64,000 bases of DNA from Paramagnetospirillum kuznetsovii (GTDB lineage: Bacteria > Pseudomonadota > Alphaproteobacteria > Rhodospirillales > Magnetospirillaceae). Of the stretch, positions 1-64,000 are shown one piece after another; the stretch's first letter is position 1, and each line of letters begins with the position of its first letter. Made by a program: the position numbers and the translations under genes. The stretch is from NCBI RefSeq assembly GCF_003284725.1, contig NZ_PGTO01000007.1:62001-126000 (forward strand), given 5' to 3'. Under the pieces are notes generated by a model. That model was given only the letters and a program-made list of their open reading frames with translations, was not told the origin of the DNA and ran no database searches.

Positions 1-687
1 CCCTAGTTTGTGGCCATCATGGGTCAAGCCTTCTCGATTGCGGGTGACGACGAAATTATCAACGCCGATTTCGCGGGCCAACCGCTCTGCCTCGACCAGT
101 TGATGCCGATTGTGGTCGAAATCGATAAACTGCCAAGCGATGATCGGCGAGGCCGCCTCTCTTTGGCGCTTAGCGGCCACCAGCCGACGCAAGTTGTCGA
201 GGACCAGGTCGATCTTGCCGCCAACTCGATAGGTTTCGTAGATCTCTTGTGTGATGCCGTCGAGCGAGATGGTCAAATAGGTTGGGCCTCTTTGAACAAT
301 GTCCTCAATTTCGGCATCGGTGAACTTGAGGCTGAAATTACTGCTAACAATGGTGGCGATACGCTGTTCCCGGGCCAAGGCGCACATGTCAAGCAGCTCT
401 TTGTTTAAGAACGGCTCGCCTTTGTGATAGAGGATCAAGGCCAGCAGGTGGCGGCCCATCTGATCGATGACGGTCTGGAAGGTTTCCAGCGTCATGTAGC
501 GTTTGTTCCGGAACGCCTCTCCACGCGGATCCTCGCCATGAAGGCAGTAAGGGCACCGCAAATTGCACAAGTTGGCGGTTTCCAGTTTGGCAACCATGGG
601 CATGGAACGGGGATGTTCACGGCCCAGAAGGTAGTCCACCGCCGCGACCGCACCATTCGCCAGGCGTGCCGGTGTGAGCGTGCCCAT
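1..687 (-). CDS. Radical SAM/SPASM-type enzyme, 3' end outside window
   Basis: This reading frame is open from about 687 down to base 1, so the C-terminus lies outside the window. About 229 residues are visible. The CxxxCxxC iron-sulfur motif of radical SAM enzymes is at residues 41-48 (CNLRCPYC). It is followed by HGEDPRGEAF and a YHKGEPFLN stretch typical of the SPASM-associated branch. The family uses S-adenosylmethionine and a 4Fe-4S cluster for radical chemistry; the substrate here is unknown, possibly a sugar or peptide linked to the glycan locus. The ATG at 687 is the first one in frame after upstream stops, but GTG at 750 and TTG at 765 are also possible. No strong ribosome site decides between them. 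Confidence 0.8.
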   Translation of the reverse strand, partial: MGTLTPARLANGAVAAVDYLLGREHPRSMPMVAKLETANLCNLRCPYCLHGEDPRGEAFRNKRYMTLETFQTVIDQMGRHLLALILYHKGEPFLNKELLDMCALAREQRIATIVSSNFSLKFTDAEIEDIVQRGPTYLTISLDGITQEIYETYRVGGKIDLVLDNLRRLVAAKRQREAASPIIAWQFIDFDHNRHQLVEAERLAREIGVDNFVVTRNREGLTHDGHKLG

Positions 688-855
688 CAAAACGTCGCGG
701 AAAATCCTGGCGCAGGAGCTGAATGTTCCTTCGTTGCGATAAACCCTCACAGGGATAGCCTGCAATCCATCACGAACCCTAACGCCTTATCCGTGGCCTC
801 GCGCGCATCATTGGCACATCTGATAACCGAAAGAGAAGATATACCAAATATATTT

Positions 856-2061
856 TTATATCAACTGCTTCTGATTATTACCCGCAGCTGCCGCCCGACC
901 GTCGAGGATACGGCGGTAAATTTCGACATAGCGGGCTTCGGTCACCGACGGTGCCCACAATTTTTTGGAAATTGCATAGGCTTGACGCCCCTGGGCCTCG
1001 CGGGTGGCATGGTCGTCCATCAGACACCGGATGGCGCGCCAATACGCATCTGGCGTATTCTCAACCAAGGTGACGATATCCTCTGTCAGTTCCGGGACCG
1101 GCCGTCCGATCCGGCGGTTGATGATGACCGGCAGCCCGGCCAGCAGTGCCTCGATCACCGACTTATTGAACTCCCAAGCCTCGGTGTGAACGACGAACAG
1201 GTCAAATTCAGCAAGCATGGCGCATAAAACGGCATTGGGCACCACCGGCTGGAAGTCGATGCGATCAACTATGTCTAATTCGACGGCCCTTGCTTTCAGC
1301 GACTGGTGCAGTGGGCCGTCACCAACCATGGTCAGCGTCACCTCGGGCAAATCGGCGACGGCACGCAGGATATTTTCAGCATTCTTCTCGTGGTACTGCC
1401 GTCCTACCGAAATGAGCCTGACCGGCGATCCCAGGGCATAATTATCCTTGTGGCGAAGAGTGGCGCCGTTCAGCACATTGTAACAAATCTCAAAATTGAA
1501 GCCGCCGAGGCGATCAAGATAAGGCAGGATCGAGCCATAGACCGGCACCACCAAATCAGCCTCAGCCAGACATCTCCTTTCCAGATCCTCCATTGCGACG
1601 TTTACCTGGACCTGCTCGGGATCGATGGAAATTCGGCGTCGGCATGGACTTTGGTCTAGGTTAGTGTGCAACGAGACCACATAGGGAATGCCAAGGGCCT
1701 GCTTGATCCGCCGGGCCGCAACGGTGTTGAAGTCGGTGCCGTGGCAGCGCACCACGGCGGGATTCAACCGTCGGGCCAGGGCGACAGCAGGTTCCGACCA
1801 AGCGTCGAACATACGCCATCGCTTGATTCCATTCGGCTCCAGGAGCGGCCTGTAATCCTCCGGAAGATTATGGATGGTCATGGCGGCGTCACCGACCATT
1901 GGCCGGACGGCATCCTCCTGGGGCCGGTCGGCGTTGGTCATCAGGATATGGACTTCGCCGAATAGATTGCCGGGATTGTAGTATCGCGGCTGCACTTCCC
2001 CCTTGGCCACCAAGGCCGAGAGCTGATCTGGGATGATGACGAGGAGAACGGGTGCGGTCAT
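856..2061 (-). CDS. GT4-type glycosyltransferase
   Basis: This 401-residue protein has the two-Rossmann-fold pattern of GT-B glycosyltransferases. The N-terminal half contains VVRCHGTDFNTVAARRIKQ and VVSLHTNLDQ. The C-terminal donor-binding half has RLISVGRQYHEKNAENIL, a typical GT4 start, then EFDLFVVHTEAWEFNKSVIEALLAGLPVI, the conserved E-x7-E region. It should transfer a nucleotide-activated sugar to a growing lipid-linked glycan at the cytoplasmic face. I chose the ATG at 2061; a GTG 36 nt upstream would add a Ser-rich leader that looks non-native. It is followed downstream by the radical SAM gene after a 168-base gap. Confidence 0.85.
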   Translation of the reverse strand: MTAPVLLVIIPDQLSALVAKGEVQPRYYNPGNLFGEVHILMTNADRPQEDAVRPMVGDAAMTIHNLPEDYRPLLEPNGIKRWRMFDAWSEPAVALARRLNPAVVRCHGTDFNTVAARRIKQALGIPYVVSLHTNLDQSPCRRRISIDPEQVQVNVAMEDLERRCLAEADLVVPVYGSILPYLDRLGGFNFEICYNVLNGATLRHKDNYALGSPVRLISVGRQYHEKNAENILRAVADLPEVTLTMVGDGPLHQSLKARAVELDIVDRIDFQPVVPNAVLCAMLAEFDLFVVHTEAWEFNKSVIEALLAGLPVIINRRIGRPVPELTEDIVTLVENTPDAYWRAIRCLMDDHATREAQGRQAYAISKKLWAPSVTEARYVEIYRRILDGRAAAAGNNQKQLI

Positions 2062-2230
2062 GGAGCCTGGGGCAATGCTGGAGGAGGACGACGCCACCGG
2101 GGCGACGATGGTACCTTGGACTATGGGAATGGTTCAAGGATGACGGGCTCTTGCCCAGCTTGGCCTCGACACGATGGCGATGCCTGGGAATAATGGACAA
2201 GGTCGTGCTCGCGATGACGAAGGGATGGTC

Positions 2231-3883
2231 ATGAGGGACGGAGGGTGGAGGGTCGCTGGGATTGCCGTCGCGATGGCCTTGCTGACCCTTGAACTTGGTC
2301 TTATCCAATTCAGGCTTTCCGGGTTGACTTTCGAGGAGCCCATCCCATCCGATCGGGTTCGTCCGTATCGGGGCAAGGCAGCGGTGATCACCCTTGTCCC
2401 GCGAGGTAAAATGCTTCTGGGATGGGCGCCCTTCGGCGATTTTGACGGCGCCCCTACTCGGTCGAGCCTGACCATGACGGTCGGTGGGGTCACCCTGCCC
2501 ACCCCACATGCAACTATCGACGATATCGTGGACCTGGGGGGTGGACGCTACCGCCATGATCGCAATTGGGATGTGATTTTCTCGATGCCCCCGGGCCGTC
2601 TAGACGGAACGGCCATTGTTCTTCGCTATACGCTTTATCCTGGTGCCACGGTGCTAGTATTTCCGATTGCTGTGGGCGTAGTGGCCGGGTGCCTGGCAGG
2701 CGGATGGCGGCGTCGGCGAATGATCGCCATCGGTCTGCGTGCCCTTGAGCAAGGATTGATCCGGTTTTGCCGGCTGGCGGAGCTTTGGTGGCAGAATTGG
2801 TCCGGCGCGGCCGCCCTCGTGTTGGCATCGCTGGCAATCGCCGTGGCGGTGGGAGAAGTGGGAGCCCGGTGGTTCGAGCCACGGATCAATACGACAATAG
2901 ATTCGATCCGTTACCAGGGACATCCGGGCTGGCAGTCGTTTCCACCCTACCACGCCATGATATTCACCAATGAGGACATGGTCACCATCCCGATCAGGTC
3001 CGACGAGTTGGGGATGCGAAATCCGCCCGGCAGTTTCGCGCTGTCCGATGTCGTTGTCTTGGGAGACTCTTTCATCGCCGGCGATAATACCGCCGAGGAT
3101 TTAACCTTTGTCAATCAGTTGAGACGCTATGGCATAAAGGCCTACAATGCTGGCATGGATGGGTCTGGAACAATCCAGCAGCTCAATTTCATTGCTCATG
3201 CCATCGACGGAGCTCGGGCGCTGAAATTGTTGGTCGTTATGGTCTATCTGGGCAACGATCTACGCGATAATTACTTTGGCGGTACCGTGCCTCCGGAGGT
3301 CAATGGAGCATACGCCTCGGCGCTATCCGCACCGGAATCGCCCGCGGAATTGTGCGACGTTCTGGCGTCGTGCCGATGGCTGTGGAGGGGGGGGGCGCGC
3401 TCGATTCTGTCCCGTCAAGCGTGGGACAGTCTGGCCAACTACACCGTCGCTGAAATGGCCTTCCTGCGGCGGGTTCCAGATCCAGCGGCGGCTCAAGCCA
3501 TCATCAACACACGCATGGCGTTGGCTAGCATCCGCGATCTTGCCGCCTCCCGCGGTGTCAAGGTTCTGGTGGTGGCAATTCCCTCCAAGGCTCAGACTCT
3601 TGGGAGTTTCCGAGAAATTTCAGGCTTTGCCATCGATAGCCGACACCAGAACTATGCCCGCGACCTGGGGCGGGCGGGTTTTTCTTGGGATCAGCCTAAT
3701 GCGATCGTCCAGGCGATTAGCGCCGAGCTTGGTCTGCCATTCCGTTCTCTATTGGAGCCGTTTCGACGCGAAGCGATGGCCGGTTTGTACTATGATTTCG
3801 ATGTCCACTGGAGCGCCAGAGGGCAGGAATTGGCGGCATCGATCACCGCTCCGGCTATCCAAGACATGCTTGCGCGGCGGTAA
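2231..3883 (+). CDS. Membrane-anchored SGNH/GDSL hydrolase-like protein
   Basis: This 550-residue protein has an N-terminal hydrophobic segment (about 8-28), another at 137-157 and a third at 192-212, then a periplasmic SGNH domain. The catalytic blocks are visible: GDS at 278-280 (nucleophile Ser280), NAGMDG at 307-312, GND at 341-343 and DVHW at 524-527 (Asp524, His526). This order fits O-acetyl-transfer or esterase proteins of the AlgJ/AlgX type that act on polysaccharides. The region before the domain (GEVGARWFEP, then SDELGMRNPP) resembles the linker in the fused SGNH protein at 37246-40002. The start at 2231 has GAAGGG six bases upstream; the ATG at 2225 is too close to it. A nine-G run lies inside the gene (3387-3395). 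Confidence 0.8.
   Translation: MRDGGWRVAGIAVAMALLTLELGLIQFRLSGLTFEEPIPSDRVRPYRGKAAVITLVPRGKMLLGWAPFGDFDGAPTRSSLTMTVGGVTLPTPHATIDDIVDLGGGRYRHDRNWDVIFSMPPGRLDGTAIVLRYTLYPGATVLVFPIAVGVVAGCLAGGWRRRRMIAIGLRALEQGLIRFCRLAELWWQNWSGAAALVLASLAIAVAVGEVGARWFEPRINTTIDSIRYQGHPGWQSFPPYHAMIFTNEDMVTIPIRSDELGMRNPPGSFALSDVVVLGDSFIAGDNTAEDLTFVNQLRRYGIKAYNAGMDGSGTIQQLNFIAHAIDGARALKLLVVMVYLGNDLRDNYFGGTVPPEVNGAYASALSAPESPAELCDVLASCRWLWRGGARSILSRQAWDSLANYTVAEMAFLRRVPDPAAAQAIINTRMALASIRDLAASRGVKVLVVAIPSKAQTLGSFREISGFAIDSRHQNYARDLGRAGFSWDQPNAIVQAISAELGLPFRSLLEPFRREAMAGLYYDFDVHWSARGQELAASITAPAIQDMLARR
3387..3395 (+). repeat. Nine-G homopolymer tract inside SGNH gene
   Basis: Nine consecutive G residues encode an Arg-Gly-Gly-Ala stretch in the SGNH hydrolase gene. 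Tracts of this length are prone to slipped-strand mispairing, and gain or loss of one base would truncate the protein before its His-containing block. Confidence 0.5.
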
Positions 3884-3930
3884 AATCAGATAACTATCAC
3901 CGTTTCTATAGGCAGCGCCACCAAGAATGG

Positions 3931-4692
3931 ATGGCTAAATATTATAACAACATGAGAGATTCATGCGGCATGTCTGTACAGGATGAATTCAAGGAATATC
4001 TACAAGATCAGCGCGATATATTCGACCGCATGATTACCGAAGATTGGGATACATACATTTCACCAGCATGGGACGTTGCTCGGAAATTCGAAGTCGCCCA
4101 GGTCATGGCGGGTTGGCAACCCAAGCTTATTCTTGATATCGGCTGCGGCTGCGGCTTCCATGACAAGGAACTTGCAGAACTTCCCTTCGTTAGCAGGGTC
4201 GATGCCTTTGACTATTCGGCCAAAAGCGTCGAAGTGGCGGAGGCGATGTATCCACACCCCAAGGTCCGCCGTTTTGTCGCCGATATGGCGACATTCTGGC
4301 CAGCCAATAAATACGATCTTGTTGTATCTTTCCAGGTGTTCGAGCACCTCGATGATCCGAATCTATATTTCGCGCGCGCGCGTGCGCTTTGTTCGTCAAA
4401 CGGCCGAATCTGTATTGTGACCCCCAACCGCCAACGGCTGGAAAACCGCCTGCGGACGTGGCGCGGGGAACCAGAGGTGTTAATGGATCCGCAGCACTTC
4501 AAGGAATATTCCATCGACGAGCTGCGACAGCTAGGCCGCGCTCACGGTCTCCGCCCAATACGCAGTTTTGGGCATACCATCTACTCCACTCGCCCTCGGT
4601 GGCTCAGCCGATTGCCGATGAAGATAGGAACCCGCCTAGGAAGTTTGTTCCCCGCTATCGCTCATGTCGTTGGTGTTGAGTTCTCGGTGTAG
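3931..4692 (+). CDS. Class I SAM-dependent methyltransferase
   Basis: This 253-residue protein has motif I of class I methyltransferases, LILDIGCGCGFHDKEL, around residues 66-81. Acidic motif II is in VDAFDYSAKSVEVA, and a motif IV-like segment is YDLVVSFQVFEHLDDP. It probably methylates a sugar hydroxyl or carboxylate of the glycan; the acceptor cannot be read from sequence. It follows the SGNH gene by 47 bases on the same strand and ends 27 bases from a convergent glycosyltransferase gene. Base composition is more AT-rich than the neighbours, especially near the start. The start is uncertain: ATGs at 3931, 3952 and 3970 all lack a clear ribosome site. Confidence 0.8.
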   Translation: MAKYYNNMRDSCGMSVQDEFKEYLQDQRDIFDRMITEDWDTYISPAWDVARKFEVAQVMAGWQPKLILDIGCGCGFHDKELAELPFVSRVDAFDYSAKSVEVAEAMYPHPKVRRFVADMATFWPANKYDLVVSFQVFEHLDDPNLYFARARALCSSNGRICIVTPNRQRLENRLRTWRGEPEVLMDPQHFKEYSIDELRQLGRAHGLRPIRSFGHTIYSTRPRWLSRLPMKIGTRLGSLFPAIAHVVGVEFSV

Positions 4693-4719
4693 TGAGATGG
4701 TAAAATAAGGTTCAGATCA

Positions 4720-5982
4720 TCATCGCGCCTGCCGGGTGGTAATCGCCTGCTTCAGCACGAGGGCGAAGCGGTGCGCGACCTGAGGGGCGTCGAATTCGGC
4801 GGCGACGCGGCGGTAGGTGGAACCGACGTCGAGACGCCCATGCGTCCACCGGGCATGCGCCTCGATCATCGCTTCAGCCAAGTTCCTGGCGTTACCGACC
4901 GGAAGTATCGGGCAGTCCAGGCGTGCGAGCAGATCAGCGGTGGCGCTGTCCGCTGGGGTGATACCTAGGACCGGCTTTGACAGTCCGATATAATCCACTA
5001 ATTTGCTGGGCAGGAAGACACTGTTTGCCACGTCGGCATCGATCACCAGCGTCAGGTCGGCACAGGTGATTTCGAACAGCGTCTCGCGATAGGGGCGTTG
5101 CCCGATCAGGGTGACGATCTCGTCCAGTCCGGCCTGGGCGATGCGATAACGCATTCCCTCCTCGATCAGGCCGATCAGGCGGATATCGAGGTCACGCGCC
5201 ACCCCGGGGTGATTCTTGGCAATCAAGGCCACGGCGTCCAGCAGTGGCTCGGCGGAACGAGCGGCGTAGAAATTTCCAGTATGAACGATGCGCATGCGGT
5301 TGAGGGCGGGAGGCTCTGGGAGTCCCTCTAGTAAATCCCGGTCGAAGGCATGGGGCACCACATAGGCGCGTTCGGACCATTGTGTCGGATACTTGCTCAT
5401 GACCAGATCACGGGTCTTGTCGGAAACGAACACCAGTGCGTCGGCCCTTTCAGCCACGGCCGCCTCGGCATTGCGCCGACGGATCATCTCAGCCGGGTCG
5501 AGGTTCACGAAATAGGGATTGTCCACCCAGGGATCGGCAAAATGGGCGACCCAGGGCAGGCCGGTCTTCGCCGCGAGCTCAAGGCCCAATTCGTGGCTCT
5601 CCCACGGGCCGGCGAAGGTGGCGAAGGCGACGTGCTCCTTCCGCGCGGCAAGGCGCAACGCGGCCTCCAGTCCCCGCTGAAACCAACGCTGGTGATGGCT
5701 TTCCTCGCGGACACCACCCAGCAGAGCCTTGACCAACGCGCGGCGAGAATGGATGGGTAGGGGATCGAGCGATACCGTTTCCATACCGGCCAGAATATCG
5801 CCATGAAGGTTGCTGAAATCGAAATCGAGGAATTGGCGAGGCTCGTAGGTGGCGGGATCGTGGGTGATGATTCCCGCGCCCCAGCCTTGACCCCGCAGAT
5901 GCTTGAGCAGACGGCCGACCTGGATGGCGCGCGGAGTCACCGTCGGCGGCATCCACATGGAGATGGCTATGAAGTTCAGCAT
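4720..5982 (-). CDS. GT4-type glycosyltransferase
   Basis: This protein of about 420 residues is GT-B like. Its N-terminus FIAISMWMPPTVTPRAIQVGRLLKHL matches glycosyltransferases that begin with a PP(x)3PRAxQ signature. PWVAHFADPWVDNPY and ADALVFVSDKTRDLV are typical of the acceptor half. RIVHTGNFYAARSAEPLLDAV starts the donor half, and SVFLPSKLVDYIGLSKPVLGIT is the substrate-holding loop. The gene overlaps the end of the upstream AsnB-type gene by 7 nt when the ATG at 5982 is used. ATG 5994 or GTG 6030 would give longer overlaps. It is the last gene of the minus-strand exporter operon. Confidence 0.85.
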   Translation of the reverse strand: MLNFIAISMWMPPTVTPRAIQVGRLLKHLRGQGWGAGIITHDPATYEPRQFLDFDFSNLHGDILAGMETVSLDPLPIHSRRALVKALLGGVREESHHQRWFQRGLEAALRLAARKEHVAFATFAGPWESHELGLELAAKTGLPWVAHFADPWVDNPYFVNLDPAEMIRRRNAEAAVAERADALVFVSDKTRDLVMSKYPTQWSERAYVVPHAFDRDLLEGLPEPPALNRMRIVHTGNFYAARSAEPLLDAVALIAKNHPGVARDLDIRLIGLIEEGMRYRIAQAGLDEIVTLIGQRPYRETLFEITCADLTLVIDADVANSVFLPSKLVDYIGLSKPVLGITPADSATADLLARLDCPILPVGNARNLAEAMIEAHARWTHGRLDVGSTYRRVAAEFDAPQVAHRFALVLKQAITTRQAR

Positions 5983-7814
5983 CGCGGCATCCATTCCCGG
6001 ACCCACATATCCAGGATCAGTAGGTTCCACAGCCGATGGCGGTCCATCATCGGCGCTTCCTCGGCCGTGCCCCGCTCCACCATGGCGGCGACGGCGGTGG
6101 GGTCCAGCCAGTTACTGAGGCGTCCTCCCCCGGCAAGACAGTCCCGCGCCCAATCGCGCAGGGGACCAGACAGCCAGTCATAGACCGGCACCGGAAACCC
6201 CTGCTTGGGGCGATTAACAATCTCCCGCGGCAGTCGAGTGGCGGCATATTGCCTCAGCACCGCCTTGGTGCACCAGTCTCCGGCCTCGTCCCTGCCGACC
6301 TTGACCGAGGTGGGGGCGCCCGCTGCCCATTCCACCAGCCGGTAGTCGAGGAAAGGCGTGCGCAACTCCAGCGACACCGCCATACTCATCCTATCCGCCT
6401 TCATCAGCAAGTCTTCCACCAGCCAGTCCTGGCAATAGACGTAGAGCATGCGATTCAGCGGCTCCCCCGAGCCGCATCGGTTCATCGTCGTGCGCACCCT
6501 GGTCATAGAGTCGGCACACTCTACCGGCTGGCGAAACATCGCCGTCTTGTCGGCCGAAGACAGGTAATTGGTCATATGGGGCGGCGGATCGGCGGCAAGG
6601 GGGTCTGCCCGGCGAACGCCGAGCCGTCGCCGCCACCACGTCGGCATCGGAAAGGCTCTGTCCCAGTCTCCCACCACCCGGTCGAAGTCGTAGCCGGCCA
6701 AAATCTCGTCCGCCCCCTCGCCCGACAGCACCACCTTGGCCGAGCCGCGCGCCAGTCGGCAGACATGGTACAGCGGCACCGAGGCCAGATCGGCCAACGG
6801 CTCATCGGTATGGTGAACGAAGCTTGGCAGTGTATCCATGAACTCGTTCCGGCCAATCACCACCTCGGTATGATTCAGTCCCAGAGCGGCGGCGACCTGT
6901 CGGGCATAGGGCAATTCGTCGGTGGCGGGGCTGTCGGCGAAGGCCACGGAGAAGGTATCGACCCGGCCGCACCCGCTTTCCGCCGCCGCAGCAGCAACCG
7001 CGCTGGAATCAAGCCCTCCACTGAGCAGAATGCCTACCGGAACGTCGGCCAACATGCGCAGCCGAACCGCATCCGAGAACAGCAGGGTAAATTCATCTTG
7101 CAAGCGCCGAGATGAACGAATTCTGGTCGGCTCCGCGTAGGGAATGTCCCACCAGCGCTCGATTGCCGGCTCGCCGCCCGGCTCCACGGTGAGGAGATGG
7201 CCGGGCGGTAGCTTGGCGACATCCCGCCAGATGGAACCGGGGCCGGGGACGTAGCGGAAGGTGAGGTAATCCCATAGCCCGCGCGGATCAAGTTCGCGAT
7301 CAACCAACCCGGAGGCCAGCAACGCCTTGATCTCCGAAGCGAACAGCAGCCGTCCGCCACGGTGATAATAATAGAGCGGTTTCACGCCCAGGCGATCACG
7401 TGCCAGAGTCAGCGTCCCCTCGCGGCCATCCCATACCGCGAAGGCGAACATACCGTTAAGCCGAGGCAGGCAATCGCGCCCCATCAGCGCCCATGCAGCC
7501 AACAGCACCTCGGTGTCGGAGGTGGTGGAAAAGCCCCAGCCCTGGGCGGCCAGTTCGGGCCGCAGTTGGGCATGGTTGTAAATCTCGCCGTTGAGCACAA
7601 TGGTGTATCGCCCATCGGGAGATGCCATCGGTTGATGGCCGTGCGCAAGGTCGAGGATTGCAAGGCGGCGCATGGCCAGACCGATATAGTCAAGCACGAC
7701 CATGCCGACATCGTCGGGTCCACGATGGAGGATGGTCGCCGCCATCGCCCCGAGCATTGTCGGGGCCGTGGCGGGATTCAGATCGGGATCGAGGACGCCG
7801 ACGATGCCGCACAT
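5976..7814 (-). CDS. asnB: AsnB-type glutamine amidotransferase (copy 1)
   Basis: This 612-residue protein starts MCGIVGVLD, so Cys2 is the N-terminal glutaminase nucleophile once Met is removed. The YTIVLNGEIYN motif of the class II glutaminase follows. The ATP-pyrophosphatase P-loop SGGLDSS is at 265-271 and LSGEGADEILAGYD lies further on. The family adenylates a carboxylate and transfers ammonia from glutamine. In glycan loci such enzymes amidate uronic acids (WbpS and WbtH are named examples), which seems likelier here than housekeeping asparagine synthesis. It is one of five copies in the window. It overlaps the downstream glycosyltransferase and follows two decayed genes. Confidence 0.9.
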   Translation of the reverse strand: MCGIVGVLDPDLNPATAPTMLGAMAATILHRGPDDVGMVVLDYIGLAMRRLAILDLAHGHQPMASPDGRYTIVLNGEIYNHAQLRPELAAQGWGFSTTSDTEVLLAAWALMGRDCLPRLNGMFAFAVWDGREGTLTLARDRLGVKPLYYYHRGGRLLFASEIKALLASGLVDRELDPRGLWDYLTFRYVPGPGSIWRDVAKLPPGHLLTVEPGGEPAIERWWDIPYAEPTRIRSSRRLQDEFTLLFSDAVRLRMLADVPVGILLSGGLDSSAVAAAAAESGCGRVDTFSVAFADSPATDELPYARQVAAALGLNHTEVVIGRNEFMDTLPSFVHHTDEPLADLASVPLYHVCRLARGSAKVVLSGEGADEILAGYDFDRVVGDWDRAFPMPTWWRRRLGVRRADPLAADPPPHMTNYLSSADKTAMFRQPVECADSMTRVRTTMNRCGSGEPLNRMLYVYCQDWLVEDLLMKADRMSMAVSLELRTPFLDYRLVEWAAGAPTSVKVGRDEAGDWCTKAVLRQYAATRLPREIVNRPKQGFPVPVYDWLSGPLRDWARDCLAGGGRLSNWLDPTAVAAMVERGTAEEAPMMDRHRLWNLLILDMWVREWMPRC

Positions 7815-7823
7815 GGGCGCTGT

Positions 7824-8165
7824 CTAACTCTTGCCGGGCTTGGAAGCGGTAATCCACAGGCTCCAGCCCCAGCGGCAGGCCAACGACTTGATCAACTGAG
7901 GCGGCAAGAGTTGGCTCCCCAGGCCCGGCAGCCAATGGTCGAGCGCCGATGGGATGTCGGTGCCCAGGGTGCGGATGGCAATATCGCGAAAACCGACGAA
8001 GAGGGTGCCCATGACCTCGTCGCGGGTCACCGGCCAGGCGTGGGGATTGCCTTCCGCCCGGCCATTCTTGTCGATGAACGAGGTGGAGCCATAGCCCAAT
8101 CCATAGGTCATCGGAATGCGGGCCCACCAGTCCCGAATATTCGCCTTGACGTCTGATCCGATCAT
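7824..8165 (-). pseudogene. Internally deleted SAM methyltransferase
   Basis: The 113-codon frame joins two pieces that belong far apart in one methyltransferase family. The first 35 residues (IRDWWARIPMTYG, then STSF) match the usual N-terminus, where xxFWxxxPMTYG precedes the SAM domain. The rest (GNPHAWPVTRDEVMGTLF to WGWSLWITASKP) matches the usual C-terminal tail. The whole catalytic Rossmann core is missing, with no DxGxGxG motif, and the frame is kept across the join near residue 36. An in-frame deletion of roughly 200 codons is the simplest reading, so the product should be inactive as a methyltransferase. It lies 9 bases upstream of AsnB copy 1. Confidence 0.65.
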
Positions 8166-8731
8166 CGTCGCCCCCGCACCATATCCCACGCGCTAGGCCG
8201 ACCGCCACCGGCACGATGACGAAACCGAACCCAAGCTCGAATACCCGCCAAGTCGACAGCCAGCGCCGCAGACGCAGCTTGTACCGCGCCTACTCGTCCA
8301 GCGCGAAGGCGCGGCGACGGCCGTTGACGGTATAGACCACTACGCCGCTCAGGCATGCCAGCGCCGCTTCGGTACGGTCCCAGCCCAGGCCGATGGCATC
8401 GCGATACAACAGAAATACCGCGTCATAGCCGCCGACAACCACAGTCCGGGCGAAATCATCGGGCGAACCGGGATGGCAGGTGAACCTCGCCTCGACGCCG
8501 TCGGGCAACGGTTCGGCGGATGCCACCGCCAGATCCTGGCGCAGATCGGGAAAGATCGCCAGCATCATTGCGAGCGGACGCGGGTTGGCTTCGTATTCGA
8601 TGAACTAACTGCGGCTGCCGCCACGGCCCCACCAAGGCTAGCTGCCGGGACACCGGCCAGGGAGCAGGGAAATCGCGGGCAATGACCAGTACCCTGGTCA
8701 GGCGCGGCGCGGCGGAAGTCAGGATCTTCAC
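8166..8731 (-). pseudogene. Decayed gene of unknown function (frameshift and stop)
   Basis: Three stretches in different frames read as parts of one protein. A GTG at 8731 overlaps the stop of the upstream deacetylase by 4 nt and begins MKILTSAAPRLTRVLVIARDF. A shift then leads to FIEYEANPRPLAMMLAIFPDL, which runs to GRRRAFALDE and a TAG. Beyond that stop, the same frame continues with KLRLRRWLSTWRVFELGFG and a hydrophobic segment. The preserved coupling to the deacetylase and the readable fragments suggest a formerly functional operon member of about 250-350 residues that has lost a middle part. I do not recognise its family. Confidence 0.55.
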
Positions 8732-9633
8732 ACCCGTCCTCCCATCACGAGTAGATCTTCGAAACCGATGGCCTTGATGCCATGATCACCAATTGCATCC
8801 AGGCAGCGGCGGAATACGTCTCCCTGGGCAACATGGGAGGGGTCGGCATACCAGTTTAATACCCCCACTTGCCGATGTTTGAACAGTTCGGCGCACGTTT
8901 CCATCATGATATTGCCATAGGCGGCGGTGACAACAGGATCGACCGGGCTGCGGACATGGGACCAACTGTCGAGAATAATGTGCGGAGCAACCCAACTGCC
9001 GCTACACGGCAGTTCGACCAAGCCGCCGACATCGACCAGCGGTCCTTTGGCCAAGCCGAGTTCCGGAAGCGACGACGATGAGAATCTGTATCCCATTGCT
9101 CGTAGAGTGTTGTATATATACTCGCGCTGAGAATTGTCCAGCAGGCCAAAATGGGGAGCACGGAAGCCCGTGGGAATTTGCCCGGTGACGGCGATTACCG
9201 CTTCGTGGCCGGCGGCGATATCCTGGGCGACTTCGGCCTCGCTAAAGCGGTCATAGAAGGTGCAGCTCCAATAGCGGCCATCCCGAAATTCGACGTGAGC
9301 GCGGCCGCCGTGGTTGATGAACCGGGCGCCCTTGGAAGCCAGTTTCCGATAGATTTCCGCAGCCTCGGTCAGCATCACCCCGGGCACGGCATAGGTGCGG
9401 GGAATTCCCCTTTCCACCAGCCATCCATCTACCATTTCTACCACCTCGGCATCTTCGTGGCGGTCGCAGTCGAACGACAGCAGCAGATACAGGCGGTCGA
9501 ACCCCTGGGCACGGGCCAGTGCACCGTAAGCTTGCCAGGTCATGGCGAGAGACGATGGCGGCGGCTGCTGCTGCCGCTTTAGCAATCCTGCCATTTGCTG
9601 CGTCATGCGTCCGATTGAACGGAGACTGATCAT
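8728..9633 (-). CDS. Polysaccharide deacetylase-like protein
   Basis: This 301-residue protein has a NodB-like start motif LLSFDCDRHEDAEVV and the companion segment INHGGRAHVEF, then TGFRAPHFGLLDNSQ, which matches the Arg-Ala-Pro motif III. FDCDRHED replaces the more usual DD pair, so metal binding by Asp and His is likely but not typical. The family removes N- or O-acetyl groups from sugars. The ATG at 9633 is preferred because GAGG lies 6 bases upstream; the frame extends upstream into the AsnB-type gene without support. Its stop overlaps a GTG of the decayed gene (GTGA). Confidence 0.75.
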   Translation of the reverse strand: MISLRSIGRMTQQMAGLLKRQQQPPPSSLAMTWQAYGALARAQGFDRLYLLLSFDCDRHEDAEVVEMVDGWLVERGIPRTYAVPGVMLTEAAEIYRKLASKGARFINHGGRAHVEFRDGRYWSCTFYDRFSEAEVAQDIAAGHEAVIAVTGQIPTGFRAPHFGLLDNSQREYIYNTLRAMGYRFSSSSLPELGLAKGPLVDVGGLVELPCSGSWVAPHIILDSWSHVRSPVDPVVTAAYGNIMMETCAELFKHRQVGVLNWYADPSHVAQGDVFRRCLDAIGDHGIKAIGFEDLLVMGGRV

Positions 9634-9683
9634 TTTTTCCTCGCTGTCTTGCGCGTCAGCATAGCCCGAAATAAATGTACCGC

Positions 9684-11561
9684 CTATCCCTCGGCACCCA
9701 GTGAGACCGGGTAGGTCCGGGTCGCCAACCACATGCCCATCATCAAGCCGATCATCATCTGGCCACTGGAAGAGGGGTAGAGTTCGCCCCGGCGGCGGCC
9801 ATCCAGGTAGGCGGCATGGGCAGCCCGATAGTCTGCGGCATCGATGCCGGATTCATCGAGATGGCCAAATGCTTTTGCGGCAAGACGCTCGAAGGCCGGA
9901 TCCGACGAGATCGAGTCATTCCAGCACAGGTTAAATCCCATGCCTTTCTTGGCCGCCCAGGCGATGTCGGGGGGCACGAATCGTTCATAGTATTTCTTCG
10001 GGATGAATTTATTCAGGTCGACGCGGGCACTGTCGCCAATCTTGAATTTTTGCGGTTGTCTGGCGGCAAACTCCACCATCCGGTAGTCCAGGAATGGGCT
10101 GCGCAATTCGACCTGGGCCGCTAACCCGGATATATCCGGCAGCCGATACAGTCCATCGACGGCATTCCATTTCAGAGCGGTGAACATGTGAAGGTCGAGC
10201 AAGGACTCCACTTCTGCTTCTTGCATATCATCGGTTAACTGGCGCAGCCATTTGTCCTCCGGCGGATCACCTCCGCCGGATCGTCCTTGGCAGTAGGCGA
10301 TCAAATCATTGCAGAATCCCATGCCAACGTTACGGCCCTGGAAGCGTGTTTCGATCCGGCGAAAGCGCTTCGGCAACCACCGCTCCAGCATTCTGCGGCG
10401 GTCGTCGCGGGCGATCGCCTCCATTCCGTCATAGCCGGCGAACAGTTCATCGGCGCCGCCTCCGCACAGAACGACGGTGGCATGGGGCTTCATGAACTCG
10501 TAAAGAATCTCAGAATAAACCAGCGGCATCTGGTGGGTGGGCTGATCATAGGGCTGGTAGGCACGCGGTAGGCGTGGCAGCAGGTCGCGACGGTAGTCAA
10601 AATTAATATAATGCCAGTCAAGACCAAGGAGCCTAGCGGTGCGTTCAGCGATTTGCTTTTCAATGCTGGGGTCGTCAGGAGCGTCGTAGTCGATGGTGAA
10701 CACCTTAGGGCAGGTGTTGAGGCGTTTGGCGCAGATAGCGGCAATGGTCCCAGAATCGACTCCACCGGAAAATGACAAGGCGAGCGGCACATCCGATTCG
10801 AGGCGAATTCTGACGGCGTCTGTCAGGATCTCGCCGTACTCCTCGATGGCGTCGTCGAGGCGCGGTCGCTTTGTCTTGCCGCAGGAAAAGGTCCAATAGC
10901 GAGTGACCTCCGGTTCAGTCTTTCCGGATGCAAGGGTTGCCCAGCAGCCTGCTGGCAACGCGTGCGCTTGCTCGAAAACCGTAGCGCTGCCAGGTAAGCC
11001 GCCCAGCATGGCAAGCAGGTGTAGCGCTGCCCGCGAGAGCGTCCCGCTCCAGCCCGGGCATTTGGTGAAGGCGTCGATGTTCGAGGCGAAATAGAACACG
11101 CCGCCAAGCGAGGCATGCGCCAGCGGCTTCTTGCCCAACCGGTCGCGCGCAATGAATAAGGCGCGTTCGTGGCGGTCCCAGATCGCGAAGGCAAACATGC
11201 CGTTCAGTCGTCTGCAAACATCCGGGCCCCATGCCTTGAACCCTTCCAGGAGCACCTCAGTATCGCTATTGGTGAGGAAGCGCGCCCCCCGTTCCTCCAA
11301 TTCGCGGCGCAAGGCCCGGTAATTATAGATTTCACCATTGTAGGTCGCCATGTAACGGCCGCTGCTATCTGCCATCGGCTGGTCGCCGGTGGCGAGATCG
11401 ATCACGCTCAGGCGGGAATGAAACAGGCGTACCCGTTCGCCATCAGTCCACTCGCCCTCACCATCGCGACCGCGGTAGCGGATGGCGGTGGCCATTTGGC
11501 TTCCCACGGCTTGGGGTAGCGCGGCGATGGCTGGACCTACATACCCGGCGATGCCGCACAT
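9684..11561 (-). CDS. asnB: AsnB-type glutamine amidotransferase (copy 2)
   Basis: This 625-residue protein begins MCGIAGYVG (Cys2 nucleophile), with TYNGEIYNY at about 73-81. The synthetase P-loop is SGGVDSG at 265-271, where the last Ser of the usual SGGxDSS is Gly. LCGGGADELFAGYD and LRSPFLDYRMVEF complete the synthetase half. Sequence divergence from copy 1 is high, so these are not recent duplicates. It sits between the sulfotransferase and the deacetylase in the exporter operon, and probably amidates a glycan carboxylate. Confidence 0.9.
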   Translation of the reverse strand: MCGIAGYVGPAIAALPQAVGSQMATAIRYRGRDGEGEWTDGERVRLFHSRLSVIDLATGDQPMADSSGRYMATYNGEIYNYRALRRELEERGARFLTNSDTEVLLEGFKAWGPDVCRRLNGMFAFAIWDRHERALFIARDRLGKKPLAHASLGGVFYFASNIDAFTKCPGWSGTLSRAALHLLAMLGGLPGSATVFEQAHALPAGCWATLASGKTEPEVTRYWTFSCGKTKRPRLDDAIEEYGEILTDAVRIRLESDVPLALSFSGGVDSGTIAAICAKRLNTCPKVFTIDYDAPDDPSIEKQIAERTARLLGLDWHYINFDYRRDLLPRLPRAYQPYDQPTHQMPLVYSEILYEFMKPHATVVLCGGGADELFAGYDGMEAIARDDRRRMLERWLPKRFRRIETRFQGRNVGMGFCNDLIAYCQGRSGGGDPPEDKWLRQLTDDMQEAEVESLLDLHMFTALKWNAVDGLYRLPDISGLAAQVELRSPFLDYRMVEFAARQPQKFKIGDSARVDLNKFIPKKYYERFVPPDIAWAAKKGMGFNLCWNDSISSDPAFERLAAKAFGHLDESGIDAADYRAAHAAYLDGRRRGELYPSSSGQMMIGLMMGMWLATRTYPVSLGAEG

Positions 11562-11601
11562 GCCCGGATCATCCCTTTGGTTGGAGTGAAGTCTGATCGC
11601 C

Positions 11602-12432
11602 TTAAGAGTAGCCGAACATCACCGGAAGATTTCTGGCGATCAGCGCCTCGAATTTTTCTGCCTGCCCCCCGGAGAGATGGGTCCGATATCCCCCAACTTC
11701 TCCCTTGCGAACATGGAAAGCATCGGGATTTGAACGATCACCAGGGCCGAAGACGGGAAGATTGGACGAGGGGTAGACGAGCTCTGCTCCACGGCTCTCC
11801 ATGTCCCTCATGTTGCGGAAGGATGCAAAGGACACCGCCTCATCAACCGCCGCCTGATGGGGGGACTCACCCAGGAAGGCCAGAATTTCCTTTAAAATTC
11901 TGCCGGGATCTTTGCGAGCATCCTCATAACGGCGCAGGTAAAAGCCGCGGAGGCCATGCTTATTTTCCGCCCATATGGAGTAGAATCTTATGAGTTTTTC
12001 AAGACCAAAAACATCATCATTAATAAAATCCACGAGATCCCCTTTAAAACTTCCGACTTGGTGCTTCATCTGCATGTAGTGCGAGACGAGAGTGTCAAGC
12101 GGATGGCGAACCATGAGGATAACCTTCAGTTCGCGAAAGGGATCGACTACGGATTCGGCACTTAAATCGTTAGCCGCCTGACTATTCCAAGTCAGGGGAG
12201 CATGGGTAAATCCGCCAACAAAATTCGGTGCGGTTCGACAAGCTTGACGCACTCTGTCGATGTCATCAAAAAAAACAAGTTGCTCATTGCGAGATATGAT
12301 CTGCACATATTTAGCGAGCTCGAATTGGAACCATGTCGTTCCAGTTTTTGGGTAGGAGATGGCCGAAAATACGGGAGAAGGTAAATCCCGCTCTTTTTTT
12401 GAGCATAATTTATTGACAAATTGATGAAACAT
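11602..12432 (-). CDS. PAPS-dependent sulfotransferase
   Basis: This 276-residue protein carries the 5'-phosphosulfate loop YPKTGTTW at 27-34 and the 3'-phosphate motif RHPLDTLVSHY at 109-119 (Arg109, Ser117). Both are hallmarks of the sulfotransferase_1 family that moves sulfate from PAPS to a hydroxyl or amino group. The start is fixed by a strong ribosome site, GGGAGG, four bases before ATG 12432 and just past the wzt stop (12443). Position directly after the exporter genes suggests that the exported glycan, or its lipid carrier, is sulfated. The 5' half is clearly more AT-rich than its neighbours, which may mean separate acquisition. Confidence 0.88.
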   Translation of the reverse strand: MFHQFVNKLCSKKERDLPSPVFSAISYPKTGTTWFQFELAKYVQIISRNEQLVFFDDIDRVRQACRTAPNFVGGFTHAPLTWNSQAANDLSAESVVDPFRELKVILMVRHPLDTLVSHYMQMKHQVGSFKGDLVDFINDDVFGLEKLIRFYSIWAENKHGLRGFYLRRYEDARKDPGRILKEILAFLGESPHQAAVDEAVSFASFRNMRDMESRGAELVYPSSNLPVFGPGDRSNPDAFHVRKGEVGGYRTHLSGGQAEKFEALIARNLPVMFGYS

Positions 12433-12442
12433 AATTCCTCCC

Positions 12443-13759
12443 TTATTGTGGAGATGCGTATTTTTCAATAATTGACCAGTTGGATTGCTGAACGAAAACC
12501 CCGTGATTTCGATTGTGGCCAATCCCGGCCACATAGGATCCGACGCTGACGAAGATTCGTATGGCATCGGGCACCGTGTCCAAGGTCTCCATCACGCCAT
12601 CCCTGAAACGGCCGAAGTCGACCATGACGGAATAATAGCCACTGGTGAGACGGATCTCGGGGATGATGCACTCGATCATTCCCCTGCCCTCGACCAGCAA
12701 GGCCTGTCCGGTATGAGTGCTGTGAATGGTCATCGCCCGATCGGCGGTCATCTCGGAAAACAGTAGGGCAAAATAGCCGTCCGGCTCGATCCCATCATTA
12801 TGGTAGTCGATACGCACGCGCATGCCTTCACCGGTATGGAAGACGGCGGTCTCTCCCCCGTCCAGTCGGCTGAGGGCGATTGCCTGGATCACATAGCTGC
12901 GCGGGCGCTCGAAATTATCGCGGTCGGCCAGGTCGGCGTGGGTCGTCAGCTTCTCCTCGACGCTGGCGTCGCTGGCGTTCTCGTCAGTGGGCAAGGCGTA
13001 TACGAGCTGGCGGTAATGAATGGAGGCATCCCCGGAGGAGCCGTAGAAAAGCGGCGCCCCCTGATCCAACAGAAGCGCCTTGTCGCAGAAGCGTTCTATC
13101 GCCCAGGGACTATGGCTGACGAACAGTACGGTGCGACCGTCATGCAGAATGCGCTCCATCGCCTCGATACATTTCTTCTGGAAGCCGGCATCACCGACCG
13201 CCATCACCTCGTCCAGGATGAGGATCTCGGTCCGAAGATGGATGGCGACGGAAAAGGCTAGTCGAACATACATGCCGCTGGAATAATGCTTAACTGGAGT
13301 GTCGATGAACTTAGCGAGTTCGGCAAAGTCGACGATGGAATCGAACTGCCGCATCACCTCGGCACGCTTTATTCCCAGCAAGCTGCCGTTGAGGAAAACA
13401 TTTTCACGACCGGTCAGATCGGGATGGAATCCGGTTCCCACCTCAAGCAGCGACCCAATGGTGCCATAGAGGCGAGCCATGCCGACGGTCGGCTCCACGA
13501 CCCCTGCCAGCATCTTAAGCAGAGTGCTCTTTCCCGAGCCGTTGCGGCCGATGATGCCGAGCGCCTCGCCTTCATGGAGCGTGAAGGAGACGTCCTTGAG
13601 CGCCCAGTAGTCGGCGCCTGTCGTCTTCGCGCGTCGGAATGGGTTAGTGACGGCCCGCCACAGTGAGCCGCCAGCCACGTCGGACGGATCCTCGCCGACG
13701 CCGATATGGTATCGCTTGCCCAGCCCCTCAACGATTACCGCTGGCCGCCCACCTGTCAT
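12443..13759 (-). CDS. wzt: Polysaccharide ABC exporter ATPase with C-terminal binding domain (Wzt)
   Basis: This 438-residue ATPase has Walker A GRNGSGKS at 71-78, signature YSSGMYVRLAFSV at about 159-171, Walker B ILILDEV at 179-185 and the switch His at 216. The GTGFHPDLTGRENVFLNG segment is typical of Wzt/TagH-type exporters. Residues from about 260 to the end form an extra beta-rich domain. In O9a/O12-type systems this domain recognises the chain end, so export would be coupled to a terminal modification. ATG 13759 overlaps the wzm stop by 4 nt (ATGA), which fixes the start and implies translational coupling. Confidence 0.93.
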   Translation of the reverse strand: MTGGRPAVIVEGLGKRYHIGVGEDPSDVAGGSLWRAVTNPFRRAKTTGADYWALKDVSFTLHEGEALGIIGRNGSGKSTLLKMLAGVVEPTVGMARLYGTIGSLLEVGTGFHPDLTGRENVFLNGSLLGIKRAEVMRQFDSIVDFAELAKFIDTPVKHYSSGMYVRLAFSVAIHLRTEILILDEVMAVGDAGFQKKCIEAMERILHDGRTVLFVSHSPWAIERFCDKALLLDQGAPLFYGSSGDASIHYRQLVYALPTDENASDASVEEKLTTHADLADRDNFERPRSYVIQAIALSRLDGGETAVFHTGEGMRVRIDYHNDGIEPDGYFALLFSEMTADRAMTIHSTHTGQALLVEGRGMIECIIPEIRLTSGYYSVMVDFGRFRDGVMETLDTVPDAIRIFVSVGSYVAGIGHNRNHGVFVQQSNWSIIEKYASPQ

Positions 13760-14613
13760 TCGTAGTCTACCGTCTCTTGCTCGTGGCGGCGAAATACCAT
13801 CCAGCCGATGACCAGGGTGGTCAGGGCGATCATCCAGGCGGCGGTGAACTGCCAAGTGAATTCAACGGGCTTGCCCAGCAGCGACCAGCGCAGGCCCTCG
13901 ACCATCCAATAGGTCGGGTTGATCTGGTAGTATGGACGAAGCCAGTCGGGCACCAGTGATGGACTGTAGACAATCGGCGTCAAGTACATCCACACCTGCA
14001 ACCCCAGAGTGATGACATAGGTGATGTCGCGGAACCGGACGATCACCACCGCCGAGAGCATCCCGATGCCGAGCCCCAAGATCAGCCCCAGGATCAGGAA
14101 GGTCGGCAGCATGATAATTTGCGGCGTCAGCGAATAGCCGGACAGCAGCATTACCACCAGTAGCAAGAGCAGCATCATGCCGGTATCGACCAGGGTTTTG
14201 ATCACCGAAGCCAGAGGCAGCAGGATGCGGGGAAAATAGATCTTGGATATGAGGCCCATGTTCTCATGCAGGCTCTGCGAGCTGTCTTGGATGACGCGCG
14301 AGAAGAATGTCCATGGGAGCAGTGCCGATAGCACGAAAACCGGATAGGGGATTCCGTCCGACGGCAACCTGAACAACATGCCGAAGAACACGCTGATGAG
14401 GATCATCTGAGCCAGGGGTTCGAAAAGAACCCACAAGACACCCAGCGCCATTTGGCGATACCGCGGCCCCAGATTGCGCCAAACAAGGGTCAGAAACAAT
14501 TCGCGGTAAGCGAAGGCTTCCCTGATCCCCAATTCCCTGTGCACGGTTCGGCCAGCCGCAACGACCCGAACCGGTCTGTCATCAGTAGGGGCAAGGATGA
14601 CGGTACTCTTCAT
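13756..14613 (-). CDS. wzm: Polysaccharide ABC exporter permease (Wzm)
   Basis: This 285-residue membrane protein has about six hydrophobic helices and the ABC-2 family signature region. An amphipathic N-terminal part (FLTLVWRNLGPRYRQMALGVLWVLFEPL) comes first and ISKIYFPRILLPLASVIKTL lies mid-protein. With Wzt it forms the inner-membrane channel that exports undecaprenyl-linked polysaccharide. It is the first gene of the minus-strand run 14613-4720. The intergenic region to the divergent gene at 14838 must hold its promoter. Confidence 0.93.
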   Translation of the reverse strand: MKSTVILAPTDDRPVRVVAAGRTVHRELGIREAFAYRELFLTLVWRNLGPRYRQMALGVLWVLFEPLAQMILISVFFGMLFRLPSDGIPYPVFVLSALLPWTFFSRVIQDSSQSLHENMGLISKIYFPRILLPLASVIKTLVDTGMMLLLLLVVMLLSGYSLTPQIIMLPTFLILGLILGLGIGMLSAVVIVRFRDITYVITLGLQVWMYLTPIVYSPSLVPDWLRPYYQINPTYWMVEGLRWSLLGKPVEFTWQFTAAWMIALTTLVIGWMVFRRHEQETVDYE

Positions 14614-14756
14614 GGGAACAGGGTGGTTTCCGGTGCAAAAATGCCGATTATTTTCTTTGGCATGATCCCCTCGGCGTCCGTGTGATTGAACCGCTGGACA
14701 CTACCAGTCGGACTGCTGCCGGTACAAGCCGCTCGGTGCGAATTTCTTGAACTAGG

Positions 14757-14779
14757 AGCCAAGTCCGCTTAGCTTGGCT
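14757..14779. promoter_or_regulatory. 7-bp-stem hairpin in the divergent wzm / fusion-gene region
   Basis: AGCCAAG at 14757-14763 and CTTGGCT at 14773-14779 are perfect inverted repeats with a 9-base loop. They lie in the 224-base divergent region 14614-14837. There is no T-run, so this is not a classic terminator; it could be an operator or a leader structure. Nothing else recognisable was seen in this gap. Confidence 0.25.
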
Positions 14780-14837
14780 TCTCCTCGCCGAACATGCTTG
14801 CCAAGGTCGATACGGCAGTTCCAAGATATCGTGGACC

Positions 14838-16886
14838 ATGTCCCCAATAAATTCAGGCACCATTACGAACACACAAGGCCGCGCTTGCCGTGGGCCGCTC
14901 TGGCTGGTTCGGAGCGAAATCGGGCAAGAATCGTGGGACGCTCTGATCCATGCGTCGCCCGATGGTGGAATGGACGGATTGTGGGCGTGGCAAGTCATGG
15001 TGTCCGACGTTACCGCGTGGCATGTCTTGGATCTCAGTTTCGGTGCGGTGGAGAACGGCGCCTTGGTTGCGGCGGTCCCGCTCTCTTTCAGTCCTGACGG
15101 CGGCTGCTTGGCTTCCCCTTGGTTTGGCGCGTCGGGACCGGTAATCGCGGAAGGGCTGCATTGGCGTCAACAACGACGTCTGCTCGTGGCCATCATGGAC
15201 CGGGTGCGCCAACTGGCTGCCGAGCATGGCGCCCGCTCTGTTGAATTTTCGCTTAGTCCGACATCACCCCGCTCCCTCGCCAATCGCTGGGGCATCAATC
15301 CACTCGCTGCGTTTGGGCTCAAGGACGTCTCGACACAATCACGGCTAATAGACCTCACATTAGGGGAAGCAGCTCTGTGGGAGGGTTTGTCCAAGGATTC
15401 CCGTTATCAGGTCCGGCGGGCGAGGGCAGCCGGATACACGGTAGAGCGTCGGCCGTGGGGCGAAATGCTGGACGACTACTACCGCACCCATGTTGAAACC
15501 TATCAACGCACCGGGGCTTCCCCCCATCCCAAAGCCTATTTTGACGGTGTGGCGCGCCTGATGGCGGCACAGGGCCGTGCGGAGCTTTGGGTCGGCCTAG
15601 CGGCGGGCAAAACGCCGGTAGCATTCCAGAATATTGCCCGTTTCGATGGCCGGTTTAAATATTGGACAGGGTGTTCGAGTGGCGAACATTTGGATTCGGG
15701 GGTCAATTATCTCCTTATGTGGTCGGCTATCGCGTCTGCTGCGACGGAAAATGGGCAGTGGTTCGAGATGGGGGAAACCTTCCCCGGCGAGGTGTCGAGC
15801 AAGAACGCCGGCCTGACGACCTTCAAGTCGAAATTTGGTGGCGAGGATCACCGGTCCTTCAAGGGAAGAATTGACTTTCCTCCTCCTGCCGAGGTGCCGA
15901 CGCCGAGGCCCGATGCGCCGATTTACACGCCTCCGCAGGAGAGTTGGGTCATGATCGCGACCGATTTCTTGCGGCTGGGTAAAAGAATCGTGGCGCGATC
16001 CGTGGGGCTTGGCCGGGCGTTACGTTGGCAGCGCAGGATGAGGCGACTGGCATCTTTGCTGCTGCATCCATTTCAGCTCGACGGATGTGGGCGGCCTGAA
16101 TGGACCAGCCCGGCAGATGCCGAAGCCGCTTTGCGGCGAACCTATTCGGCGGGGACAATCTATAAGGTCGATGACATTTGTGCGCTGCCAATCGGCTCGG
16201 GTATTTCATATTCGGATCGAGTGCTCGAGGCCAAATTGGATGCCGTGCGATCGTCGTGCTCGGGCGACGGTGTGGTGGTCGATCTGTGTTGCGCTACGGG
16301 CGCGCATCTTATGGCGCTGTCAGATCGGTTTCGTCGAGGAATCGGGATCGACTTCAGCGTGCCTTTCATCATCGACGCCGAGCGCCGTCGTCGGCAACAG
16401 GGCATCCAATCCGTGTCCTTCCTTGTGGGATCGGCCCGCGCCATTCCGATCACCTCCGGCAGTGTCGATACTGTCTATTGCTTGTCGGCCCTGTACCAGA
16501 TTCCGGAGGTTGAGGAGGTTTTCGTCGAAGTGTCGCGGATCCTGGCGCCGGGTGGCCGGTTCGTCGTCGAAATCGGCATAGCGCCCAGCCTCAACCAGAT
16601 GGTTTGCGCTGCCCAGCCGAACCTCCCCCAACTCCATCTGCTGACCTTGCCCGCCGCGTTGGCCATGCTGCGCCGACTGGGCCTGTCGGTGGCGACACAC
16701 CGAAGCTTCCAGCTTTTACCCATGTGGGGGGATCGCCCCAAATGGCTGAAGCCTTTGCTTTCCCAGCCGGTTGTCCGTTTTCTGATGCGCGATATCAATG
16801 GCCGGATGCTTGAAGAGCGTCTTGCCAGCCTTCCTGGACTGAAATATTTCGCGTTCCGACACCTGATTGTCTGCGTCAAGTCATAG
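14838..16886 (+). CDS. Fusion: FemAB-like acyltransferase plus SAM methyltransferase
   Basis: This 682-residue protein has two domains. Residues 1-350 are a FemAB/GNAT-like acyltransferase: DSRYQVRRARAAGY at 187-200, FKYWTGCSSGEHLDSGVNYLL around 273-293 and GLTTFKSKFGGE at 325-336 are the usual landmarks. From about 400 a class I methyltransferase follows, with motif I VVVDLCCATG at 479-488, GIDFSVPF at 503-510 and VDTVYCLSALYQIP at 543-556. FemAB relatives transfer aminoacyl or acyl groups; XrtA-type glycan loci often contain one. The fusion suggests two modifications on one substrate. It is a single gene, with the minus-strand wzm upstream and a convergent gene 18 bases downstream. The start ATG has only a weak ribosome site. 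Confidence 0.8.
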   Translation: MSPINSGTITNTQGRACRGPLWLVRSEIGQESWDALIHASPDGGMDGLWAWQVMVSDVTAWHVLDLSFGAVENGALVAAVPLSFSPDGGCLASPWFGASGPVIAEGLHWRQQRRLLVAIMDRVRQLAAEHGARSVEFSLSPTSPRSLANRWGINPLAAFGLKDVSTQSRLIDLTLGEAALWEGLSKDSRYQVRRARAAGYTVERRPWGEMLDDYYRTHVETYQRTGASPHPKAYFDGVARLMAAQGRAELWVGLAAGKTPVAFQNIARFDGRFKYWTGCSSGEHLDSGVNYLLMWSAIASAATENGQWFEMGETFPGEVSSKNAGLTTFKSKFGGEDHRSFKGRIDFPPPAEVPTPRPDAPIYTPPQESWVMIATDFLRLGKRIVARSVGLGRALRWQRRMRRLASLLLHPFQLDGCGRPEWTSPADAEAALRRTYSAGTIYKVDDICALPIGSGISYSDRVLEAKLDAVRSSCSGDGVVVDLCCATGAHLMALSDRFRRGIGIDFSVPFIIDAERRRRQQGIQSVSFLVGSARAIPITSGSVDTVYCLSALYQIPEVEEVFVEVSRILAPGGRFVVEIGIAPSLNQMVCAAQPNLPQLHLLTLPAALAMLRRLGLSVATHRSFQLLPMWGDRPKWLKPLLSQPVVRFLMRDINGRMLEERLASLPGLKYFAFRHLIVCVKS

Positions 16887-16904
16887 CGGGATCACCGTCC
16901 GCCA

Positions 16905-17969
16905 CTAGGTAAGACTATTCCGCAGGCCGTCTTCGAAAACGCCCGGCTGCATCAGGAACGTCCGGAGTTCTTGGCGGGTTAGGAACGGCTGGCTCTCCGA
17001 TACATATGTGTCGCTTACCGGCCGGGAGGTGTCACCCAGATAGCCATAAGGCACGGCCTCTATCATGGTGCGAAAGGCTGGCAGGATGACGAAAAATCCG
17101 TCGTCGATGTCATAGGCGCGGCCAGATTCCTCCCCATTCAGTAATTCCTCAAACAGCTTCTCACCCACTCTCACCCCCACCCGCTCTATCTGAATCGTCG
17201 TGGGAGCGTGGCCGAAATGGGGAGCGAGCATGGCGCACATTTCCTCCGCCAGATCGCTAATGCGGATGACAGGCATCTTGGTTACGAACACCTCGCCGCC
17301 ACAAGCCATCATCATGGACCGAATCAGAACGGAGACCGCCTCATCCAACGTCATCACAAAGCGGGTCATACGTTCGTCGGTCAAAGTCACAGGCCCCCCA
17401 TTGGCAATCTGTTGGGTAAACAGGGGAATGACAGATCCCTGGGATCCCGCGACATTACCGAATCGGGTGGAGGAGAAGATCGTCCGGTTCGGCCCTTTTG
17501 TCAGCGTATTGGCCGATGTGATCAAGCGTTCGCCCATCAGCTTGGAGGTGCCCATGACATTGGTGGGATTCACGGCCTTGTCAGAGCTGGTGAAAATCAC
17601 TCGCCGAACCGAATTGTCTACTGCCGCATTGATGAGGTTCTGAACGCCATTAATATTGGTCTGGACCGCCTGTGACGGGCTGCGTTCGCAAAGTGGGACG
17701 TGCTTGAAGGCCGCCGCGTGGAAGACAAAATCGATATCCACCAGCATGCGGCGCATGTGATCCGGGTCGCGGACATCGCAAAGGAACGGAGAGTATCGCG
17801 GTTCGCATCGGTACCGTTCGCCCTCCAGGAAGAGCGAGCTTTCATTGTTGTCCAGGGCACGCAATTCGGCGATCGGCAACTTTAGCAAGGTTTTGGCCAA
17901 GCATTTCCCAACCGTCCCCGCAGCCCCGGTAATCGCAATACGAGAATTGTTAAAAAAGGTCTGTTCCAC
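16905..17969 (-). CDS. Nucleotide-sugar 4,6-dehydratase, FlaA1/PseB/CapD type
   Basis: This 354-residue SDR begins with GTG (17969) after a GGAGGAG ribosome site. The NAD-binding motif TGAAGTVG is at 14-21. SDKAVNPTNVMGTSK is the family signature, in which Met replaces the usual catalytic Tyr of the YxxxK motif. The FlaA1/PseB/WbjB family converts UDP-GlcNAc to a 4-keto-6-deoxy sugar, some members also inverting C5. The product could feed the aminotransferase at 43443-44582 and the PglD-type acetyltransferase at 41869-42510. It is divergent from the deacetylase at 18125 and convergent with the fusion gene. Confidence 0.88.
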   Translation of the reverse strand: MEQTFFNNSRIAITGAAGTVGKCLAKTLLKLPIAELRALDNNESSLFLEGERYRCEPRYSPFLCDVRDPDHMRRMLVDIDFVFHAAAFKHVPLCERSPSQAVQTNINGVQNLINAAVDNSVRRVIFTSSDKAVNPTNVMGTSKLMGERLITSANTLTKGPNRTIFSSTRFGNVAGSQGSVIPLFTQQIANGGPVTLTDERMTRFVMTLDEAVSVLIRSMMMACGGEVFVTKMPVIRISDLAEEMCAMLAPHFGHAPTTIQIERVGVRVGEKLFEELLNGEESGRAYDIDDGFFVILPAFRTMIEAVPYGYLGDTSRPVSDTYVSESQPFLTRQELRTFLMQPGVFEDGLRNSLT

Positions 17970-17998
17970 GGCCTTGCTCCTCCGACATCCCGAGGTTT

Positions 17999-18030
17999 AG
18001 ACAGAATGTCTGCAATTTGGCAAGATTGCA
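17999..18030. promoter_or_regulatory. Two adjacent inverted repeats, possible operator
   Basis: AGACA-GAA-TGTCT (17999-18011) is followed immediately by TGCAAT, 8 bases, ATTGCA (18011-18030). Both are perfect dyads, lying 30-61 bases upstream of the dehydratase start in the 155-base divergent region. The placement fits a binding site for a dimeric regulator or a transcript leader structure. Confidence 0.3.
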
Positions 18031-18124
18031 TTCGCTCGACGATCCCATCCGGGTTGCCGCGGTCGACGGGGGTCTTTATTCTCCTCCCAGATCGCTTCCC
18101 GCGCATGAACGCTAGGACATCATC

Positions 18125-19048
18125 ATGGCAGGCTTGTCGCATCCGCCTTCCGCTAGTGCGGGTGTTTCGGGGGCACGCCGCCGCGTGGCGTGCATCAGCA
18201 TCGACGTGGAAGGCGACCACTCTTGTCCGGACAAGCGGATTCGCCTGCTGGAAAGCCGGGACAAGGTGCTCTCTCTGACCCGGCTTCTTGAAGCGCGGAA
18301 GGTGCCGCTGACTGTGTTCATGGTCATGTCACTGGCGGATCGGTATCGGATGGCCCTCGAAAAAATAGCCGGCGCAGTTCCGACGGAATTCGCCGTCCAC
18401 TCATTCAGCCATGATCTCCATCGGGCGGCCTCGCTCGACGAGATTCAGAGGGCGCGCGATGAATATATCCGCCAATGGGGCGTCGCCCCACGTGGCTACC
18501 GCGCTCCCAGCGGCCTTATCGACAAGCCAGGATTGCGGCGGTTGATGGATGCGGGTTTCGAATACGATTCGAGCATATTTCCAACTCGCCGGTTCGACGA
18601 GTTCGGCTATGATAATGCCCACTATCCTCGCATGCCGTTTGAATTCACCCACGATGATCGGCGGCTGATGGAAATGCCAATCGCAACTCTTCGTGGCATT
18701 CGTCTCCCATATGGGCTGACCTATGTGAAGCTATTGGGCATGGGGGCCTATCGGTTGCTCCTACCCGTGTTTCCCCTGCCTGAGATCGCGGTGGTTCATT
18801 TTCATCCTTGCGACCTGTATTTCAACGAGATTGCGAATAACGTCAGAGGGTGGAAGCGGCATGCCCATTTGCGAAACGCCTGCAATGCGACAAGCCTGCT
18901 GGCGGCCATGATCGATGCCCTGGCAGAACGAGGGTATGAATTTGTTCAGATGGGTCAACTGGTCACCGAGTTGAAGATATTGGGCGGATTGCGCATCTAT
19001 GATCTCGATCATCCCACCCAATCTCCCTTTGGAAGGACACGTGCATAG
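18125..19048 (+). CDS. Polysaccharide deacetylase (NodB homology)
   Basis: This 307-residue protein has the first NodB motif as CISIDVEGDHS (about 23-33) and the metal-binding HSFSHDLH (HSxxH) at about 92-99. RGYRAPSG is the third motif, and VVHFHPCDLY near residue 222 carries the fourth-motif His. These are the residues expected for a metal-dependent de-N-acetylase. It has no signal peptide, so a cytoplasmic nucleotide-sugar or lipid-linked substrate is likely. AGGA 7 bases before ATG 18125 supports the start. It is the first gene of a plus-strand run that includes the acyltransferase cassette. Confidence 0.85.
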   Translation: MAGLSHPPSASAGVSGARRRVACISIDVEGDHSCPDKRIRLLESRDKVLSLTRLLEARKVPLTVFMVMSLADRYRMALEKIAGAVPTEFAVHSFSHDLHRAASLDEIQRARDEYIRQWGVAPRGYRAPSGLIDKPGLRRLMDAGFEYDSSIFPTRRFDEFGYDNAHYPRMPFEFTHDDRRLMEMPIATLRGIRLPYGLTYVKLLGMGAYRLLLPVFPLPEIAVVHFHPCDLYFNEIANNVRGWKRHAHLRNACNATSLLAAMIDALAERGYEFVQMGQLVTELKILGGLRIYDLDHPTQSPFGRTRA

Positions 19049-19138
19049 GGTTGTGAAAAATGCTTGAAGACGAGCATAGCCCCAAGCTATTCTTTGTCGT
19101 TTGCAGCAAATTTTGCTCAAAGCAGTGTGTGAAACGAA

Positions 19139-20572
19139 ATGTCCATAGAAGTTTTATTGGTATATCTCCCGACAAAATTCGGTAGCGGCAAGTCGTATGG
19201 ATTGCCCCCATTGGGAATTTTCTATATGGCTGCAAACTTGAACCGCCGAGGTATTTCTGCCCGGGTTCTTGATGCCAGCATCAAGGGGCTGAGTCTTGAG
19301 AATACCCTTGCACAGATCAAGGCGCTGAACCCCAAGGTTCTCGGGTTCAGCGTTCTCACGGCCCACCTGGAAAGCTTCGTCACGATCCTTAATCATCTCA
19401 AGACCAACGCTTGGCCGGGTTTCATCGTTGCTGGTGGCGCTCATTTTAACGACACCCGTGATGAGTTATTCGAATATGCCGACATTGATTACGCCATGTA
19501 CGGCGAATGTGACGAAGCCTTCCCTATCTTGGTGAAAAGTCTACTGGGAGGCGGGGGCGTAGATCAGGTTCCGAATCTGATCTATCGCAAGGAAGGGGGG
19601 GTGGCAATTAATCCGGCCTTGCCCTTCCTGGGTGAACTGGATGACCTGCCATTTCCCAATCTTGCCGATGGCTTGTATCGTGACTACGCCATGATTTATG
19701 GGCGCCGTTCGCACGCGATGAGCATCATGTGCAGTCGGGGATGCCCATATCTATGCACATTCTGCGATGTTCACTCGATATGGGGGCGGAAGGTGAGGAG
19801 TAGGAGCCCTAATAATGTTGTTAACGAGATACAATTTAATATAAATACATATGGAATACGGGAATTTTTTTTTAGAGATAGCACATTCACCTTAAATTTT
19901 AAATGGGTTAACTCTCTTATGGAGGAAATTGAGCGACGTGGTCTCGATTTCGTTTGGCATTGCAATGCGAGAGTCGATCGGATTGATGAGACACTTTTAA
20001 ACCGAATGAAGCGCAATGGCTTGGTTTGCATTTCATATGGCGTGGAGTCGGGCAATCAGGCCGTGCTTGATCGGATGAAGAAGGATGTTAAGGTGGAAGA
20101 GATCGTTGCGGCATTCGAGCTGACCGACAAGATCGGACTTCAAGCCAACGCATTCCTGATGATCGGCAATCCGGGTGACAGTCCCGAGACCGTCGCCGAT
20201 ACCATGGATCTTGCCCTCCGCATCCCTGCCACCTTCATCGATGTCGGTCCCACCGTGGCCTATCCCGGGACCGAGACTTATTCCGTCGCCGTGGCCGAAA
20301 ATCTGATTGCCGATCCCAAGTGGTATCTCAAGGACGGATTTTTGGGGCGGCGGGTGAAGGGGGTTATTTCCGACGCCAGCAGGGGGCAGCTCAATATTCC
20401 CGGGTTCTCTCCCGAGGCTCAGTGCAAAGCTTGCCGCCAAATCGCCAGTTCCTTCTATTTCCGGCCCATCGCGGTTTGGCGGATCTTGTTCAAGAACTTC
20501 AATGTCTGGGTGTTCTGGCGGTCATTGAAATTCTTGCCGGCGTTTCTTGGTTTCGTACGTGCTCCGCGCTAG
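19139..20572 (+). CDS. B12-binding domain radical SAM protein
   Basis: This 477-residue protein has an N-terminal cobalamin-binding-type Rossmann region (FGSGKSYGLPPLGIFYMAAN, then VLGFSVLTAH and FIVAGGAHF). The radical SAM cluster motif follows, C202xxxC206xxC209. The family includes class B methylases and other enzymes acting on lipids and sugars; the substrate here is unknown. The segment 19790-19990 is markedly AT-rich and contains a nine-T run (19865-19873) in frame. A paralogue-like enzyme lies at 28600-30168. No strong ribosome site is visible before ATG 19139. Confidence 0.85.
   Translation: MSIEVLLVYLPTKFGSGKSYGLPPLGIFYMAANLNRRGISARVLDASIKGLSLENTLAQIKALNPKVLGFSVLTAHLESFVTILNHLKTNAWPGFIVAGGAHFNDTRDELFEYADIDYAMYGECDEAFPILVKSLLGGGGVDQVPNLIYRKEGGVAINPALPFLGELDDLPFPNLADGLYRDYAMIYGRRSHAMSIMCSRGCPYLCTFCDVHSIWGRKVRSRSPNNVVNEIQFNINTYGIREFFFRDSTFTLNFKWVNSLMEEIERRGLDFVWHCNARVDRIDETLLNRMKRNGLVCISYGVESGNQAVLDRMKKDVKVEEIVAAFELTDKIGLQANAFLMIGNPGDSPETVADTMDLALRIPATFIDVGPTVAYPGTETYSVAVAENLIADPKWYLKDGFLGRRVKGVISDASRGQLNIPGFSPEAQCKACRQIASSFYFRPIAVWRILFKNFNVWVFWRSLKFLPAFLGFVRAPR
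19865..19873 (+). repeat. Nine-T homopolymer tract inside radical SAM gene
   Basis: Nine T residues encode three Phe codons in REFFFRDS. The tract lies within a locally AT-rich 200-base patch of an otherwise GC-rich gene and is a possible slippage site. Confidence 0.4.
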
Positions 20573-20637
20573 CCCGTCTTGTTCACCGGGGCACTGACGT
20601 GGGTTGGCGGATGTAGCGTAAGGCGCTGATACGGCAT

Positions 20638-20664
20638 AAGATTTTGTTGTCTAGACACAATCTT
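20638..20664. repeat. Imperfect 27-base palindrome
   Basis: AAGATT and AATCTT flank TTGTTGTCTAGACAC, in which TGTCTAGACA (20648-20657) is a perfect 10-base palindrome. It lies 29 bases before the transposase-like relic, so it may be part of an insertion-sequence end. Confidence 0.35.
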
Positions 20665-20692
20665 TGCCAAGTGCCGAGAGGCCACACCCGCC

Positions 20693-20764
20693 ATGACCGA
20701 AAATAGCCTGCTGCCATTCTCGTTGCCAGCGGTTCACCGTGACCGTCGCAAAGAGATTGGTTGA
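20693..20764 (+). mobile_element. Relic of transposase N-terminus, IS1380-like
   Basis: Twenty-three codons starting MTENSLLPFSLPAVHR match the usual start of IS1380-family transposases (LLPFxLPAVxRKK). After that the similarity stops and a TGA follows. No other part of the element is seen downstream, so this is at most a scar. Confidence 0.4.
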
Positions 20765-20790
20765 TCTGGGGTCGGACTTGCGGATACATG

Positions 20791-20812
20791 GATTCCCGCT
20801 TGCGCGGGAATG
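20791..20812. repeat. REP-like palindromic repeat
   Basis: TTCCCGC, TTGC, GCGGGAA (20793-20810) forms a 7-bp stem with a 4-base loop. It sits in the context GGATTCCCGC...GCGGGAATGATGA, a sequence type scattered through intergenic regions of many proteobacterial genomes. I see only this copy in the window. Confidence 0.5.
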
Positions 20813-20949
20813 ATGACTGGATTTTCGGAACTTCTCTCTTTTACTCGATTACCCTGAAACATATCCAGCCACGATTTCTTGACCGATCTTGGCTGCTCAT
20901 CGATAGTCTCGGGCGATTCGCCGATACTGAATATCCGAAGGAATTTGCC

Positions 20950-21468
20950 ATGGTGGGCCGTCCGCTATTCCAATTCATTTGCGCTATCGTGGCGTTTCTC
21001 GGTGTTCTGGCCCTATTCGGGATGACCGGCGTCGCGGCGGGCTCTGAGCCATCGGCGACCGACGACTTGAGCCGTACCACGAGGGAGTGGCTGGCCAACA
21101 TCCCGGATTACGAATTACGATTTTTTGAACGCCTGAAACAGGTCGAAGGCGTTAGCGAGATACAAACCATTATTCTTCTCGTCGCGGTCGTCGCCCTGCT
21201 GCTGCTCGGGGGTACCGTCATCATGTTTTTTCGGACGCTCGAGCGCCGCATCGCCGCATTGCCAGGGGCTCGCCCTCAGTCACGTCTGAGCAGGAAAATT
21301 CGCCTACTTTTTGTCATGTGGCGCCAGAAGAGACTAGAGGATCAATTCTCGAGAATTGCAGCAATTCAAGAAAAATATCCAGACATTACGCCACAGGTGT
21401 CGAACTTTCGTGTGGAACTTAATGAAATTTCCGTTGAAATTGAACGCGCACGCCAGCGAAAATTCTAA
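20950..21468 (+). CDS. Small two-TM protein with PDY module and coiled tail
   Basis: This 172-residue protein has a TM or signal segment at about 8-30 and a short periplasmic stretch with EWLANIPDY (W47, PDY 52-54). A second TM helix follows at 71-94, then a basic, probably coiled-coil cytoplasmic tail (95-172) with MWRQKRLE. The same PDY-TM-tail arrangement ends both SGNH proteins downstream and the membrane protein at 34897. This protein looks like one of the SGNH partners with its catalytic domain removed. ATG 20950 has AAGGA 8 bases upstream; the longer frame from 20761 runs through a repeat and is not the start. MBOAT begins 14 bases later, so the two are probably co-translated. I do not recognise a named family. 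Confidence 0.75.
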   Translation: MVGRPLFQFICAIVAFLGVLALFGMTGVAAGSEPSATDDLSRTTREWLANIPDYELRFFERLKQVEGVSEIQTIILLVAVVALLLLGGTVIMFFRTLERRIAALPGARPQSRLSRKIRLLFVMWRQKRLEDQFSRIAAIQEKYPDITPQVSNFRVELNEISVEIERARQRKF

Positions 21469-21482
21469 GAGAGTCCGGCAAT

Positions 21483-23033
21483 ATGCTGTTTAATTCCTAT
21501 GAGTTTCTTATTGGATTCCTTCCACTTTGCCTTGCCCTGACTTGTGCCGCCCGCCGGTTTGGGCGGCTGCCGGCACTTTCGATCCTGGTTCTGGTGTCCC
21601 TTGGCTTCTATGCGTTGTGGGAAGCTCAATACATCTTGCTATTGCTTTCATCAATATTTTTCAATTATTTGATGGGAAATCTGGTCCACGCCACCCGCCT
21701 CCGCGCCGTGGTCTTGAGCGGCGTCTTAGTCAATCTGGCGATCCTGGGCTATTTCAAGTACCGAATCTTCTTCGGAGAACTGTCTGGTTTGCACTCAGCA
21801 GAAGCTCTGGTGGTTCCGTTGGGAATTTCATTTTACACCTTCCACCAGATTAGCTTTCTGATTGATGTCAATCGCAAGAATATCTCGCCCAGAGGCTTTT
21901 CCGAATACCTCCTCTACGTCACGTTCTTTCCCCAATTGATCGCCGGCCCCATTGTCCGATTCACTGAAGTCATTGGGCAGTTTAAGACAGCCTCGGCTTT
22001 CACCCCGCGCGCCATCAATTTTGCCGTCGGATTTACCATGATAGCCGCGGGCCTGTTCAAGAAGCAGATCCTCGCTGATACCTTCGCAGGCTATGCTCGG
22101 CCGGTCTTCGCGCTGGCGGAAACCTCGGCCTCGGTAACCATGATCGAATCCTGGACCGGCATCCTGGCCTATACGCTGCAAATCTATTTTGATTTTTCGG
22201 GTTACTCGGACATGGCCCTGGGCATCGCCCGAATTTTTGGCATTCGCTTGCCAGTAAATTTCAACTCTCCTTACAAGGCGACCAGCATCATAGACTTCTG
22301 GCGGCGCTGGCATATTTCGCTATCACGCTTTCTGCGCGACTACCTGTATGTTGTCATCGGCGGAAATCGCGGCGGCAGGATCAGACGCTATATCAATGTC
22401 ATGATCGTGATGCTGCTCGGTGGTCTGTGGCATGGAGCTGACTGGACTTTTGTTCTGTGGGGCGGCATGCATGGTGGCATGCTTTTGATTAACCATGCTT
22501 GGCGCGACCTAGGCGGCGGCAAGGCACGCCACCTGCGTATCCCACCGGCCTTTGCTTGGTTCATCACCTTTTTGGGGGTGATGCTGGCCTGGACCCTATT
22601 CCGAGCCGAGAGCGTCCATGGCGCGCTCAATCTCTGGCAAGGCATGCTTGGCATCAATGGGCGCATGGCCCTGCATGACGTCGATAAGCAGACTCTTGGC
22701 GACCTGGGTCCGATCCTGGAAGCCATCGGGTTTCATTGGATCAATGCCGAGCAGGTGTCCCGCGCCTTTCCCACTCAAACGACGTTCCTCTGGTTCGCAG
22801 CAGGTCTGTTCATTTGCCTGGGGCTTCCCAATACCCAAGCGTGGTTGCGTCGTTATCGTCCGGCTTGTAGCCTTGTCTATGGCGACCTTGATGCGCGCAG
22901 CGTCGCGGATTTCGTCTCAATCTCCCTAAGGTGGCGTCCGACCGTACCATGGGCATTGCTCACGGCGGCCATGCTGATCTACGCCATCTTTCATTTCGGA
23001 AATACCAGCGAATTCATATATTGGCAATTTTAG
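21483..23033 (+). CDS. MBOAT-family O-acyltransferase (AlgI/DltB-like)
   Basis: This 516-residue protein has about ten membrane helices. The MBOAT signature is MLLGGLWHGADWTFVLWGGMHGG, with the proposed catalytic His317 and a second His330. PLGISFYTFHQISFLID and the SGYSDMALGIARIFGI region are also typical of AlgI-type proteins. The family moves acyl groups from the cytoplasm across the membrane for O-acetylation of polysaccharides, usually with an SGNH partner (AlgJ/X, DltD, PatB). Such partners are encoded downstream at 23454 and 25058. A remnant of a further partner follows the stop codon directly. Confidence 0.92.
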   Translation: MLFNSYEFLIGFLPLCLALTCAARRFGRLPALSILVLVSLGFYALWEAQYILLLLSSIFFNYLMGNLVHATRLRAVVLSGVLVNLAILGYFKYRIFFGELSGLHSAEALVVPLGISFYTFHQISFLIDVNRKNISPRGFSEYLLYVTFFPQLIAGPIVRFTEVIGQFKTASAFTPRAINFAVGFTMIAAGLFKKQILADTFAGYARPVFALAETSASVTMIESWTGILAYTLQIYFDFSGYSDMALGIARIFGIRLPVNFNSPYKATSIIDFWRRWHISLSRFLRDYLYVVIGGNRGGRIRRYINVMIVMLLGGLWHGADWTFVLWGGMHGGMLLINHAWRDLGGGKARHLRIPPAFAWFITFLGVMLAWTLFRAESVHGALNLWQGMLGINGRMALHDVDKQTLGDLGPILEAIGFHWINAEQVSRAFPTQTTFLWFAAGLFICLGLPNTQAWLRRYRPACSLVYGDLDARSVADFVSISLRWRPTVPWALLTAAMLIYAIFHFGNTSEFIYWQF

Positions 23034-23453
23034 TATTTTTTGACTATCCACCGCGATGCCTTGGCTGTCGTGGCTCTGGCCGTCGTGGCTCTGGCGGAAT
23101 CGGTGAGCGGCAACCAGCTATTTATTAGCAAAATCCATGAGTTATGGTCGCCCAATGACTAAAGCCGGATCAGCATTGAACGAACTGATGAAGAAGCTTG
23201 GAGACGGAGATTTCCTCGGCGGTCCGGCCGAGACATTATCGCAATTGGTGATGGAGATCGATGTGGAGAGCCTGATTGGGCCGCTCCGGCTGGAGCGGAA
23301 TGATGAGCGGCAGACCCAGAACCGCCACATGCAGGTCGAGGGAATGGCCGAATTAAGCATCCCGGCCCCTCTTCAGTGCCGGGCAAACCATCATTCCACC
23401 CCAGGCCAGCTCCCGCAGGGCGATCTTTGCCGCGATGTTAAGGTAGGCCCCTG
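23034..23453. other. Gap with truncated SGNH paralogue and IS256 fragment
   Basis: No intact gene is present in this 420-base gap between MBOAT and its first intact SGNH partner. The left part is the start of a third SGNH paralogue and the right part the start of an IS256-family transposase. The join lies near 23155. Confidence 0.6.
23040..23162 (+). pseudogene. N-terminal remnant of a third SGNH partner protein
   Basis: In the frame following the MBOAT stop, 40 codons from a TTG read LTIHRDALAVVAL and continue to NQLFISKIHELWSPND. They align with the N-termini of both downstream SGNH proteins: a TM segment, then Asn near residue 25 and ELWS at 34-37 (NLVFMARLRELWSAD and NLLVMARVNELWSKD). 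The frame ends where the transposase fragment begins. A 15-base tandem duplication (GTCGTGGCTCTGGC at 23067 and 23082) lies in the TM part. The rest of the gene has gone. Confidence 0.65.
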
Positions 23454-23454
23454 A
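23155..23454 (+). mobile_element. IS256-family transposase fragment
   Basis: From ATG 23155 the frame begins MTKAGSALNELMKKLGDGDF and continues AETLSQLVMEIDVESLIG, the usual N-terminus of IS256 (Mutator-type) transposases. Similarity fades after ERNDERQ, and the DDE catalytic core is absent. The frame stops in a TGATG overlap with the next gene. This is an inactive scar whose arrival probably truncated the third SGNH paralogue. Confidence 0.65.
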
Positions 23455-25061
23455 TGCCCTCCATCCGCCGCTTCCTCGTCGTGGCAGTCGCGTTTCCGCT
23501 CGTACTGATCACTGCCGTCGCCGCTGGCAATCTCGTTTTCATGGCGCGGCTCAGGGAACTGTGGAGCGCTGACAGGGTCGTCGAAGTTTGGTCAAGAGGA
23601 AATATTCTGTTCAACCCCATCAATATAGAGGATGTGCGCCCACGCATTGTCCGCGCCCTTGATCCCGATGTCATGGTCCTAGGGTCATCGCGCTCCTTTA
23701 ATGTCCACGACTATGCTTTCCGAAGGTCATTCTTTAACCTCGGGGGGTGGCTGACGCGCTCGACCGCATTCGATGTGGGGAGTTTTCAGGCAGTCCCCCG
23801 GAAGGTCTTGAAGTATGGGCGCCCCCGCTATCTCTTTTTCTTCCTGGACTATTGGTGGGTCATGACCTCGCCTGAGGCCAAGACTCAGATATCGTCCAAT
23901 GAAAGTCGTCAATCCCTCCAACAGGACATCTATGAGCGCCTTCCGTCCGCCGTCCGCCAAATCCTCAAGGCCTCGGTACTGCCCTCGACATTCTTGAGCG
24001 CGGGCCATTTAACGCTACGTCAGTATTTTGACGTGCTGCGAGGACGGGGTGGCTATGCCGACGATATAGTCAGGATCGGCTATGTCGCCAACCTAAATGA
24101 AATCGGCTTTGGACCTGACGGAGCCTATTATGGCCTGCGGCTGCGTGCAGCCGACCAAGCCGGACGAATCTGCGACCTCGGGGATTTGTCCAACCGCAAG
24201 CGCTTGCCTCACGGCGCCTATCGCCCTGGTCAGCAGTTGGATCCGCTAAAGGTCGCGGCGCTGAAATCCATGCTGACGGAATTGGAAGCAAGCAGTATAC
24301 GTGTGATCCCCATCCTACCTCCCCTCGCCCCCAGCGTGGTGACGCGCTATCAGTCAGATCCCGATTACGCGTTTGTGGACGAATGGCGAAACACCATGAA
24401 GCAGATGCTTCCTGGCGTCTGGGACTTTCACGATTCCCGTGCATTGGGCTCCACCGACTGCGAATTTCACGACGATATTCACGGCGGCGACGTTACCTAT
24501 CTGCGAATCCTAGAACGGATGGGGCTCGAGAGTGACGAAATCAGGCAGTTGCTGAACACCGGTAACATCACGGCTGCGATCCGTCAATTTTCCGGCCGAC
24601 GATTGGTTACCGGCTATGGCCTGCTATCTCGACTCGCCCCCTTACCGGTGACCCACCCCCCACTTCCGCCGCAGCAACGCACTCAAGCTTCGTCCGGACA
24701 GAAATGGACTCATGAAAGCGTCATGGCCGACAGACTTGCCGCCAACAAGGATTTCTTGGATGGCATGCCGGATTACCGCAAATATATATATGACCTACTA
24801 GCGAACATCAAAAAACATTCCTTCCAAGGGTACGGAGTTTCTCTGGCAGCAGTCGGCATTTCCCTGGCCCTGCTGGTCAGCGTGGGGTGGTTTTGTCTTG
24901 GAATTCTCCGCCGCCTACCGTTGGCAATGCCCAGTGCCCACATGGACGAAGACCTCATCCAGACGGCTCGTCGTCAAGGGATGGCGTTTGAAGCACTTCG
25001 CCGATTGCGCCATCGCGCAATATTGTCCTCATGCCTGCCGCCCAGCCATCCGTCGCCATGA
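23454..25061 (+). CDS. SGNH-type acyltransferase partner protein 1 with PDY module
   Basis: This 535-residue protein has a TM anchor at about 8-28 and a periplasmic SGNH-like domain. VMVLGSSRSFN has the GSS nucleophile element at 77-79, and DDIHGGD carries Asp341 and His343. LDYWW (131-135) and GPDGAYYGLRLR are shared with its paralogue. A Pro-rich linker (about 395-410) leads to FLDGMPDY (PDY 439-441), a TM helix at 464-482 and a short basic tail. It probably works with MBOAT to acylate a glycan in the periplasm, as AlgJ/AlgX or DltD do. The start overlaps the preceding relic stop (TGATG). Confidence 0.75.
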   Translation: MPSIRRFLVVAVAFPLVLITAVAAGNLVFMARLRELWSADRVVEVWSRGNILFNPINIEDVRPRIVRALDPDVMVLGSSRSFNVHDYAFRRSFFNLGGWLTRSTAFDVGSFQAVPRKVLKYGRPRYLFFFLDYWWVMTSPEAKTQISSNESRQSLQQDIYERLPSAVRQILKASVLPSTFLSAGHLTLRQYFDVLRGRGGYADDIVRIGYVANLNEIGFGPDGAYYGLRLRAADQAGRICDLGDLSNRKRLPHGAYRPGQQLDPLKVAALKSMLTELEASSIRVIPILPPLAPSVVTRYQSDPDYAFVDEWRNTMKQMLPGVWDFHDSRALGSTDCEFHDDIHGGDVTYLRILERMGLESDEIRQLLNTGNITAAIRQFSGRRLVTGYGLLSRLAPLPVTHPPLPPQQRTQASSGQKWTHESVMADRLAANKDFLDGMPDYRKYIYDLLANIKKHSFQGYGVSLAAVGISLALLVSVGWFCLGILRRLPLAMPSAHMDEDLIQTARRQGMAFEALRRLRHRAILSSCLPPSHPSP

Positions 25062-26635
25062 ACGCTATCCCAAAGTACCTGCTGCTGGTTATCGCCATCC
25101 CGGCTCTTGCCTTGGCTGCTGCGACCACATGCAATTTGCTGGTCATGGCACGGGTCAATGAATTGTGGAGCAAGGATGATATCCTGAGGGAGTGGGATCG
25201 TGGAAACATGCTGGTCAGCGCCTTGATAGCTCCCTATCCCAGGGAAGAAATCAGCAGGAAAATTGCACCCGAAATTACCGTTCTGGGGTCGTCGCGCTCA
25301 TTCAATCTGCACGATTTCGCCTTCAGCCGCTCGTTCTTCAACCTAACCGGACGGTTTGGAACGGTCGGAATCGTCAAATCCTTTCAAGGCGCGCCGCAGC
25401 TGCTTGCGGAACATGGCAATCCCCGCTACGTGTTCATCTTCCTAGACTACTGGTGGTTTATGACCCCCACCACCGACAAGGGTGGAGACGGGGCTGTCAT
25501 GACACGCCGCAATCAAGGCAACCCCCTTTGGGGGGCGCTTCCGCAACGCCTGCGCCAGATTCTGAGTGCCGCGACACTCCCCACCACGTTGCTGCGACAG
25601 GGCTTGCTCAGCATTGGGAATTACCGGGCGGCCCTGGGCGGTCAGCTTCACGGACAAGATGGCATCCGGCGGGTCGGTTTGACTGCCTATACAACTGATA
25701 CCGGGATTGGGCCGGATGGCGCGTATTATGGATTGCGACTGCGCGAGGGTGACTATCCCGGCAAGAGTTGCCTCTATGTGAATGATCTTGAAGCCCGTCG
25801 ACGCCTTCCCCATGGAGCCTATCAGCCCGGTCAGCGCATCGATCCGGCTCGCATGGCGGCGGCCAGGGAAATGATTCACCGCCTTGAGGTTGCCGGCATA
25901 CGAACTATTACCATCATTCCACCCTTGGCGCCCAGCATGGCTGCGCTTTACCGCTCCGATTCCGACTACGCGTATATCGATCAGTGGAGGAATCTCGCAA
26001 AGGCCGAATTCGGCAAGATCTGGGATTTTCACGACCCTCGCGATCTGGAGTCGGGAGAGTGCGAGTTCATGGATGACATCCATGGCGGCGATGTCACCTA
26101 TTTGCGGATTCTTGATCACATCGGCAAAGAAGACGCTGATGTAAAGTCAATCCTCAACGCAGACCTGGTTTCAAGTCTTATCAAGGAGTTTGAAGGCAGG
26201 AACTTCGTCACCAGCCGGGGCTTATGGACCTTCCTTCCCCCCTTGCCGCCGCCTCTGTCCAAGGCGCCTCCTGACGGGGTCACCGTATCCCCACCAACGG
26301 CGCCACCGAGACCAAGAACGATCGAGACCATGCGAGCCGAACGGCGCGAGGTCAATGATACCTTCCTAGCGGACATGCCGGATTATCCCAAGCGGGTTTA
26401 CGACATTGTGGCCACCGTCAAACGCACCATGTTCCAGGGATGGAGGCTTGGCCTAGCTCTAACGGCAAGTGCCTTGTTTCTGGCGGCGATGTTTGCCCTT
26501 TGGCTCCTTCGGATAAGACGCTCCCTGCCGGCCCCATCTCAGCGAGACGCCTTCAACGACAATGATTTAGCTCAGTTGAGCCGTCGTCAGAAACTGCTGG
26601 TGGCGGAGATCAAGAGCTTGTCCGCCCATCGCTAG
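25058..26635 (+). CDS. SGNH-type acyltransferase partner protein 2 with PDY module
   Basis: This 525-residue paralogue of the preceding gene has the same layout. An N-terminal TM is followed by ELWSKDD, GSSR at 77-80, LDYWW at 129-133, DDIHGGD (Asp340, His342), a long Pro-rich linker (393-418), PDY at 441-443, TM 463-483 and a basic tail. ATG 25058 overlaps the stop of partner 1 by 4 nt, which fixes the start and shows coupling. Its 3' end overlaps the convergent wecB gene by 26 nt. Two retained partners suggest different acceptor sites or a hetero-complex. Confidence 0.75.
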   Translation: MNAIPKYLLLVIAIPALALAAATTCNLLVMARVNELWSKDDILREWDRGNMLVSALIAPYPREEISRKIAPEITVLGSSRSFNLHDFAFSRSFFNLTGRFGTVGIVKSFQGAPQLLAEHGNPRYVFIFLDYWWFMTPTTDKGGDGAVMTRRNQGNPLWGALPQRLRQILSAATLPTTLLRQGLLSIGNYRAALGGQLHGQDGIRRVGLTAYTTDTGIGPDGAYYGLRLREGDYPGKSCLYVNDLEARRRLPHGAYQPGQRIDPARMAAAREMIHRLEVAGIRTITIIPPLAPSMAALYRSDSDYAYIDQWRNLAKAEFGKIWDFHDPRDLESGECEFMDDIHGGDVTYLRILDHIGKEDADVKSILNADLVSSLIKEFEGRNFVTSRGLWTFLPPLPPPLSKAPPDGVTVSPPTAPPRPRTIETMRAERREVNDTFLADMPDYPKRVYDIVATVKRTMFQGWRLGLALTASALFLAAMFALWLLRIRRSLPAPSQRDAFNDNDLAQLSRRQKLLVAEIKSLSAHR

Positions 26636-27728
26636 GGACGGCCGGATTGCCGCACTCTGCCGCTCCACCCAGCATTGCTACCAGACAGGCGACGATCTTA
26701 CTCCCGGCATCGCCATCTCCGAATGGATTTGGACTGGCGACCGGAGCCTCGCATGCCCAGTCCAGAGAACCCGCGATCGCGTCACTGTCGCATCCTACCA
26801 CCCGAGTGGCGCCGCATTCCTGCAGCTCAGGCCAAGCGGTTTCCGATGACAGAGTGAGCGACCGGTGCCCTAGGTAATAGGCCTCCTTCGGCAATCCACC
26901 TGAATCGCTCAGCACCACCGTTGCCGCCGATAGTGCCCCCAGGGTCTCCAGATAGGACAGGGGCTCAACCACCACCACATTGGTGGGCCAAGTCAGTCCG
27001 TGGGCTTTTACCGCAGCCAGCGTTCTTGGATGCTGCGGCAGGAGTACGGCCAAGGGTATCGCCCTCAAGGCCCGCATCAGCTTTGCCATGCGCAGGGGGT
27101 CGTCTACATTTTGGGGCCGGTGCACCGTGCAAAGGGCAAAGGGCCTGTCCATGGCAGGAGCGATGGCGGATTTGGCATGCATCCGAACCGCATCCAGCAT
27201 CACATCCCCGACGACGTGAACCCCCCGAACCAGACCTTCTGCGGCCAAATTACGCCGCGACACCTCTGAAGGCGCCAGCAACAGGTCCGCTACATGATCG
27301 ACCACCACACGGTTGATCTCTTCTGGATGGCTCCTGTCGAACATTCTTGGTCCGGCCTCCACATGCACTACCGGAATGCATAGTTTGGCGGCTGCGAGGG
27401 CGCCTGCCAGAGTGGAGTTGGTATCACCATATAGCAAGACCGCATCAGGGCGGCGCTCAGCGAACTGCTGTTCCAGGGCAGGCAGCATGGCCCCTGTCAT
27501 GGCTCCGTGGGTTCCGCCGCTTATTCCCAGATTGGCCACCGGGACGGGAATTCCCAGTTCCCGAAAAAAGACGCCGCTCATTCGGTCATCGAAATGCTGT
27601 CCTGTGTGGATAATCTCCTCGCCGAGTGGCTCCATGCCGGTCTCATTCCAGTGGGCGATAGCGCTCGACACCGCTGCCGCCTTGATCAATTGCGGTCGAG
27701 CGCCAACCACGGTGCAGATCCGCTTCAT
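26610..27728 (-). CDS. wecB: UDP-N-acetylglucosamine 2-epimerase
   Basis: This 372-residue protein is of normal length for the non-hydrolysing family. MKRICTVVGARPQLIKAA, IIHTGQHFDDRMS, VLLYGDTNSTLAGALAA, HVEAGPRMFDRSHPEEINR and VLSDSGGLPKEAYYLG cover all the classical blocks. The enzyme interconverts UDP-GlcNAc and UDP-ManNAc, or the matching diamino-uronate forms (WbpI-like). Part of the usual HVEAGLRS block is changed to HVEAGPRM. Its ATG overlaps the stop of the GT2 gene by 4 nt. It ends the long minus-strand run and overlaps the plus-strand SGNH gene tail. Confidence 0.9.
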   Translation of the reverse strand: MKRICTVVGARPQLIKAAAVSSAIAHWNETGMEPLGEEIIHTGQHFDDRMSGVFFRELGIPVPVANLGISGGTHGAMTGAMLPALEQQFAERRPDAVLLYGDTNSTLAGALAAAKLCIPVVHVEAGPRMFDRSHPEEINRVVVDHVADLLLAPSEVSRRNLAAEGLVRGVHVVGDVMLDAVRMHAKSAIAPAMDRPFALCTVHRPQNVDDPLRMAKLMRALRAIPLAVLLPQHPRTLAAVKAHGLTWPTNVVVVEPLSYLETLGALSAATVVLSDSGGLPKEAYYLGHRSLTLSSETAWPELQECGATRVVGCDSDAIAGSLDWACEAPVASPNPFGDGDAGSKIVACLVAMLGGAAECGNPAVPSDGRTSS

Positions 27729-28603
27729 GATGAATTTCGATCAGAGCGGGCGTTGATCTGGCTCGTCTGGTCCGCCAATAATCCCAAGGAGAACACCACC
27801 ACCCCGGCAACCGCCGCGACCGCCGCCGCCAACAAGGCTGTTCCGCTACCGGTCCATAATCCGACCACCCCACAAAGAGCGCCGAATATCAGCGTCAGAC
27901 AGCTCAACAGAAGGAACAGCTTCAGAGGATTGTAGTAGGTGATCGCGGAGACAATATACTGCATTGTCCGCAAAGAATCTCGAAGCAGTCGAACCTTGGT
28001 GGCTCCGATCCGGTGGTGATACTCGATCTCCACGTAGAGAACCGTCCGCTTCCGCAGCATGTAAGCCAAGGTCGAGGACGTCGTGAAACTGAAGCTATCC
28101 GAAAGATTTGGAAAGAACGGTGAAATCCCGTCCCTTGAGAAAACCCGAAGTCCTGAATTCGGGTCCGGAATTGACCTCCCCGCGGTGAATTCCACCAGAC
28201 CCTTCAAAATAGCGCGCAGCGGCGCCTTGATGGCGCTTTCGCGATACCGCTCTCCGGTTCGGGCGCCAACCACCATATCCCACCCCTCCCGATAACGACT
28301 CACCAGATTGGGAATCTGGGTGATCGGATAGGTTCCGTCGGCATCCGTAATGACAATGGTGTCATGCTTGGCGGCGGCAACCCCACGCTTAAGGGAAAAG
28401 CCATAGCCAAGATTCTCGAGGTTCCGCAGCACCATCGCCCCGGCGTCCATCGCGAGCGCGCCTGTGCCGTCGGTGGAGCCATCATCAACCACAATGATCT
28501 CCACGTCGGAAAAATCCGCCTGCGCCAAAGTCGAGCGGATCGAAGTCACTGTGTCATGGATGGCGTCCCGTTCATTAAACGCCGGAATAATGACGCTGAT
28601 CAC
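27725..28603 (-). CDS. GT2 glycosyltransferase with C-terminal TM helices
   Basis: This protein of about 292 residues begins with SVIIPAFNERDAIHDTV and has VDDGSTDGT and TDADGTYPI as the GT-A nucleotide-binding elements. Two C-terminal membrane helices follow (about 230-280). This matches polyprenyl-phosphate sugar transferases such as GtrB/DPM1, which make undecaprenyl-P-sugar donors for GT-C enzymes. The start is a GTG; 28603 forms a GTGA overlap with the radical SAM stop, and 28606 is an alternative GTG. It is clearly related to the GT2 at 42507-43439 (shared TDADGTYP and IPDxNSGxR). Confidence 0.88.
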   Translation of the reverse strand: MISVIIPAFNERDAIHDTVTSIRSTLAQADFSDVEIIVVDDGSTDGTGALAMDAGAMVLRNLENLGYGFSLKRGVAAAKHDTIVITDADGTYPITQIPNLVSRYREGWDMVVGARTGERYRESAIKAPLRAILKGLVEFTAGRSIPDPNSGLRVFSRDGISPFFPNLSDSFSFTTSSTLAYMLRKRTVLYVEIEYHHRIGATKVRLLRDSLRTMQYIVSAITYYNPLKLFLLLSCLTLIFGALCGVVGLWTGSGTALLAAAVAAVAGVVVFSLGLLADQTSQINARSDRNSS

Positions 28604-30168
28604 CACTCTACCTCTTCAATGCCTGGGTCCGCCATGATCGCTGCGACCGACTTGTGGACAACTGGATAGCTGGCTGGCCGGGGAGGGTTAGCCTGATAAT
28701 TCCAAACCGGCCAGCGGTCGCGGGCATAATAAACGGATGCTAACGCCTTGCCGACGGACGGCATGAAGAAAAAATTCAAGGCATAGTACAAATCCCAGAA
28801 GAACTCCCCGGTCCGCACGCCCCTGACGATACGTCGAAAGATGAAGCCTGGATTTTGAAGAATGCACTTTCTATAGGCAATGTCCAAGTATTTTTTAATA
28901 GCATCGGAAGACAGGTGCCGATGAACAAACAAATTCTTATCTGTATAAATAAAATACTCATCCCAGTCATATGACTTTACGAGCCCATCCGAAACATAAT
29001 CATCGAACATTTTTGTTCCAGGAAAGGCTATGGATAGGCCGAATTTCATCATATCTACGGGAATTTGGCGGGCGAAATCGATAGTTTCTCGCATGGTCTG
29101 CTCGGTATCGGGAGACAGGCCCAGCAGAAAAAAACCATTGGTGTCGATCCCAGCCCGCCGTGCCATGGTCACGGCGGCTTTGCCTTGCTCGATCGAGGCC
29201 CGGCCGCCCTTGCCGAATTGGGCCAGAACCTCATTGTTACCAGATTCAAACCCGAAGGACACACGGTAGCAGCCCGCCCGGCGCATGATGCGAAACAGAT
29301 CCTCGTCGGCGCTTTCCACCCGGATACCGTTGGTACAGGTCCAGGCCATATCGACGCCGGTCGCAATGATCGCCTCGCACACCGCCCGCGCCCATTTCTG
29401 GTCGGAGGTGAAAATATCATCGGCCAGCATGAATTCGCGAAAGCCGAGGTCATGCATGTGCTTGACTTCGGCGGCGCAGCGTTCGGGGCTCTTCTTGCGA
29501 TACCCCTTGGCCATCGTGATCTTGGAGGCGCAGAAATCACAGGTAAAAACACAACCGCGCGAGAACTCCGCCATGGTAACAGGCGGACAGCGCGCCAATA
29601 GCCGTGACATTCGCCGATAGTCCTCTACCGGATAGAGATCCCAGGCCGGCATGGGCAGGGTGTCCAAATCGCCGATGGGTGGTGGCCGTGGTGTTATACA
29701 AACCCTGTCGCCTTGGCGAAAGCACAGGCCAGGGATGTCTTCGAGACGGCTGCCGTCGCAATAATCGGCGAAGGATAGATCGGCCTCGCCGACAAAAACA
29801 GCGTCGCAACGTGTCTCCATAATGGTCTCGAACGGCATAGCCGAGGGATGGGCGCCACCCGCCACAACGCGGGTTCCGGGCGCGAGATCCTTGATCAGCA
29901 CTGACATGTCGCGCAACTGGTTCATCAAGGCCGTGGTGGCGGTAATTCCAACGATCTCGGGCCGGAAGGACTCGAGCCGCTGCTGCACCGCGCGATGATC
30001 GTACACCCGCCAAGACAGATCCAGAATTTGGACCTCATGGCCACGATTGCGTGCCGTCGCGGCAATTGTCGCCAACCCAAGAGTCGGATGAATGGGATTG
30101 ACGATGGACGCTTTCGCCCCGCCATAGCTCAACGTGTAGGAGGGATTGATCAGTAGAACGCGCGCCAT
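28600..30168 (-). CDS. B12-binding domain radical SAM protein
   Basis: This 522-residue protein has an N-terminal B12-type domain (RVLLINPSYTLSYG, then HPTLGLATIAA and VVAGGAHPSAMP). The cluster motif CVFTCDFC is at 206-213. LPMPAWDLYP between the domains is typical of the group. Possible roles are methylation or rearrangement of a sugar or lipid carrier. ATG 30168 was chosen because the upstream ATGs (30183, 30198) lead into sequence without family character; no ribosome site is convincing. It is coupled to the following GT2 and follows the membrane protein by 58 bases. Confidence 0.85.
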   Translation of the reverse strand: MARVLLINPSYTLSYGGAKASIVNPIHPTLGLATIAATARNRGHEVQILDLSWRVYDHRAVQQRLESFRPEIVGITATTALMNQLRDMSVLIKDLAPGTRVVAGGAHPSAMPFETIMETRCDAVFVGEADLSFADYCDGSRLEDIPGLCFRQGDRVCITPRPPPIGDLDTLPMPAWDLYPVEDYRRMSRLLARCPPVTMAEFSRGCVFTCDFCASKITMAKGYRKKSPERCAAEVKHMHDLGFREFMLADDIFTSDQKWARAVCEAIIATGVDMAWTCTNGIRVESADEDLFRIMRRAGCYRVSFGFESGNNEVLAQFGKGGRASIEQGKAAVTMARRAGIDTNGFFLLGLSPDTEQTMRETIDFARQIPVDMMKFGLSIAFPGTKMFDDYVSDGLVKSYDWDEYFIYTDKNLFVHRHLSSDAIKKYLDIAYRKCILQNPGFIFRRIVRGVRTGEFFWDLYYALNFFFMPSVGKALASVYYARDRWPVWNYQANPPRPASYPVVHKSVAAIMADPGIEEVEW

Positions 30169-30226
30169 CGCTGGATATGCCATGCCTGTGACTGCCACGG
30201 ACCATGACGGCTAGCCAAGCCACCCG

Positions 30227-32002
30227 TCAAGCGTCTTTGAGCTCTTGGCATGCCCAGCCGGGAAGCAGAATAGGCACCGTCAGCAACGCCGCCATGGGTG
30301 CTGCGCAAACGATCATCAGGCGACCCAACGGAATTTGCCCATAACATACGGCAAGGCTGTAAGCCAAAGCCACCGCCACCAGCCCAACCAAGCCGGACAT
30401 ATCCTCCGGGATGGCGCGGCGACGGGCACGAATGGTGATCGCCGCGCCACAGACGAAGCCGGCCGACATAAGAATTGCTAGCGGGAACGAAAAGAGGCGA
30501 TCAGCTGCTCCCATCGCGCTTGCGACGACATTGAACCCAGCCACTGAAACCAGAGGAACGTCATCTCTGGCTGGGGCGATTACCACCGTGCCCATGCCAA
30601 GATCTTGATGGTCGAGGGAAAAAGCGCGGAAAGCCGTAAACGTCTCGGGAATCCGTTCAAACGGTAAGAACCCCTGTGGGGCGAAACGAAGATTGGTCAA
30701 GACCTGGATCGCGAGGCCGAGGGGATTATGGAGACGTGCCTGACGTCCGATCTCGCCTAGCTGGCGATCCAGCCAGCGCCACTCGAAATCATCCTGAATA
30801 GGAACGACATTGCCGATTGTCCGGTTCAAGGGCGACGTCTCATTCAGCGCGCCAACGAAAAGACGGTGCCGAGATGAATCCGTCGGTTCGATCCGCCGTT
30901 CAGCGCGACCAAACCGCCGCGCTTCCTCCAAGGCGATGTCCAGCAGCGAATCCGTCGCCTCGGCGATGACGCTATAACGATCCTGGGCAGTACGCGCGGT
31001 GACAAAAGCTGTGCGGTACGGTTCGGCGCGGGCAAGCAAGGCATCCCGCAACACCGGCACTGTGGTTGGCGTATCGGCCCTTAGAATCAGCATGGCATTG
31101 GCCGAAGCACCGAAGCCACCGAAATTTTCCAAGGCGAAATAGTCCAGAACCCTGGCGTTAACCGCGGCAATTCCCAGCAATGCCGCCATCAGCGGCGCGA
31201 TCAAATAGACCGTAACCCGTCGCCAGAGCCAGGGCCGTAGGAGCAGAAGTACCGGGACAAAAGCCAACAATGCAATGCCAACGGGCCGGATGGCGACCGC
31301 CAAAGCCAGTAAGAGCGCCAATACCACCAATCGGAACGGACGCGGATCGCGCATGATTCCGAACTTAACGCACAGCGCTGCAGTGAACAGAACATAGAAG
31401 GGGTAGTCGGCCAACAGGTAGAGGGAACGGTTCAGCAGCGGCCAATTGAACAGCAGGAACAGCCCGACCAGGACGCTGGCCAGCGCATTGCGGACCAAGC
31501 GCTGATAGGATTCGGCGAACAGAACCGTCACAGCCAGCCCGGCCGCTAGCTGCGGCAGATGAAGCGCCTGCGGGGATTCGGTCGTGATGGCGATCAATCG
31601 AAGCAAGAGCGGATAGAGCAACGTCCGATAGACAGCGAAACCAAGATAGGTTCCTGTGTCTGGGGCGACCCAGGGCAAGCCTGGGATCACCCTCGTGGTC
31701 AAGACCCACACATAGAGCGCCGGAATGCTCAAGAGAGCGGAAACCCGCCAGTCTCCATTCAGCCAACGCCAAGCCGTCACCAGGCAAGGTGCCAGGGACG
31801 CGATGGCATTTCGTCGAGCCATGTCGGACAGCCAAGCAATGAGGGATAATAAGACGCAGGTGGCGGCAATACGTCCTCCCCCCCCTGTACCCAGCCCCAG
31901 GGCTTCCTCGACTGGCCAAAACGTCGAGGCAACGAACAGCACGGCCGCCAGAGCGGCCAATCCGACCGCTCCCGCCAGGAAGCCACGGTCATGGAAACTC
32001 AT
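30227..32002 (-). CDS. Polytopic membrane protein, probable GT-C-like glycosyltransferase
   Basis: This 591-residue protein has about 11 hydrophobic helices. An extramembrane loop (roughly residues 280-460) sits before the last helices. The segment PDTGTYLGFAVYRTLLYPLLL corresponds to YDSATYVGFGDSRPFGYALLL in the fused protein at 37246-40002, so the two share a membrane domain. GT-C enzymes use polyprenyl-phosphate sugars in the periplasm, and the acidic residue in this first loop could be the catalytic Asp; that is inference. Its ATG overlaps the GMC oxidoreductase stop by 4 nt. An eight-G run lies near the start (31878-31885). Confidence 0.65.
   Translation of the reverse strand: MSFHDRGFLAGAVGLAALAAVLFVASTFWPVEEALGLGTGGGGRIAATCVLLSLIAWLSDMARRNAIASLAPCLVTAWRWLNGDWRVSALLSIPALYVWVLTTRVIPGLPWVAPDTGTYLGFAVYRTLLYPLLLRLIAITTESPQALHLPQLAAGLAVTVLFAESYQRLVRNALASVLVGLFLLFNWPLLNRSLYLLADYPFYVLFTAALCVKFGIMRDPRPFRLVVLALLLALAVAIRPVGIALLAFVPVLLLLRPWLWRRVTVYLIAPLMAALLGIAAVNARVLDYFALENFGGFGASANAMLILRADTPTTVPVLRDALLARAEPYRTAFVTARTAQDRYSVIAEATDSLLDIALEEARRFGRAERRIEPTDSSRHRLFVGALNETSPLNRTIGNVVPIQDDFEWRWLDRQLGEIGRQARLHNPLGLAIQVLTNLRFAPQGFLPFERIPETFTAFRAFSLDHQDLGMGTVVIAPARDDVPLVSVAGFNVVASAMGAADRLFSFPLAILMSAGFVCGAAITIRARRRAIPEDMSGLVGLVAVALAYSLAVCYGQIPLGRLMIVCAAPMAALLTVPILLPGWACQELKDA
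31878..31885 (-). repeat. Eight-base homopolymer (G on coding strand)
   Basis: Eight consecutive C on the plus strand give a G run encoding a Gly-rich turn near residue 40 of the membrane protein. It is a possible slippage site close to the 5' end, where a shift would abolish the product. Confidence 0.35.
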
Positions 32003-33585
32003 CGTGCCTCCAGAGCTAAATGCCGACCGATACGGTCGGCATTGGCCATCATGGTCATGGTGTGGTGCTTGGCGGGCAGCGTATTGAAAATGGCGCCGTC
32101 AGCCAAGGTTACGCCGGGTGCACCGATCAATTCTCCGTGGATGGTGGTTGCGACGCCCATGGGCAGGGTTCCTCCATAATGGACCTCGGCACCTGGCTCG
32201 AAAACGCTGACCGAACCGGGCAGCAGCCAAGCGCCAAGGCGTCTCAAATGAGACGCCATCCGCTTTACGGCCATTTGTACGGCGGCTTTATGCTCTGTTG
32301 AAACGCCACCGCGAATCTCTAGGCTCGGGATTCCGTCGCTGCTGCGACGAAGTGATGCACTCGAACGGCTATAGGAACTCGGCAAATAGACCAAGGCCAA
32401 CAGCAGACCGGGAAGCAGCGCTCGCAACACGGATTTGGCTCCAAACCGAGACAGGGGCATCTGAGCCGCCAGATCCGGCGCCGCCATGCTCGCGCCATCA
32501 TAAAGCAGACCGAAAACGCTTTTCCCCGCCTCGCCGGGCAGCGCAAGGCGAAAGGCCAACTGTGCCATGCCGAATCCTTTCGCCGGAATCGGTTGTCCCA
32601 ATCGCCGTGGAATCAGCAAACCGGCAGCAAAGGCCGGCGCGTTGAGAACTGGCACCGGCACATCGAATTTTTGGAGAAGGTCAAGTGCCAGCCTGGTGCT
32701 CGCCAAGGTGCCCGCTGCCAGAATCACTCTGCGGGCACGCAGCTGTCGTTCCTCTCCCAAGGCCGTCCGACCGGTAACGATAACGGAACCATCTTCGTCA
32801 CGGCGCAGGCGCAGGATCATCAGGCCCGACAGCACCGTTACATTGGGCAAGCTCCGCAATTGCGCAAGATCGTCGGCGCTGTTGTAAATGGCCCCGACCC
32901 CACAGCCCCACATACACCCCATATCCTCAAGACAGGCGCCCCGGTCCTCCCTTGGGCGGGTTAACACCGCGTTGCGTGATCGGCCGAGCAGGAAGCCAGG
33001 CATGCCGCCACGTCTGTCGTACCGCTCCAGCAACAGCGCCGAGGAGGGGGGCAGGGATAAGGGCGGTTCCAGCTCGACATCCAACCCGTGAATCGGGGCC
33101 ATGTCGTCGAAAAGCGAGCCGCTGACCCCGACCCGTTTGACCACGCGGCGGTAGGATGGCAGCAGGTCGGCCAAACTGATCGGCCAATCGGCCAAATCCT
33201 CCTGATCGAATAGGCTGGCGGCGGCCCCCCAGACATTGGACAGCCCACCTTGGGCCATGGTTCCGACCACCTGGAAATCCACGGACGCAATAGCGTTGCC
33301 ATCATGATAGCCCTCTAGGAAGGCGGCATCGGCGCAGCTGCGGAGTTTGGGCGAATAGCCTTTCATGTCGCGCAGGCCATCTAGCCTTTCTCCCAGCAGG
33401 TGCCGGAGATTACCCGGCGCGCCCTGACGCAAGGCCGATAAGCTGGGCCGATCCGGGGCTGGGCGGGCAAGGCGGGGCAAGACCCCATCAACCAAATGGA
33501 CGCTCAGGCCTGCTTCAGCCAGCGGCCAAGCCGCAGCGACACCGGATGGGCCAGAGCCAATCACCAGCACGTCATGATCGCTCAT
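31999..33585 (-). CDS. GMC-type FAD oxidoreductase
   Basis: This 528-residue flavoprotein has the FAD Rossmann motif VLVIGSGPSGVAAAWPLAEAG from residue 6. GLSNVWGAAAS and VILAAGTLASTRLALDLL are typical GMC elements. The C-terminal FAD-binding block is GVTLADGAIFNTLPAKHHTMTMMANADRIG, with adjacent His residues. The family oxidises alcohols, including sugars. ATG 33585 overlaps the SDR stop by 4 nt (ATGA), and the gene end overlaps the next start likewise. This lets the enzyme act together with the SDR and membrane protein, perhaps in a two-step oxidation/reduction epimerisation. Confidence 0.85.
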   Translation of the reverse strand: MSDHDVLVIGSGPSGVAAAWPLAEAGLSVHLVDGVLPRLARPAPDRPSLSALRQGAPGNLRHLLGERLDGLRDMKGYSPKLRSCADAAFLEGYHDGNAIASVDFQVVGTMAQGGLSNVWGAAASLFDQEDLADWPISLADLLPSYRRVVKRVGVSGSLFDDMAPIHGLDVELEPPLSLPPSSALLLERYDRRGGMPGFLLGRSRNAVLTRPREDRGACLEDMGCMWGCGVGAIYNSADDLAQLRSLPNVTVLSGLMILRLRRDEDGSVIVTGRTALGEERQLRARRVILAAGTLASTRLALDLLQKFDVPVPVLNAPAFAAGLLIPRRLGQPIPAKGFGMAQLAFRLALPGEAGKSVFGLLYDGASMAAPDLAAQMPLSRFGAKSVLRALLPGLLLALVYLPSSYSRSSASLRRSSDGIPSLEIRGGVSTEHKAAVQMAVKRMASHLRRLGAWLLPGSVSVFEPGAEVHYGGTLPMGVATTIHGELIGAPGVTLADGAIFNTLPAKHHTMTMMANADRIGRHLALEAR

Positions 33586-34856
33586 GATTGTCCCTTTCGG
33601 CCAAAAGTCAGCCGGAAGGCCAGCAGCAGCGTCTCGACCAGCGCGACCCACGCGAGGCCCGCCAAGGCGCGTATTCGTCCTTCGCCATCAAAAGCATACG
33701 CAGACGTGCCATCAAAATTTCCGCCATCGGTGATAACCAAGGCCATTTGCAACCGGGATTTAAGCTCGCCATCCGCCCTCACCGGTTCCACTGCGCGCAG
33801 GAGCAAAGGCCAACGCAAGGCCACAATGGGAAGAGCGAGCGGAAGCCCGGCGCCATACCGTTCGACGCCGCGCACATAGATCTTCAACAATGAAGGCGAT
33901 GGGATACCGCCGCAGACCGCGCGCAGGATAGCGCGTCCCTCTTGCAGCAGGTTGCGCCGCCGCACGGTTCCTTCATCCCACAGCCGGTTGTCCGGGGCAA
34001 TCAGACGCAGTCCAATCTCGGCCAGGTCATCGGCGCATGATACCGTGGGCAGGCCCGCTAATCCCAGCAACCGCTCCTCATCCACGTGCAGTTCCAGCGG
34101 TAGTTGATTGAACATGTGGACCAGGGCCAGGATGGGCGACAACGGCAGGGGTAATACCCAGAGTCGCCTTCCGTGGAAAATCCGGCAGAGCAAACGCAGC
34201 CATTCTCCAAAAGAGATCGGCGTTGGCGCCGCCAAACCATAAACCCGGCGAGACAATCGGGGCGCCAAGGCTAGGCGAAGCAGACCATCGCATACCTCAT
34301 CGACATGAATGGGCTGGACACCCGTCCTGATGCCGACCATGGGCAGCAGCCGAACCATGCCGCTCAGCGCGACCATGGTTCCCCACTGCCCCTGGCGCGG
34401 TCCACCGTAAACCAGCCCAATCCGGGCGGAAATTTCACCGTCGGCGGTCAGGAGATGCCCGATGGCGGCCTTGATGCGACCGTAGCGGTTGAGGGCATCC
34501 ATCCGCTCCGAGACGCTGGAGCAGAACACGATCCGCCCGATCCCCGAACGACGCGCCGCGTCCAACAGGAGACCGGTCCCTACAACGTTCTCGTCGTCCG
34601 CCTCGGATCGCGCACTGGTCCACTGATGGGCCGCGTGGATCAGAGCTTTGATCGGTGAAAACCCGTCCGCCGCCGCCAATGCCGCAACCGGAACCGGGGA
34701 TTCTAAATCCCAACGGAACCAGCGAAGCCCGTGAGTGGCAGGTGGCGGGGGTCTCCGCCCGAGGGCGGTTACCGTCAGACCGAGGGCGAGAGCGCTGGCA
34801 AGAAGTCGGCGTCCGATATAGCCTTCATATCCGGTGATGACGATATGGTCTGTCAT
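33582..34856 (-). CDS. NAD-dependent epimerase/dehydratase with C-terminal extension
   Basis: This 424-residue protein is an extended SDR: TGYEGYIG at about 8-15 binds NAD and YGRIK is the YxxxK catalytic motif. The SDR core ends near residue 280. A further 140 residues include two hydrophobic stretches (LALPIVALRWPLLL and LAGLAWVALVETLLLAF), so the protein may be membrane-associated. The extension is not part of the standard epimerase family. It is the first of three genes joined by 4-nt overlaps and lies 40 bases after the large membrane protein. Confidence 0.8.
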   Translation of the reverse strand: MTDHIVITGYEGYIGRRLLASALALGLTVTALGRRPPPPATHGLRWFRWDLESPVPVAALAAADGFSPIKALIHAAHQWTSARSEADDENVVGTGLLLDAARRSGIGRIVFCSSVSERMDALNRYGRIKAAIGHLLTADGEISARIGLVYGGPRQGQWGTMVALSGMVRLLPMVGIRTGVQPIHVDEVCDGLLRLALAPRLSRRVYGLAAPTPISFGEWLRLLCRIFHGRRLWVLPLPLSPILALVHMFNQLPLELHVDEERLLGLAGLPTVSCADDLAEIGLRLIAPDNRLWDEGTVRRRNLLQEGRAILRAVCGGIPSPSLLKIYVRGVERYGAGLPLALPIVALRWPLLLRAVEPVRADGELKSRLQMALVITDGGNFDGTSAYAFDGEGRIRALAGLAWVALVETLLLAFRLTFGRKGQS

Positions 34857-34896
34857 GGCTCGTATCCCCCGTATTCGGAATCAGGATCGCTGCGCA

Positions 34897-37155
34897 CTAC
34901 AAGGCCTTCGCCAGCCGCTCCATGTCGTCTCGGATCTCCCGAAGCTCTGCGAGAATCGTTTTCAGGTCATCGCCATCCAATTCCCCCATTGACGTTTCCA
35001 TGAGGCGGAGTTTGGCCTCTATGCGCCTTGCACGCCATGCAAGGCTTGATCGTCGCCCGATTCGGGTCGCCAGATCTCGTACTCGTCTCCACGGCGAGGA
35101 TGTCCGCCGCGCGGACCGATCCGCACTTTCCGGCTTGCGTTGGGAGAACCACCATGTCGAACCGATGATCGCCAGCAGGAGGACAACAAACTGTAGCCAT
35201 TGCGTCCGTTCTAGCGAGACCTGCCGATTTTTGATTAGCTGAACTCTATCGTACAGGCGATGCTCATAGTCTGGGATCGAGTCAAGCCACTCCTTATTCT
35301 CCTGCCGCCTTTCGTCCAGTTGCTTTGTCTGTGCCGCTTTTTCGGGTGCGGACAAGACAGAACCGGACGAATTGAATTTCCGGATATCGCCTGTGGCTAG
35401 CAATGTTGGCGCGGCGCGGCCATCCTTCGCCGGGCCAAGGCCGAGGGTAGCGCGCAGGCACATCATGGAGGGATTGAAGTAATGGGGATAGAAAGCGCTT
35501 CCCATGGCCCAGCTCTCAATGGTCTGAACCCGGGAAAAATCCACGGGAGCATGTCGGCCACTGGGAACCTCCACGGTCATGAAATGCTCAAGCGCCTCCT
35601 GTGCCTTTTCCAAGCCAACGGCACCATCCCCCATATAGAATTCAAGGGTCCGCTTACCGTTATAGCTATAGTCGTCGACCCGGTGCGTCCGACCCGGATC
35701 ATAGGGTAGCGTGTGCCACCCCAAGCCCTTGCGATCGAGGACATCGACCCTGTCGAATGGCCGATGCTTGAGCTTGAAATGCTCAAAATACACCTCGGTA
35801 GCGAGATAGTGCCACCACTCCACCGCCCAGACGAAGGCGATAACCGTATCCTTGTCGGGAGAAACGATCATGTCCCGTGTGGCCGCAATCGGAACCGCCA
35901 TACAGGCGCGAAGCGCCTGATGTCGCCAGAAATTGATTGCCGGCAGCATTCCGCCGAACAGCGGAGAGTAGGTTCGCCCGCCATTCATATTGATCGACAT
36001 GCGTTCGAACCAGTTGTCCGAATTACCGCGACCGCTCGTCAACCAAGGCCCCAGCGGATTGAACACCAACAATACGGCCGCGACGATGAAAATTTTTCGG
36101 CCATGCCGTGACGCCCGTGTCAGACAGGCGATGGTGAACGGTATGGCCTCGGCGGTCATTACCATCAGGAATGGTGCAATGTAGATGACATACCGCGGCT
36201 GACAGATGGCGTTCCAATACCCATACACATAGACCGCCACGGGAACCACCGGCCATAGGCGCATCCAGCCCCAGCGCGACCGGCGAACCTCACCCAGGAT
36301 AAAACCGGCGTAAAATGGAAGCAGCAGAATCCACCCGATGGAAAATGTCTTCAGCCATGTATCAAGACGATATTCCCCAGGAATGATAAGTGAAGCGCCT
36401 TCGTCCAAGGTTTGCGCGATCAATTCCAGCGGTGTCACCTTGTAAGGCAGACAGACCAGATACAAGGCGCCATAGATCAAGGGGAAGTAGGACACGGCTC
36501 CGATCAAGGCACGCCGCAGCCTCGGGTCGCTCAATAATTCGCGCCAGCCGCCCCATCCTTGACCGCCAGTCAAGCGTGGCCAGACCGCGGCTACAGTTAT
36601 CGTGAGCGGCAGCGCCCCGATTATGGGCAGGGCGTCACCTCGGTACAAAATGGCCAGGGCCGCGGACAGCGCGGCCACGGGCAAAAGCCAAACGGACCGC
36701 AATGCCAATTCGAGGGCTACCAGAAAAAGAAGGAAGGCTGGCGCCGTATCGCTGGGGATCTCCAGAGAGACGAGCCAAGCCGGAGCGGCGAAAGAATACA
36801 GCAGAAAACGTAGCGGAGTAATGGCATGAAATCGACGCACGAAGAGGTAGATTAGCCATAAGGAAGGGACAGCGCAGAAAATGGTCATCAGCCGTTGAAC
36901 CGGAAACGGGGCCATTTGCAGCCACTGGGACAACAGGGCAATAGTTTGGACCATGAACTGCCGCTTTCCCAGGATCATGGGAACGGTGGCGTGGTCAATA
37001 ACTGCTGCGGCTTCGGTCTCGAAAGTATCTCCCGCCCAAATATACAGAAATGGCAGTAAGATATAGGCAAGCAAGACCCATAGGCCGAGCCGGCTCAGCG
37101 TTTCCGCAGACAATCGCCGCGTCATCAGCATCAAGGAATCAACCTTTCCAGACAT
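34897..37155 (-). CDS. Large polytopic membrane protein with C-terminal PDY module
   Basis: This 752-residue protein has about ten hydrophobic helices in residues 20-360, which suggests a GT-C-like membrane enzyme. LYRGDALPIIGALPLTI and YWNAICQPRYVIYIAPFL are landmark segments. A soluble region (about 370-620) follows, then EWLDSIPDY (PDY 628-630), a TM helix at about 653-670 and an 80-residue basic coiled tail with AWRARRIEAKLRLME. The PDY part and tail closely match the small protein at 20950, although the rest is unrelated. ATG 37155 has no strong ribosome site. It is the second gene of a membrane pair with the SGNH fusion upstream. Confidence 0.7.
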   Translation of the reverse strand: MSGKVDSLMLMTRRLSAETLSRLGLWVLLAYILLPFLYIWAGDTFETEAAAVIDHATVPMILGKRQFMVQTIALLSQWLQMAPFPVQRLMTIFCAVPSLWLIYLFVRRFHAITPLRFLLYSFAAPAWLVSLEIPSDTAPAFLLFLVALELALRSVWLLPVAALSAALAILYRGDALPIIGALPLTITVAAVWPRLTGGQGWGGWRELLSDPRLRRALIGAVSYFPLIYGALYLVCLPYKVTPLELIAQTLDEGASLIIPGEYRLDTWLKTFSIGWILLLPFYAGFILGEVRRSRWGWMRLWPVVPVAVYVYGYWNAICQPRYVIYIAPFLMVMTAEAIPFTIACLTRASRHGRKIFIVAAVLLVFNPLGPWLTSGRGNSDNWFERMSINMNGGRTYSPLFGGMLPAINFWRHQALRACMAVPIAATRDMIVSPDKDTVIAFVWAVEWWHYLATEVYFEHFKLKHRPFDRVDVLDRKGLGWHTLPYDPGRTHRVDDYSYNGKRTLEFYMGDGAVGLEKAQEALEHFMTVEVPSGRHAPVDFSRVQTIESWAMGSAFYPHYFNPSMMCLRATLGLGPAKDGRAAPTLLATGDIRKFNSSGSVLSAPEKAAQTKQLDERRQENKEWLDSIPDYEHRLYDRVQLIKNRQVSLERTQWLQFVVLLLAIIGSTWWFSQRKPESADRSARRTSSPWRRVRDLATRIGRRSSLAWRARRIEAKLRLMETSMGELDGDDLKTILAELREIRDDMERLAKAL

Positions 37156-37245
37156 ATGGGGGTAAACGAACCGATAGGGGCAATCGCACCGAAATCCATG
37201 CCGAAATCTCCCCTCGGGTTCAACAAAATAATCCCGGATACCCCA

Positions 37246-40002
37246 TCACTGCGCGAGCACCTGGTCGGGAAAAGATTGCGCCAAAATGGGAATCAGATCT
37301 TCGGCAATCAGGTCTGCCACCTTCGCGGCGCCGCTATTGGTGTAGTGAAAGGCGTCATAGAAGTACTGGGTGTCCTTCGGCATGCGAGCGGCAAGGTCAA
37401 CGACCGGCACCCGGTATTGCCGTCCTAGTCGCCGCGTAACGTCATTGTATAATTCGAGACGATCTGCCGAGACCTCTGTCGCCGGGCCAAAATCGAAGCC
37501 GGTGGTGGGATCGATGAATCGCCCGTAGAGACTCGGCTGGGTAATCAGGACAGGTTCAATTCCCAAATCCCGGGTGAGACGAAGCAGCGCCGACAAACGT
37601 TGCTCATAAAGAGGAATGAACCGCGTGCGATTATCCTCGATGATCGCCGCCTTTTCCGTCGGACTGCGCCGGTCCGGGGCCGGTGCCGAGTCCCAGGATT
37701 GCGGAGCATGGCCAAGCCCGGCCTTCATGGATCGGAACGCCCGGCGCAGATTCAGGGCCGCCCCCGCCAGTCGACTGTATTGGGCGCTATAGACCAAAAG
37801 CACGCCCGGATGGCGGAGAACCTGCCCCAATGAGATCACTTCCGGCCCGGCGGACGCCGCCTTCACGGCCTTATCGAAGGCACCGTCATAGGGATTCTCG
37901 GTATCTAGCTCAACATCATTGATCCCAATAAGGTATAGAATTATTTTTGGACGAATTTTTGAGATGTAGTCGCGAACCATAATGAAATGACCAAATGTAG
38001 AGTGTCCATCCATCCCTGCATTATTTACCCAGACGCGCGGCACCTTGTTCTTTAGTAAATTGCCTAATTGTTCAGGCCATGTTTTTCCGTCTGTCAAATA
38101 ATAGCACTCTGTTGTGCTCCCTCCAACTGCAACTATTGTCATCTTTTGATCAAAGAAAGCTGGTGGATTATCCCCCCTAAAACCAATAGAGTTACTAGTG
38201 CGATAGATCACCTTGTCAAGTTTATCGCTAACGTTGTTTTCGATTACGCGGGTAAGATTGCGGTCAAAATTGATGGTGTTGCCACGTAAGCGGTCAGACA
38301 GTGGGTTATAGATTCTGAACATGACCTCGCCAAGCCCCAAGGCGACCAGACAGCCGAGGGCCAGAACTATCCCGTTCAGCGCCCAGGCATTGACGGCCTT
38401 GCGAGACGGCATCATGCCGGGCAACACATTGAAAATGCGGGAAATATATGGCGCCGCAGTTACTAGTGCCGCTTCTAGGCCGATCAGGATAGAGACCAGA
38501 AGCAGGGGCTTCATGGGATAGAAATAGCGGGTCAGCGGCATCTCCACCATGGCGACCAGGAAGTCATAGGTGAATGCCGCTGGAACAGCCGCCAAGATCA
38601 CCGCGGACGCAGTTGGAATATCTCGTCCGACCAGTTTCCGGTGCAGGCACCAGACCGCGGCCCAAACGGTCACGCCGACTGGAAAAACGACAGCGAACAG
38701 GCGCAGGAATTCCCCGATCCAACCAAAATAGTAAAATTTGGCGGTAATACCGAACAATCTAGGAAAGCTCTCATTTAAAAAAAACGGAGAGTGCGTCATA
38801 GCCTCATAGCGTTCCATGGCATCCGGCACATAGGGCGTCAGAAACTTCGCTAGAGGCAACGTGGTCACGTCATAGAGCGACCGGAATTCACGAAACAAAT
38901 AATCCTGCATGGGATAGAGCGAGCCATTCCGCGCGCTAATAAGGAATTTGTCCCATCCGATGGATATGAAGCCAATCGGATCCCGCATCATGGTGGCGTC
39001 GGAAAAATGCCGCACCACGCGAAGGCTGACCGTTCCCACTCCTAATTTGGGAACCAGATCGCCGAATCGATCCGGGTGCGCCTTGACATAGGGCGTTATG
39101 ACCTCGGCGCTCAGTTTGTCAAACACCGTCCGGCCATTGTTGACGATGACCATTACCCTATCCATGGGCGTCTGCGCCGCCCTGAACTTCTCCTGCGCCC
39201 ACTGTGACGCCAACCAGACCTCGGCATACAGTTCCGGGTAATCCGTCACCAGATCCCGAGGCATGATAAAGGCGGCATTGGTGGCAAACGGGCTGAGCGC
39301 TGTAGTTTCAGAATGGGAGAAGGAGTTGGTCACCACTCCGCGCACGACCACGTGGCCGACGATGGTGAGCACGCTTACCCCCGCCAGCAGCGTCACACGC
39401 AACACAGACCGCCTGGACGGCTGAATCAGGGCAAGAACTCCCGTTAAGGCGGGCAATAGCAGCAGCCCCAGAGCGGCGGCGCGGAACCAGACGGCAGCCC
39501 CCATCACCAATCCGAGGGCGACCGGCCACACCAAGGCGGGGGAAGACAACATGCGGATGGAACACGCCATGGCGAAAAGGCAGAGGGAAAAAAAGATCCC
39601 ATCCGTCAGCATATTGACGTCATAGAGCAAATCGTATTCGTCCAGGGAGATCAACACCGCCAGCACGATCACTGTCACGGCATAGCGACTGACTCCCTTG
39701 AATGCCGTCGCTAGGGCGATCACTCCGCTGAAATGCAGGGTGAATTGCAGCGGAACCAAAAGGCCAATCCCACCGGGAACCGCGAACAATCCCTTCAGCA
39801 GTAGCGCATAGCCAAACGGCCTGGAATCGCCGAAGCCCACATAGGTGGCGGAATCGTACTGGCCGAACGGAAAGTGGGGAAAATAATATATGCAATAAAT
39901 TCCGGCCAGCAGCGGCACCACAACCGCCAGCAGCGAGGTCAGTCGTGACTGGGACGATACCTTTAGGGCCCCTAGCAACTTATGGAGAATTCGTCGATCC
40001 AT
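37246..40002 (-). CDS. Fusion: GT-C-like membrane domain plus SGNH hydrolase
   Basis: This 918-residue protein has two halves. Residues 20-520 hold about ten TM helices with YDSATYVGFGDSRPFGYALLL at 49-69. A linker TM (541-560) leads to an SGNH domain with GGST at 627-630 (Ser629), NAGMDG 661-666, GIND 693-696 and DAFHYTNSG near the end. The linker resembles that of the SGNH protein at 2231. Fusion suggests that acyl transfer or hydrolysis is tied to sugar addition or export. ATG 40002 overlaps the AsnB-type gene by 31 nt; 40026 is an alternative. The SGNH part (37920-38290) is unusually AT-rich, and an eight-A run lies at 38777-38784. Confidence 0.75.
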   Translation of the reverse strand: MDRRILHKLLGALKVSSQSRLTSLLAVVVPLLAGIYCIYYFPHFPFGQYDSATYVGFGDSRPFGYALLLKGLFAVPGGIGLLVPLQFTLHFSGVIALATAFKGVSRYAVTVIVLAVLISLDEYDLLYDVNMLTDGIFFSLCLFAMACSIRMLSSPALVWPVALGLVMGAAVWFRAAALGLLLLPALTGVLALIQPSRRSVLRVTLLAGVSVLTIVGHVVVRGVVTNSFSHSETTALSPFATNAAFIMPRDLVTDYPELYAEVWLASQWAQEKFRAAQTPMDRVMVIVNNGRTVFDKLSAEVITPYVKAHPDRFGDLVPKLGVGTVSLRVVRHFSDATMMRDPIGFISIGWDKFLISARNGSLYPMQDYLFREFRSLYDVTTLPLAKFLTPYVPDAMERYEAMTHSPFFLNESFPRLFGITAKFYYFGWIGEFLRLFAVVFPVGVTVWAAVWCLHRKLVGRDIPTASAVILAAVPAAFTYDFLVAMVEMPLTRYFYPMKPLLLVSILIGLEAALVTAAPYISRIFNVLPGMMPSRKAVNAWALNGIVLALGCLVALGLGEVMFRIYNPLSDRLRGNTINFDRNLTRVIENNVSDKLDKVIYRTSNSIGFRGDNPPAFFDQKMTIVAVGGSTTECYYLTDGKTWPEQLGNLLKNKVPRVWVNNAGMDGHSTFGHFIMVRDYISKIRPKIILYLIGINDVELDTENPYDGAFDKAVKAASAGPEVISLGQVLRHPGVLLVYSAQYSRLAGAALNLRRAFRSMKAGLGHAPQSWDSAPAPDRRSPTEKAAIIEDNRTRFIPLYEQRLSALLRLTRDLGIEPVLITQPSLYGRFIDPTTGFDFGPATEVSADRLELYNDVTRRLGRQYRVPVVDLAARMPKDTQYFYDAFHYTNSGAAKVADLIAEDLIPILAQSFPDQVLAQ

Positions 40003-41861
40003 GCGCCCAACACCATGAGGTTCCAAATCTTAAAAGTGTTGTCCATCCGTCGGTTCCGATGATCCTCGACGAAGCGATCCATCACCTCCGGCCGGACTAA
40101 GCCGGATTTGCGCAAAACGGATAATCCGTGATCGCGAACCCCCGCGAGTTCATTGTCAAGCCACCGGCTGATGGGAAGATGGGTGCCGGCCTTGCGCCTG
40201 AAGACCACGTCATCAGGGAGGCGATCCTTTAGAAACGCCTTCATGATCCGCTTCAACTCCCAGCCCTTGAACAAGGTGGCTGACGGCAAGGTCAAAGCCG
40301 CCTGCACGAGGTCATGATCCAAGAATGGCAAGCGGATCTCCACGCTGTGGGCCATGGAGATATTGTCGGCCCACGGCAGCATCGGCCCCAGCCATGCCTT
40401 GAGATCGGATGCCAGCAGGTTATTGATAACAGGGTCAGCGGTGGCCCCCAGTTGCGCAAACGCCGCGTCATAGGGCCGGGTGAACGCCGCCATGGAGGAA
40501 TGAACCTCGGGAACCAGCAATTCCTTCAATTCCATGGGCGAGAAAATGGTTCGCCAATAGGAATGGGCCTTGGCGATATCCATATAGGGGCATTCGGTAA
40601 ATTTCTTGAGCTGATAGTCCAAGGAGACCCGGCCAAGGCTGGCGGGCAACAACCGCGCCGCCCGGTGAAGTCCATGGCGCGCCCCCGTGGGAAGGTGACG
40701 GAAATAGCTGAATATGGCGTCGGCCCGATAGGTCTTGTAGCCGGCGAACAACTCATCCCCACCGCTGCCGTTCATGGCAACCTTGAAGCCGTCAGCATGG
40801 ATGGCTTTGCAGACAAAGTAATATACCATCTGAGCGGTATTAGCCTGCAGTGACGATGCATGACGGATAAAATGGGGGAAAGCGTCCCGCACCACCCCCC
40901 CATCCAAGGGGATGCGCTGCCAATCAAGCCCAAGGCGGCGGGCCAAGACGCCCGCGTCCGCTGATTCGTCAAAATCAGCATCATCATAACCGACTGTATA
41001 TGAGCGCAGAGGGGCGTTCAGCTCCCGCGCCACGATCCAGGCGATGGCACTTGAATCAAGGCCCGACGACAGCATCAAGGTGATGGGCACATCGGATACC
41101 AGACGCTTTTCCACCGCCTTGACCAGCAATTCCCAGCACGCATCAGCAGATGCCGCAAGGCCCACGGGAGCATCAGCCCGCGGCACCGTTTCCATTGCCC
41201 AAAAAGGCCGGATATCCATCCTGCCGTCGCAGTCCACCGTCGCCCAATGTCCCTCGGGCAGCGACGACACCCGGCTGAGGGCGGTGCCGGGACCAGTGAC
41301 ATAGGAGTAGGTCAGGAATTCGGCGACGGCGCCGTAGTCTAGGCGCCTCAGGTCGGGCGAGAATGCCATCGGCACCGACATTTCGGAACCGAACACCAGG
41401 GCGTTGGCAACGCGACCGTAGTAGATCTGCTTCTTACCCAACCGATCCCGCGACAAATAGAGTCTGCGTGTAGCTCGCTCCCAAAGAGCCAGCCCCCACA
41501 TACCCTCCAATCGCGAGAAAACGCCGGTACCCCAATGGTGGAAACCCGCCAGAATAACTTCGGTATCCGAATGAGTCTGAAACGGATAGCCCAGCATCGA
41601 TAGTTCGGAGCGTAAGGCCCGATAGTTATAGATCTCGCCATTGAAGACGATGATCAAGCCGCCATCGGCCGAGGTCTGCGGCTGATGACCGTTGGTCAGA
41701 TCAATGATAGACAGGCGGCGCATGGCCAGCCCAACCGGACCATCGGTAAAAAATCCATCGTCATCGGGACCGCGGTGAATGATGGACTCGTTCAGAGGCC
41801 GCAAGTCGGAGTCTTCGACAGCCTTGCCGTCAAACCGCAAAATTCCGACGATCCCACACAT
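39972..41861 (-). CDS. asnB: AsnB-type glutamine amidotransferase (copy 3)
   Basis: This 629-residue protein starts MCGIVGILRF (Cys2) with VFNGEIYNY at 72-80. The P-loop reads SSGLDSS at 265-271, where the second residue of the usual SGGxDSS is Ser. This may alter ATP binding. MNGSGGDELFAGYK follows. The remaining domain layout is complete, so it is probably active on a glycan carboxylate. It lies 7 bases after the PglD-type acetyltransferase and overlaps the fused SGNH gene. Confidence 0.88.
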   Translation of the reverse strand: MCGIVGILRFDGKAVEDSDLRPLNESIIHRGPDDDGFFTDGPVGLAMRRLSIIDLTNGHQPQTSADGGLIIVFNGEIYNYRALRSELSMLGYPFQTHSDTEVILAGFHHWGTGVFSRLEGMWGLALWERATRRLYLSRDRLGKKQIYYGRVANALVFGSEMSVPMAFSPDLRRLDYGAVAEFLTYSYVTGPGTALSRVSSLPEGHWATVDCDGRMDIRPFWAMETVPRADAPVGLAASADACWELLVKAVEKRLVSDVPITLMLSSGLDSSAIAWIVARELNAPLRSYTVGYDDADFDESADAGVLARRLGLDWQRIPLDGGVVRDAFPHFIRHASSLQANTAQMVYYFVCKAIHADGFKVAMNGSGGDELFAGYKTYRADAIFSYFRHLPTGARHGLHRAARLLPASLGRVSLDYQLKKFTECPYMDIAKAHSYWRTIFSPMELKELLVPEVHSSMAAFTRPYDAAFAQLGATADPVINNLLASDLKAWLGPMLPWADNISMAHSVEIRLPFLDHDLVQAALTLPSATLFKGWELKRIMKAFLKDRLPDDVVFRRKAGTHLPISRWLDNELAGVRDHGLSVLRKSGLVRPEVMDRFVEDHRNRRMDNTFKIWNLMVLGAWIDEFSISC

Positions 41862-41868
41862 GCTGACC

Positions 41869-42510
41869 TTACTCCGGCTTCAGACGTCGGGCGGGAACGC
41901 CACCCCAGGTCTCTCCGTCCGGGATATCGCGCAATACCACCGCTCCGGCGCCAACCACCGCTCCGGCGCCAATACGGCGGCCGGGAACTACCCTCGCACC
42001 GGTATAGATAATGGCCCCTTCACCGAGGTGAACCCGACCGGAAGTCGCGACACCGGGACCGATATTCACATATCGTCCGATATGATTGTCGTGCTCGACC
42101 ACTGCGCCAGCGTGAACGATAACATGGTCTTCCAGATGACAGCCCATTTCGATGACGGCCCCGGCATTGATAATGCAGCCCCGCCCGATCACCACGTCGG
42201 GGGCGATGGATGCACGGGGATGTACAGCGGAAAAGAACCCATAGCCCGCTCGTTCCAAGGAGTCTACGATCGACTGCTTGCCTGCGGGATCGGCAATGGC
42301 GGCGATAACGGCAAGACCCGACCGGGGCGGATAACTGGCAAGTACGCTCAAATTGCCAAGTACCTCGACATCATCCACCCTGGTTCCCCACATGGACGGG
42401 TTATCGAAGGTATCGATGAAGCCAAGAATCCGTCGTTCTCCCGTCAACCTCAGGGTCGTCGCAATATACCGGGCCTGCGCCCCCGCCCCGATGACAAGGC
42501 AATCGGTCAT
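41869..42510 (-). CDS. PglD/NeuD-type sugar O/N-acetyltransferase
   Basis: This 213-residue protein has an N-terminal nucleotide-sugar binding fold (CLVIGAGAQARYIATTL) and a left-handed beta-helix of hexapeptide repeats from about residue 90. The catalytic His lies in HAGAVVEHDNHIG. PDGETWGGVPARRLK is the usual C-terminal end. PglD acetylates the 4-amino group of UDP-bacillosamine precursor; NeuD acetylates sialic acid precursors. With the aminotransferase two genes upstream, a 4-acetamido-sugar route is likely. ATG 42510 overlaps the GT2 stop by 4 nt. Confidence 0.88.
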   Translation of the reverse strand: MTDCLVIGAGAQARYIATTLRLTGERRILGFIDTFDNPSMWGTRVDDVEVLGNLSVLASYPPRSGLAVIAAIADPAGKQSIVDSLERAGYGFFSAVHPRASIAPDVVIGRGCIINAGAVIEMGCHLEDHVIVHAGAVVEHDNHIGRYVNIGPGVATSGRVHLGEGAIIYTGARVVPGRRIGAGAVVGAGAVVLRDIPDGETWGGVPARRLKPE

Positions 42511-43439
42511 CGGGGTTTCTCTTCGAATATTTCCTTGTCGTAGATATAGCTCATCCGATTAAAGCTGAGCTGGCGCGATAGACGCGCCGCCTGATCGGAT
42601 AGGATTGCCAGTACGAAAACAAAGAAGGCGACAGTCCACAAGAACAGCGGCGCCGTCCCCACGGAGGCGAACATGACAAGATTTCGCAGTGTAAATAGAA
42701 ATGCGGCTAGAAACATAATCAATGCAGGAGGCATCAGCAGCCGTAATGGATCGAAATAGGCAATAGTGCGAATTACCGTCAGTAAGTAGTTGTAGGTATC
42801 CTGGAATGGATGGAACGACGACTTGCCTATCCGCACGTTATAGCCGATATCCACAAACTTCACGACTAATCCGTCGGTCAGGAAGGCCAATGTGATGGTG
42901 CTCATGATGGAGTGGCCGCGCGGATAAAGATGGGCATATCGCATTCCCAGATCACGGTCATATGCCCGCATGCCTGAATTAAGATCAGGGATCCGCCGCC
43001 CGGCCAGCAGGCTGGCCAAGCTCTTGAGCGTCCACTTGATAGCGATGCGCAACGGCTTCCAATCGGTGGCGCTTTCCCGCACGCGAGCGCCGACCACCAT
43101 GTCGGCGGTCTTCATTTTCTCCAGCATCTCAGGAACCTTGTCTACCGGATAGGTTCCATCGGCGTCGGTCTGCAGGATGATCTTGCCACGAGCATGGCGA
43201 ATGCCGGTGAGCCGGGCGACACCGCCACCCAGATTGCGGCGATGACGGATCAGGCGAACCCCAAGATCGCCAATGGTTTCGATGCAACCGTCCATCGAGC
43301 CGTCATCAATGACAATAACTTCGTAGGAATATGGGAGGCGATCCATCTGCTCCTTGAGATCAAGTACACATTGCCGCAACGCTCCTTTTTCGTTGTAAAC
43401 GGGGATGCAAATGCTGACGTCGAGGCAGGTGGATTCCAA
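42507..43439 (-). CDS. GT2 glycosyltransferase with C-terminal TM helices
   Basis: This 310-residue protein contains SICIPVYNEKGALRQCV, IDDGSMDGC and TDADGTYPVDKVP as GT-A elements. Two TM helices (about 240-295) and a short tail follow. It is a polyprenyl-phosphate sugar transferase type enzyme and a distant paralogue of the GT2 at 27725. The frame has no ATG near the N-terminus. TTG 43439 with GGAG about 11 bases upstream is the best start, 3 bases after the aminotransferase stop. Confidence 0.88.
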   Translation of the reverse strand: MESTCLDVSICIPVYNEKGALRQCVLDLKEQMDRLPYSYEVIVIDDGSMDGCIETIGDLGVRLIRHRRNLGGGVARLTGIRHARGKIILQTDADGTYPVDKVPEMLEKMKTADMVVGARVRESATDWKPLRIAIKWTLKSLASLLAGRRIPDLNSGMRAYDRDLGMRYAHLYPRGHSIMSTITLAFLTDGLVVKFVDIGYNVRIGKSSFHPFQDTYNYLLTVIRTIAYFDPLRLLMPPALIMFLAAFLFTLRNLVMFASVGTAPLFLWTVAFFVFVLAILSDQAARLSRQLSFNRMSYIYDKEIFEEKPR

Positions 43440-43442
43440 GGA

Positions 43443-44582
43443 TCAGGCACTCCGAAACTCAAAGAACCGCCCAACGGAATCGGCAACGTGAACGGCTTCC
43501 GCTTCTAACAGTTCCGAATGAATGGGCAACGACACCACCGATTTGGTGGCGATGCGGGCGTTAGGAACATCTGCCGCTTCAGGCGGCAGGCCAATCTGTT
43601 TGATCACTGGTTCATCGCACAGTACGAGCGGGTAGTGGATCATTGTCTCGATGCCGCGCTGCTTCAAGAACCCGGCAAGCCCAGACACGTCGCCGCAGCG
43701 AAGAACAAACTTATGCCAATTGTGGCTGCTGCCAGGCCGAATAGTCGGCAGTGACACGTCTCCTACCCCTGCCAAGCGGTCGAGATAAATGTTGGCGACA
43801 CGGCGGCGCGCGTCCTGCCAGTCCTGTAGCTTCGCCAATTTGAACCTCAGCTGGGCAGCCATCTCGGTAGATAGCTGACTGTTATATCCAAGCATGGCAT
43901 AGCGCCGGGTGTCAGGATCCCGTCCATGATAGCGCAGCATTCGAACTGTCCGTGCCACTGCGTCGTCATCAGTCACCAGCGCGCCGGCACTACTGAAAGA
44001 GCCGATGACTTTGGTTGGATCGAAACTTAGGCAACTGGCCAGCCCCATACTGCCCGCCGCCCTATCGCCATCCATTGCGCCCAAGGCCTGAGCCGCGTCC
44101 TCGATCACAATCAGGTCATGGCGCCGAGCAAAGGCGTCCACCGCCTTCATGTCCAAGGTCTGACCAAACATATGGACCGCCAGCAAGGCTTTCGTTCGCG
44201 GCGTCACCAACCGGTCGAGAGCCGCCACATCCATTTGATAGGTCGCTGGATCGATATCGATGAAACGCGGCGAGGCTCCAACCCGCAAAATGGGTGATAC
44301 CGATGCGAAAAATGAAAACGCGGTCACCAGCACCTCATCGCCGGCCCCAATCCCCGTTGCCATGAGAGCGAAGGCCAAGGCGTCAGTGGCGGAGCCCACG
44401 GCAACCGCATGACGCCGACCCGTCAAAGCCGCAATATCCGCTTCAAAATCCGCTACAGCCGGCCCTTGCAAGGCATTGCCCGCAGACAGAGCCTGCTCGG
44501 TAATCGCCATAAACTCATCGCGGTAGCGGGCAAACTGGCGGTCAAGGCCAAAGAAACGGACAGGGACGTCCGAGTTGCTCAC
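43443..44582 (-). CDS. DegT/DnrJ/EryC1/StrS sugar aminotransferase (copy 1)
   Basis: This 379-residue PLP enzyme has the internal-aldimine Lys191 in SFDPTKVIGSFSSAGAL and the family blocks GSATDALAFAL and [11 protein letters not shown]. It moves an amino group onto a keto-sugar nucleotide. A 4-keto product of the FlaA1-type dehydratase (16905) would be a good substrate. The start is GTG 44582, which overlaps the epimerase stop by 4 nt (GTGA). It is less similar to the other two aminotransferases in the window than they are to each other. Confidence 0.88.
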   Translation of the reverse strand: MSNSDVPVRFFGLDRQFARYRDEFMAITEQALSAGNALQGPAVADFEADIAALTGRRHAVAVGSATDALAFALMATGIGAGDEVLVTAFSFFASVSPILRVGASPRFIDIDPATYQMDVAALDRLVTPRTKALLAVHMFGQTLDMKAVDAFARRHDLIVIEDAAQALGAMDGDRAAGSMGLASCLSFDPTKVIGSFSSAGALVTDDDAVARTVRMLRYHGRDPDTRRYAMLGYNSQLSTEMAAQLRFKLAKLQDWQDARRRVANIYLDRLAGVGDVSLPTIRPGSSHNWHKFVLRCGDVSGLAGFLKQRGIETMIHYPLVLCDEPVIKQIGLPPEAADVPNARIATKSVVSLPIHSELLEAEAVHVADSVGRFFEFRSA

Positions 44583-45550
44583 AGCATCCCCTTTTCAAAC
44601 TGTCCACGAAGATAGTCGAGATACATCCTCAACCCGTCTTCGATATCTACTTTGGGATCGAAGCCGAGCATCTCCCTCGCCCTGGAAATATCAAGAGTGC
44701 CGCGCGACGGCATCTTGGCATCGGCGTCATGTACCTCGACCCGGGTGCCAGGTACCATAGCAGCCACAATCTGCGCGGCTTCCAGTATGGTACGCCCATG
44801 CCCCCGTGTCATATTGAAGCTCTGCTGGCTGGCGGCGGGATGGGTGGCGGCAAGCACGATGCCTTCGGCGATATCGCTGACATAGGTAAAGTCCAGAGAC
44901 TGATTCGCACCCTTGACCGTCAGCGGCTTTCCGCGCAGGGCATTCTCGACGAAAATACCGAGCACCCGACGATTGTTGTCCGTTGGACCATAGACCGCCG
45001 ATGGGCGAACAATGGCAAAATCGATATCGTAAAGTCGGCCGAAGGAACGTGTCACCAATTCTCCGGACAGTTTGATCGATCCATAGACCTCCTTGGGATC
45101 CTTAGGGTCGTCTTCATGCGCAGGAACCCGAACGAAATCGCCATAAACCATGCTGGACGAGATGTAGACCATCCGCTTCAAATTGGGCAGGTCGCGGCTG
45201 ATCTGAAGCAGATTGGCGGTGCCGACCATGATGGTTTGCATGGCCTCTTCCGGATGCTCGATCGCCAGATTGGCAAGGGGCATGGCGGCGAGGTGGATGA
45301 TGCGATCAGGGTTGAACTCGACCAGGGCCCGGCGCAGAGAATCCTGATCATGGGTATTGCCGCGATAGACGCGGACATTTCTCTCGATGGCGGCCATTCG
45401 CCACTGGATATTGGTTATATGATTGATTTGAATTGGATAAATATAATGAACGAGCGAATCGTATAGGGCAACCTCGCACCCACGGTCGAGAAGAATCTTC
45501 GCAACATGTGTCCCAATAAAGCCTGCGCCGCCGGTTATAAACACCTTCAT
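44579..45550 (-). CDS. NAD-dependent sugar-nucleotide epimerase/dehydratase
   Basis: This 323-residue extended SDR has FITGGAGFIGTHVAKILLDRG at the N-terminus, SSSMVYGDF with the catalytic Ser region, and YGSIK as YxxxK. VRPSAVYGPTDNNRRVLGIFVENALRGKP is the usual substrate-side block. UDP-glucose 4-epimerase-like activity is likely. It heads the 13-gene minus-strand run, so its promoter should lie in the gap 45551-46086. Confidence 0.85.
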   Translation of the reverse strand: MKVFITGGAGFIGTHVAKILLDRGCEVALYDSLVHYIYPIQINHITNIQWRMAAIERNVRVYRGNTHDQDSLRRALVEFNPDRIIHLAAMPLANLAIEHPEEAMQTIMVGTANLLQISRDLPNLKRMVYISSSMVYGDFVRVPAHEDDPKDPKEVYGSIKLSGELVTRSFGRLYDIDFAIVRPSAVYGPTDNNRRVLGIFVENALRGKPLTVKGANQSLDFTYVSDIAEGIVLAATHPAASQQSFNMTRGHGRTILEAAQIVAAMVPGTRVEVHDADAKMPSRGTLDISRAREMLGFDPKVDIEDGLRMYLDYLRGQFEKGML

Positions 45551-46086
45551 CGCTTCACACCATCAGCAGGCTGTGCATCACATCAATACGGAGAGAAAAT
45601 TTCAGCAGGGATGAAACACCAGCTTTCCGCGCCGTGTCAAGCGGACAGCGCGACCTTTTAGAGTCTGAGCCAAAACTCAACAAGTAGGTCTGAGAGTGGT
45701 TGAGAGTCCCTATCCCTTGTGATTTGTTTGGGCGACGAAACCTGAACGCGGTTACAAGATGGGTTGGACGAAGACCATCCGCCGATTATGTTGTGTGCCG
45801 GATAACGATCTGTGGCGAACGATCAACGTCCACACTCAAATCATCAAGCGGTCGGATGCGGCCGAAGGGTTCGAAGCGTTCCTCGGCGATTGGGGTGTCG
45901 AGTGGACTCTTGCGCCGCTCGCCCGCTGCGTCTTAGCTGTGAAGTCTCAGGAGGTGACGAGAAAAATGAAGGATGCAATCCCTTCACCCGACTTCCCTGG
46001 GATATGTGTGAGATGATTGATTTTTATTGGGTTTGGAAATAGCGTCCAAACCAATCTGTCGGGAACATTGGCCGGGGGCTTATGAC
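45551..46086. other. Divergent gap with an IS5-family transposase scar
   Basis: This gap of about 536 bases separates the two longest operons and must contain both promoters. Apart from the transposase scar at 45840-45929, I see CTCAAC/GTTGAG inverted elements near 45676-45705. No further gene is supported, and no clear -35/-10 pair could be chosen by eye. Confidence 0.5.
45759..46016 (+). mobile_element. IS5-family transposase C-terminal fragment
   Basis: Within this 85-codon frame, residues 28-57 read IIKRSDAAEGFEAFLGDWGV and then EWTLAPLARC. This follows the conserved C-terminal block of IS5/IS4-type transposases (KRSDxAKGFxVLPRRWVVERTFAWLxRC). The Arg-Arg and Glu-Arg catalytic-region residues are changed, and the rest of the enzyme is missing, so it is a degraded relic. 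Confidence 0.6.
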
Positions 46087-47670
46087 GTGAATTCAGAACC
46101 GCCCCGCCTCACTCGCATCGCCGTGCTTGGCTGCGGGAATTGGGGGCAAAATTTAGTGCGCAACTATAGCCAGTTGGGTGCACTGGCTGCGGTTCATGAT
46201 CCAGATGCCATCGTGGCTGGGGCGATATCCGCCCAGTTCCACGTTCCGGCCGTCACCTTGGAAGACATCCTGGCAGATGCCTCCATCGACGGTATCGTCG
46301 TGGCGGCGCCGGCAGAACGGCATGCTGCTTTGGCGGACAGGAGTCTGAGAGCGGGAAAGCACGTCTTCGTAGAGAAGCCACTAGCGCTGAACGTGCCGCA
46401 GGCCGAGGATCTGTGCCGATTGGCGGCCGAATTGGGCAGAGTCCTTATGGTGGGGCATCTGCTCCAATATCACCCGGCTTTTCAAAAATTGCTTGCTCTT
46501 TGCCGGAACGGAACCATCGGGCGGCTGCAATATGTCTATTCCAACCGCCTTAATTTCGGTCGGATCCGAACCGAAGAAAATATCCTGTGGAGCTTTGCGC
46601 CCCACGATATTTCCATGATTCTAGCGCTATTGGGTGATCAGGTCGAGACAGTGACAGCCATCGGCCACAATCATTTTCATCGCAACCTGGCCGACGTCAC
46701 CACCACCCACCTGACGTTCTCAAGCGGTCCAGCAGCCCATATCCATGTGTCTTGGCTTCACCCGTTCAAGGAACAGCGTCTGGTGGTGATCGGCGACGCC
46801 GGAATGCTAGTCTTCGACGATCAGCAGGATTGGGAGCAAAAACTCAAGATTTATCCCCATCGCGTAACTCTGAAAGACGGCATTCCCTACCCTAAAAAGG
46901 GTGATGTCAGGGCGATTCCGGTCGATGCCGCTGAACCACTAGCCCTTGAGTGTCAGCATTTTCTTGATACAATATCCGCTGGTGGGGTTGCACTCACCGA
47001 TGGAGCGGAGGGATTGGCCGTATTGCGCGTTCTCGATGCAGCGCAGCGGGCCATGGAAACCCGTCGGCCGGTGGTCATGGCCGCCACGCCTTATTTTGCT
47101 CACGAGACGGCGGAGATCGACGCGCCGGCCGAGATCGGCGAAGGGACGCGCATTTGGCATTTCAGTCATGTGCTGAAGAATTCGGTCATCGGCCAAAACT
47201 GCAATATCGGTCAGAACGTGGTCATCGGTCCCGATGTTCGCATCGGAAATCGTTGCAAGATTCAGAACAATGTCAGCGTCTATCCTGGCGTGACGCTTGA
47301 AGATGGGGTTTTTTGCGGCCCTTCCATGGTTTTTACCAACGTCCACAATCCCAGGGCCGAGATTGAACGCAAGTCGGAATATCGTCCGACCTTGGTGAAG
47401 CGTGGCGCAACCATCGGCGCCAATGCGACCGTCGTCTGCGGTCATGAGATCGGGCGCTATGCCTTCGTCGGGGCTGGGGCGGTGGTGACCCACGACGTGC
47501 CCGATCATGCCGTCGTGGCCGGAAATCCGGCTCGGGTCATCGGACATGTCTGCGCCTGTGGCGTTCGGCTTCCGGACGGCGATTGGGCCGATGCCGTCTG
47601 TTCGGCGTGCGGCGATGGTTATGCCCGCCGCGATGGTGTTCTCGTTCGAACAAGTGCCAAGGAGGCATAA
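46087..47670 (+). CDS. Fusion: Gfo/Idh/MocA oxidoreductase plus hexapeptide acetyltransferase (WbpB-WbpD-like)
   Basis: This 527-residue protein has an N-terminal NAD-binding GCGNWG (15-20) and EKP at 96-98, as in WbpB/WlbA oxidoreductases that oxidise C3 of UDP-GlcNAcA. From about 335 a left-handed beta-helix acetyltransferase follows, with IWHFSH at 356-361 and [22 protein letters not shown], as in WbpD/WlbB. The C-terminus carries two Cys pairs (CACG and CSACG), a likely zinc ribbon. Together with the following aminotransferase it could perform three steps of UDP-diNAc-uronic acid synthesis. GTG 46087 with GGGGG nearby is preferred over TTG 46027. Confidence 0.85.
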
Positions 47671-47675
47671 GGGGA

Positions 47676-48788
47676 ATGGCCGTTCCGCTGTTGGACCTGA
47701 AAGCCCAGTTTGTAGGCATAGAGGCAGAGGTCCGTTTGGCCATGGACCGCGTCTTGGCCAGTCAGCATTTCATCATGGGGCCTGAAGTCGAAGGGCTGGA
47801 GCGGGAGGTCGCCGCCTATTGCGGTGTTCGTTACGGCATCGGCGTTTCGAGTGGGACCGATGCCCTATTGGCGGGTCTCATGGCGTTGGGTATTGGTCCT
47901 GGCGACGAGGTGGTCACCACGCCCTACTCATTTTTCGCGACTGCCGGGGCCATCGTCCGTCTGGGAGCCCGGCCGGTCTTTGTCGATATCGAGCCAATTA
48001 CCTACAATATTGATCCGGCGGCGATCGAGGCGGCGATCACGCCCGCGACCAAGGCGATCCTGCCGGTGCATTTATTTGGGCAATGCGCCGATATGGAGGC
48101 TATTTCGGCTATCGCTTTGCGTCACGGTCTGCCGGTCATCGAGGATGCAGCCCAGGCCATCGGGTCGGAGGACACCGGCGGCCGTCGAGCGGGGGCACTG
48201 GGGTTGATGGCTTGCTTTTCATTTTTCCCATCGAAGAATCTGGGATGCTTCGGCGATGGCGGTATGGTGGTCACCGATGACGAGGCCCTCGCCGACCGTC
48301 TGCGGGTGCTTCGGGTGCATGGTTCGAAGCCGAAATATCATCACGCGGTGATCGGCGGCAATTTCCGGCTCGACGCCCTGCAAGCCGCCGTTCTGCGGGT
48401 CAAATTGGTCCGTCTGGATGGCTGGACCGAAGCGCGGCAGCGCAATGCCAAGTTCTATGACCAAGCCTTCGCCCACCTCTGCCCAGATCATCTGACCGTG
48501 CCTGCCATCCGTCAGCGGCGCCATATTTTCAATCAGTACGTCATTCGCACCGGTCGGCGCGATGCCCTGATGGAGCATCTCCGCAGTCTGGGGATCGGAT
48601 GCGAGGTGTATTATCCGGGACCGCTGCATCTCCAGCCCTGTTTCGCCGATCTCGGCTATCGCCCAGGCAGCATGCCTCACGCCGAAGCCGCAGCGGGCCA
48701 GACCTTGGCGCTGCCCATATACCCGGAAATGACCTCACAGCAATTGGCCGAAGTGGCGGGGGCCGTCACCGATTTTTTTCAGGCATAA
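47676..48788 (+). CDS. DegT-family aminotransferase, WbpE-like (copy 2)
   Basis: This 370-residue PLP enzyme has Lys187 in [41 protein letters not shown] and [10 protein letters not shown]. It is close in style to WbpE/WlbC, which aminate the 3-keto sugar made by WbpB. ATG 47676 has GGAGG about 11 bases and GGGGA directly upstream; it lies 5 bases after the fusion gene stop. The frame upstream to 47583 is only an overlap with the previous gene. Confidence 0.9.
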
Positions 48789-48797
48789 GGCGAACTC

Positions 48798-50723
48798 ATG
48801 TGCGGGATCGCCGGTGTCATCGACAAAAGACTGGCCGACGCTCCCCAACAATTGACCGCTTCCGCGGAAGCAATGGCGGCCGCGCTGGCCCATAGAGGGC
48901 CCGACGGCCAAGGATGTTGGATCGACGGGCCAGCTGGGGTCGCCTTGGCCCATCGGCGATTGGCGGTTGTTGATCTTTCCCCCGCAGCTGCCCAGCCAAT
49001 GGAATCGGCCGATCGCCGCTTCGTCATCGCTTATAATGGTGAAATCTACAACGCGCAGGAACTACGGCGGGAATTGATCTCCCTTGGGGTGGTATTCCGG
49101 ACTTATTCCGATACCGAGATCTTGCTGGAGGCTTGTTGCCAGTGGGGGCCGCGAAAGGCGCTGTCCAGGCTGGCCGGCATGTTCGCCTTTGCCCTGTGGG
49201 ATCAGCGGGAGCGGGTTTTGGTCCTTGCCCGCGACCGCATGGGTATCAAGCCGCTTTACTGGCAGCAGGAATCGGGACGACTGATCTTCGGCTCCGAACT
49301 GAAAGCGCTACGGGCGTGCCCGAATTGGTCGGCCGAGATTGATCGAGACGCCTTTGCCGCGCTGTTTGCCCGGCTTTACATTCCGGCTCCCCTGTCCATC
49401 TATCGCGGCGTCAGTAAGCTTGCTCCCGGCACGATGCTGACATGGCGCTTAGGTGACGAGCCGTTGCTCGAGACCTATTGGAGTCTTGCCGACTCGGCCA
49501 TGGACGGACGCCTGAATTCCCTGCCGGAAGATGACAGGGTCGTGGCGGAGGCCATGGAGGCAGCCCTGAGTGACATCATGCGAGGCCATCTGATTTCAGA
49601 TGTGCCAATGGGAGCCCTTCTATCGGGCGGAATCGACTCCTCCACCATTGTCGCATTGATGGCGGAATTCGGCGCCGACCGACCGCACACCTTCTCGATC
49701 GGCTATGATGATCCTGATTTCGATGAAAGCGACCATGCCGCGGCGGTCGCCCATCACCTTGGAACGGTTCATCATCAACTGCGGGTGAATGCGTCCGATG
49801 CGCTACGGGTTATCCCCCGTTTGGCCGAGATCTATGATGAGCCATTTGCCGACGGCTCCCAAGTTCCGACCCTGCTGGTGTCAGAGATGGCGCGGCGAGA
49901 GGTGGCGGTGGTGCTGTCGGGCGATGGCGGTGACGAGTTGTTTGGTGGCTACGACCGATATTGGGAGCGGTCCGCCCAATGGAACCGCGTCAAGGCGCTG
50001 CCAGTGCAGGGGGGGCTTGCTGCCTTGCTCGGTCTTCTTCCCTTGAACATCGTGACGGGACCATTGCGACGGCTGGGTTTGCTGGCCGACGCCCGCCAAA
50101 GTCTTCCGGTGATCCGTCATTTGCTGCGTCTGCCGGTGATTGATCCGTTCTACGGCAGTAGCCAGTTCGTCTGGGCGAAGCCACCGGTAAGCTACCCGTT
50201 CTCACAAAACCATCCACAAACGTGGCCGCAGTTGAACCCCGCTATCGTTCCAGATGCCCTGGACCGCATGCAATATGCGGACACCATGACAGTTTTGCCC
50301 GATGACCTTTTGGTCAAAGTCGATCGAGCCAGCATGTCGGTAGGGCTGGAAGCCCGAGTGCCGTTGTTGGATCATCGTCTGGTGGAGCTGGCTTGCCGGA
50401 TTCCGGCCTCCATGCGGCGGCGGGGCAATGCCGCCAAATGGCCGTTGCGACTGGTTCTGGACAAGCGGGTTCCTGCCGCTTTGTTCGACCGGCGGAAAAT
50501 GGGATTCCACATGCCCATGACCCACTGGATGAAGGGGCCGTTACGGCCTTGGGCGGAAGAATTGCTGGCGCCGCACCGCTTGGCATCGAGCGGTTTGTTC
50601 GACGTTCCCGCCGTGCGGGCCGAATGGCTGGCATTTCAATCCGGTGGCGCCGACCGGACCTACGACGCCATCTGGGGCGTGCTGATGGCTCAGGCTTGGC
50701 TCGAGCGATGGACGGGCGGTTGA
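48798..50723 (+). CDS. asnB: AsnB-type glutamine amidotransferase (copy 4)
   Basis: This 641-residue protein starts MCGIAGVIDK (Cys2), has AYNGEIYNA at about 78-86, the P-loop SGGIDSS at 276-282 and LSGDGGDELFGGYD. All expected motifs are intact. Directly after a WbpB/WbpD/WbpE-like set, amidation of a diacetamido-uronic acid to the uronamide is an attractive role. The next gene starts one base after the stop. Confidence 0.9.
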   Translation: MCGIAGVIDKRLADAPQQLTASAEAMAAALAHRGPDGQGCWIDGPAGVALAHRRLAVVDLSPAAAQPMESADRRFVIAYNGEIYNAQELRRELISLGVVFRTYSDTEILLEACCQWGPRKALSRLAGMFAFALWDQRERVLVLARDRMGIKPLYWQQESGRLIFGSELKALRACPNWSAEIDRDAFAALFARLYIPAPLSIYRGVSKLAPGTMLTWRLGDEPLLETYWSLADSAMDGRLNSLPEDDRVVAEAMEAALSDIMRGHLISDVPMGALLSGGIDSSTIVALMAEFGADRPHTFSIGYDDPDFDESDHAAAVAHHLGTVHHQLRVNASDALRVIPRLAEIYDEPFADGSQVPTLLVSEMARREVAVVLSGDGGDELFGGYDRYWERSAQWNRVKALPVQGGLAALLGLLPLNIVTGPLRRLGLLADARQSLPVIRHLLRLPVIDPFYGSSQFVWAKPPVSYPFSQNHPQTWPQLNPAIVPDALDRMQYADTMTVLPDDLLVKVDRASMSVGLEARVPLLDHRLVELACRIPASMRRRGNAAKWPLRLVLDKRVPAALFDRRKMGFHMPMTHWMKGPLRPWAEELLAPHRLASSGLFDVPAVRAEWLAFQSGGADRTYDAIWGVLMAQAWLERWTGG

Positions 50724-50724
50724 T

Positions 50725-51894
50725 ATGCGTCTATTGGCCGTCGGCAATGGTAAGAGTGTTCATGTCATCGGCAGAGTCGAAGCCATGGGTCGGCGGGGTC
50801 ATGCGGTGCGGCTTTTGACCGAGATACCGGGGGAGAAAGCGAACCAGCTCACTCCGCCCCCAAGGGCGAAGGCGCCACAGATACTGCGATACCTTTGGCG
50901 CATGTTGCGGACACAGCCGGCCGACGCGGTTCATGTGCATTATGCCGCCGGCTATGGTGCGTGGCTGGCCGGAGCTTGCGGCAGGGCCCCCCTGGTCGTC
51001 AGCGTCATGGGCGGCGATATTCTGGCCGACGAGCAAATGGGGCAGAACGTTCTCGAACGGTGGCTGACTCGCTCCTTGCTCCGACGGGCCGATCTCGTGA
51101 CCTCCAAATCGGCAGAATTGACCAACCATCTGACGCGAATTGGGGTGGCGCCCCAGCGTATCTTGCCGCTGGTCTGGGGGGTGGACGAAACGCTGTTTCG
51201 GCGGCGCGACGCCACGGCATTGCGGACTCGGATGGGCCTGGCGCCGACGGCCCGTGTCGTGCTGAGTCCTCGGGCGCTACGTCCGTTCTACAACATCCAT
51301 GTGATCGTGGACGCCTTTGCGGCAATGGCGACGGCGAGTCCCGACGCGGTTCTGGTGATTACGGAATACCAAGCCGATGCCGACTATCGGGAGATGCTGC
51401 GTCGAAGGATCGAGAGCGCCGGCCTGGCGGATCGGGTGCATTTCGTCGGTAAGGTCGAAATCGACGAAATGGCGGACTACTACAGCTTGGCTGAGATGGT
51501 GGTTTCGATACCAGCTTCCGACGGGATTCCGCAGTCCCTGCTGGAAGCACTCGCCTGTGGGGTGCCGGTGATCCTCTCGGATTTGCAGTGCTATCACGAA
51601 TGGGTGGCTGATGGTGTCTCCGCTCTGATGATCGCCATCGAGACCGCCGACCTGGCCGCTGCCATGGCGCGCTTGTTGGAGGATGGGCGGTTGCGGACAG
51701 GTCTTGCCGCCGCTGGACTCGAGGTGATCGCCAAGGGCGGGGGCCTGGAAGCCAATCTCGATCGCCTTGACGCGGCCTTGAGCCGCCTTCCTCGGGGAAT
51801 GGGCCGTTCGCCATCGCTGGCGGTCCTGGTGGGGGTGATGATCCTTATGATGGCTCGCGCCCTTGCGGCACGGTTGCCGTTCTTGCGCCAATAA
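50725..51894 (+). CDS. GT4-type glycosyltransferase
   Basis: This 389-residue GT-B protein has HVIGRVEAMGRRGHAVRLLT at the start, VHYAAGYGAWLAGACGRAPLVVSVMGGDIL in the acceptor half, and VLSPRALRPFYNIHVIVDAFA then PASDGIPQSLLEALACGVPVI (the E-x7-E area) in the donor half. A hydrophobic C-terminal segment (LAVLVGVMILMMARALAA) could anchor it to the membrane. It is tightly spaced between AsnB copy 4 and the next GT4. Confidence 0.88.
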   Translation: MRLLAVGNGKSVHVIGRVEAMGRRGHAVRLLTEIPGEKANQLTPPPRAKAPQILRYLWRMLRTQPADAVHVHYAAGYGAWLAGACGRAPLVVSVMGGDILADEQMGQNVLERWLTRSLLRRADLVTSKSAELTNHLTRIGVAPQRILPLVWGVDETLFRRRDATALRTRMGLAPTARVVLSPRALRPFYNIHVIVDAFAAMATASPDAVLVITEYQADADYREMLRRRIESAGLADRVHFVGKVEIDEMADYYSLAEMVVSIPASDGIPQSLLEALACGVPVILSDLQCYHEWVADGVSALMIAIETADLAAAMARLLEDGRLRTGLAAAGLEVIAKGGGLEANLDRLDAALSRLPRGMGRSPSLAVLVGVMILMMARALAARLPFLRQ

Positions 51895-51907
51895 TTATAG
51901 TGACGAC

Positions 51908-53086
51908 GTGAATATCGCCCTGCTCTCATTCTCTGCCATCCCAGACGATGCACGTGTGCGTCGCCATGGCGACGCTTTGATGGCCGCCGGTCACGATGTT
52001 ATTGCCATCGGTCTGCCGGGGGGGCGGGCGATGGCGCCCTCCTGGGCTCTGAAGGAGATTGCCCCAATTGCTCCGGAAGGCGCGCTCCGGCCGCTGTTGC
52101 GGGCTTGGCGAATTGGTCGCATGGCCTTATGCCGGATGGTTCCAGGTCTGGCCGATGCCATCTATTGGGGACAGGCGCAGCACCGAGCCATGTATGACGC
52201 GGCCAGTGTCTTAGATGCCGATGTCTTCGTCGCCAATGATTGGCTGACTCTGCCCATCGCGTCGCGGCTCGCCGCCGAGCGCGGCAAACCCTATCTTTAC
52301 GACAGTCACGAATATGCCGTGGAGGAGGGGGCTGATCGCCGCCTGTGGCGCCTGCTCGTCTCCCCTTATGTCCGAGCCATGGAGGCCCGCCACATCCATG
52401 GTGCGGCGGTAGTGATGACGGTGGCGGATGGAATAGCTCGGTTGATGCGTCGTGATCATGGATTGCTGGTCGATCCGGTCGTGGTCCGCAATGTGGTGCC
52501 GAGCAATCTCCAGCCCTTCCGCCCTTGCGGCGCGGTCATCGATGTCTTGTACCAAGGCTTGCTGAGAGCCGATCGCGGACTGGACACACTGATTCGAAGC
52601 GTTCCGGCGTGGCGGCCGGAATTCCGCTTGCGCATACGTGGGCCGGGAGAGCCCGCAGTGGTCGAGCGGTTGAAAATCCAAGCCATGGCCGCCGCACCGG
52701 ACCGAATCGTTTTCGATCCGCCGGTGAGCCCCTTGGATATGATTGCTGCTGCCAATCGGTCCGATCTCGGTATTCATCCAATTCCGCCCACCTCCAACCA
52801 GACGCGATATTGTCTGCCGAATAAATTCTTTGAATACGCCATGGCGGGATTAGCCCTGTGCGTCAGCGATTCTGTCGAGATGAGCGCTCTGATGCGGCTC
52901 CATGGATTGGGCGAGGTGATCACCGCCGATACCACGGAAGCCATCGCACGCGCCGTCAATTCCTTTGATCGCGACCGGATCGACGCTTGCAAGCGCAATG
53001 CTATTGAAGCAGCGCGGCAATTGTCGTGGGAGCGGGAAAGCGTCAAGCTGGTAATGGCATTCGAGCAACTGCGGACGGGGTATTAG
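51908..53086 (+). CDS. GT4-type glycosyltransferase
   Basis: This 392-residue GT-B protein begins with GTG (NIALLSFSAIPDDARVRRHG). DVFVANDWLTLPIASRLA, LYDSHEYAVEEG and VLYQGLLRADRGLDTLIRSV are landmark segments. LPNKFFEYAMAGLALCVSD is the donor-binding loop. GTG 51908 is chosen because the frame upstream (to 51863) lies inside the previous gene. It ends 5 bases before AsnB copy 5. Confidence 0.87.
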   Translation: MNIALLSFSAIPDDARVRRHGDALMAAGHDVIAIGLPGGRAMAPSWALKEIAPIAPEGALRPLLRAWRIGRMALCRMVPGLADAIYWGQAQHRAMYDAASVLDADVFVANDWLTLPIASRLAAERGKPYLYDSHEYAVEEGADRRLWRLLVSPYVRAMEARHIHGAAVVMTVADGIARLMRRDHGLLVDPVVVRNVVPSNLQPFRPCGAVIDVLYQGLLRADRGLDTLIRSVPAWRPEFRLRIRGPGEPAVVERLKIQAMAAAPDRIVFDPPVSPLDMIAAANRSDLGIHPIPPTSNQTRYCLPNKFFEYAMAGLALCVSDSVEMSALMRLHGLGEVITADTTEAIARAVNSFDRDRIDACKRNAIEAARQLSWERESVKLVMAFEQLRTGY

Positions 53087-53091
53087 AGCCC

Positions 53092-54939
53092 ATGTGCGGC
53101 ATCTGGGCATCGGTGGCCATTGAAGTCGGGCGTTCAGTCATCAATGCGGTCGCCCATCGCGGCCCCGACGGCGAGGGTTGGGAAACCCATGTCACCCCAT
53201 CGGGCACTCTGGCGCTGGGCCATCGGCGGCTCGCCATCATCGATTCCAGTGCCGGGGGGGACCAACCCATGGCCTCGGCGAATTCCAGCCATGTGATCGT
53301 TTATAATGGCGAGATCTACAATCATGTAGAGCTAAGGGTTGAGCTGGAGGCCAAAGGTCATCGCTTTCGTTCCCGTTCTGATACCGAAGTTTTACTGGCG
53401 GCCTGGTCCGAGTGGGGAGAGGCTTGTCTGGACCGGTTTAACGGCATGTTCGCCTTCGTTTTATGGGACAAGGGCCATAATCGGTTGTTCGCGGCCCGCG
53501 ACCGTTTCGGAGTCAAGCCGCTGTATGTCTGGTCGCCGCCAAGTGGTGGTGTGGCCTTCGCCTCGGAGATCAAGCAATTCGCGGCAGTAAATGGCTTTCG
53601 GGCCTCACTGGAGATCGGAGCCGCCTACGACTTTCTGGCTTGGGGCGTCTTCGATCATTCCGCCCAGACTCTGTTTAAGGGCGTGCGCCAATTGCGCGGC
53701 GGTGAATGCGCCGTCGTCCGTCTGGATTGTGGCCCCCCCGAACCAGTGGTGCGTCGATGGTATTCCATGCCGTCGGCCGGCAGTCTTCGCTTATCGGCGG
53801 CGGAGGCGGTGGATCGGTTCCGTGTCCTGATGGACGATTCGGTAAGGCTTCGCCTTAGGTCCGACGTGCCGGTGGGGGCCTGTCTGTCGGGCGGTCTTGA
53901 TTCAAGCGCCATCGTCTGCCTTGCCGCGCGGCAGATGTCACGGCCCATGGTTACAGTAAGCGCCTGCTACGCCGACAACAGGATCGACGAGCGTCCTTTC
54001 ATGGATGAGGTCAATGCTGCGATTTCCTCCCGTCCGGTGCAGATTTTTCCCGATGGGAGAGAGCTTCCCGACTTGCTGGAACGCCTCGTCCATCACCAGG
54101 ACGGCCCCTTCGGCAGCACAAGTGTTTTCGCTCAATGGCAGGTGTTCGAGGCGGCTCGGCGCACAGGCGTTCCGGTTATGCTGGACGGCCAGGGAGCCGA
54201 TGAACAATTGGCGGGCTATCACCCGGCCTTTACCGCGCACCATGCCGGGTTGCTGCGCCGGGGGCGTCTCACGACCTTGGTCGCAGAGTTGGCCGCGCAA
54301 CGTCGTCGTCACGGAACCTCGGTCTATTGGCAGGCGGCGGTGCTTGCTCGCGCCTTGCTGCCTGAAGGCGGGCGCCAGATCCTGCGCAGGATTCGAGGGA
54401 TTGGGCGGCCAAGTTGGCTTGAAGCTGAGTTTTGCGGTGGCCATCATGTGCCGCTTCCCGCCACCGCCACGCTTGAACGGCTGATCGAAAGCCAAATGCT
54501 GGAAACCAGCCTTCCCATGCTTCTGCACTATGAGGATCGCAACAGCATGGCGCATGGAGTGGAATCGCGGCTTCCCTTTTTGGACTACAGGTTGGTGGAA
54601 TTGGTGGTTGGCTTGGGGGCCCAGCATAAGATTGTCGGCGGCGAGACCAAGTGGCTACTGCGAAGGGCCATGGAGCCGGTATTGCCAACAGCCATAACCC
54701 ACCGCCAGGACAAGATCGGTTTTGCCACGCCAGAGAAGAATTGGTTGGCGGGCCCCGCCCGCGCCATGGTCGATCAGTTTCTGGAAGAGGCTATTCAGCG
54801 TTTTCCCGGTGTATTCGTGTCCCAACCGTTGCGCCGGTACGCCAACGACGTCCTGGGCGGCGGCAAAACCTTTGACTTCACCTTGTGGCGCATCCTTAGC
54901 TTCGCTGCCTGGGGTCGAGTTTTCGGAGTTCAAGCATGA
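53092..54939 (+). CDS. asnB: AsnB-type glutamine amidotransferase (copy 5)
   Basis: This 615-residue protein starts MCGIWASVAI, so Cys2 is at the N-terminus only with ATG 53092; the frame upstream to 53026 is not used. YNGEIYNHVE is at 71-80, the P-loop SGGLDSS at 266-272 and LDGQGADEQLAGYH follows. The last block differs from the other copies (DGQGADEQ), placing this enzyme in a distinct subgroup. It ends in a 4-nt overlap with the next GT4. Confidence 0.9.
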   Translation: MCGIWASVAIEVGRSVINAVAHRGPDGEGWETHVTPSGTLALGHRRLAIIDSSAGGDQPMASANSSHVIVYNGEIYNHVELRVELEAKGHRFRSRSDTEVLLAAWSEWGEACLDRFNGMFAFVLWDKGHNRLFAARDRFGVKPLYVWSPPSGGVAFASEIKQFAAVNGFRASLEIGAAYDFLAWGVFDHSAQTLFKGVRQLRGGECAVVRLDCGPPEPVVRRWYSMPSAGSLRLSAAEAVDRFRVLMDDSVRLRLRSDVPVGACLSGGLDSSAIVCLAARQMSRPMVTVSACYADNRIDERPFMDEVNAAISSRPVQIFPDGRELPDLLERLVHHQDGPFGSTSVFAQWQVFEAARRTGVPVMLDGQGADEQLAGYHPAFTAHHAGLLRRGRLTTLVAELAAQRRRHGTSVYWQAAVLARALLPEGGRQILRRIRGIGRPSWLEAEFCGGHHVPLPATATLERLIESQMLETSLPMLLHYEDRNSMAHGVESRLPFLDYRLVELVVGLGAQHKIVGGETKWLLRRAMEPVLPTAITHRQDKIGFATPEKNWLAGPARAMVDQFLEEAIQRFPGVFVSQPLRRYANDVLGGGKTFDFTLWRILSFAAWGRVFGVQA

Positions 54940-56171
54940 CGACGGTTGTCACCGTTCTGCCCCTGCCGCTGGAAAAGGATTCCCGCTCGATCAAGATTGC
55001 GGCCTCGCTGGCAAGGCTGGGTTTTGACTCGGTAGCACTTGAGAGCTTGCCCAGTTCTCGGCCGGACCTGCTGCCGGTGCCGGTGACGGCGCTCGGCGGG
55101 GCCAAGCCGCGAGCGGCGGCGGCGGCATCCACCCAGTCGGGCGGTGGTCCGCTGGCTCGTCTGCGTGGAAGGATGCCCCGCTTTGTCGTCGAGCGTCTGC
55201 ATCTGTTGGCGATGGCGGTTGGATATTTCGTATTGCGGCCGATCCAGGGATTGCTGCGCGCTCCGCGGGGCGATCTTTATTACCTGCATGAATACCGTCT
55301 GTTTCCGATGGTTCGTCTGCTACAAATTCTAAGGCCTGCCGCGATCATCTATGACGCCCATGATTTTTATCCGGAAGTTTGGCGCAAAGGCGAATTGTCG
55401 CGCTTTTGGCGCTCCACCTTCTTGCCGTTCTTGTCGGCCTGGGAAGGCTGGGTGGCGCGGCGTGCCGACGCAGTGGTGATGGTGGGTGACGGGGTCTCCC
55501 GGCTGTTCGAGCAGGCCTATGGCGTCAAGCCCCATGTGCTTCGCAATTGCCATGATTGCCGTTTGGAACGCCAACCGGCCACGAATCTACGTGAGGCTTC
55601 GGGCATTCGGCCGGACGATTTGCTGCTGGTCAGTGTCGGCAATCGCAAGCCCGGTATGGCGGTGGAGCAGGCCATCGAGGCATTGTCCCGGTTGCCGACA
55701 CATGTCCACCTTGCTTTTGTTGGCCGATTTCATGATGACGCGGCGGTCATTGCTCAGCGCTTTGGCGTCGCAGCGCGTGTTCACGCGCTTGGCGCGGTAG
55801 CGCCCGAAGAGGTCGTTCCTTACATTCGTTCTGCCGACGCCGCCCTCATTCTTTATTGGCCTGAAACCGGCAATTACGAGAACATTCTACCCAACGGCTT
55901 TTTTCAGAGCATTTCGGCGCATCTGCCGCTGCTATGGCCGACGTTGCCGGATTTAGTCGGGATAGTGGGCGAACGTGACGTGGGAAGGAAAATTGATCCA
56001 ACCGACCCAGCTTCCGTAGCCGCGGCTGTTCAATGGCTAATCGACAACCCGGAAGCGACCGGCTATGCACGCGAGTGTGTGCGTAAGCTGGCCCAAGAGG
56101 TCTGCTGGGAGCGCGAAGAGGAAAAGCTGGGCGTGTTGGTGGCGCGGGTTCTGGAAAAGGTGTCGGTATGA
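54936..56171 (+). CDS. GT4-type glycosyltransferase
   Basis: This 411-residue GT-B protein shows LYYLHEYRLFPMVRLLQ and IIYDAHDFYPEVW in the acceptor half, and LLVSVGNRKPGMAVEQAIEAL in the donor half. ENILPNGFFQSISAHLPLLWP is the loop before the C-terminal helix. DAHDFYPEVW is typical of the branch that uses a membrane acceptor. ATG 54936 overlaps the AsnB stop by 4 nt and its stop overlaps the next start by 4 nt. Confidence 0.88.
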   Translation: MTTVVTVLPLPLEKDSRSIKIAASLARLGFDSVALESLPSSRPDLLPVPVTALGGAKPRAAAAASTQSGGGPLARLRGRMPRFVVERLHLLAMAVGYFVLRPIQGLLRAPRGDLYYLHEYRLFPMVRLLQILRPAAIIYDAHDFYPEVWRKGELSRFWRSTFLPFLSAWEGWVARRADAVVMVGDGVSRLFEQAYGVKPHVLRNCHDCRLERQPATNLREASGIRPDDLLLVSVGNRKPGMAVEQAIEALSRLPTHVHLAFVGRFHDDAAVIAQRFGVAARVHALGAVAPEEVVPYIRSADAALILYWPETGNYENILPNGFFQSISAHLPLLWPTLPDLVGIVGERDVGRKIDPTDPASVAAAVQWLIDNPEATGYARECVRKLAQEVCWEREEEKLGVLVARVLEKVSV

Positions 56172-57265
56172 AAGTTCCATTCGCAGATCTGGGCCTGCAA
56201 TATCGAACAATTAAGTCTGAAATCGATGCTGCCATGGCTCGGGTGGTCGAGACTTCGGCCTTTATCGGCGGCGCGCCGGTGGCCGAATTCGAGAGCGCCT
56301 TTGCCTCTTTTCTGGGTATTGGTCATTGCATTGGCTGCGGCAATGGTACGGACGCCATTGAAATCGCCCTGAGGGCGTTGGGGATCGGACCCGGCGACGA
56401 GGTGATCACGGCCGCCAATTCTTTTATTGCCAGTTCCGAGGCGATCACCAATGCCGGGGCGAAGGTGGTTTTCGTCGATTGCGATCCGGTTACCTATTGC
56501 CTGGATTTGAGTAAACTGCGCAACGCCATCACGCCACGCGTCAAGGCCATCATTCCGGTTCATCTCTACGGCCGTCCGGCGGAAATGCCGACTATAATGG
56601 ACATGGCGCGTGCCCATGGGGTGAAGGTCGTAGAGGATTGCGCCCAGGCCCATGGGGCCAAACTGGATGGCCGCATGGTGGGGACATTCGGCGATGTCGG
56701 GTGTTTCAGCTTCTATCCGGGAAAGAATCTGGGCGCCTACGGCGATGCCGGGGCAATGGTCACCTCGGATCCGTCCTTGGCGGCCAAGATGCGGATGTGG
56801 GCGAATCACGGCCGTATGTCCAAATATGATCACCAGTTCGAAGGCGTCAACAGCCGCCTCGACGGTCTACAGGCGGCCGTATTGACAGTGAAGTTGGGCC
56901 ATCTTGACGCCTGGACCCAAGGTCGTCGTCGTGCCGCGGCTGACTATGCCCAAGGCCTGGATGGCAGTGGGCTGGAACTGCCGAGCGATCCGCCTGGAGG
57001 GCGCCATGTGCACCACCTCTACGTGGTTCGGGTCAAGGACCGTGAGCGAGTGCAGGTCGCGTTGGGTGAGGCTGGAATTTCCTCGGGAGTTCATTATCCG
57101 GTGGCATTGCCCAACTTGACCGCTTACCAGAAATTGGGTCATCGTCCCAAGGATTTCCCGGTGGCGTCCCGCTACCAGGATGAGGTGCTGAGTCTGCCCA
57201 TGTTTCCGGAAATAACCGCCGAACAAATCGCTTGGGTCTGCGAGCGGCTGCGTGCCGTGCTCTAG
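56168..57265 (+). CDS. DegT-family aminotransferase, WbpE/WlbC-like (copy 3)
   Basis: This 365-residue PLP enzyme has Lys186 in [42 protein letters not shown] and VVEDCAQAHGA. It is of the same subgroup as copy 2. With the oxidoreductase that follows, it forms a second WbpB/WbpE-like pair. ATG 56168 overlaps the GT4 stop by 4 nt. Confidence 0.9.
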   Translation: MKVPFADLGLQYRTIKSEIDAAMARVVETSAFIGGAPVAEFESAFASFLGIGHCIGCGNGTDAIEIALRALGIGPGDEVITAANSFIASSEAITNAGAKVVFVDCDPVTYCLDLSKLRNAITPRVKAIIPVHLYGRPAEMPTIMDMARAHGVKVVEDCAQAHGAKLDGRMVGTFGDVGCFSFYPGKNLGAYGDAGAMVTSDPSLAAKMRMWANHGRMSKYDHQFEGVNSRLDGLQAAVLTVKLGHLDAWTQGRRRAAADYAQGLDGSGLELPSDPPGGRHVHHLYVVRVKDRERVQVALGEAGISSGVHYPVALPNLTAYQKLGHRPKDFPVASRYQDEVLSLPMFPEITAEQIAWVCERLRAVL

Positions 57266-57275
57266 AGGACATGCC

Positions 57276-58328
57276 ATGACCATCCGTTTCGCTCTGGTCG
57301 GTTGCGGCTCCATTGCCGCCAAGCATGTGGAGGCTATCGCCCGAATTGACGGCGCATCCATTGTCGCCGTCTGCGATGTCCAATCCGGTGCCGCCCGCAA
57401 AATGGGTGAAACATTGGGTGTGCCCTGGTTCACCTCTGCCACCGCCATGGCGGATGCGGTGGCGTTCGACGTCTTTACTGTTTTGACGCCGTCGGGCGAT
57501 CACGCTGCGCAGGTATTTGACTTGGCACGATTCGGCCGCCACTTCGTGGTGGAAAAACCGATGGCCCTGCGCATTGACGACGCGGATCGTATGATTGCGG
57601 CGTGCGATCAGTCCGGAGGGAAGATTTTCGTCGTCAAGCAGAACCGCTATAACCCGCCCATCGTAGCGCTGCGCGATGCCATGGTCGCCGGACGATTGGG
57701 CAAAGTGGTGATGGGAACCGTGCGCGTGCGCTGGGCACGCCATCAGGCCTATTACGACCAGCGCCCCTGGCGCGGCACGTGGGCTCAGGACGGCGGTGTG
57801 CTGACCAACCAAGCGGCGCATCACATCGACATGTTGATCTGGTTGATGGGCGACGTAGAGAGTGTGTCGGCCATGACGGCAACGCGTCTCGCCAATATCG
57901 AGGCAGAAGATACCGGCGTCGCCATTCTCCGTTTTGCCTCGGGTGCTTTGGGAGTGATCGAGGCCACGACCGGAGCGCGACCCACGGACCTGGAAGGGTC
58001 GCTCAGCTTGATGGGCGAGAAGGGGGCGGTCGAGATCGGCGGCTTCTTCATGAACCAACTGAAGACTTGGAACTTCGTTGAGCCCACCGCCGAAGACAGC
58101 CGAGCGTTTGATCGTTTCGGAGACACGCCGAAGATTCCCGCCTGGAACTTGGAACAATATCTGCGCGGCGTCATCTCCTCGCTCAAGGAAGGTCGTGCAG
58201 GTTTGGTGGATGGTCTTGAAGGTCGCCGATCACTGGAACTAATTAGCGCGATCTATGAATCTGCAGAGACCGGCAGGACCATTCCGTTACGATTCCGGCC
58301 CCAAAGCTGTCGTTTGGGAGGCGTTTGA
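57276..58328 (+). CDS. Gfo/Idh/MocA-family oxidoreductase, WbpB/WlbA-like
   Basis: This 350-residue protein has ALVGCGSIAAKHVEAI (NAD binding) and VVEKPMALRIDDADRM (EKP motif). VKQNRYNPPIVALRDAM and GGVLTNQAAHHIDMLIWLMG are the substrate-domain blocks seen in WlbA/WbpB. It probably oxidises C3 of a UDP-acetamido-uronate. ATG 57276 has AGAGGA 6 bases upstream; the frame to 57252 is not needed. Unlike the homologous domain at 46087, it has no acetyltransferase fused to it. Confidence 0.88.
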   Translation: MTIRFALVGCGSIAAKHVEAIARIDGASIVAVCDVQSGAARKMGETLGVPWFTSATAMADAVAFDVFTVLTPSGDHAAQVFDLARFGRHFVVEKPMALRIDDADRMIAACDQSGGKIFVVKQNRYNPPIVALRDAMVAGRLGKVVMGTVRVRWARHQAYYDQRPWRGTWAQDGGVLTNQAAHHIDMLIWLMGDVESVSAMTATRLANIEAEDTGVAILRFASGALGVIEATTGARPTDLEGSLSLMGEKGAVEIGGFFMNQLKTWNFVEPTAEDSRAFDRFGDTPKIPAWNLEQYLRGVISSLKEGRAGLVDGLEGRRSLELISAIYESAETGRTIPLRFRPQSCRLGGV

Positions 58329-58331
58329 TTG

Positions 58332-59285
58332 ATGGTGCGCTGCTATCTGGTGACCGGCGGGTGCGGTTTCATCGGATCCCATTTGGTGGATCGCTTGCTC
58401 GCCGATGGTCATGATGTCCGCGTCCTCGATGACCTCTCTAGCGGACGACGCGAAAATCTCAATGAACGCGCCACATTGATTGTCGGTGACGTATGCGATG
58501 CGGCCGTGGTCAAGAGCGCCATGGACGGTGCGGACGGCTGTTTCCATCTTGCCGCGGTGTCCTCTGTCCAGCGCAGCACCGAAGCCTGGGCCGCGACCCA
58601 TAGCATCAATCAGACGGGCGCCATCAATCTATTCGAGGCCGCTCGTTCAGCGGCTGGCGCGCGGCCGGTTCCGGTGGTGTTCGCTTCCTCGGCGGCCGTC
58701 TATGGCGACAGCGAGGCGCTGCCGCTGCAAGAGGCCGGCGTGGCCTTGCCGATTTCACCTTATGGCGCCGATAAGTTGGGTTGCGAGTTTCATGCTCGGG
58801 CTGCGGCTCGAGTGTTTGAAGGGCGGTTTGCGGGGCTGCGCTTCTTCAATGTATTTGGTCCACGCCAAGATCCTGCATCGCCCTATAGCGGGGTGATTTC
58901 CATCTTCGCCGATCGGGCATTGCGTGGATTGGACTTGATGATATTCGGCGATGGCGAACAGGTTCGCGATTTTATCCATGTGAGCGATGTGGTTCGCTGC
59001 ATGGCCAAGGCTATGGCCTTTCTGGAAGGCCAGCCGTCGGGTTATTTCTCGCCGTTCAATGTGTGTCGAGGCGAACGGGTCAGCGTCAATATGCTGGCCC
59101 AGGCTGTCTTACGAGCAAGCGGCTCAACGGTTCCCATTTCCCACGGTCCCGCGCGCTGCGGTGATATTCGATACTCCCAGGGTGATCCTGCCCATTCCCA
59201 AAGCGTGCTTGGTTTTGCGGCTGAAATCACGTTGATTCAGGGGCTCACCGACGCGCTGACCTGGATCAAGAACGCACGGCACTAA
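58332..59285 (+). CDS. UDP-glucose 4-epimerase-like SDR
   Basis: This 317-residue extended SDR has LVTGGCGFIGSHLVDRLLADG, FASSAAVYGDSEALP and YGADK (YxxxK), then FFNVFGPRQDPASPYSGVI. The pattern fits GalE/WbpP-type 4-epimerases acting on UDP-sugars. ATG 58332 follows GGGAGG 11 bases upstream. Its 3' end overlaps the convergent deacetylase gene by 20 nt. Confidence 0.88.
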   Translation: MVRCYLVTGGCGFIGSHLVDRLLADGHDVRVLDDLSSGRRENLNERATLIVGDVCDAAVVKSAMDGADGCFHLAAVSSVQRSTEAWAATHSINQTGAINLFEAARSAAGARPVPVVFASSAAVYGDSEALPLQEAGVALPISPYGADKLGCEFHARAAARVFEGRFAGLRFFNVFGPRQDPASPYSGVISIFADRALRGLDLMIFGDGEQVRDFIHVSDVVRCMAKAMAFLEGQPSGYFSPFNVCRGERVSVNMLAQAVLRASGSTVPISHGPARCGDIRYSQGDPAHSQSVLGFAAEITLIQGLTDALTWIKNARH

Positions 59286-60489
59286 ATGATTCTCCCTTGT
59301 CGCCCAAACGCGCGGCCCGTTCATCCCAATGGCGGCGGATTTGGGCGTGATTGGCGATCCAGGCTCCCTGCTCTATGCAATGTGAGATCGTCCATCGCAT
59401 CAAGGCTTCCACCTTGGGATCGACAAGGTGGCTGGGATGAATCAGCAGGGATAGCGCGCCACCCGCCGTCGCCACTCGTGCCGTGATCTGGTCGACCACT
59501 CGTTTCGCCAGCGCGAGATCCAGCCCCATGGCGCCCAGTCGGAACAGGCCCACATCCATCACCGCCAGCGGCACTTCCAGAATGTCGAGCGGCTGGCCGT
59601 GCTCATCATCCCATAGGGGATAGGGCAGTGAGGTTCCGGCACGAAACCCTGCCGAGCCATTAAACCCGAGTGTCCCGTCCACCTTGAGTCCCGCATTGGC
59701 CTGGAGGCGCGGCGTCTTGTCCACTCGCCAATGCAGCCAATGTTGACGGGTCGAGACGATGGGTTTGCCCAGCGCCATTTCCAGAATATGTTTTTCCGCA
59801 GCCAACGCGCCGTCATGTACGGCCGAACCATAGCTGCCGTGCAGTCCGACATCATGTCCCTCGGAGGCCACCGTTCGCATGAGCGCGGCTACGGTGGTGG
59901 GATGGCCGCGGAAACGACACGGATCGCCCAAGGCGTAAATGCAGTCATAAGGGCTGGACCGGTCGATCGGCCAGACCGTGAAGAACCAGGATGCGGAAAT
60001 CTTGAATTCCGCTTCGATGCTCAAAGCCTTTTCCAGGGAATCGGCCAAAGATGGGGTCGGACGAATGCTCCGGGTCTGCCACAGACTGACCGGCAGTGCG
60101 GCGATGACCGACTTCACGTCGCCGCGCATGCGGATGGCGGCCTGACGCGCCCATTGTTTGGCGGTGATATGGCGAGACAAGTCATCGACATCATGGCTGA
60201 TGGTCAAGGTGAAGCGGTGGCCGTTGGGCCAAAGCGGTTCGCCGCCGAAACCTTGCCGCCGCTGTGCTTGAACCCACTGATCGATTTCCGGCACCAGCAG
60301 GGCGCCACGATGATGGTTGTCGGAAAAGGCGTATTCCCAACATCCCCAGGCATCGCGATGGGGATTAAGGCGCTCTTCGTCCCGGATCAGCAGACTGGCG
60401 AGCGATTCTGGGAGGTCCGGGGTAATGGCGCCTTGGGGTAGTCCCAGCCACAGGCGAACAACCCTGCGAAGATAGTCTTGCCGGTTCAT
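59266..60489 (-). CDS. Polysaccharide deacetylase-family protein
   Basis: This 407-residue protein has ISHDVDD (98-103) as a NodB-type metal motif and GHDVGLHGSYGSAV as the His-containing second motif. FRAGTSLPYPLWDDE corresponds to the Arg motif, and LLIHPSHL to the final His. It is longer than classic NodB proteins because of a 90-residue N-terminal part of unknown role. ATG 60489 overlaps the upstream acetyltransferase stop by 4 nt. The two genes are therefore likely partners, possibly exchanging one acyl group for another. Confidence 0.8.
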   Translation of the reverse strand: MNRQDYLRRVVRLWLGLPQGAITPDLPESLASLLIRDEERLNPHRDAWGCWEYAFSDNHHRGALLVPEIDQWVQAQRRQGFGGEPLWPNGHRFTLTISHDVDDLSRHITAKQWARQAAIRMRGDVKSVIAALPVSLWQTRSIRPTPSLADSLEKALSIEAEFKISASWFFTVWPIDRSSPYDCIYALGDPCRFRGHPTTVAALMRTVASEGHDVGLHGSYGSAVHDGALAAEKHILEMALGKPIVSTRQHWLHWRVDKTPRLQANAGLKVDGTLGFNGSAGFRAGTSLPYPLWDDEHGQPLDILEVPLAVMDVGLFRLGAMGLDLALAKRVVDQITARVATAGGALSLLIHPSHLVDPKVEALMRWTISHCIEQGAWIANHAQIRRHWDERAARLGDKGESFSAVRS

Positions 60490-61337
60490 AGCGCTCGCCT
60501 CAGGCGTCGCCAAACCCATTTGGTCCAGAAGGCGGGCCAGTCCCGCTTATTGTAGGTCACCAGCCCTCTGCAATGCATGCAATTGGGATTATCGCAGAGC
60601 GGGAGGCGGGGGGCCGCCGCGATCAGTGGACGCTCCACCGCCACGAGGTCACTTGCCTTGGCGGCCACGGCATAGGCATCGCCGACTTGTCCGGCTCGTA
60701 GGATTCCAGCCGTCACATATGCCCCGTAAAGCTTCGCGAACCCCATGGAGCAGCCGGGAAAATCGCGGCTGATGAAGATTCCGGCTTCCGTGCGGAGACC
60801 GATATGTCCTGCCAACAGATTGCGGGAGGACAAGCCAAGTTCATGTTGGACGTGATGTACGGTGGAAAAGCCGGGACTATCCAGCACATTTCCCAGATTA
60901 ACCAACGTACCGTCCATGTCCAGTAGAGTGGCGACAGGGTGAAAGCATGCCGCCTGCGAATCGTGCCCGGCGATTATGCGCGACGCACCAGCACCGACCG
61001 CAACCCAAGCGCAGCAGGGATGCTCGCTCAGCATTGCGCCAGGCCAAGCGGCCAGGGCGTTTGCGAGGCCGCCGCTTGAAAATGGGCCGGGGGGTGTTGG
61101 GGGGCGGCGGCTGGGAAAAGGCACCATGGGGCGGAAGGCCAGGGCCGCCAAAGTACCGGTTTCACCGATCACGTCGAGGGTGGCCTGGATCACCGCTTGG
61201 GCTCGATTTCCGTCTACCGCCCCAACACGGGTTAGGGATGCGCGCATCAGCACATGGCCGCCGACGCTCAATCCGAGCCCCGTCAACCCCCTTGCCAAAT
61301 CGTCGATGCCGTATCGCCCAGCCATGGAGGGTAGCAT
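60486..61337 (-). CDS. AAC(3)-family N-acetyltransferase-like protein
   Basis: This protein of about 283 residues is related to the antibiotic acetyltransferase AAC(3) fold: LSVGGHVLMRASLTRVGAV, TLAALAFRPMVPF, EHPCCAWVAVGAGA and LVNLGNVLDSPGFSTVHHVQ. In glycan loci such proteins are thought to acylate amino sugars rather than drugs. A Cys cluster (CDNPNCMHC) near the C-terminus could bind metal. ATG 61337 follows GGGAAGG very closely, ATG 61325 is 13 bases from it, and a longer frame from 61412 would overlap the divergent gene; the start is uncertain. Confidence 0.75.
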   Translation of the reverse strand: MLPSMAGRYGIDDLARGLTGLGLSVGGHVLMRASLTRVGAVDGNRAQAVIQATLDVIGETGTLAALAFRPMVPFPSRRPPTPPGPFSSGGLANALAAWPGAMLSEHPCCAWVAVGAGASRIIAGHDSQAACFHPVATLLDMDGTLVNLGNVLDSPGFSTVHHVQHELGLSSRNLLAGHIGLRTEAGIFISRDFPGCSMGFAKLYGAYVTAGILRAGQVGDAYAVAAKASDLVAVERPLIAAAPRLPLCDNPNCMHCRGLVTYNKRDWPAFWTKWVWRRLRRAL

Positions 61338-61403
61338 GCCTTCCCGACACAGCTCGGGCAAGGTCCGTTGACGAAGCCGCCCGGCTGACGCAGGCTGTCG
61401 TGC

Positions 61404-63329
61404 ATGCGCCATCTCATCCGCCTAGCTTTGTCCATGCCGTTGGACGTCGCCGCCCGCAAGGCCGTCGGCTTCGCGGCCAAGCGACTTAAGAACCGATTGG
61501 CCTCGATCCTGCTTCGTGGTCGTTGTCCTTATCCGCCGCCGGGCGGGGTCATGCGGCGTCGTCTGCAACGGCCAGTCTCATGGGCGGCCGGTTCCATTGT
61601 GATGGATCAATGGCGCAACCATCGCTTCGACTTGCTGGGTTCCGGTCCGGTGCGGGTGGCTCATGGCGAGACTTACCCGGGGTTTGACGGGCATCGCTAC
61701 GGTCCTGGGGCTAGGTTGCCTGACGATTGGCGTGCTGCTGTGGTCGAGGCGCAATGGCCAGGCGGCAGAGACCGCGCCATGACGATCCTGGCCCTCATCG
61801 ACGCGGCCACTTATTGCCCCATAGACTGGCAGGTGGATTTCAAGTCGGGGTATCGTTGGTCGATCAGGACGTTGGGCGGGAGCATTGCCTATGGGCACCA
61901 TCCTGGGGTGGACGTCAAGGTTCCCTGGGAATTGGCGCGGCTACAACATCTGCCGTCGATGGCACTGGCCTTTGCGGAAAACCGGGATTTCGCCCTGGTT
62001 CGCGAATTTCGCAATCAGATGCTGGATTTTCTTGGCAGCAATCCTCCCGGCTGGGGGGTTAATTGGGCTTGCGCCATGGATGTGGCGATCAGGGCGGCCA
62101 ATATGCTGCTGGCTTGGGATTTATTCCGCGCAGCCGGTGCAACCTTCGATGCTGCATTTGAATCGGAATTGGCCTCCGCCGCACTGGCCCATGGGCGCCA
62201 TGTCCGAGCCAATCTGGAGTGGAATGCGGAGCACCGAGGCAATCACTATCTGGCGGATATCTGTGGTTTGGCCTTTTGTGCCGCCTTTCTGGCCGAGAGT
62301 AGCGAGGCCGCTGACTGGATGGCCTTCTGCCGAACCGAATTGAGCGCGGAAATCCAACGCCAGTTTCTTCCCGACGGCAGCAATTTCGAGGCATCGACCG
62401 CCTATCATCGGCTGTCGGCAGAGATGGCCCTCTACACTGCGGCCCTAATGGGGGGACTGTCAAAATCGGTCATGGATCGACTGTCATTGGTGGCTCGGTT
62501 CGCCCGGGATATCACCAAACCTTCCGGCGAGATCGTTCAGATCGGCGATAATGATTCCGGCCGGTTCATCAGGCTGCGTTGCCATGAATCGCCTTTGGAC
62601 ATGTCGAGTCTGCTCTTTTTGTCCGAAGGCCTGTTCGGCCAGGAAGATGCCGTAACGCCGGAAAGCGATGTCGTCCGGCAATTAGCAGGACGACAGTTCG
62701 AGGCAGCCCAGCCCAGGCTGCGGCACCCAGGAACCGGCGCGGTGGAACTTGGGGGGTGCTCGCGTCTGATCATCTTGCCGTCCAATCCCGCTGCCTTAGA
62801 CGGATTGGAGGCCATCGCCTATCCGGATTTCGGCCTGTTCATCTGGAAAAATGCACGGAGCTTCGTATCGGTGCGCTGTGGCCCAATTGGTCAGAACGGC
62901 AACGGCGGTCACGCTCATAACGACCAGTTGGCGGTAGAGATCGAGATTGACGGAATCAACTGGGCCCGTGATCCGGGAACCTTTGTCTATACCCCGGATC
63001 TGGTCGCTCGGAACGCCTATCGTTCAGCCCTCGCCCATTTCGTGCCGCGCCACGGCGCCGCCGAGCCCGCAAGATTCATCTCGCCATTCCGACTTGAGGA
63101 TAAGGCAAGAGCGAAAGTGCTGCGCTTTGGACCGGACTTCGTTGGCCGTCATGACGGCTTTACTCGGCCGGTACAGCGACGGGTTGTCATCGAGGGGGGG
63201 ATGGTGATTGTGGAAGATTGGCCGGGAGTCGGCGAGAAGACGGTTCGTTCGCCGCAAGAACTTTCTGAGCTATGGGGGTTGTCGTTGCCGTTTTCACCCG
63301 GTTATGGGCTAAGGCTGTCGGCTAGGTGA
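61404..63329 (+). CDS. Heparinase II/III-family protein
   Basis: This 641-residue protein has an alpha-helical toroid region (WELARLQHLPSMALAF, WGVNWACAMDVAIRAANMLLAWDLF, NLEWNAEHRGNHYLADICGL) and a C-terminal beta-sandwich with GNGGHAHNDQLAVEIEIDG, the family signature. Relatives are polysaccharide lyases; in biosynthetic clusters they may trim or release chains. No clear signal peptide is visible. The start overlaps the possible upstream end of the divergent gene, and the 3' end overlaps the partial SGNH gene by 28 nt. Confidence 0.88.
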   Translation: MRHLIRLALSMPLDVAARKAVGFAAKRLKNRLASILLRGRCPYPPPGGVMRRRLQRPVSWAAGSIVMDQWRNHRFDLLGSGPVRVAHGETYPGFDGHRYGPGARLPDDWRAAVVEAQWPGGRDRAMTILALIDAATYCPIDWQVDFKSGYRWSIRTLGGSIAYGHHPGVDVKVPWELARLQHLPSMALAFAENRDFALVREFRNQMLDFLGSNPPGWGVNWACAMDVAIRAANMLLAWDLFRAAGATFDAAFESELASAALAHGRHVRANLEWNAEHRGNHYLADICGLAFCAAFLAESSEAADWMAFCRTELSAEIQRQFLPDGSNFEASTAYHRLSAEMALYTAALMGGLSKSVMDRLSLVARFARDITKPSGEIVQIGDNDSGRFIRLRCHESPLDMSSLLFLSEGLFGQEDAVTPESDVVRQLAGRQFEAAQPRLRHPGTGAVELGGCSRLIILPSNPAALDGLEAIAYPDFGLFIWKNARSFVSVRCGPIGQNGNGGHAHNDQLAVEIEIDGINWARDPGTFVYTPDLVARNAYRSALAHFVPRHGAAEPARFISPFRLEDKARAKVLRFGPDFVGRHDGFTRPVQRRVVIEGGMVIVEDWPGVGEKTVRSPQELSELWGLSLPFSPGYGLRLSAR

Positions 63330-64000
63330 CGACCCATCAGGCGGTAACCATCAGCGGTCAGGTGTACCGAATCAACGAAATAGCGATCACGTGGAACCAA
63401 GGCTTCGCGACTCCAGGCTTCCAAATCGAGCAATTTCCAGCCTCGGCTTACCGCCAGTTCTCGGAGATTTTGGTTGGCTCTGTCCGTGACGATCGCCAGC
63501 GCCAGGGGATTGTCGGTCCATTGCGGTAAATGTCCCTTGGCCAGTGTGGCGCCATCGGGAATTTGGTCGGGCATATAAAGCCCAGGCAGGGTAGCGAGAA
63601 CAACCCGTGCACCGTTCTTCGACAAGCTGTCACCCAGTTGTTTGGTCCGTTCCAGAAAAAGTGGAGTGTCGTGCTGGAGGCGGCCTAGGATCGGATCGGT
63701 GGGATCAAGTCGTTTTCGCTTGTTGAGAAGAGCTCGGGCGCGGGTCTTGTCGTCGCTGCCGAGTCTCGCAAGCAGTCGGCCCACTTGTTCCAGCAGCCGT
63801 ATGGTTGCAAAGGATGATGATAGGGCTGGAGGATACTCGCCGTAGATATCATTCCACCCGGCAAAGATCACAACGATGTCGGGCTTAAGCGCAATATAGC
63901 GGTTGATTTCCAGCAGGTGATTGCGCAGCCAGTAACCTTCGACGCCGCCATTGATGGCCTCGACCAAGCGTCCACGGGCGGCGAGGTTTTCCTGATAGAG
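63302..64000 (-). CDS. SGNH/GDSL hydrolase, 5' part outside window
   Basis: The frame is open to base 64000, so the N-terminus is outside; 232 residues are visible. AINGGVEGYWLRNHLLEI gives block II, IVVIFAGWNDIYGE block III and RYFVDSVHLTADGYRLMG block V with the Asp-Ser-Val-His pair. The nucleophile GDS block must lie upstream of the window. It is the fifth SGNH gene in the region and probably de-acylates or acylates the glycan. Confidence 0.85.
   Translation of the reverse strand, partial: LYQENLAARGRLVEAINGGVEGYWLRNHLLEINRYIALKPDIVVIFAGWNDIYGEYPPALSSSFATIRLLEQVGRLLARLGSDDKTRARALLNKRKRLDPTDPILGRLQHDTPLFLERTKQLGDSLSKNGARVVLATLPGLYMPDQIPDGATLAKGHLPQWTDNPLALAIVTDRANQNLRELAVSRGWKLLDLEAWSREALVPRDRYFVDSVHLTADGYRLMGRHLADSLSP

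Follow-up and report, generated by a model that had tools for sequence, protein, structure and literature searches.

An unnamed Pro-Asp-Tyr membrane module in surface-glycan loci of Rhodospirillales: a putative adaptor for glycan-tailoring complexes

How periplasmic tailoring enzymes are tethered near a growing or exported polymer has been worked out for few systems, e.g., Dlt and alginate. A 64,000-nt stretch of the Paramagnetospirillum kuznetsovii genome (hereafter, the window) raises this question anew. A preliminary description of the window noted four proteins, with differing large domains or none, that share a short pattern around Pro-Asp-Tyr (PDY) ahead of a transmembrane (TM) helix (Table 1). 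Is this pattern a homologous module, where else does it occur, and what might it do?

Table 1. Features of the window, and B12-binding radical SAM proteins near module genes.
Feature	Position	Strand	Remarks
ABC exporter, O-antigen type	12443..14613	-	Wzt 12443-13855, PF00005 + PF14524; Wzm 13756-14613, PF01061
Standalone module protein, 172 aa	20950..21468	+	N-terminus resembling a signal peptide, short PDY-containing outer stretch, single TM helix, helical basic tail (predicted)
PDY of standalone protein	21103..21111	+	residues 52-54; break between two predicted helices
TM helix of standalone protein	21169..21225	+	residues 74-92; mean hydropathy 3.01
MBOAT acyltransferase	21483..23033	+	14 nt after standalone gene; PF03062, E 7.4e-31
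SGNH (DltD-like) protein 1 with C-terminal module	23454..25061	+	
Module of SGNH protein 1	24723..24914	+	PDY 24768-24776, residues 439-441
SGNH (DltD-like) protein 2 with C-terminal module	25058..26635	+	start overlaps SGNH protein 1 stop
Module of SGNH protein 2	26333..26524	+	PDY 26378-26386, residues 441-443
Polytopic GT-C-like protein, 752 aa	34897..37155	-	8 hydrophobic segments before module TM; C-terminal outer domain and C-terminal module
Module of GT-C-like protein	35134..35319	-	PDY 35274-35266, residues 628-630
B12-binding radical SAM proteins	window 19139-20572, 28600-30198; L032:6264-8117; L034:7790-9343; L060:5020-6510; L062:3932-5851		Pfam on five of six

A homologous membrane module

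The four segments lie where the pattern had been reported and are homologous. They form a module of about 60 residues that reads [WF]-x3-[IM]-P-D-Y-x2-R-L-Y-D-R-V, followed by 14–25 residues, a TM helix, and a net-basic tail. In total, 14 copies were found across seven genomes. Among these, the P was conserved in 14, D in 13, Y in 12, W or F in 14, R(+5) in 13, and Y(+7) in 12, and the distance from PDY to the start of the TM helix was 14–25 residues in every copy. The tails of the 13 copies without an enzyme domain behind them measured 20–170 aa. The orientation of the module is predicted from hydropathy and charge only.

The AlphaFold2 model of the standalone protein (mean pLDDT 70, pTM 0.30, about 61 around PDY) placed a helix at residues 38–49, a break at 50–53, and a helix at 54–103 that includes the membrane segment; two further helices lie in the tail. 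The model of SGNH protein 2, built from a two-row alignment, was poor (mean pLDDT 46) and at this low confidence put a helix, a break, and a helix at the module (422–439, 443–489). The models thus agree, with moderate and low confidence, respectively, on a helix, a break at PDY, and a long helix through the membrane. An amphipathic stalk was also considered and was rejected, as the amphipathicity of the helix after PDY was not significant in a permutation test (profile moment reached by 2034 of 20,000 permutations). The free proteins start with a signal-peptide-like stretch, and their predicted mature outer part is little more than the module.

Homology was assessed with BLAST and with profiles. 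The standalone and 34897 proteins aligned over 138 residues (E = 1e-7), and the 34897 and 25058 proteins aligned within the module (E = 1e-4); BLAST gave no significant alignment between the standalone and 23454 proteins. The two window SGNH proteins are paralogs (43% identity) and were therefore counted once. A likeness between the long tails of the 20950 and 34897 proteins (MWRQKRLE versus AWRARRIE), also pointed out in the preliminary description, was not significant taken alone, and tail homology by itself was rejected. A profile of the four window proteins recovered those four from the whole host genome (E 1.8e-31 to 1.7e-22) plus one further place (E 0.215) that was dropped before counts; profile searches detected no further copy in this genome.

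The tripeptide PDY as such is not rare in the window (5 observed versus 1.9 expected, 49 ORFs). An independent test used the f197 profile, which was made solely from three free module proteins that belong to another family in the order (G473, G476) and had themselves been reached via profiles starting from the window proteins. These three proteins share W-R-x2-I-P-D-Y-E-K-R-L-Y-D-R-V-K. With this profile, the four window module proteins ranked 1–4 among 921 stop-to-stop ORFs of the window (E 1.6e-10, 3.8e-5, 0.018, and 0.14; next ORF 9.2), and four module proteins were recovered among 144 ORFs of G067 (E 7e-10 to 3.6e-5). After removal of the TM helix from the profile, three of the four window proteins still scored below 0.01 (the fourth 3.9), as did two of the four in G067 (the others 0.023 and 0.071), and the reversed-ORF control of this core profile gave no match. 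A chance pattern was rejected on the basis of the independent profile, the reversed-sequence control, and the rarity of the module in wide genome samples; as the profile ranking indicates, the pattern exceeds what chance yields near TM helices.

The expectation that no named domain would cover the module also held. Searches of Pfam, NCBIfam, and PDB sequences gave no match above curated cut-offs. The best Pfam matches were far below them (LemA, E 0.026, on the tail; Herpes_US9, E 0.0074, in one of 14 modules), and the best PDB-sequence match (E 0.12) involved the TM part only. Neither DltX nor AlgF families surfaced in the Pfam and NCBIfam scans of the module, and no family above cut-off was found there for the whole standalone protein. 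Among open PMC papers, no description of the module was found under the PDY motif or scaffold terms.

Distribution and attachment to carriers

Clear module matches (E ≤ 1.3e-7) were obtained in seven of 317 genomes of the order: the host genome (G000), G002, and G012, all of one genus; G067 and G074 of a second genus of the family; and G473 and G476 of another family. At E ≤ 0.01, 17 of the 317 matched, and the ten with E 0.001–0.01 (G071, G625, G626, G575, G491, G069, G013, G005, G631, and G048) were left out of the counts. The module was found in four of 55 genomes of the family sample, two of 48 of the family of G473, the own genome only of 385 of the class sample, and the own genome plus one weak match of 398 of the phylum sample; these samples overlap, include several incomplete genomes, and were searched with profiles of differing depth that scored limited first-look candidates per genome (15–19), such that distant copies may be missed. 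The weak phylum match (G932, E 8.6e-4, profile positions 22–59), which has no PDY core and did not show up on translation of the place, was dropped before counts, as were four places with E 0.0016–0.0053 (profile positions 38–99). The module is rare. With the standalone protein as query, a first scan of genome contigs found no relative and searches of plasmids and phages found no match; a plasmid search with the GT-C-like protein was likewise without match.

The architecture varied. The module was detected as a free protein (once in the window, twice in G067, where one copy has PHF for PDY, twice in G473, and once in G476), at the C-terminus of DltD-like SGNH proteins (twice in the window, once in G067), at the C-terminus of GT-C-like enzymes (window, G002, G067, and G074), and, in G012, N-terminal to a GDSL-like domain (f197 profile E 1.8e-9; the GDSL match itself is below the Pfam cut-off). 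Reuse on differing domains (none, SGNH, polytopic enzyme), as originally proposed, is thus confirmed and extends to an N-terminal position.

In sorting signals such as PEP-CTERM or LPXTG, only a few residues separate the motif from a C-terminal TM helix, behind which comes a short basic tail. The module has a motif, a TM helix, and a basic tail in the same order on several unrelated proteins, and we considered whether it might likewise be a C-terminal signal for sorting or processing, with cleavage by a dedicated protease. The module departs from these signals in spacing (14–25 residues between motif and TM helix), in tail length (up to 170 aa), in the G012 case, where the GDSL-like domain lies behind the module, and in having a polytopic enzyme as one carrier. 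We regard a sorting signal as very unlikely and rejected it because of the spacing, the tail length, and the N-terminal module of G012.

The SGNH carriers bear on the attachment of the module. We take a GxS block near the N-terminus and a DxxH block near the C-terminus to be SGNH/DltD-like blocks, and both are present in the 23454 and 25058 proteins; the family alignment has GSSRS in module-bearing rows, GSSRA in G002, and D-x2-H near the C-terminus. Neither window protein matched Pfam, and DltD matched one of four SGNH family members weakly (E 0.19). In a Foldseek search with the low-confidence model of SGNH protein 2, the best match was DltD 6pfx (E 0.31), with none at E ≤ 0.001; we treat this match as a hint only. 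Of the 317 order genomes, 11 have this family, with 13 copies in total. The three module-bearing proteins form one clade (95/95) and none of the ten other homologues has the module, for which a single gain would be the simplest reading. A Pro-rich linker precedes the module in the SGNH proteins, and the two closest module-free homologues (the second G067 copy and the one in G002) stop where linker and module begin. In G012, residues 137–491 of the carrier are 60% identical to the next gene, which is without the carrier's first 136 residues, where the module lies. Judged by these alignments, the module is an optional appendage, and its module-free relatives end, or begin, about at the attachment point.

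At E ≤ 1e-10, four of the 317 order genomes have the GT-C-like family, with relatives of the window protein in G002, G067, and G074; four of its five copies carry the module. GT-C enzymes have many TM helices, and their first outer loop bears an acidic motif; acidic residues follow the first hydrophobic segment in all five aligned rows, with no invariant acidic motif. The window protein had no match among Pfam and PDB sequences. The GT-C-like tree is too weak for counting module gains. The module tree is also weak, with the SGNH modules together (0.92), three GT-C-like modules together (0.88), and the G067 GT-C-like module elsewhere.

The TM helix, the basic tail, and the Pro-rich linker before the SGNH modules would suit a plain membrane stalk or anchor, i.e., a homologous segment that has no specific partner and sets only the height and orientation of enzyme domains. 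This is unlikely as its purpose because membrane segments besides that of the module are present in the carriers (each of the three SGNH carriers has a hydrophobic segment at its N-terminus) and the free protein has no domain to anchor; conservation of the motif residue by residue also argues against it.

Gene neighbourhood

In the window, the standalone gene is followed after 14 nt by the MBOAT gene and then by the genes of SGNH proteins 1 and 2; the GT-C-like gene ends 8.3 kb on, on the opposite strand. The window also holds an O-antigen-type Wzm-Wzt exporter, glycosyltransferases, a sulfotransferase, and sugar-nucleotide enzymes, and therefore represents a surface-polysaccharide locus. The four module copies found in the host genome all lie in this one glycan locus, spanning 14.3 kb, and are not scattered. 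The arrangement recurs in the second genus: within 7 kb, G067 repeats a standalone gene, 11 nt, an MBOAT gene, an SGNH gene with module, and a GT-C-like gene with module, with a second standalone gene overlapping the end of the GT-C-like gene and the four copies within 6.9 kb. The G067 MBOAT is 67% identical to that of the window; for the remaining MBOATs in the 11 searched genomes, the identity is 40–53%. The clustering with MBOAT, SGNH, and GT-C-like genes thus holds in a second genus, but MBOAT and SGNH genes adjoin a module in only two of the seven genomes (stretches fetched). MBOAT genes were present in all 11 genomes tried, with or without modules, and their mere presence is therefore uninformative.

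Several other genes accompany the modules. B12-binding radical SAM proteins (Table 1) occur near module genes in five of the seven genomes; they and the sugar epimerases are common to more of these loci than any other family. Adjoining the window GT-C-like gene is a gene without module (37246-40026, minus strand); its 926-aa product has a GDSL lipase domain at the C-terminus, and its N-terminal half is hydrophobic and looks polytopic. A 591-aa hydrophobic protein without Pfam family (30227-32002, minus strand) has relatives near the G002 and G074 module loci. The window further contains five homologous asparagine-synthase-type genes (5976-7814, 9684-11561, 39972-41861, 48798-50723, and 53026-54939; Pfam on the first only) and a GNAT/FemAB-like domain fused to a methyltransferase domain (14838-16886, plus strand).

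The window MBOAT scored E 1.9e-51 against the DltB model TIGR04091, yet below that model's cut-off. It combines an MBOAT domain with a C-terminal FXYXXF and so fits the PatA type; its C-terminus is the acyl-shuttle motif FIYWQF, as is that of the G067 MBOAT. FXYXXF fitted 18 of 18 readable MBOAT C-termini (20 loci from 25 places, five places being without locus; two loci gave no ORF with the signature). The tyrosine of FXYXXF is acetylated in PatA, and the same role is reported for DltX, according to PMC12148441. The small standalone protein, with its predicted outer tyrosine, single TM helix, and position beside the MBOAT gene, could by this DltX precedent be a second acyl shuttle, its PDY tyrosine carrying acyl groups from MBOAT to SGNH. 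However, the tyrosine is replaced by L or F in two of 14 module copies, the C-terminus of the standalone protein is a basic tail that lacks FXYXXF, and the MBOAT carries a shuttle motif of its own. For this last reason, the small protein is unlikely to carry acyl groups in the manner of DltX; a shuttle role was rejected as the main reading and is, in our estimate, the least probable explanation considered here.

Exporter genes also occur beside modules. Wzm homologues, seen in three of the seven module genomes, adjoin two standalone genes in the other family: G473 and G476 each have one standalone gene directly upstream of Wzm-Wzt, and the second G473 copy is not so placed (the G476 Wzt was identified by 77% identity to that of G473). 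The G473 Wzt ATPase (L061:3025-5781), directly after the standalone and Wzm genes, has an extra C-terminal methyltransferase domain.

This proximity of Wzm-Wzt to two of three standalone genes in G473 and G476, and its presence in the window, bear on a further explanation, namely that the module is a tag recognized by one module-free partner, such as the Wzm exporter, a lipid-linked intermediate, or an unlinked receptor. Tagged enzymes would then be recruited singly, and the free protein would regulate or compete. G002 and G074, with a single module copy found in each, on the GT-C-like enzyme, favour such a tag as well. Conversely, the close grouping of four copies in each of two genera suggests that copies matter to each other, Wzm homologues were seen in three of seven genomes, and no family of neighbouring genes exceeded five of seven genomes (blastp E ≤ 1e-8, half of query covered, stretches searched). 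We consider the tag a possible but rather doubtful explanation.

A putative docking role

The reading we favour, and hold to be about evenly balanced between right and wrong, is that the module serves as an inner-membrane docking, or assembly, module of loci that make and decorate surface polysaccharides, a role also raised in the preliminary description. It is the best reading because of the residue-level conservation, the reuse on unrelated enzymes, the free form beside an MBOAT or exporter gene, and the clustering in two genera. The binding, the partners, the acyl transfer, and the polymer are inferred. The short periplasmic helix, the Pro-Asp-Tyr turn, and the long membrane-crossing helix would form a surface recognized by other members of the machine. 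The free protein, i.e., module, signal peptide, and cytoplasmic helical tail, would act as an adaptor without enzyme domain, and the modules fused to DltD-like SGNH and GT-C-like enzymes would draw the attached catalytic domains into the same complex. The MBOAT would load the tyrosine of its own C-terminus (FIYWQF) with acyl groups, which docked SGNH enzymes would hand on to the polymer. The single-copy genomes G002 and G074 do not fit an obligatory module–module complex; in these two, the module would therefore self-associate or bind something without a module, and its partner may not be another module.

The nearest functional parallels may be DltX and AlgF. According to PMC12148441, one complex unites DltX with the two proteins that it binds, an MBOAT of the DltB type and an SGNH protein of the DltD type. 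Likewise, the standalone protein is a small single-TM protein encoded alongside a DltB-type MBOAT and DltD-type SGNH proteins. Unlike DltX, it is predicted in the opposite orientation (outer N-side, cytoplasmic tail) and has no FXYXXF; the shuttle motif is on the window MBOAT, and enzymes, too, carry the module as a fusion. AlgF is described in PMC10641220 as a non-enzymatic mediator of contacts among the alginate acetylation proteins, an MBOAT/SGNH system, and as composed of two beta-sandwich domains. A similar mediating role is proposed for the module, which in contrast is predicted to be all-helical and membrane-spanning. As in PatA-PatB and other MBOAT-SGNH pairs, an MBOAT with C-terminal FXYXXF stands with a separate SGNH transferase, whereas PatB has at most one N-terminal TM anchor (both from PMC12148441) and the window SGNH proteins add a C-terminal module and TM helix.

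More tentatively, some Rhodospirillales may organize their whole inner-membrane glycan-tailoring assemblies through a plug-in module of this kind. Acyltransferases and a lipid-sugar-dependent glycosyltransferase would be clipped together, and in further lineages joined to an O-antigen ABC exporter, by a single helix-turn-TM unit, reusable and also present as a free adaptor. If so, a module that occurs free, C-terminally, or N-terminally and was added in evolution would give a direct handle on the membership of one machine, and would be a simple element for test or reuse. Tandem GT-C-like paralogs in G002 (L035:8435-10069 and 10083-12104), one with and one without the module, form a natural pair for studying its role.
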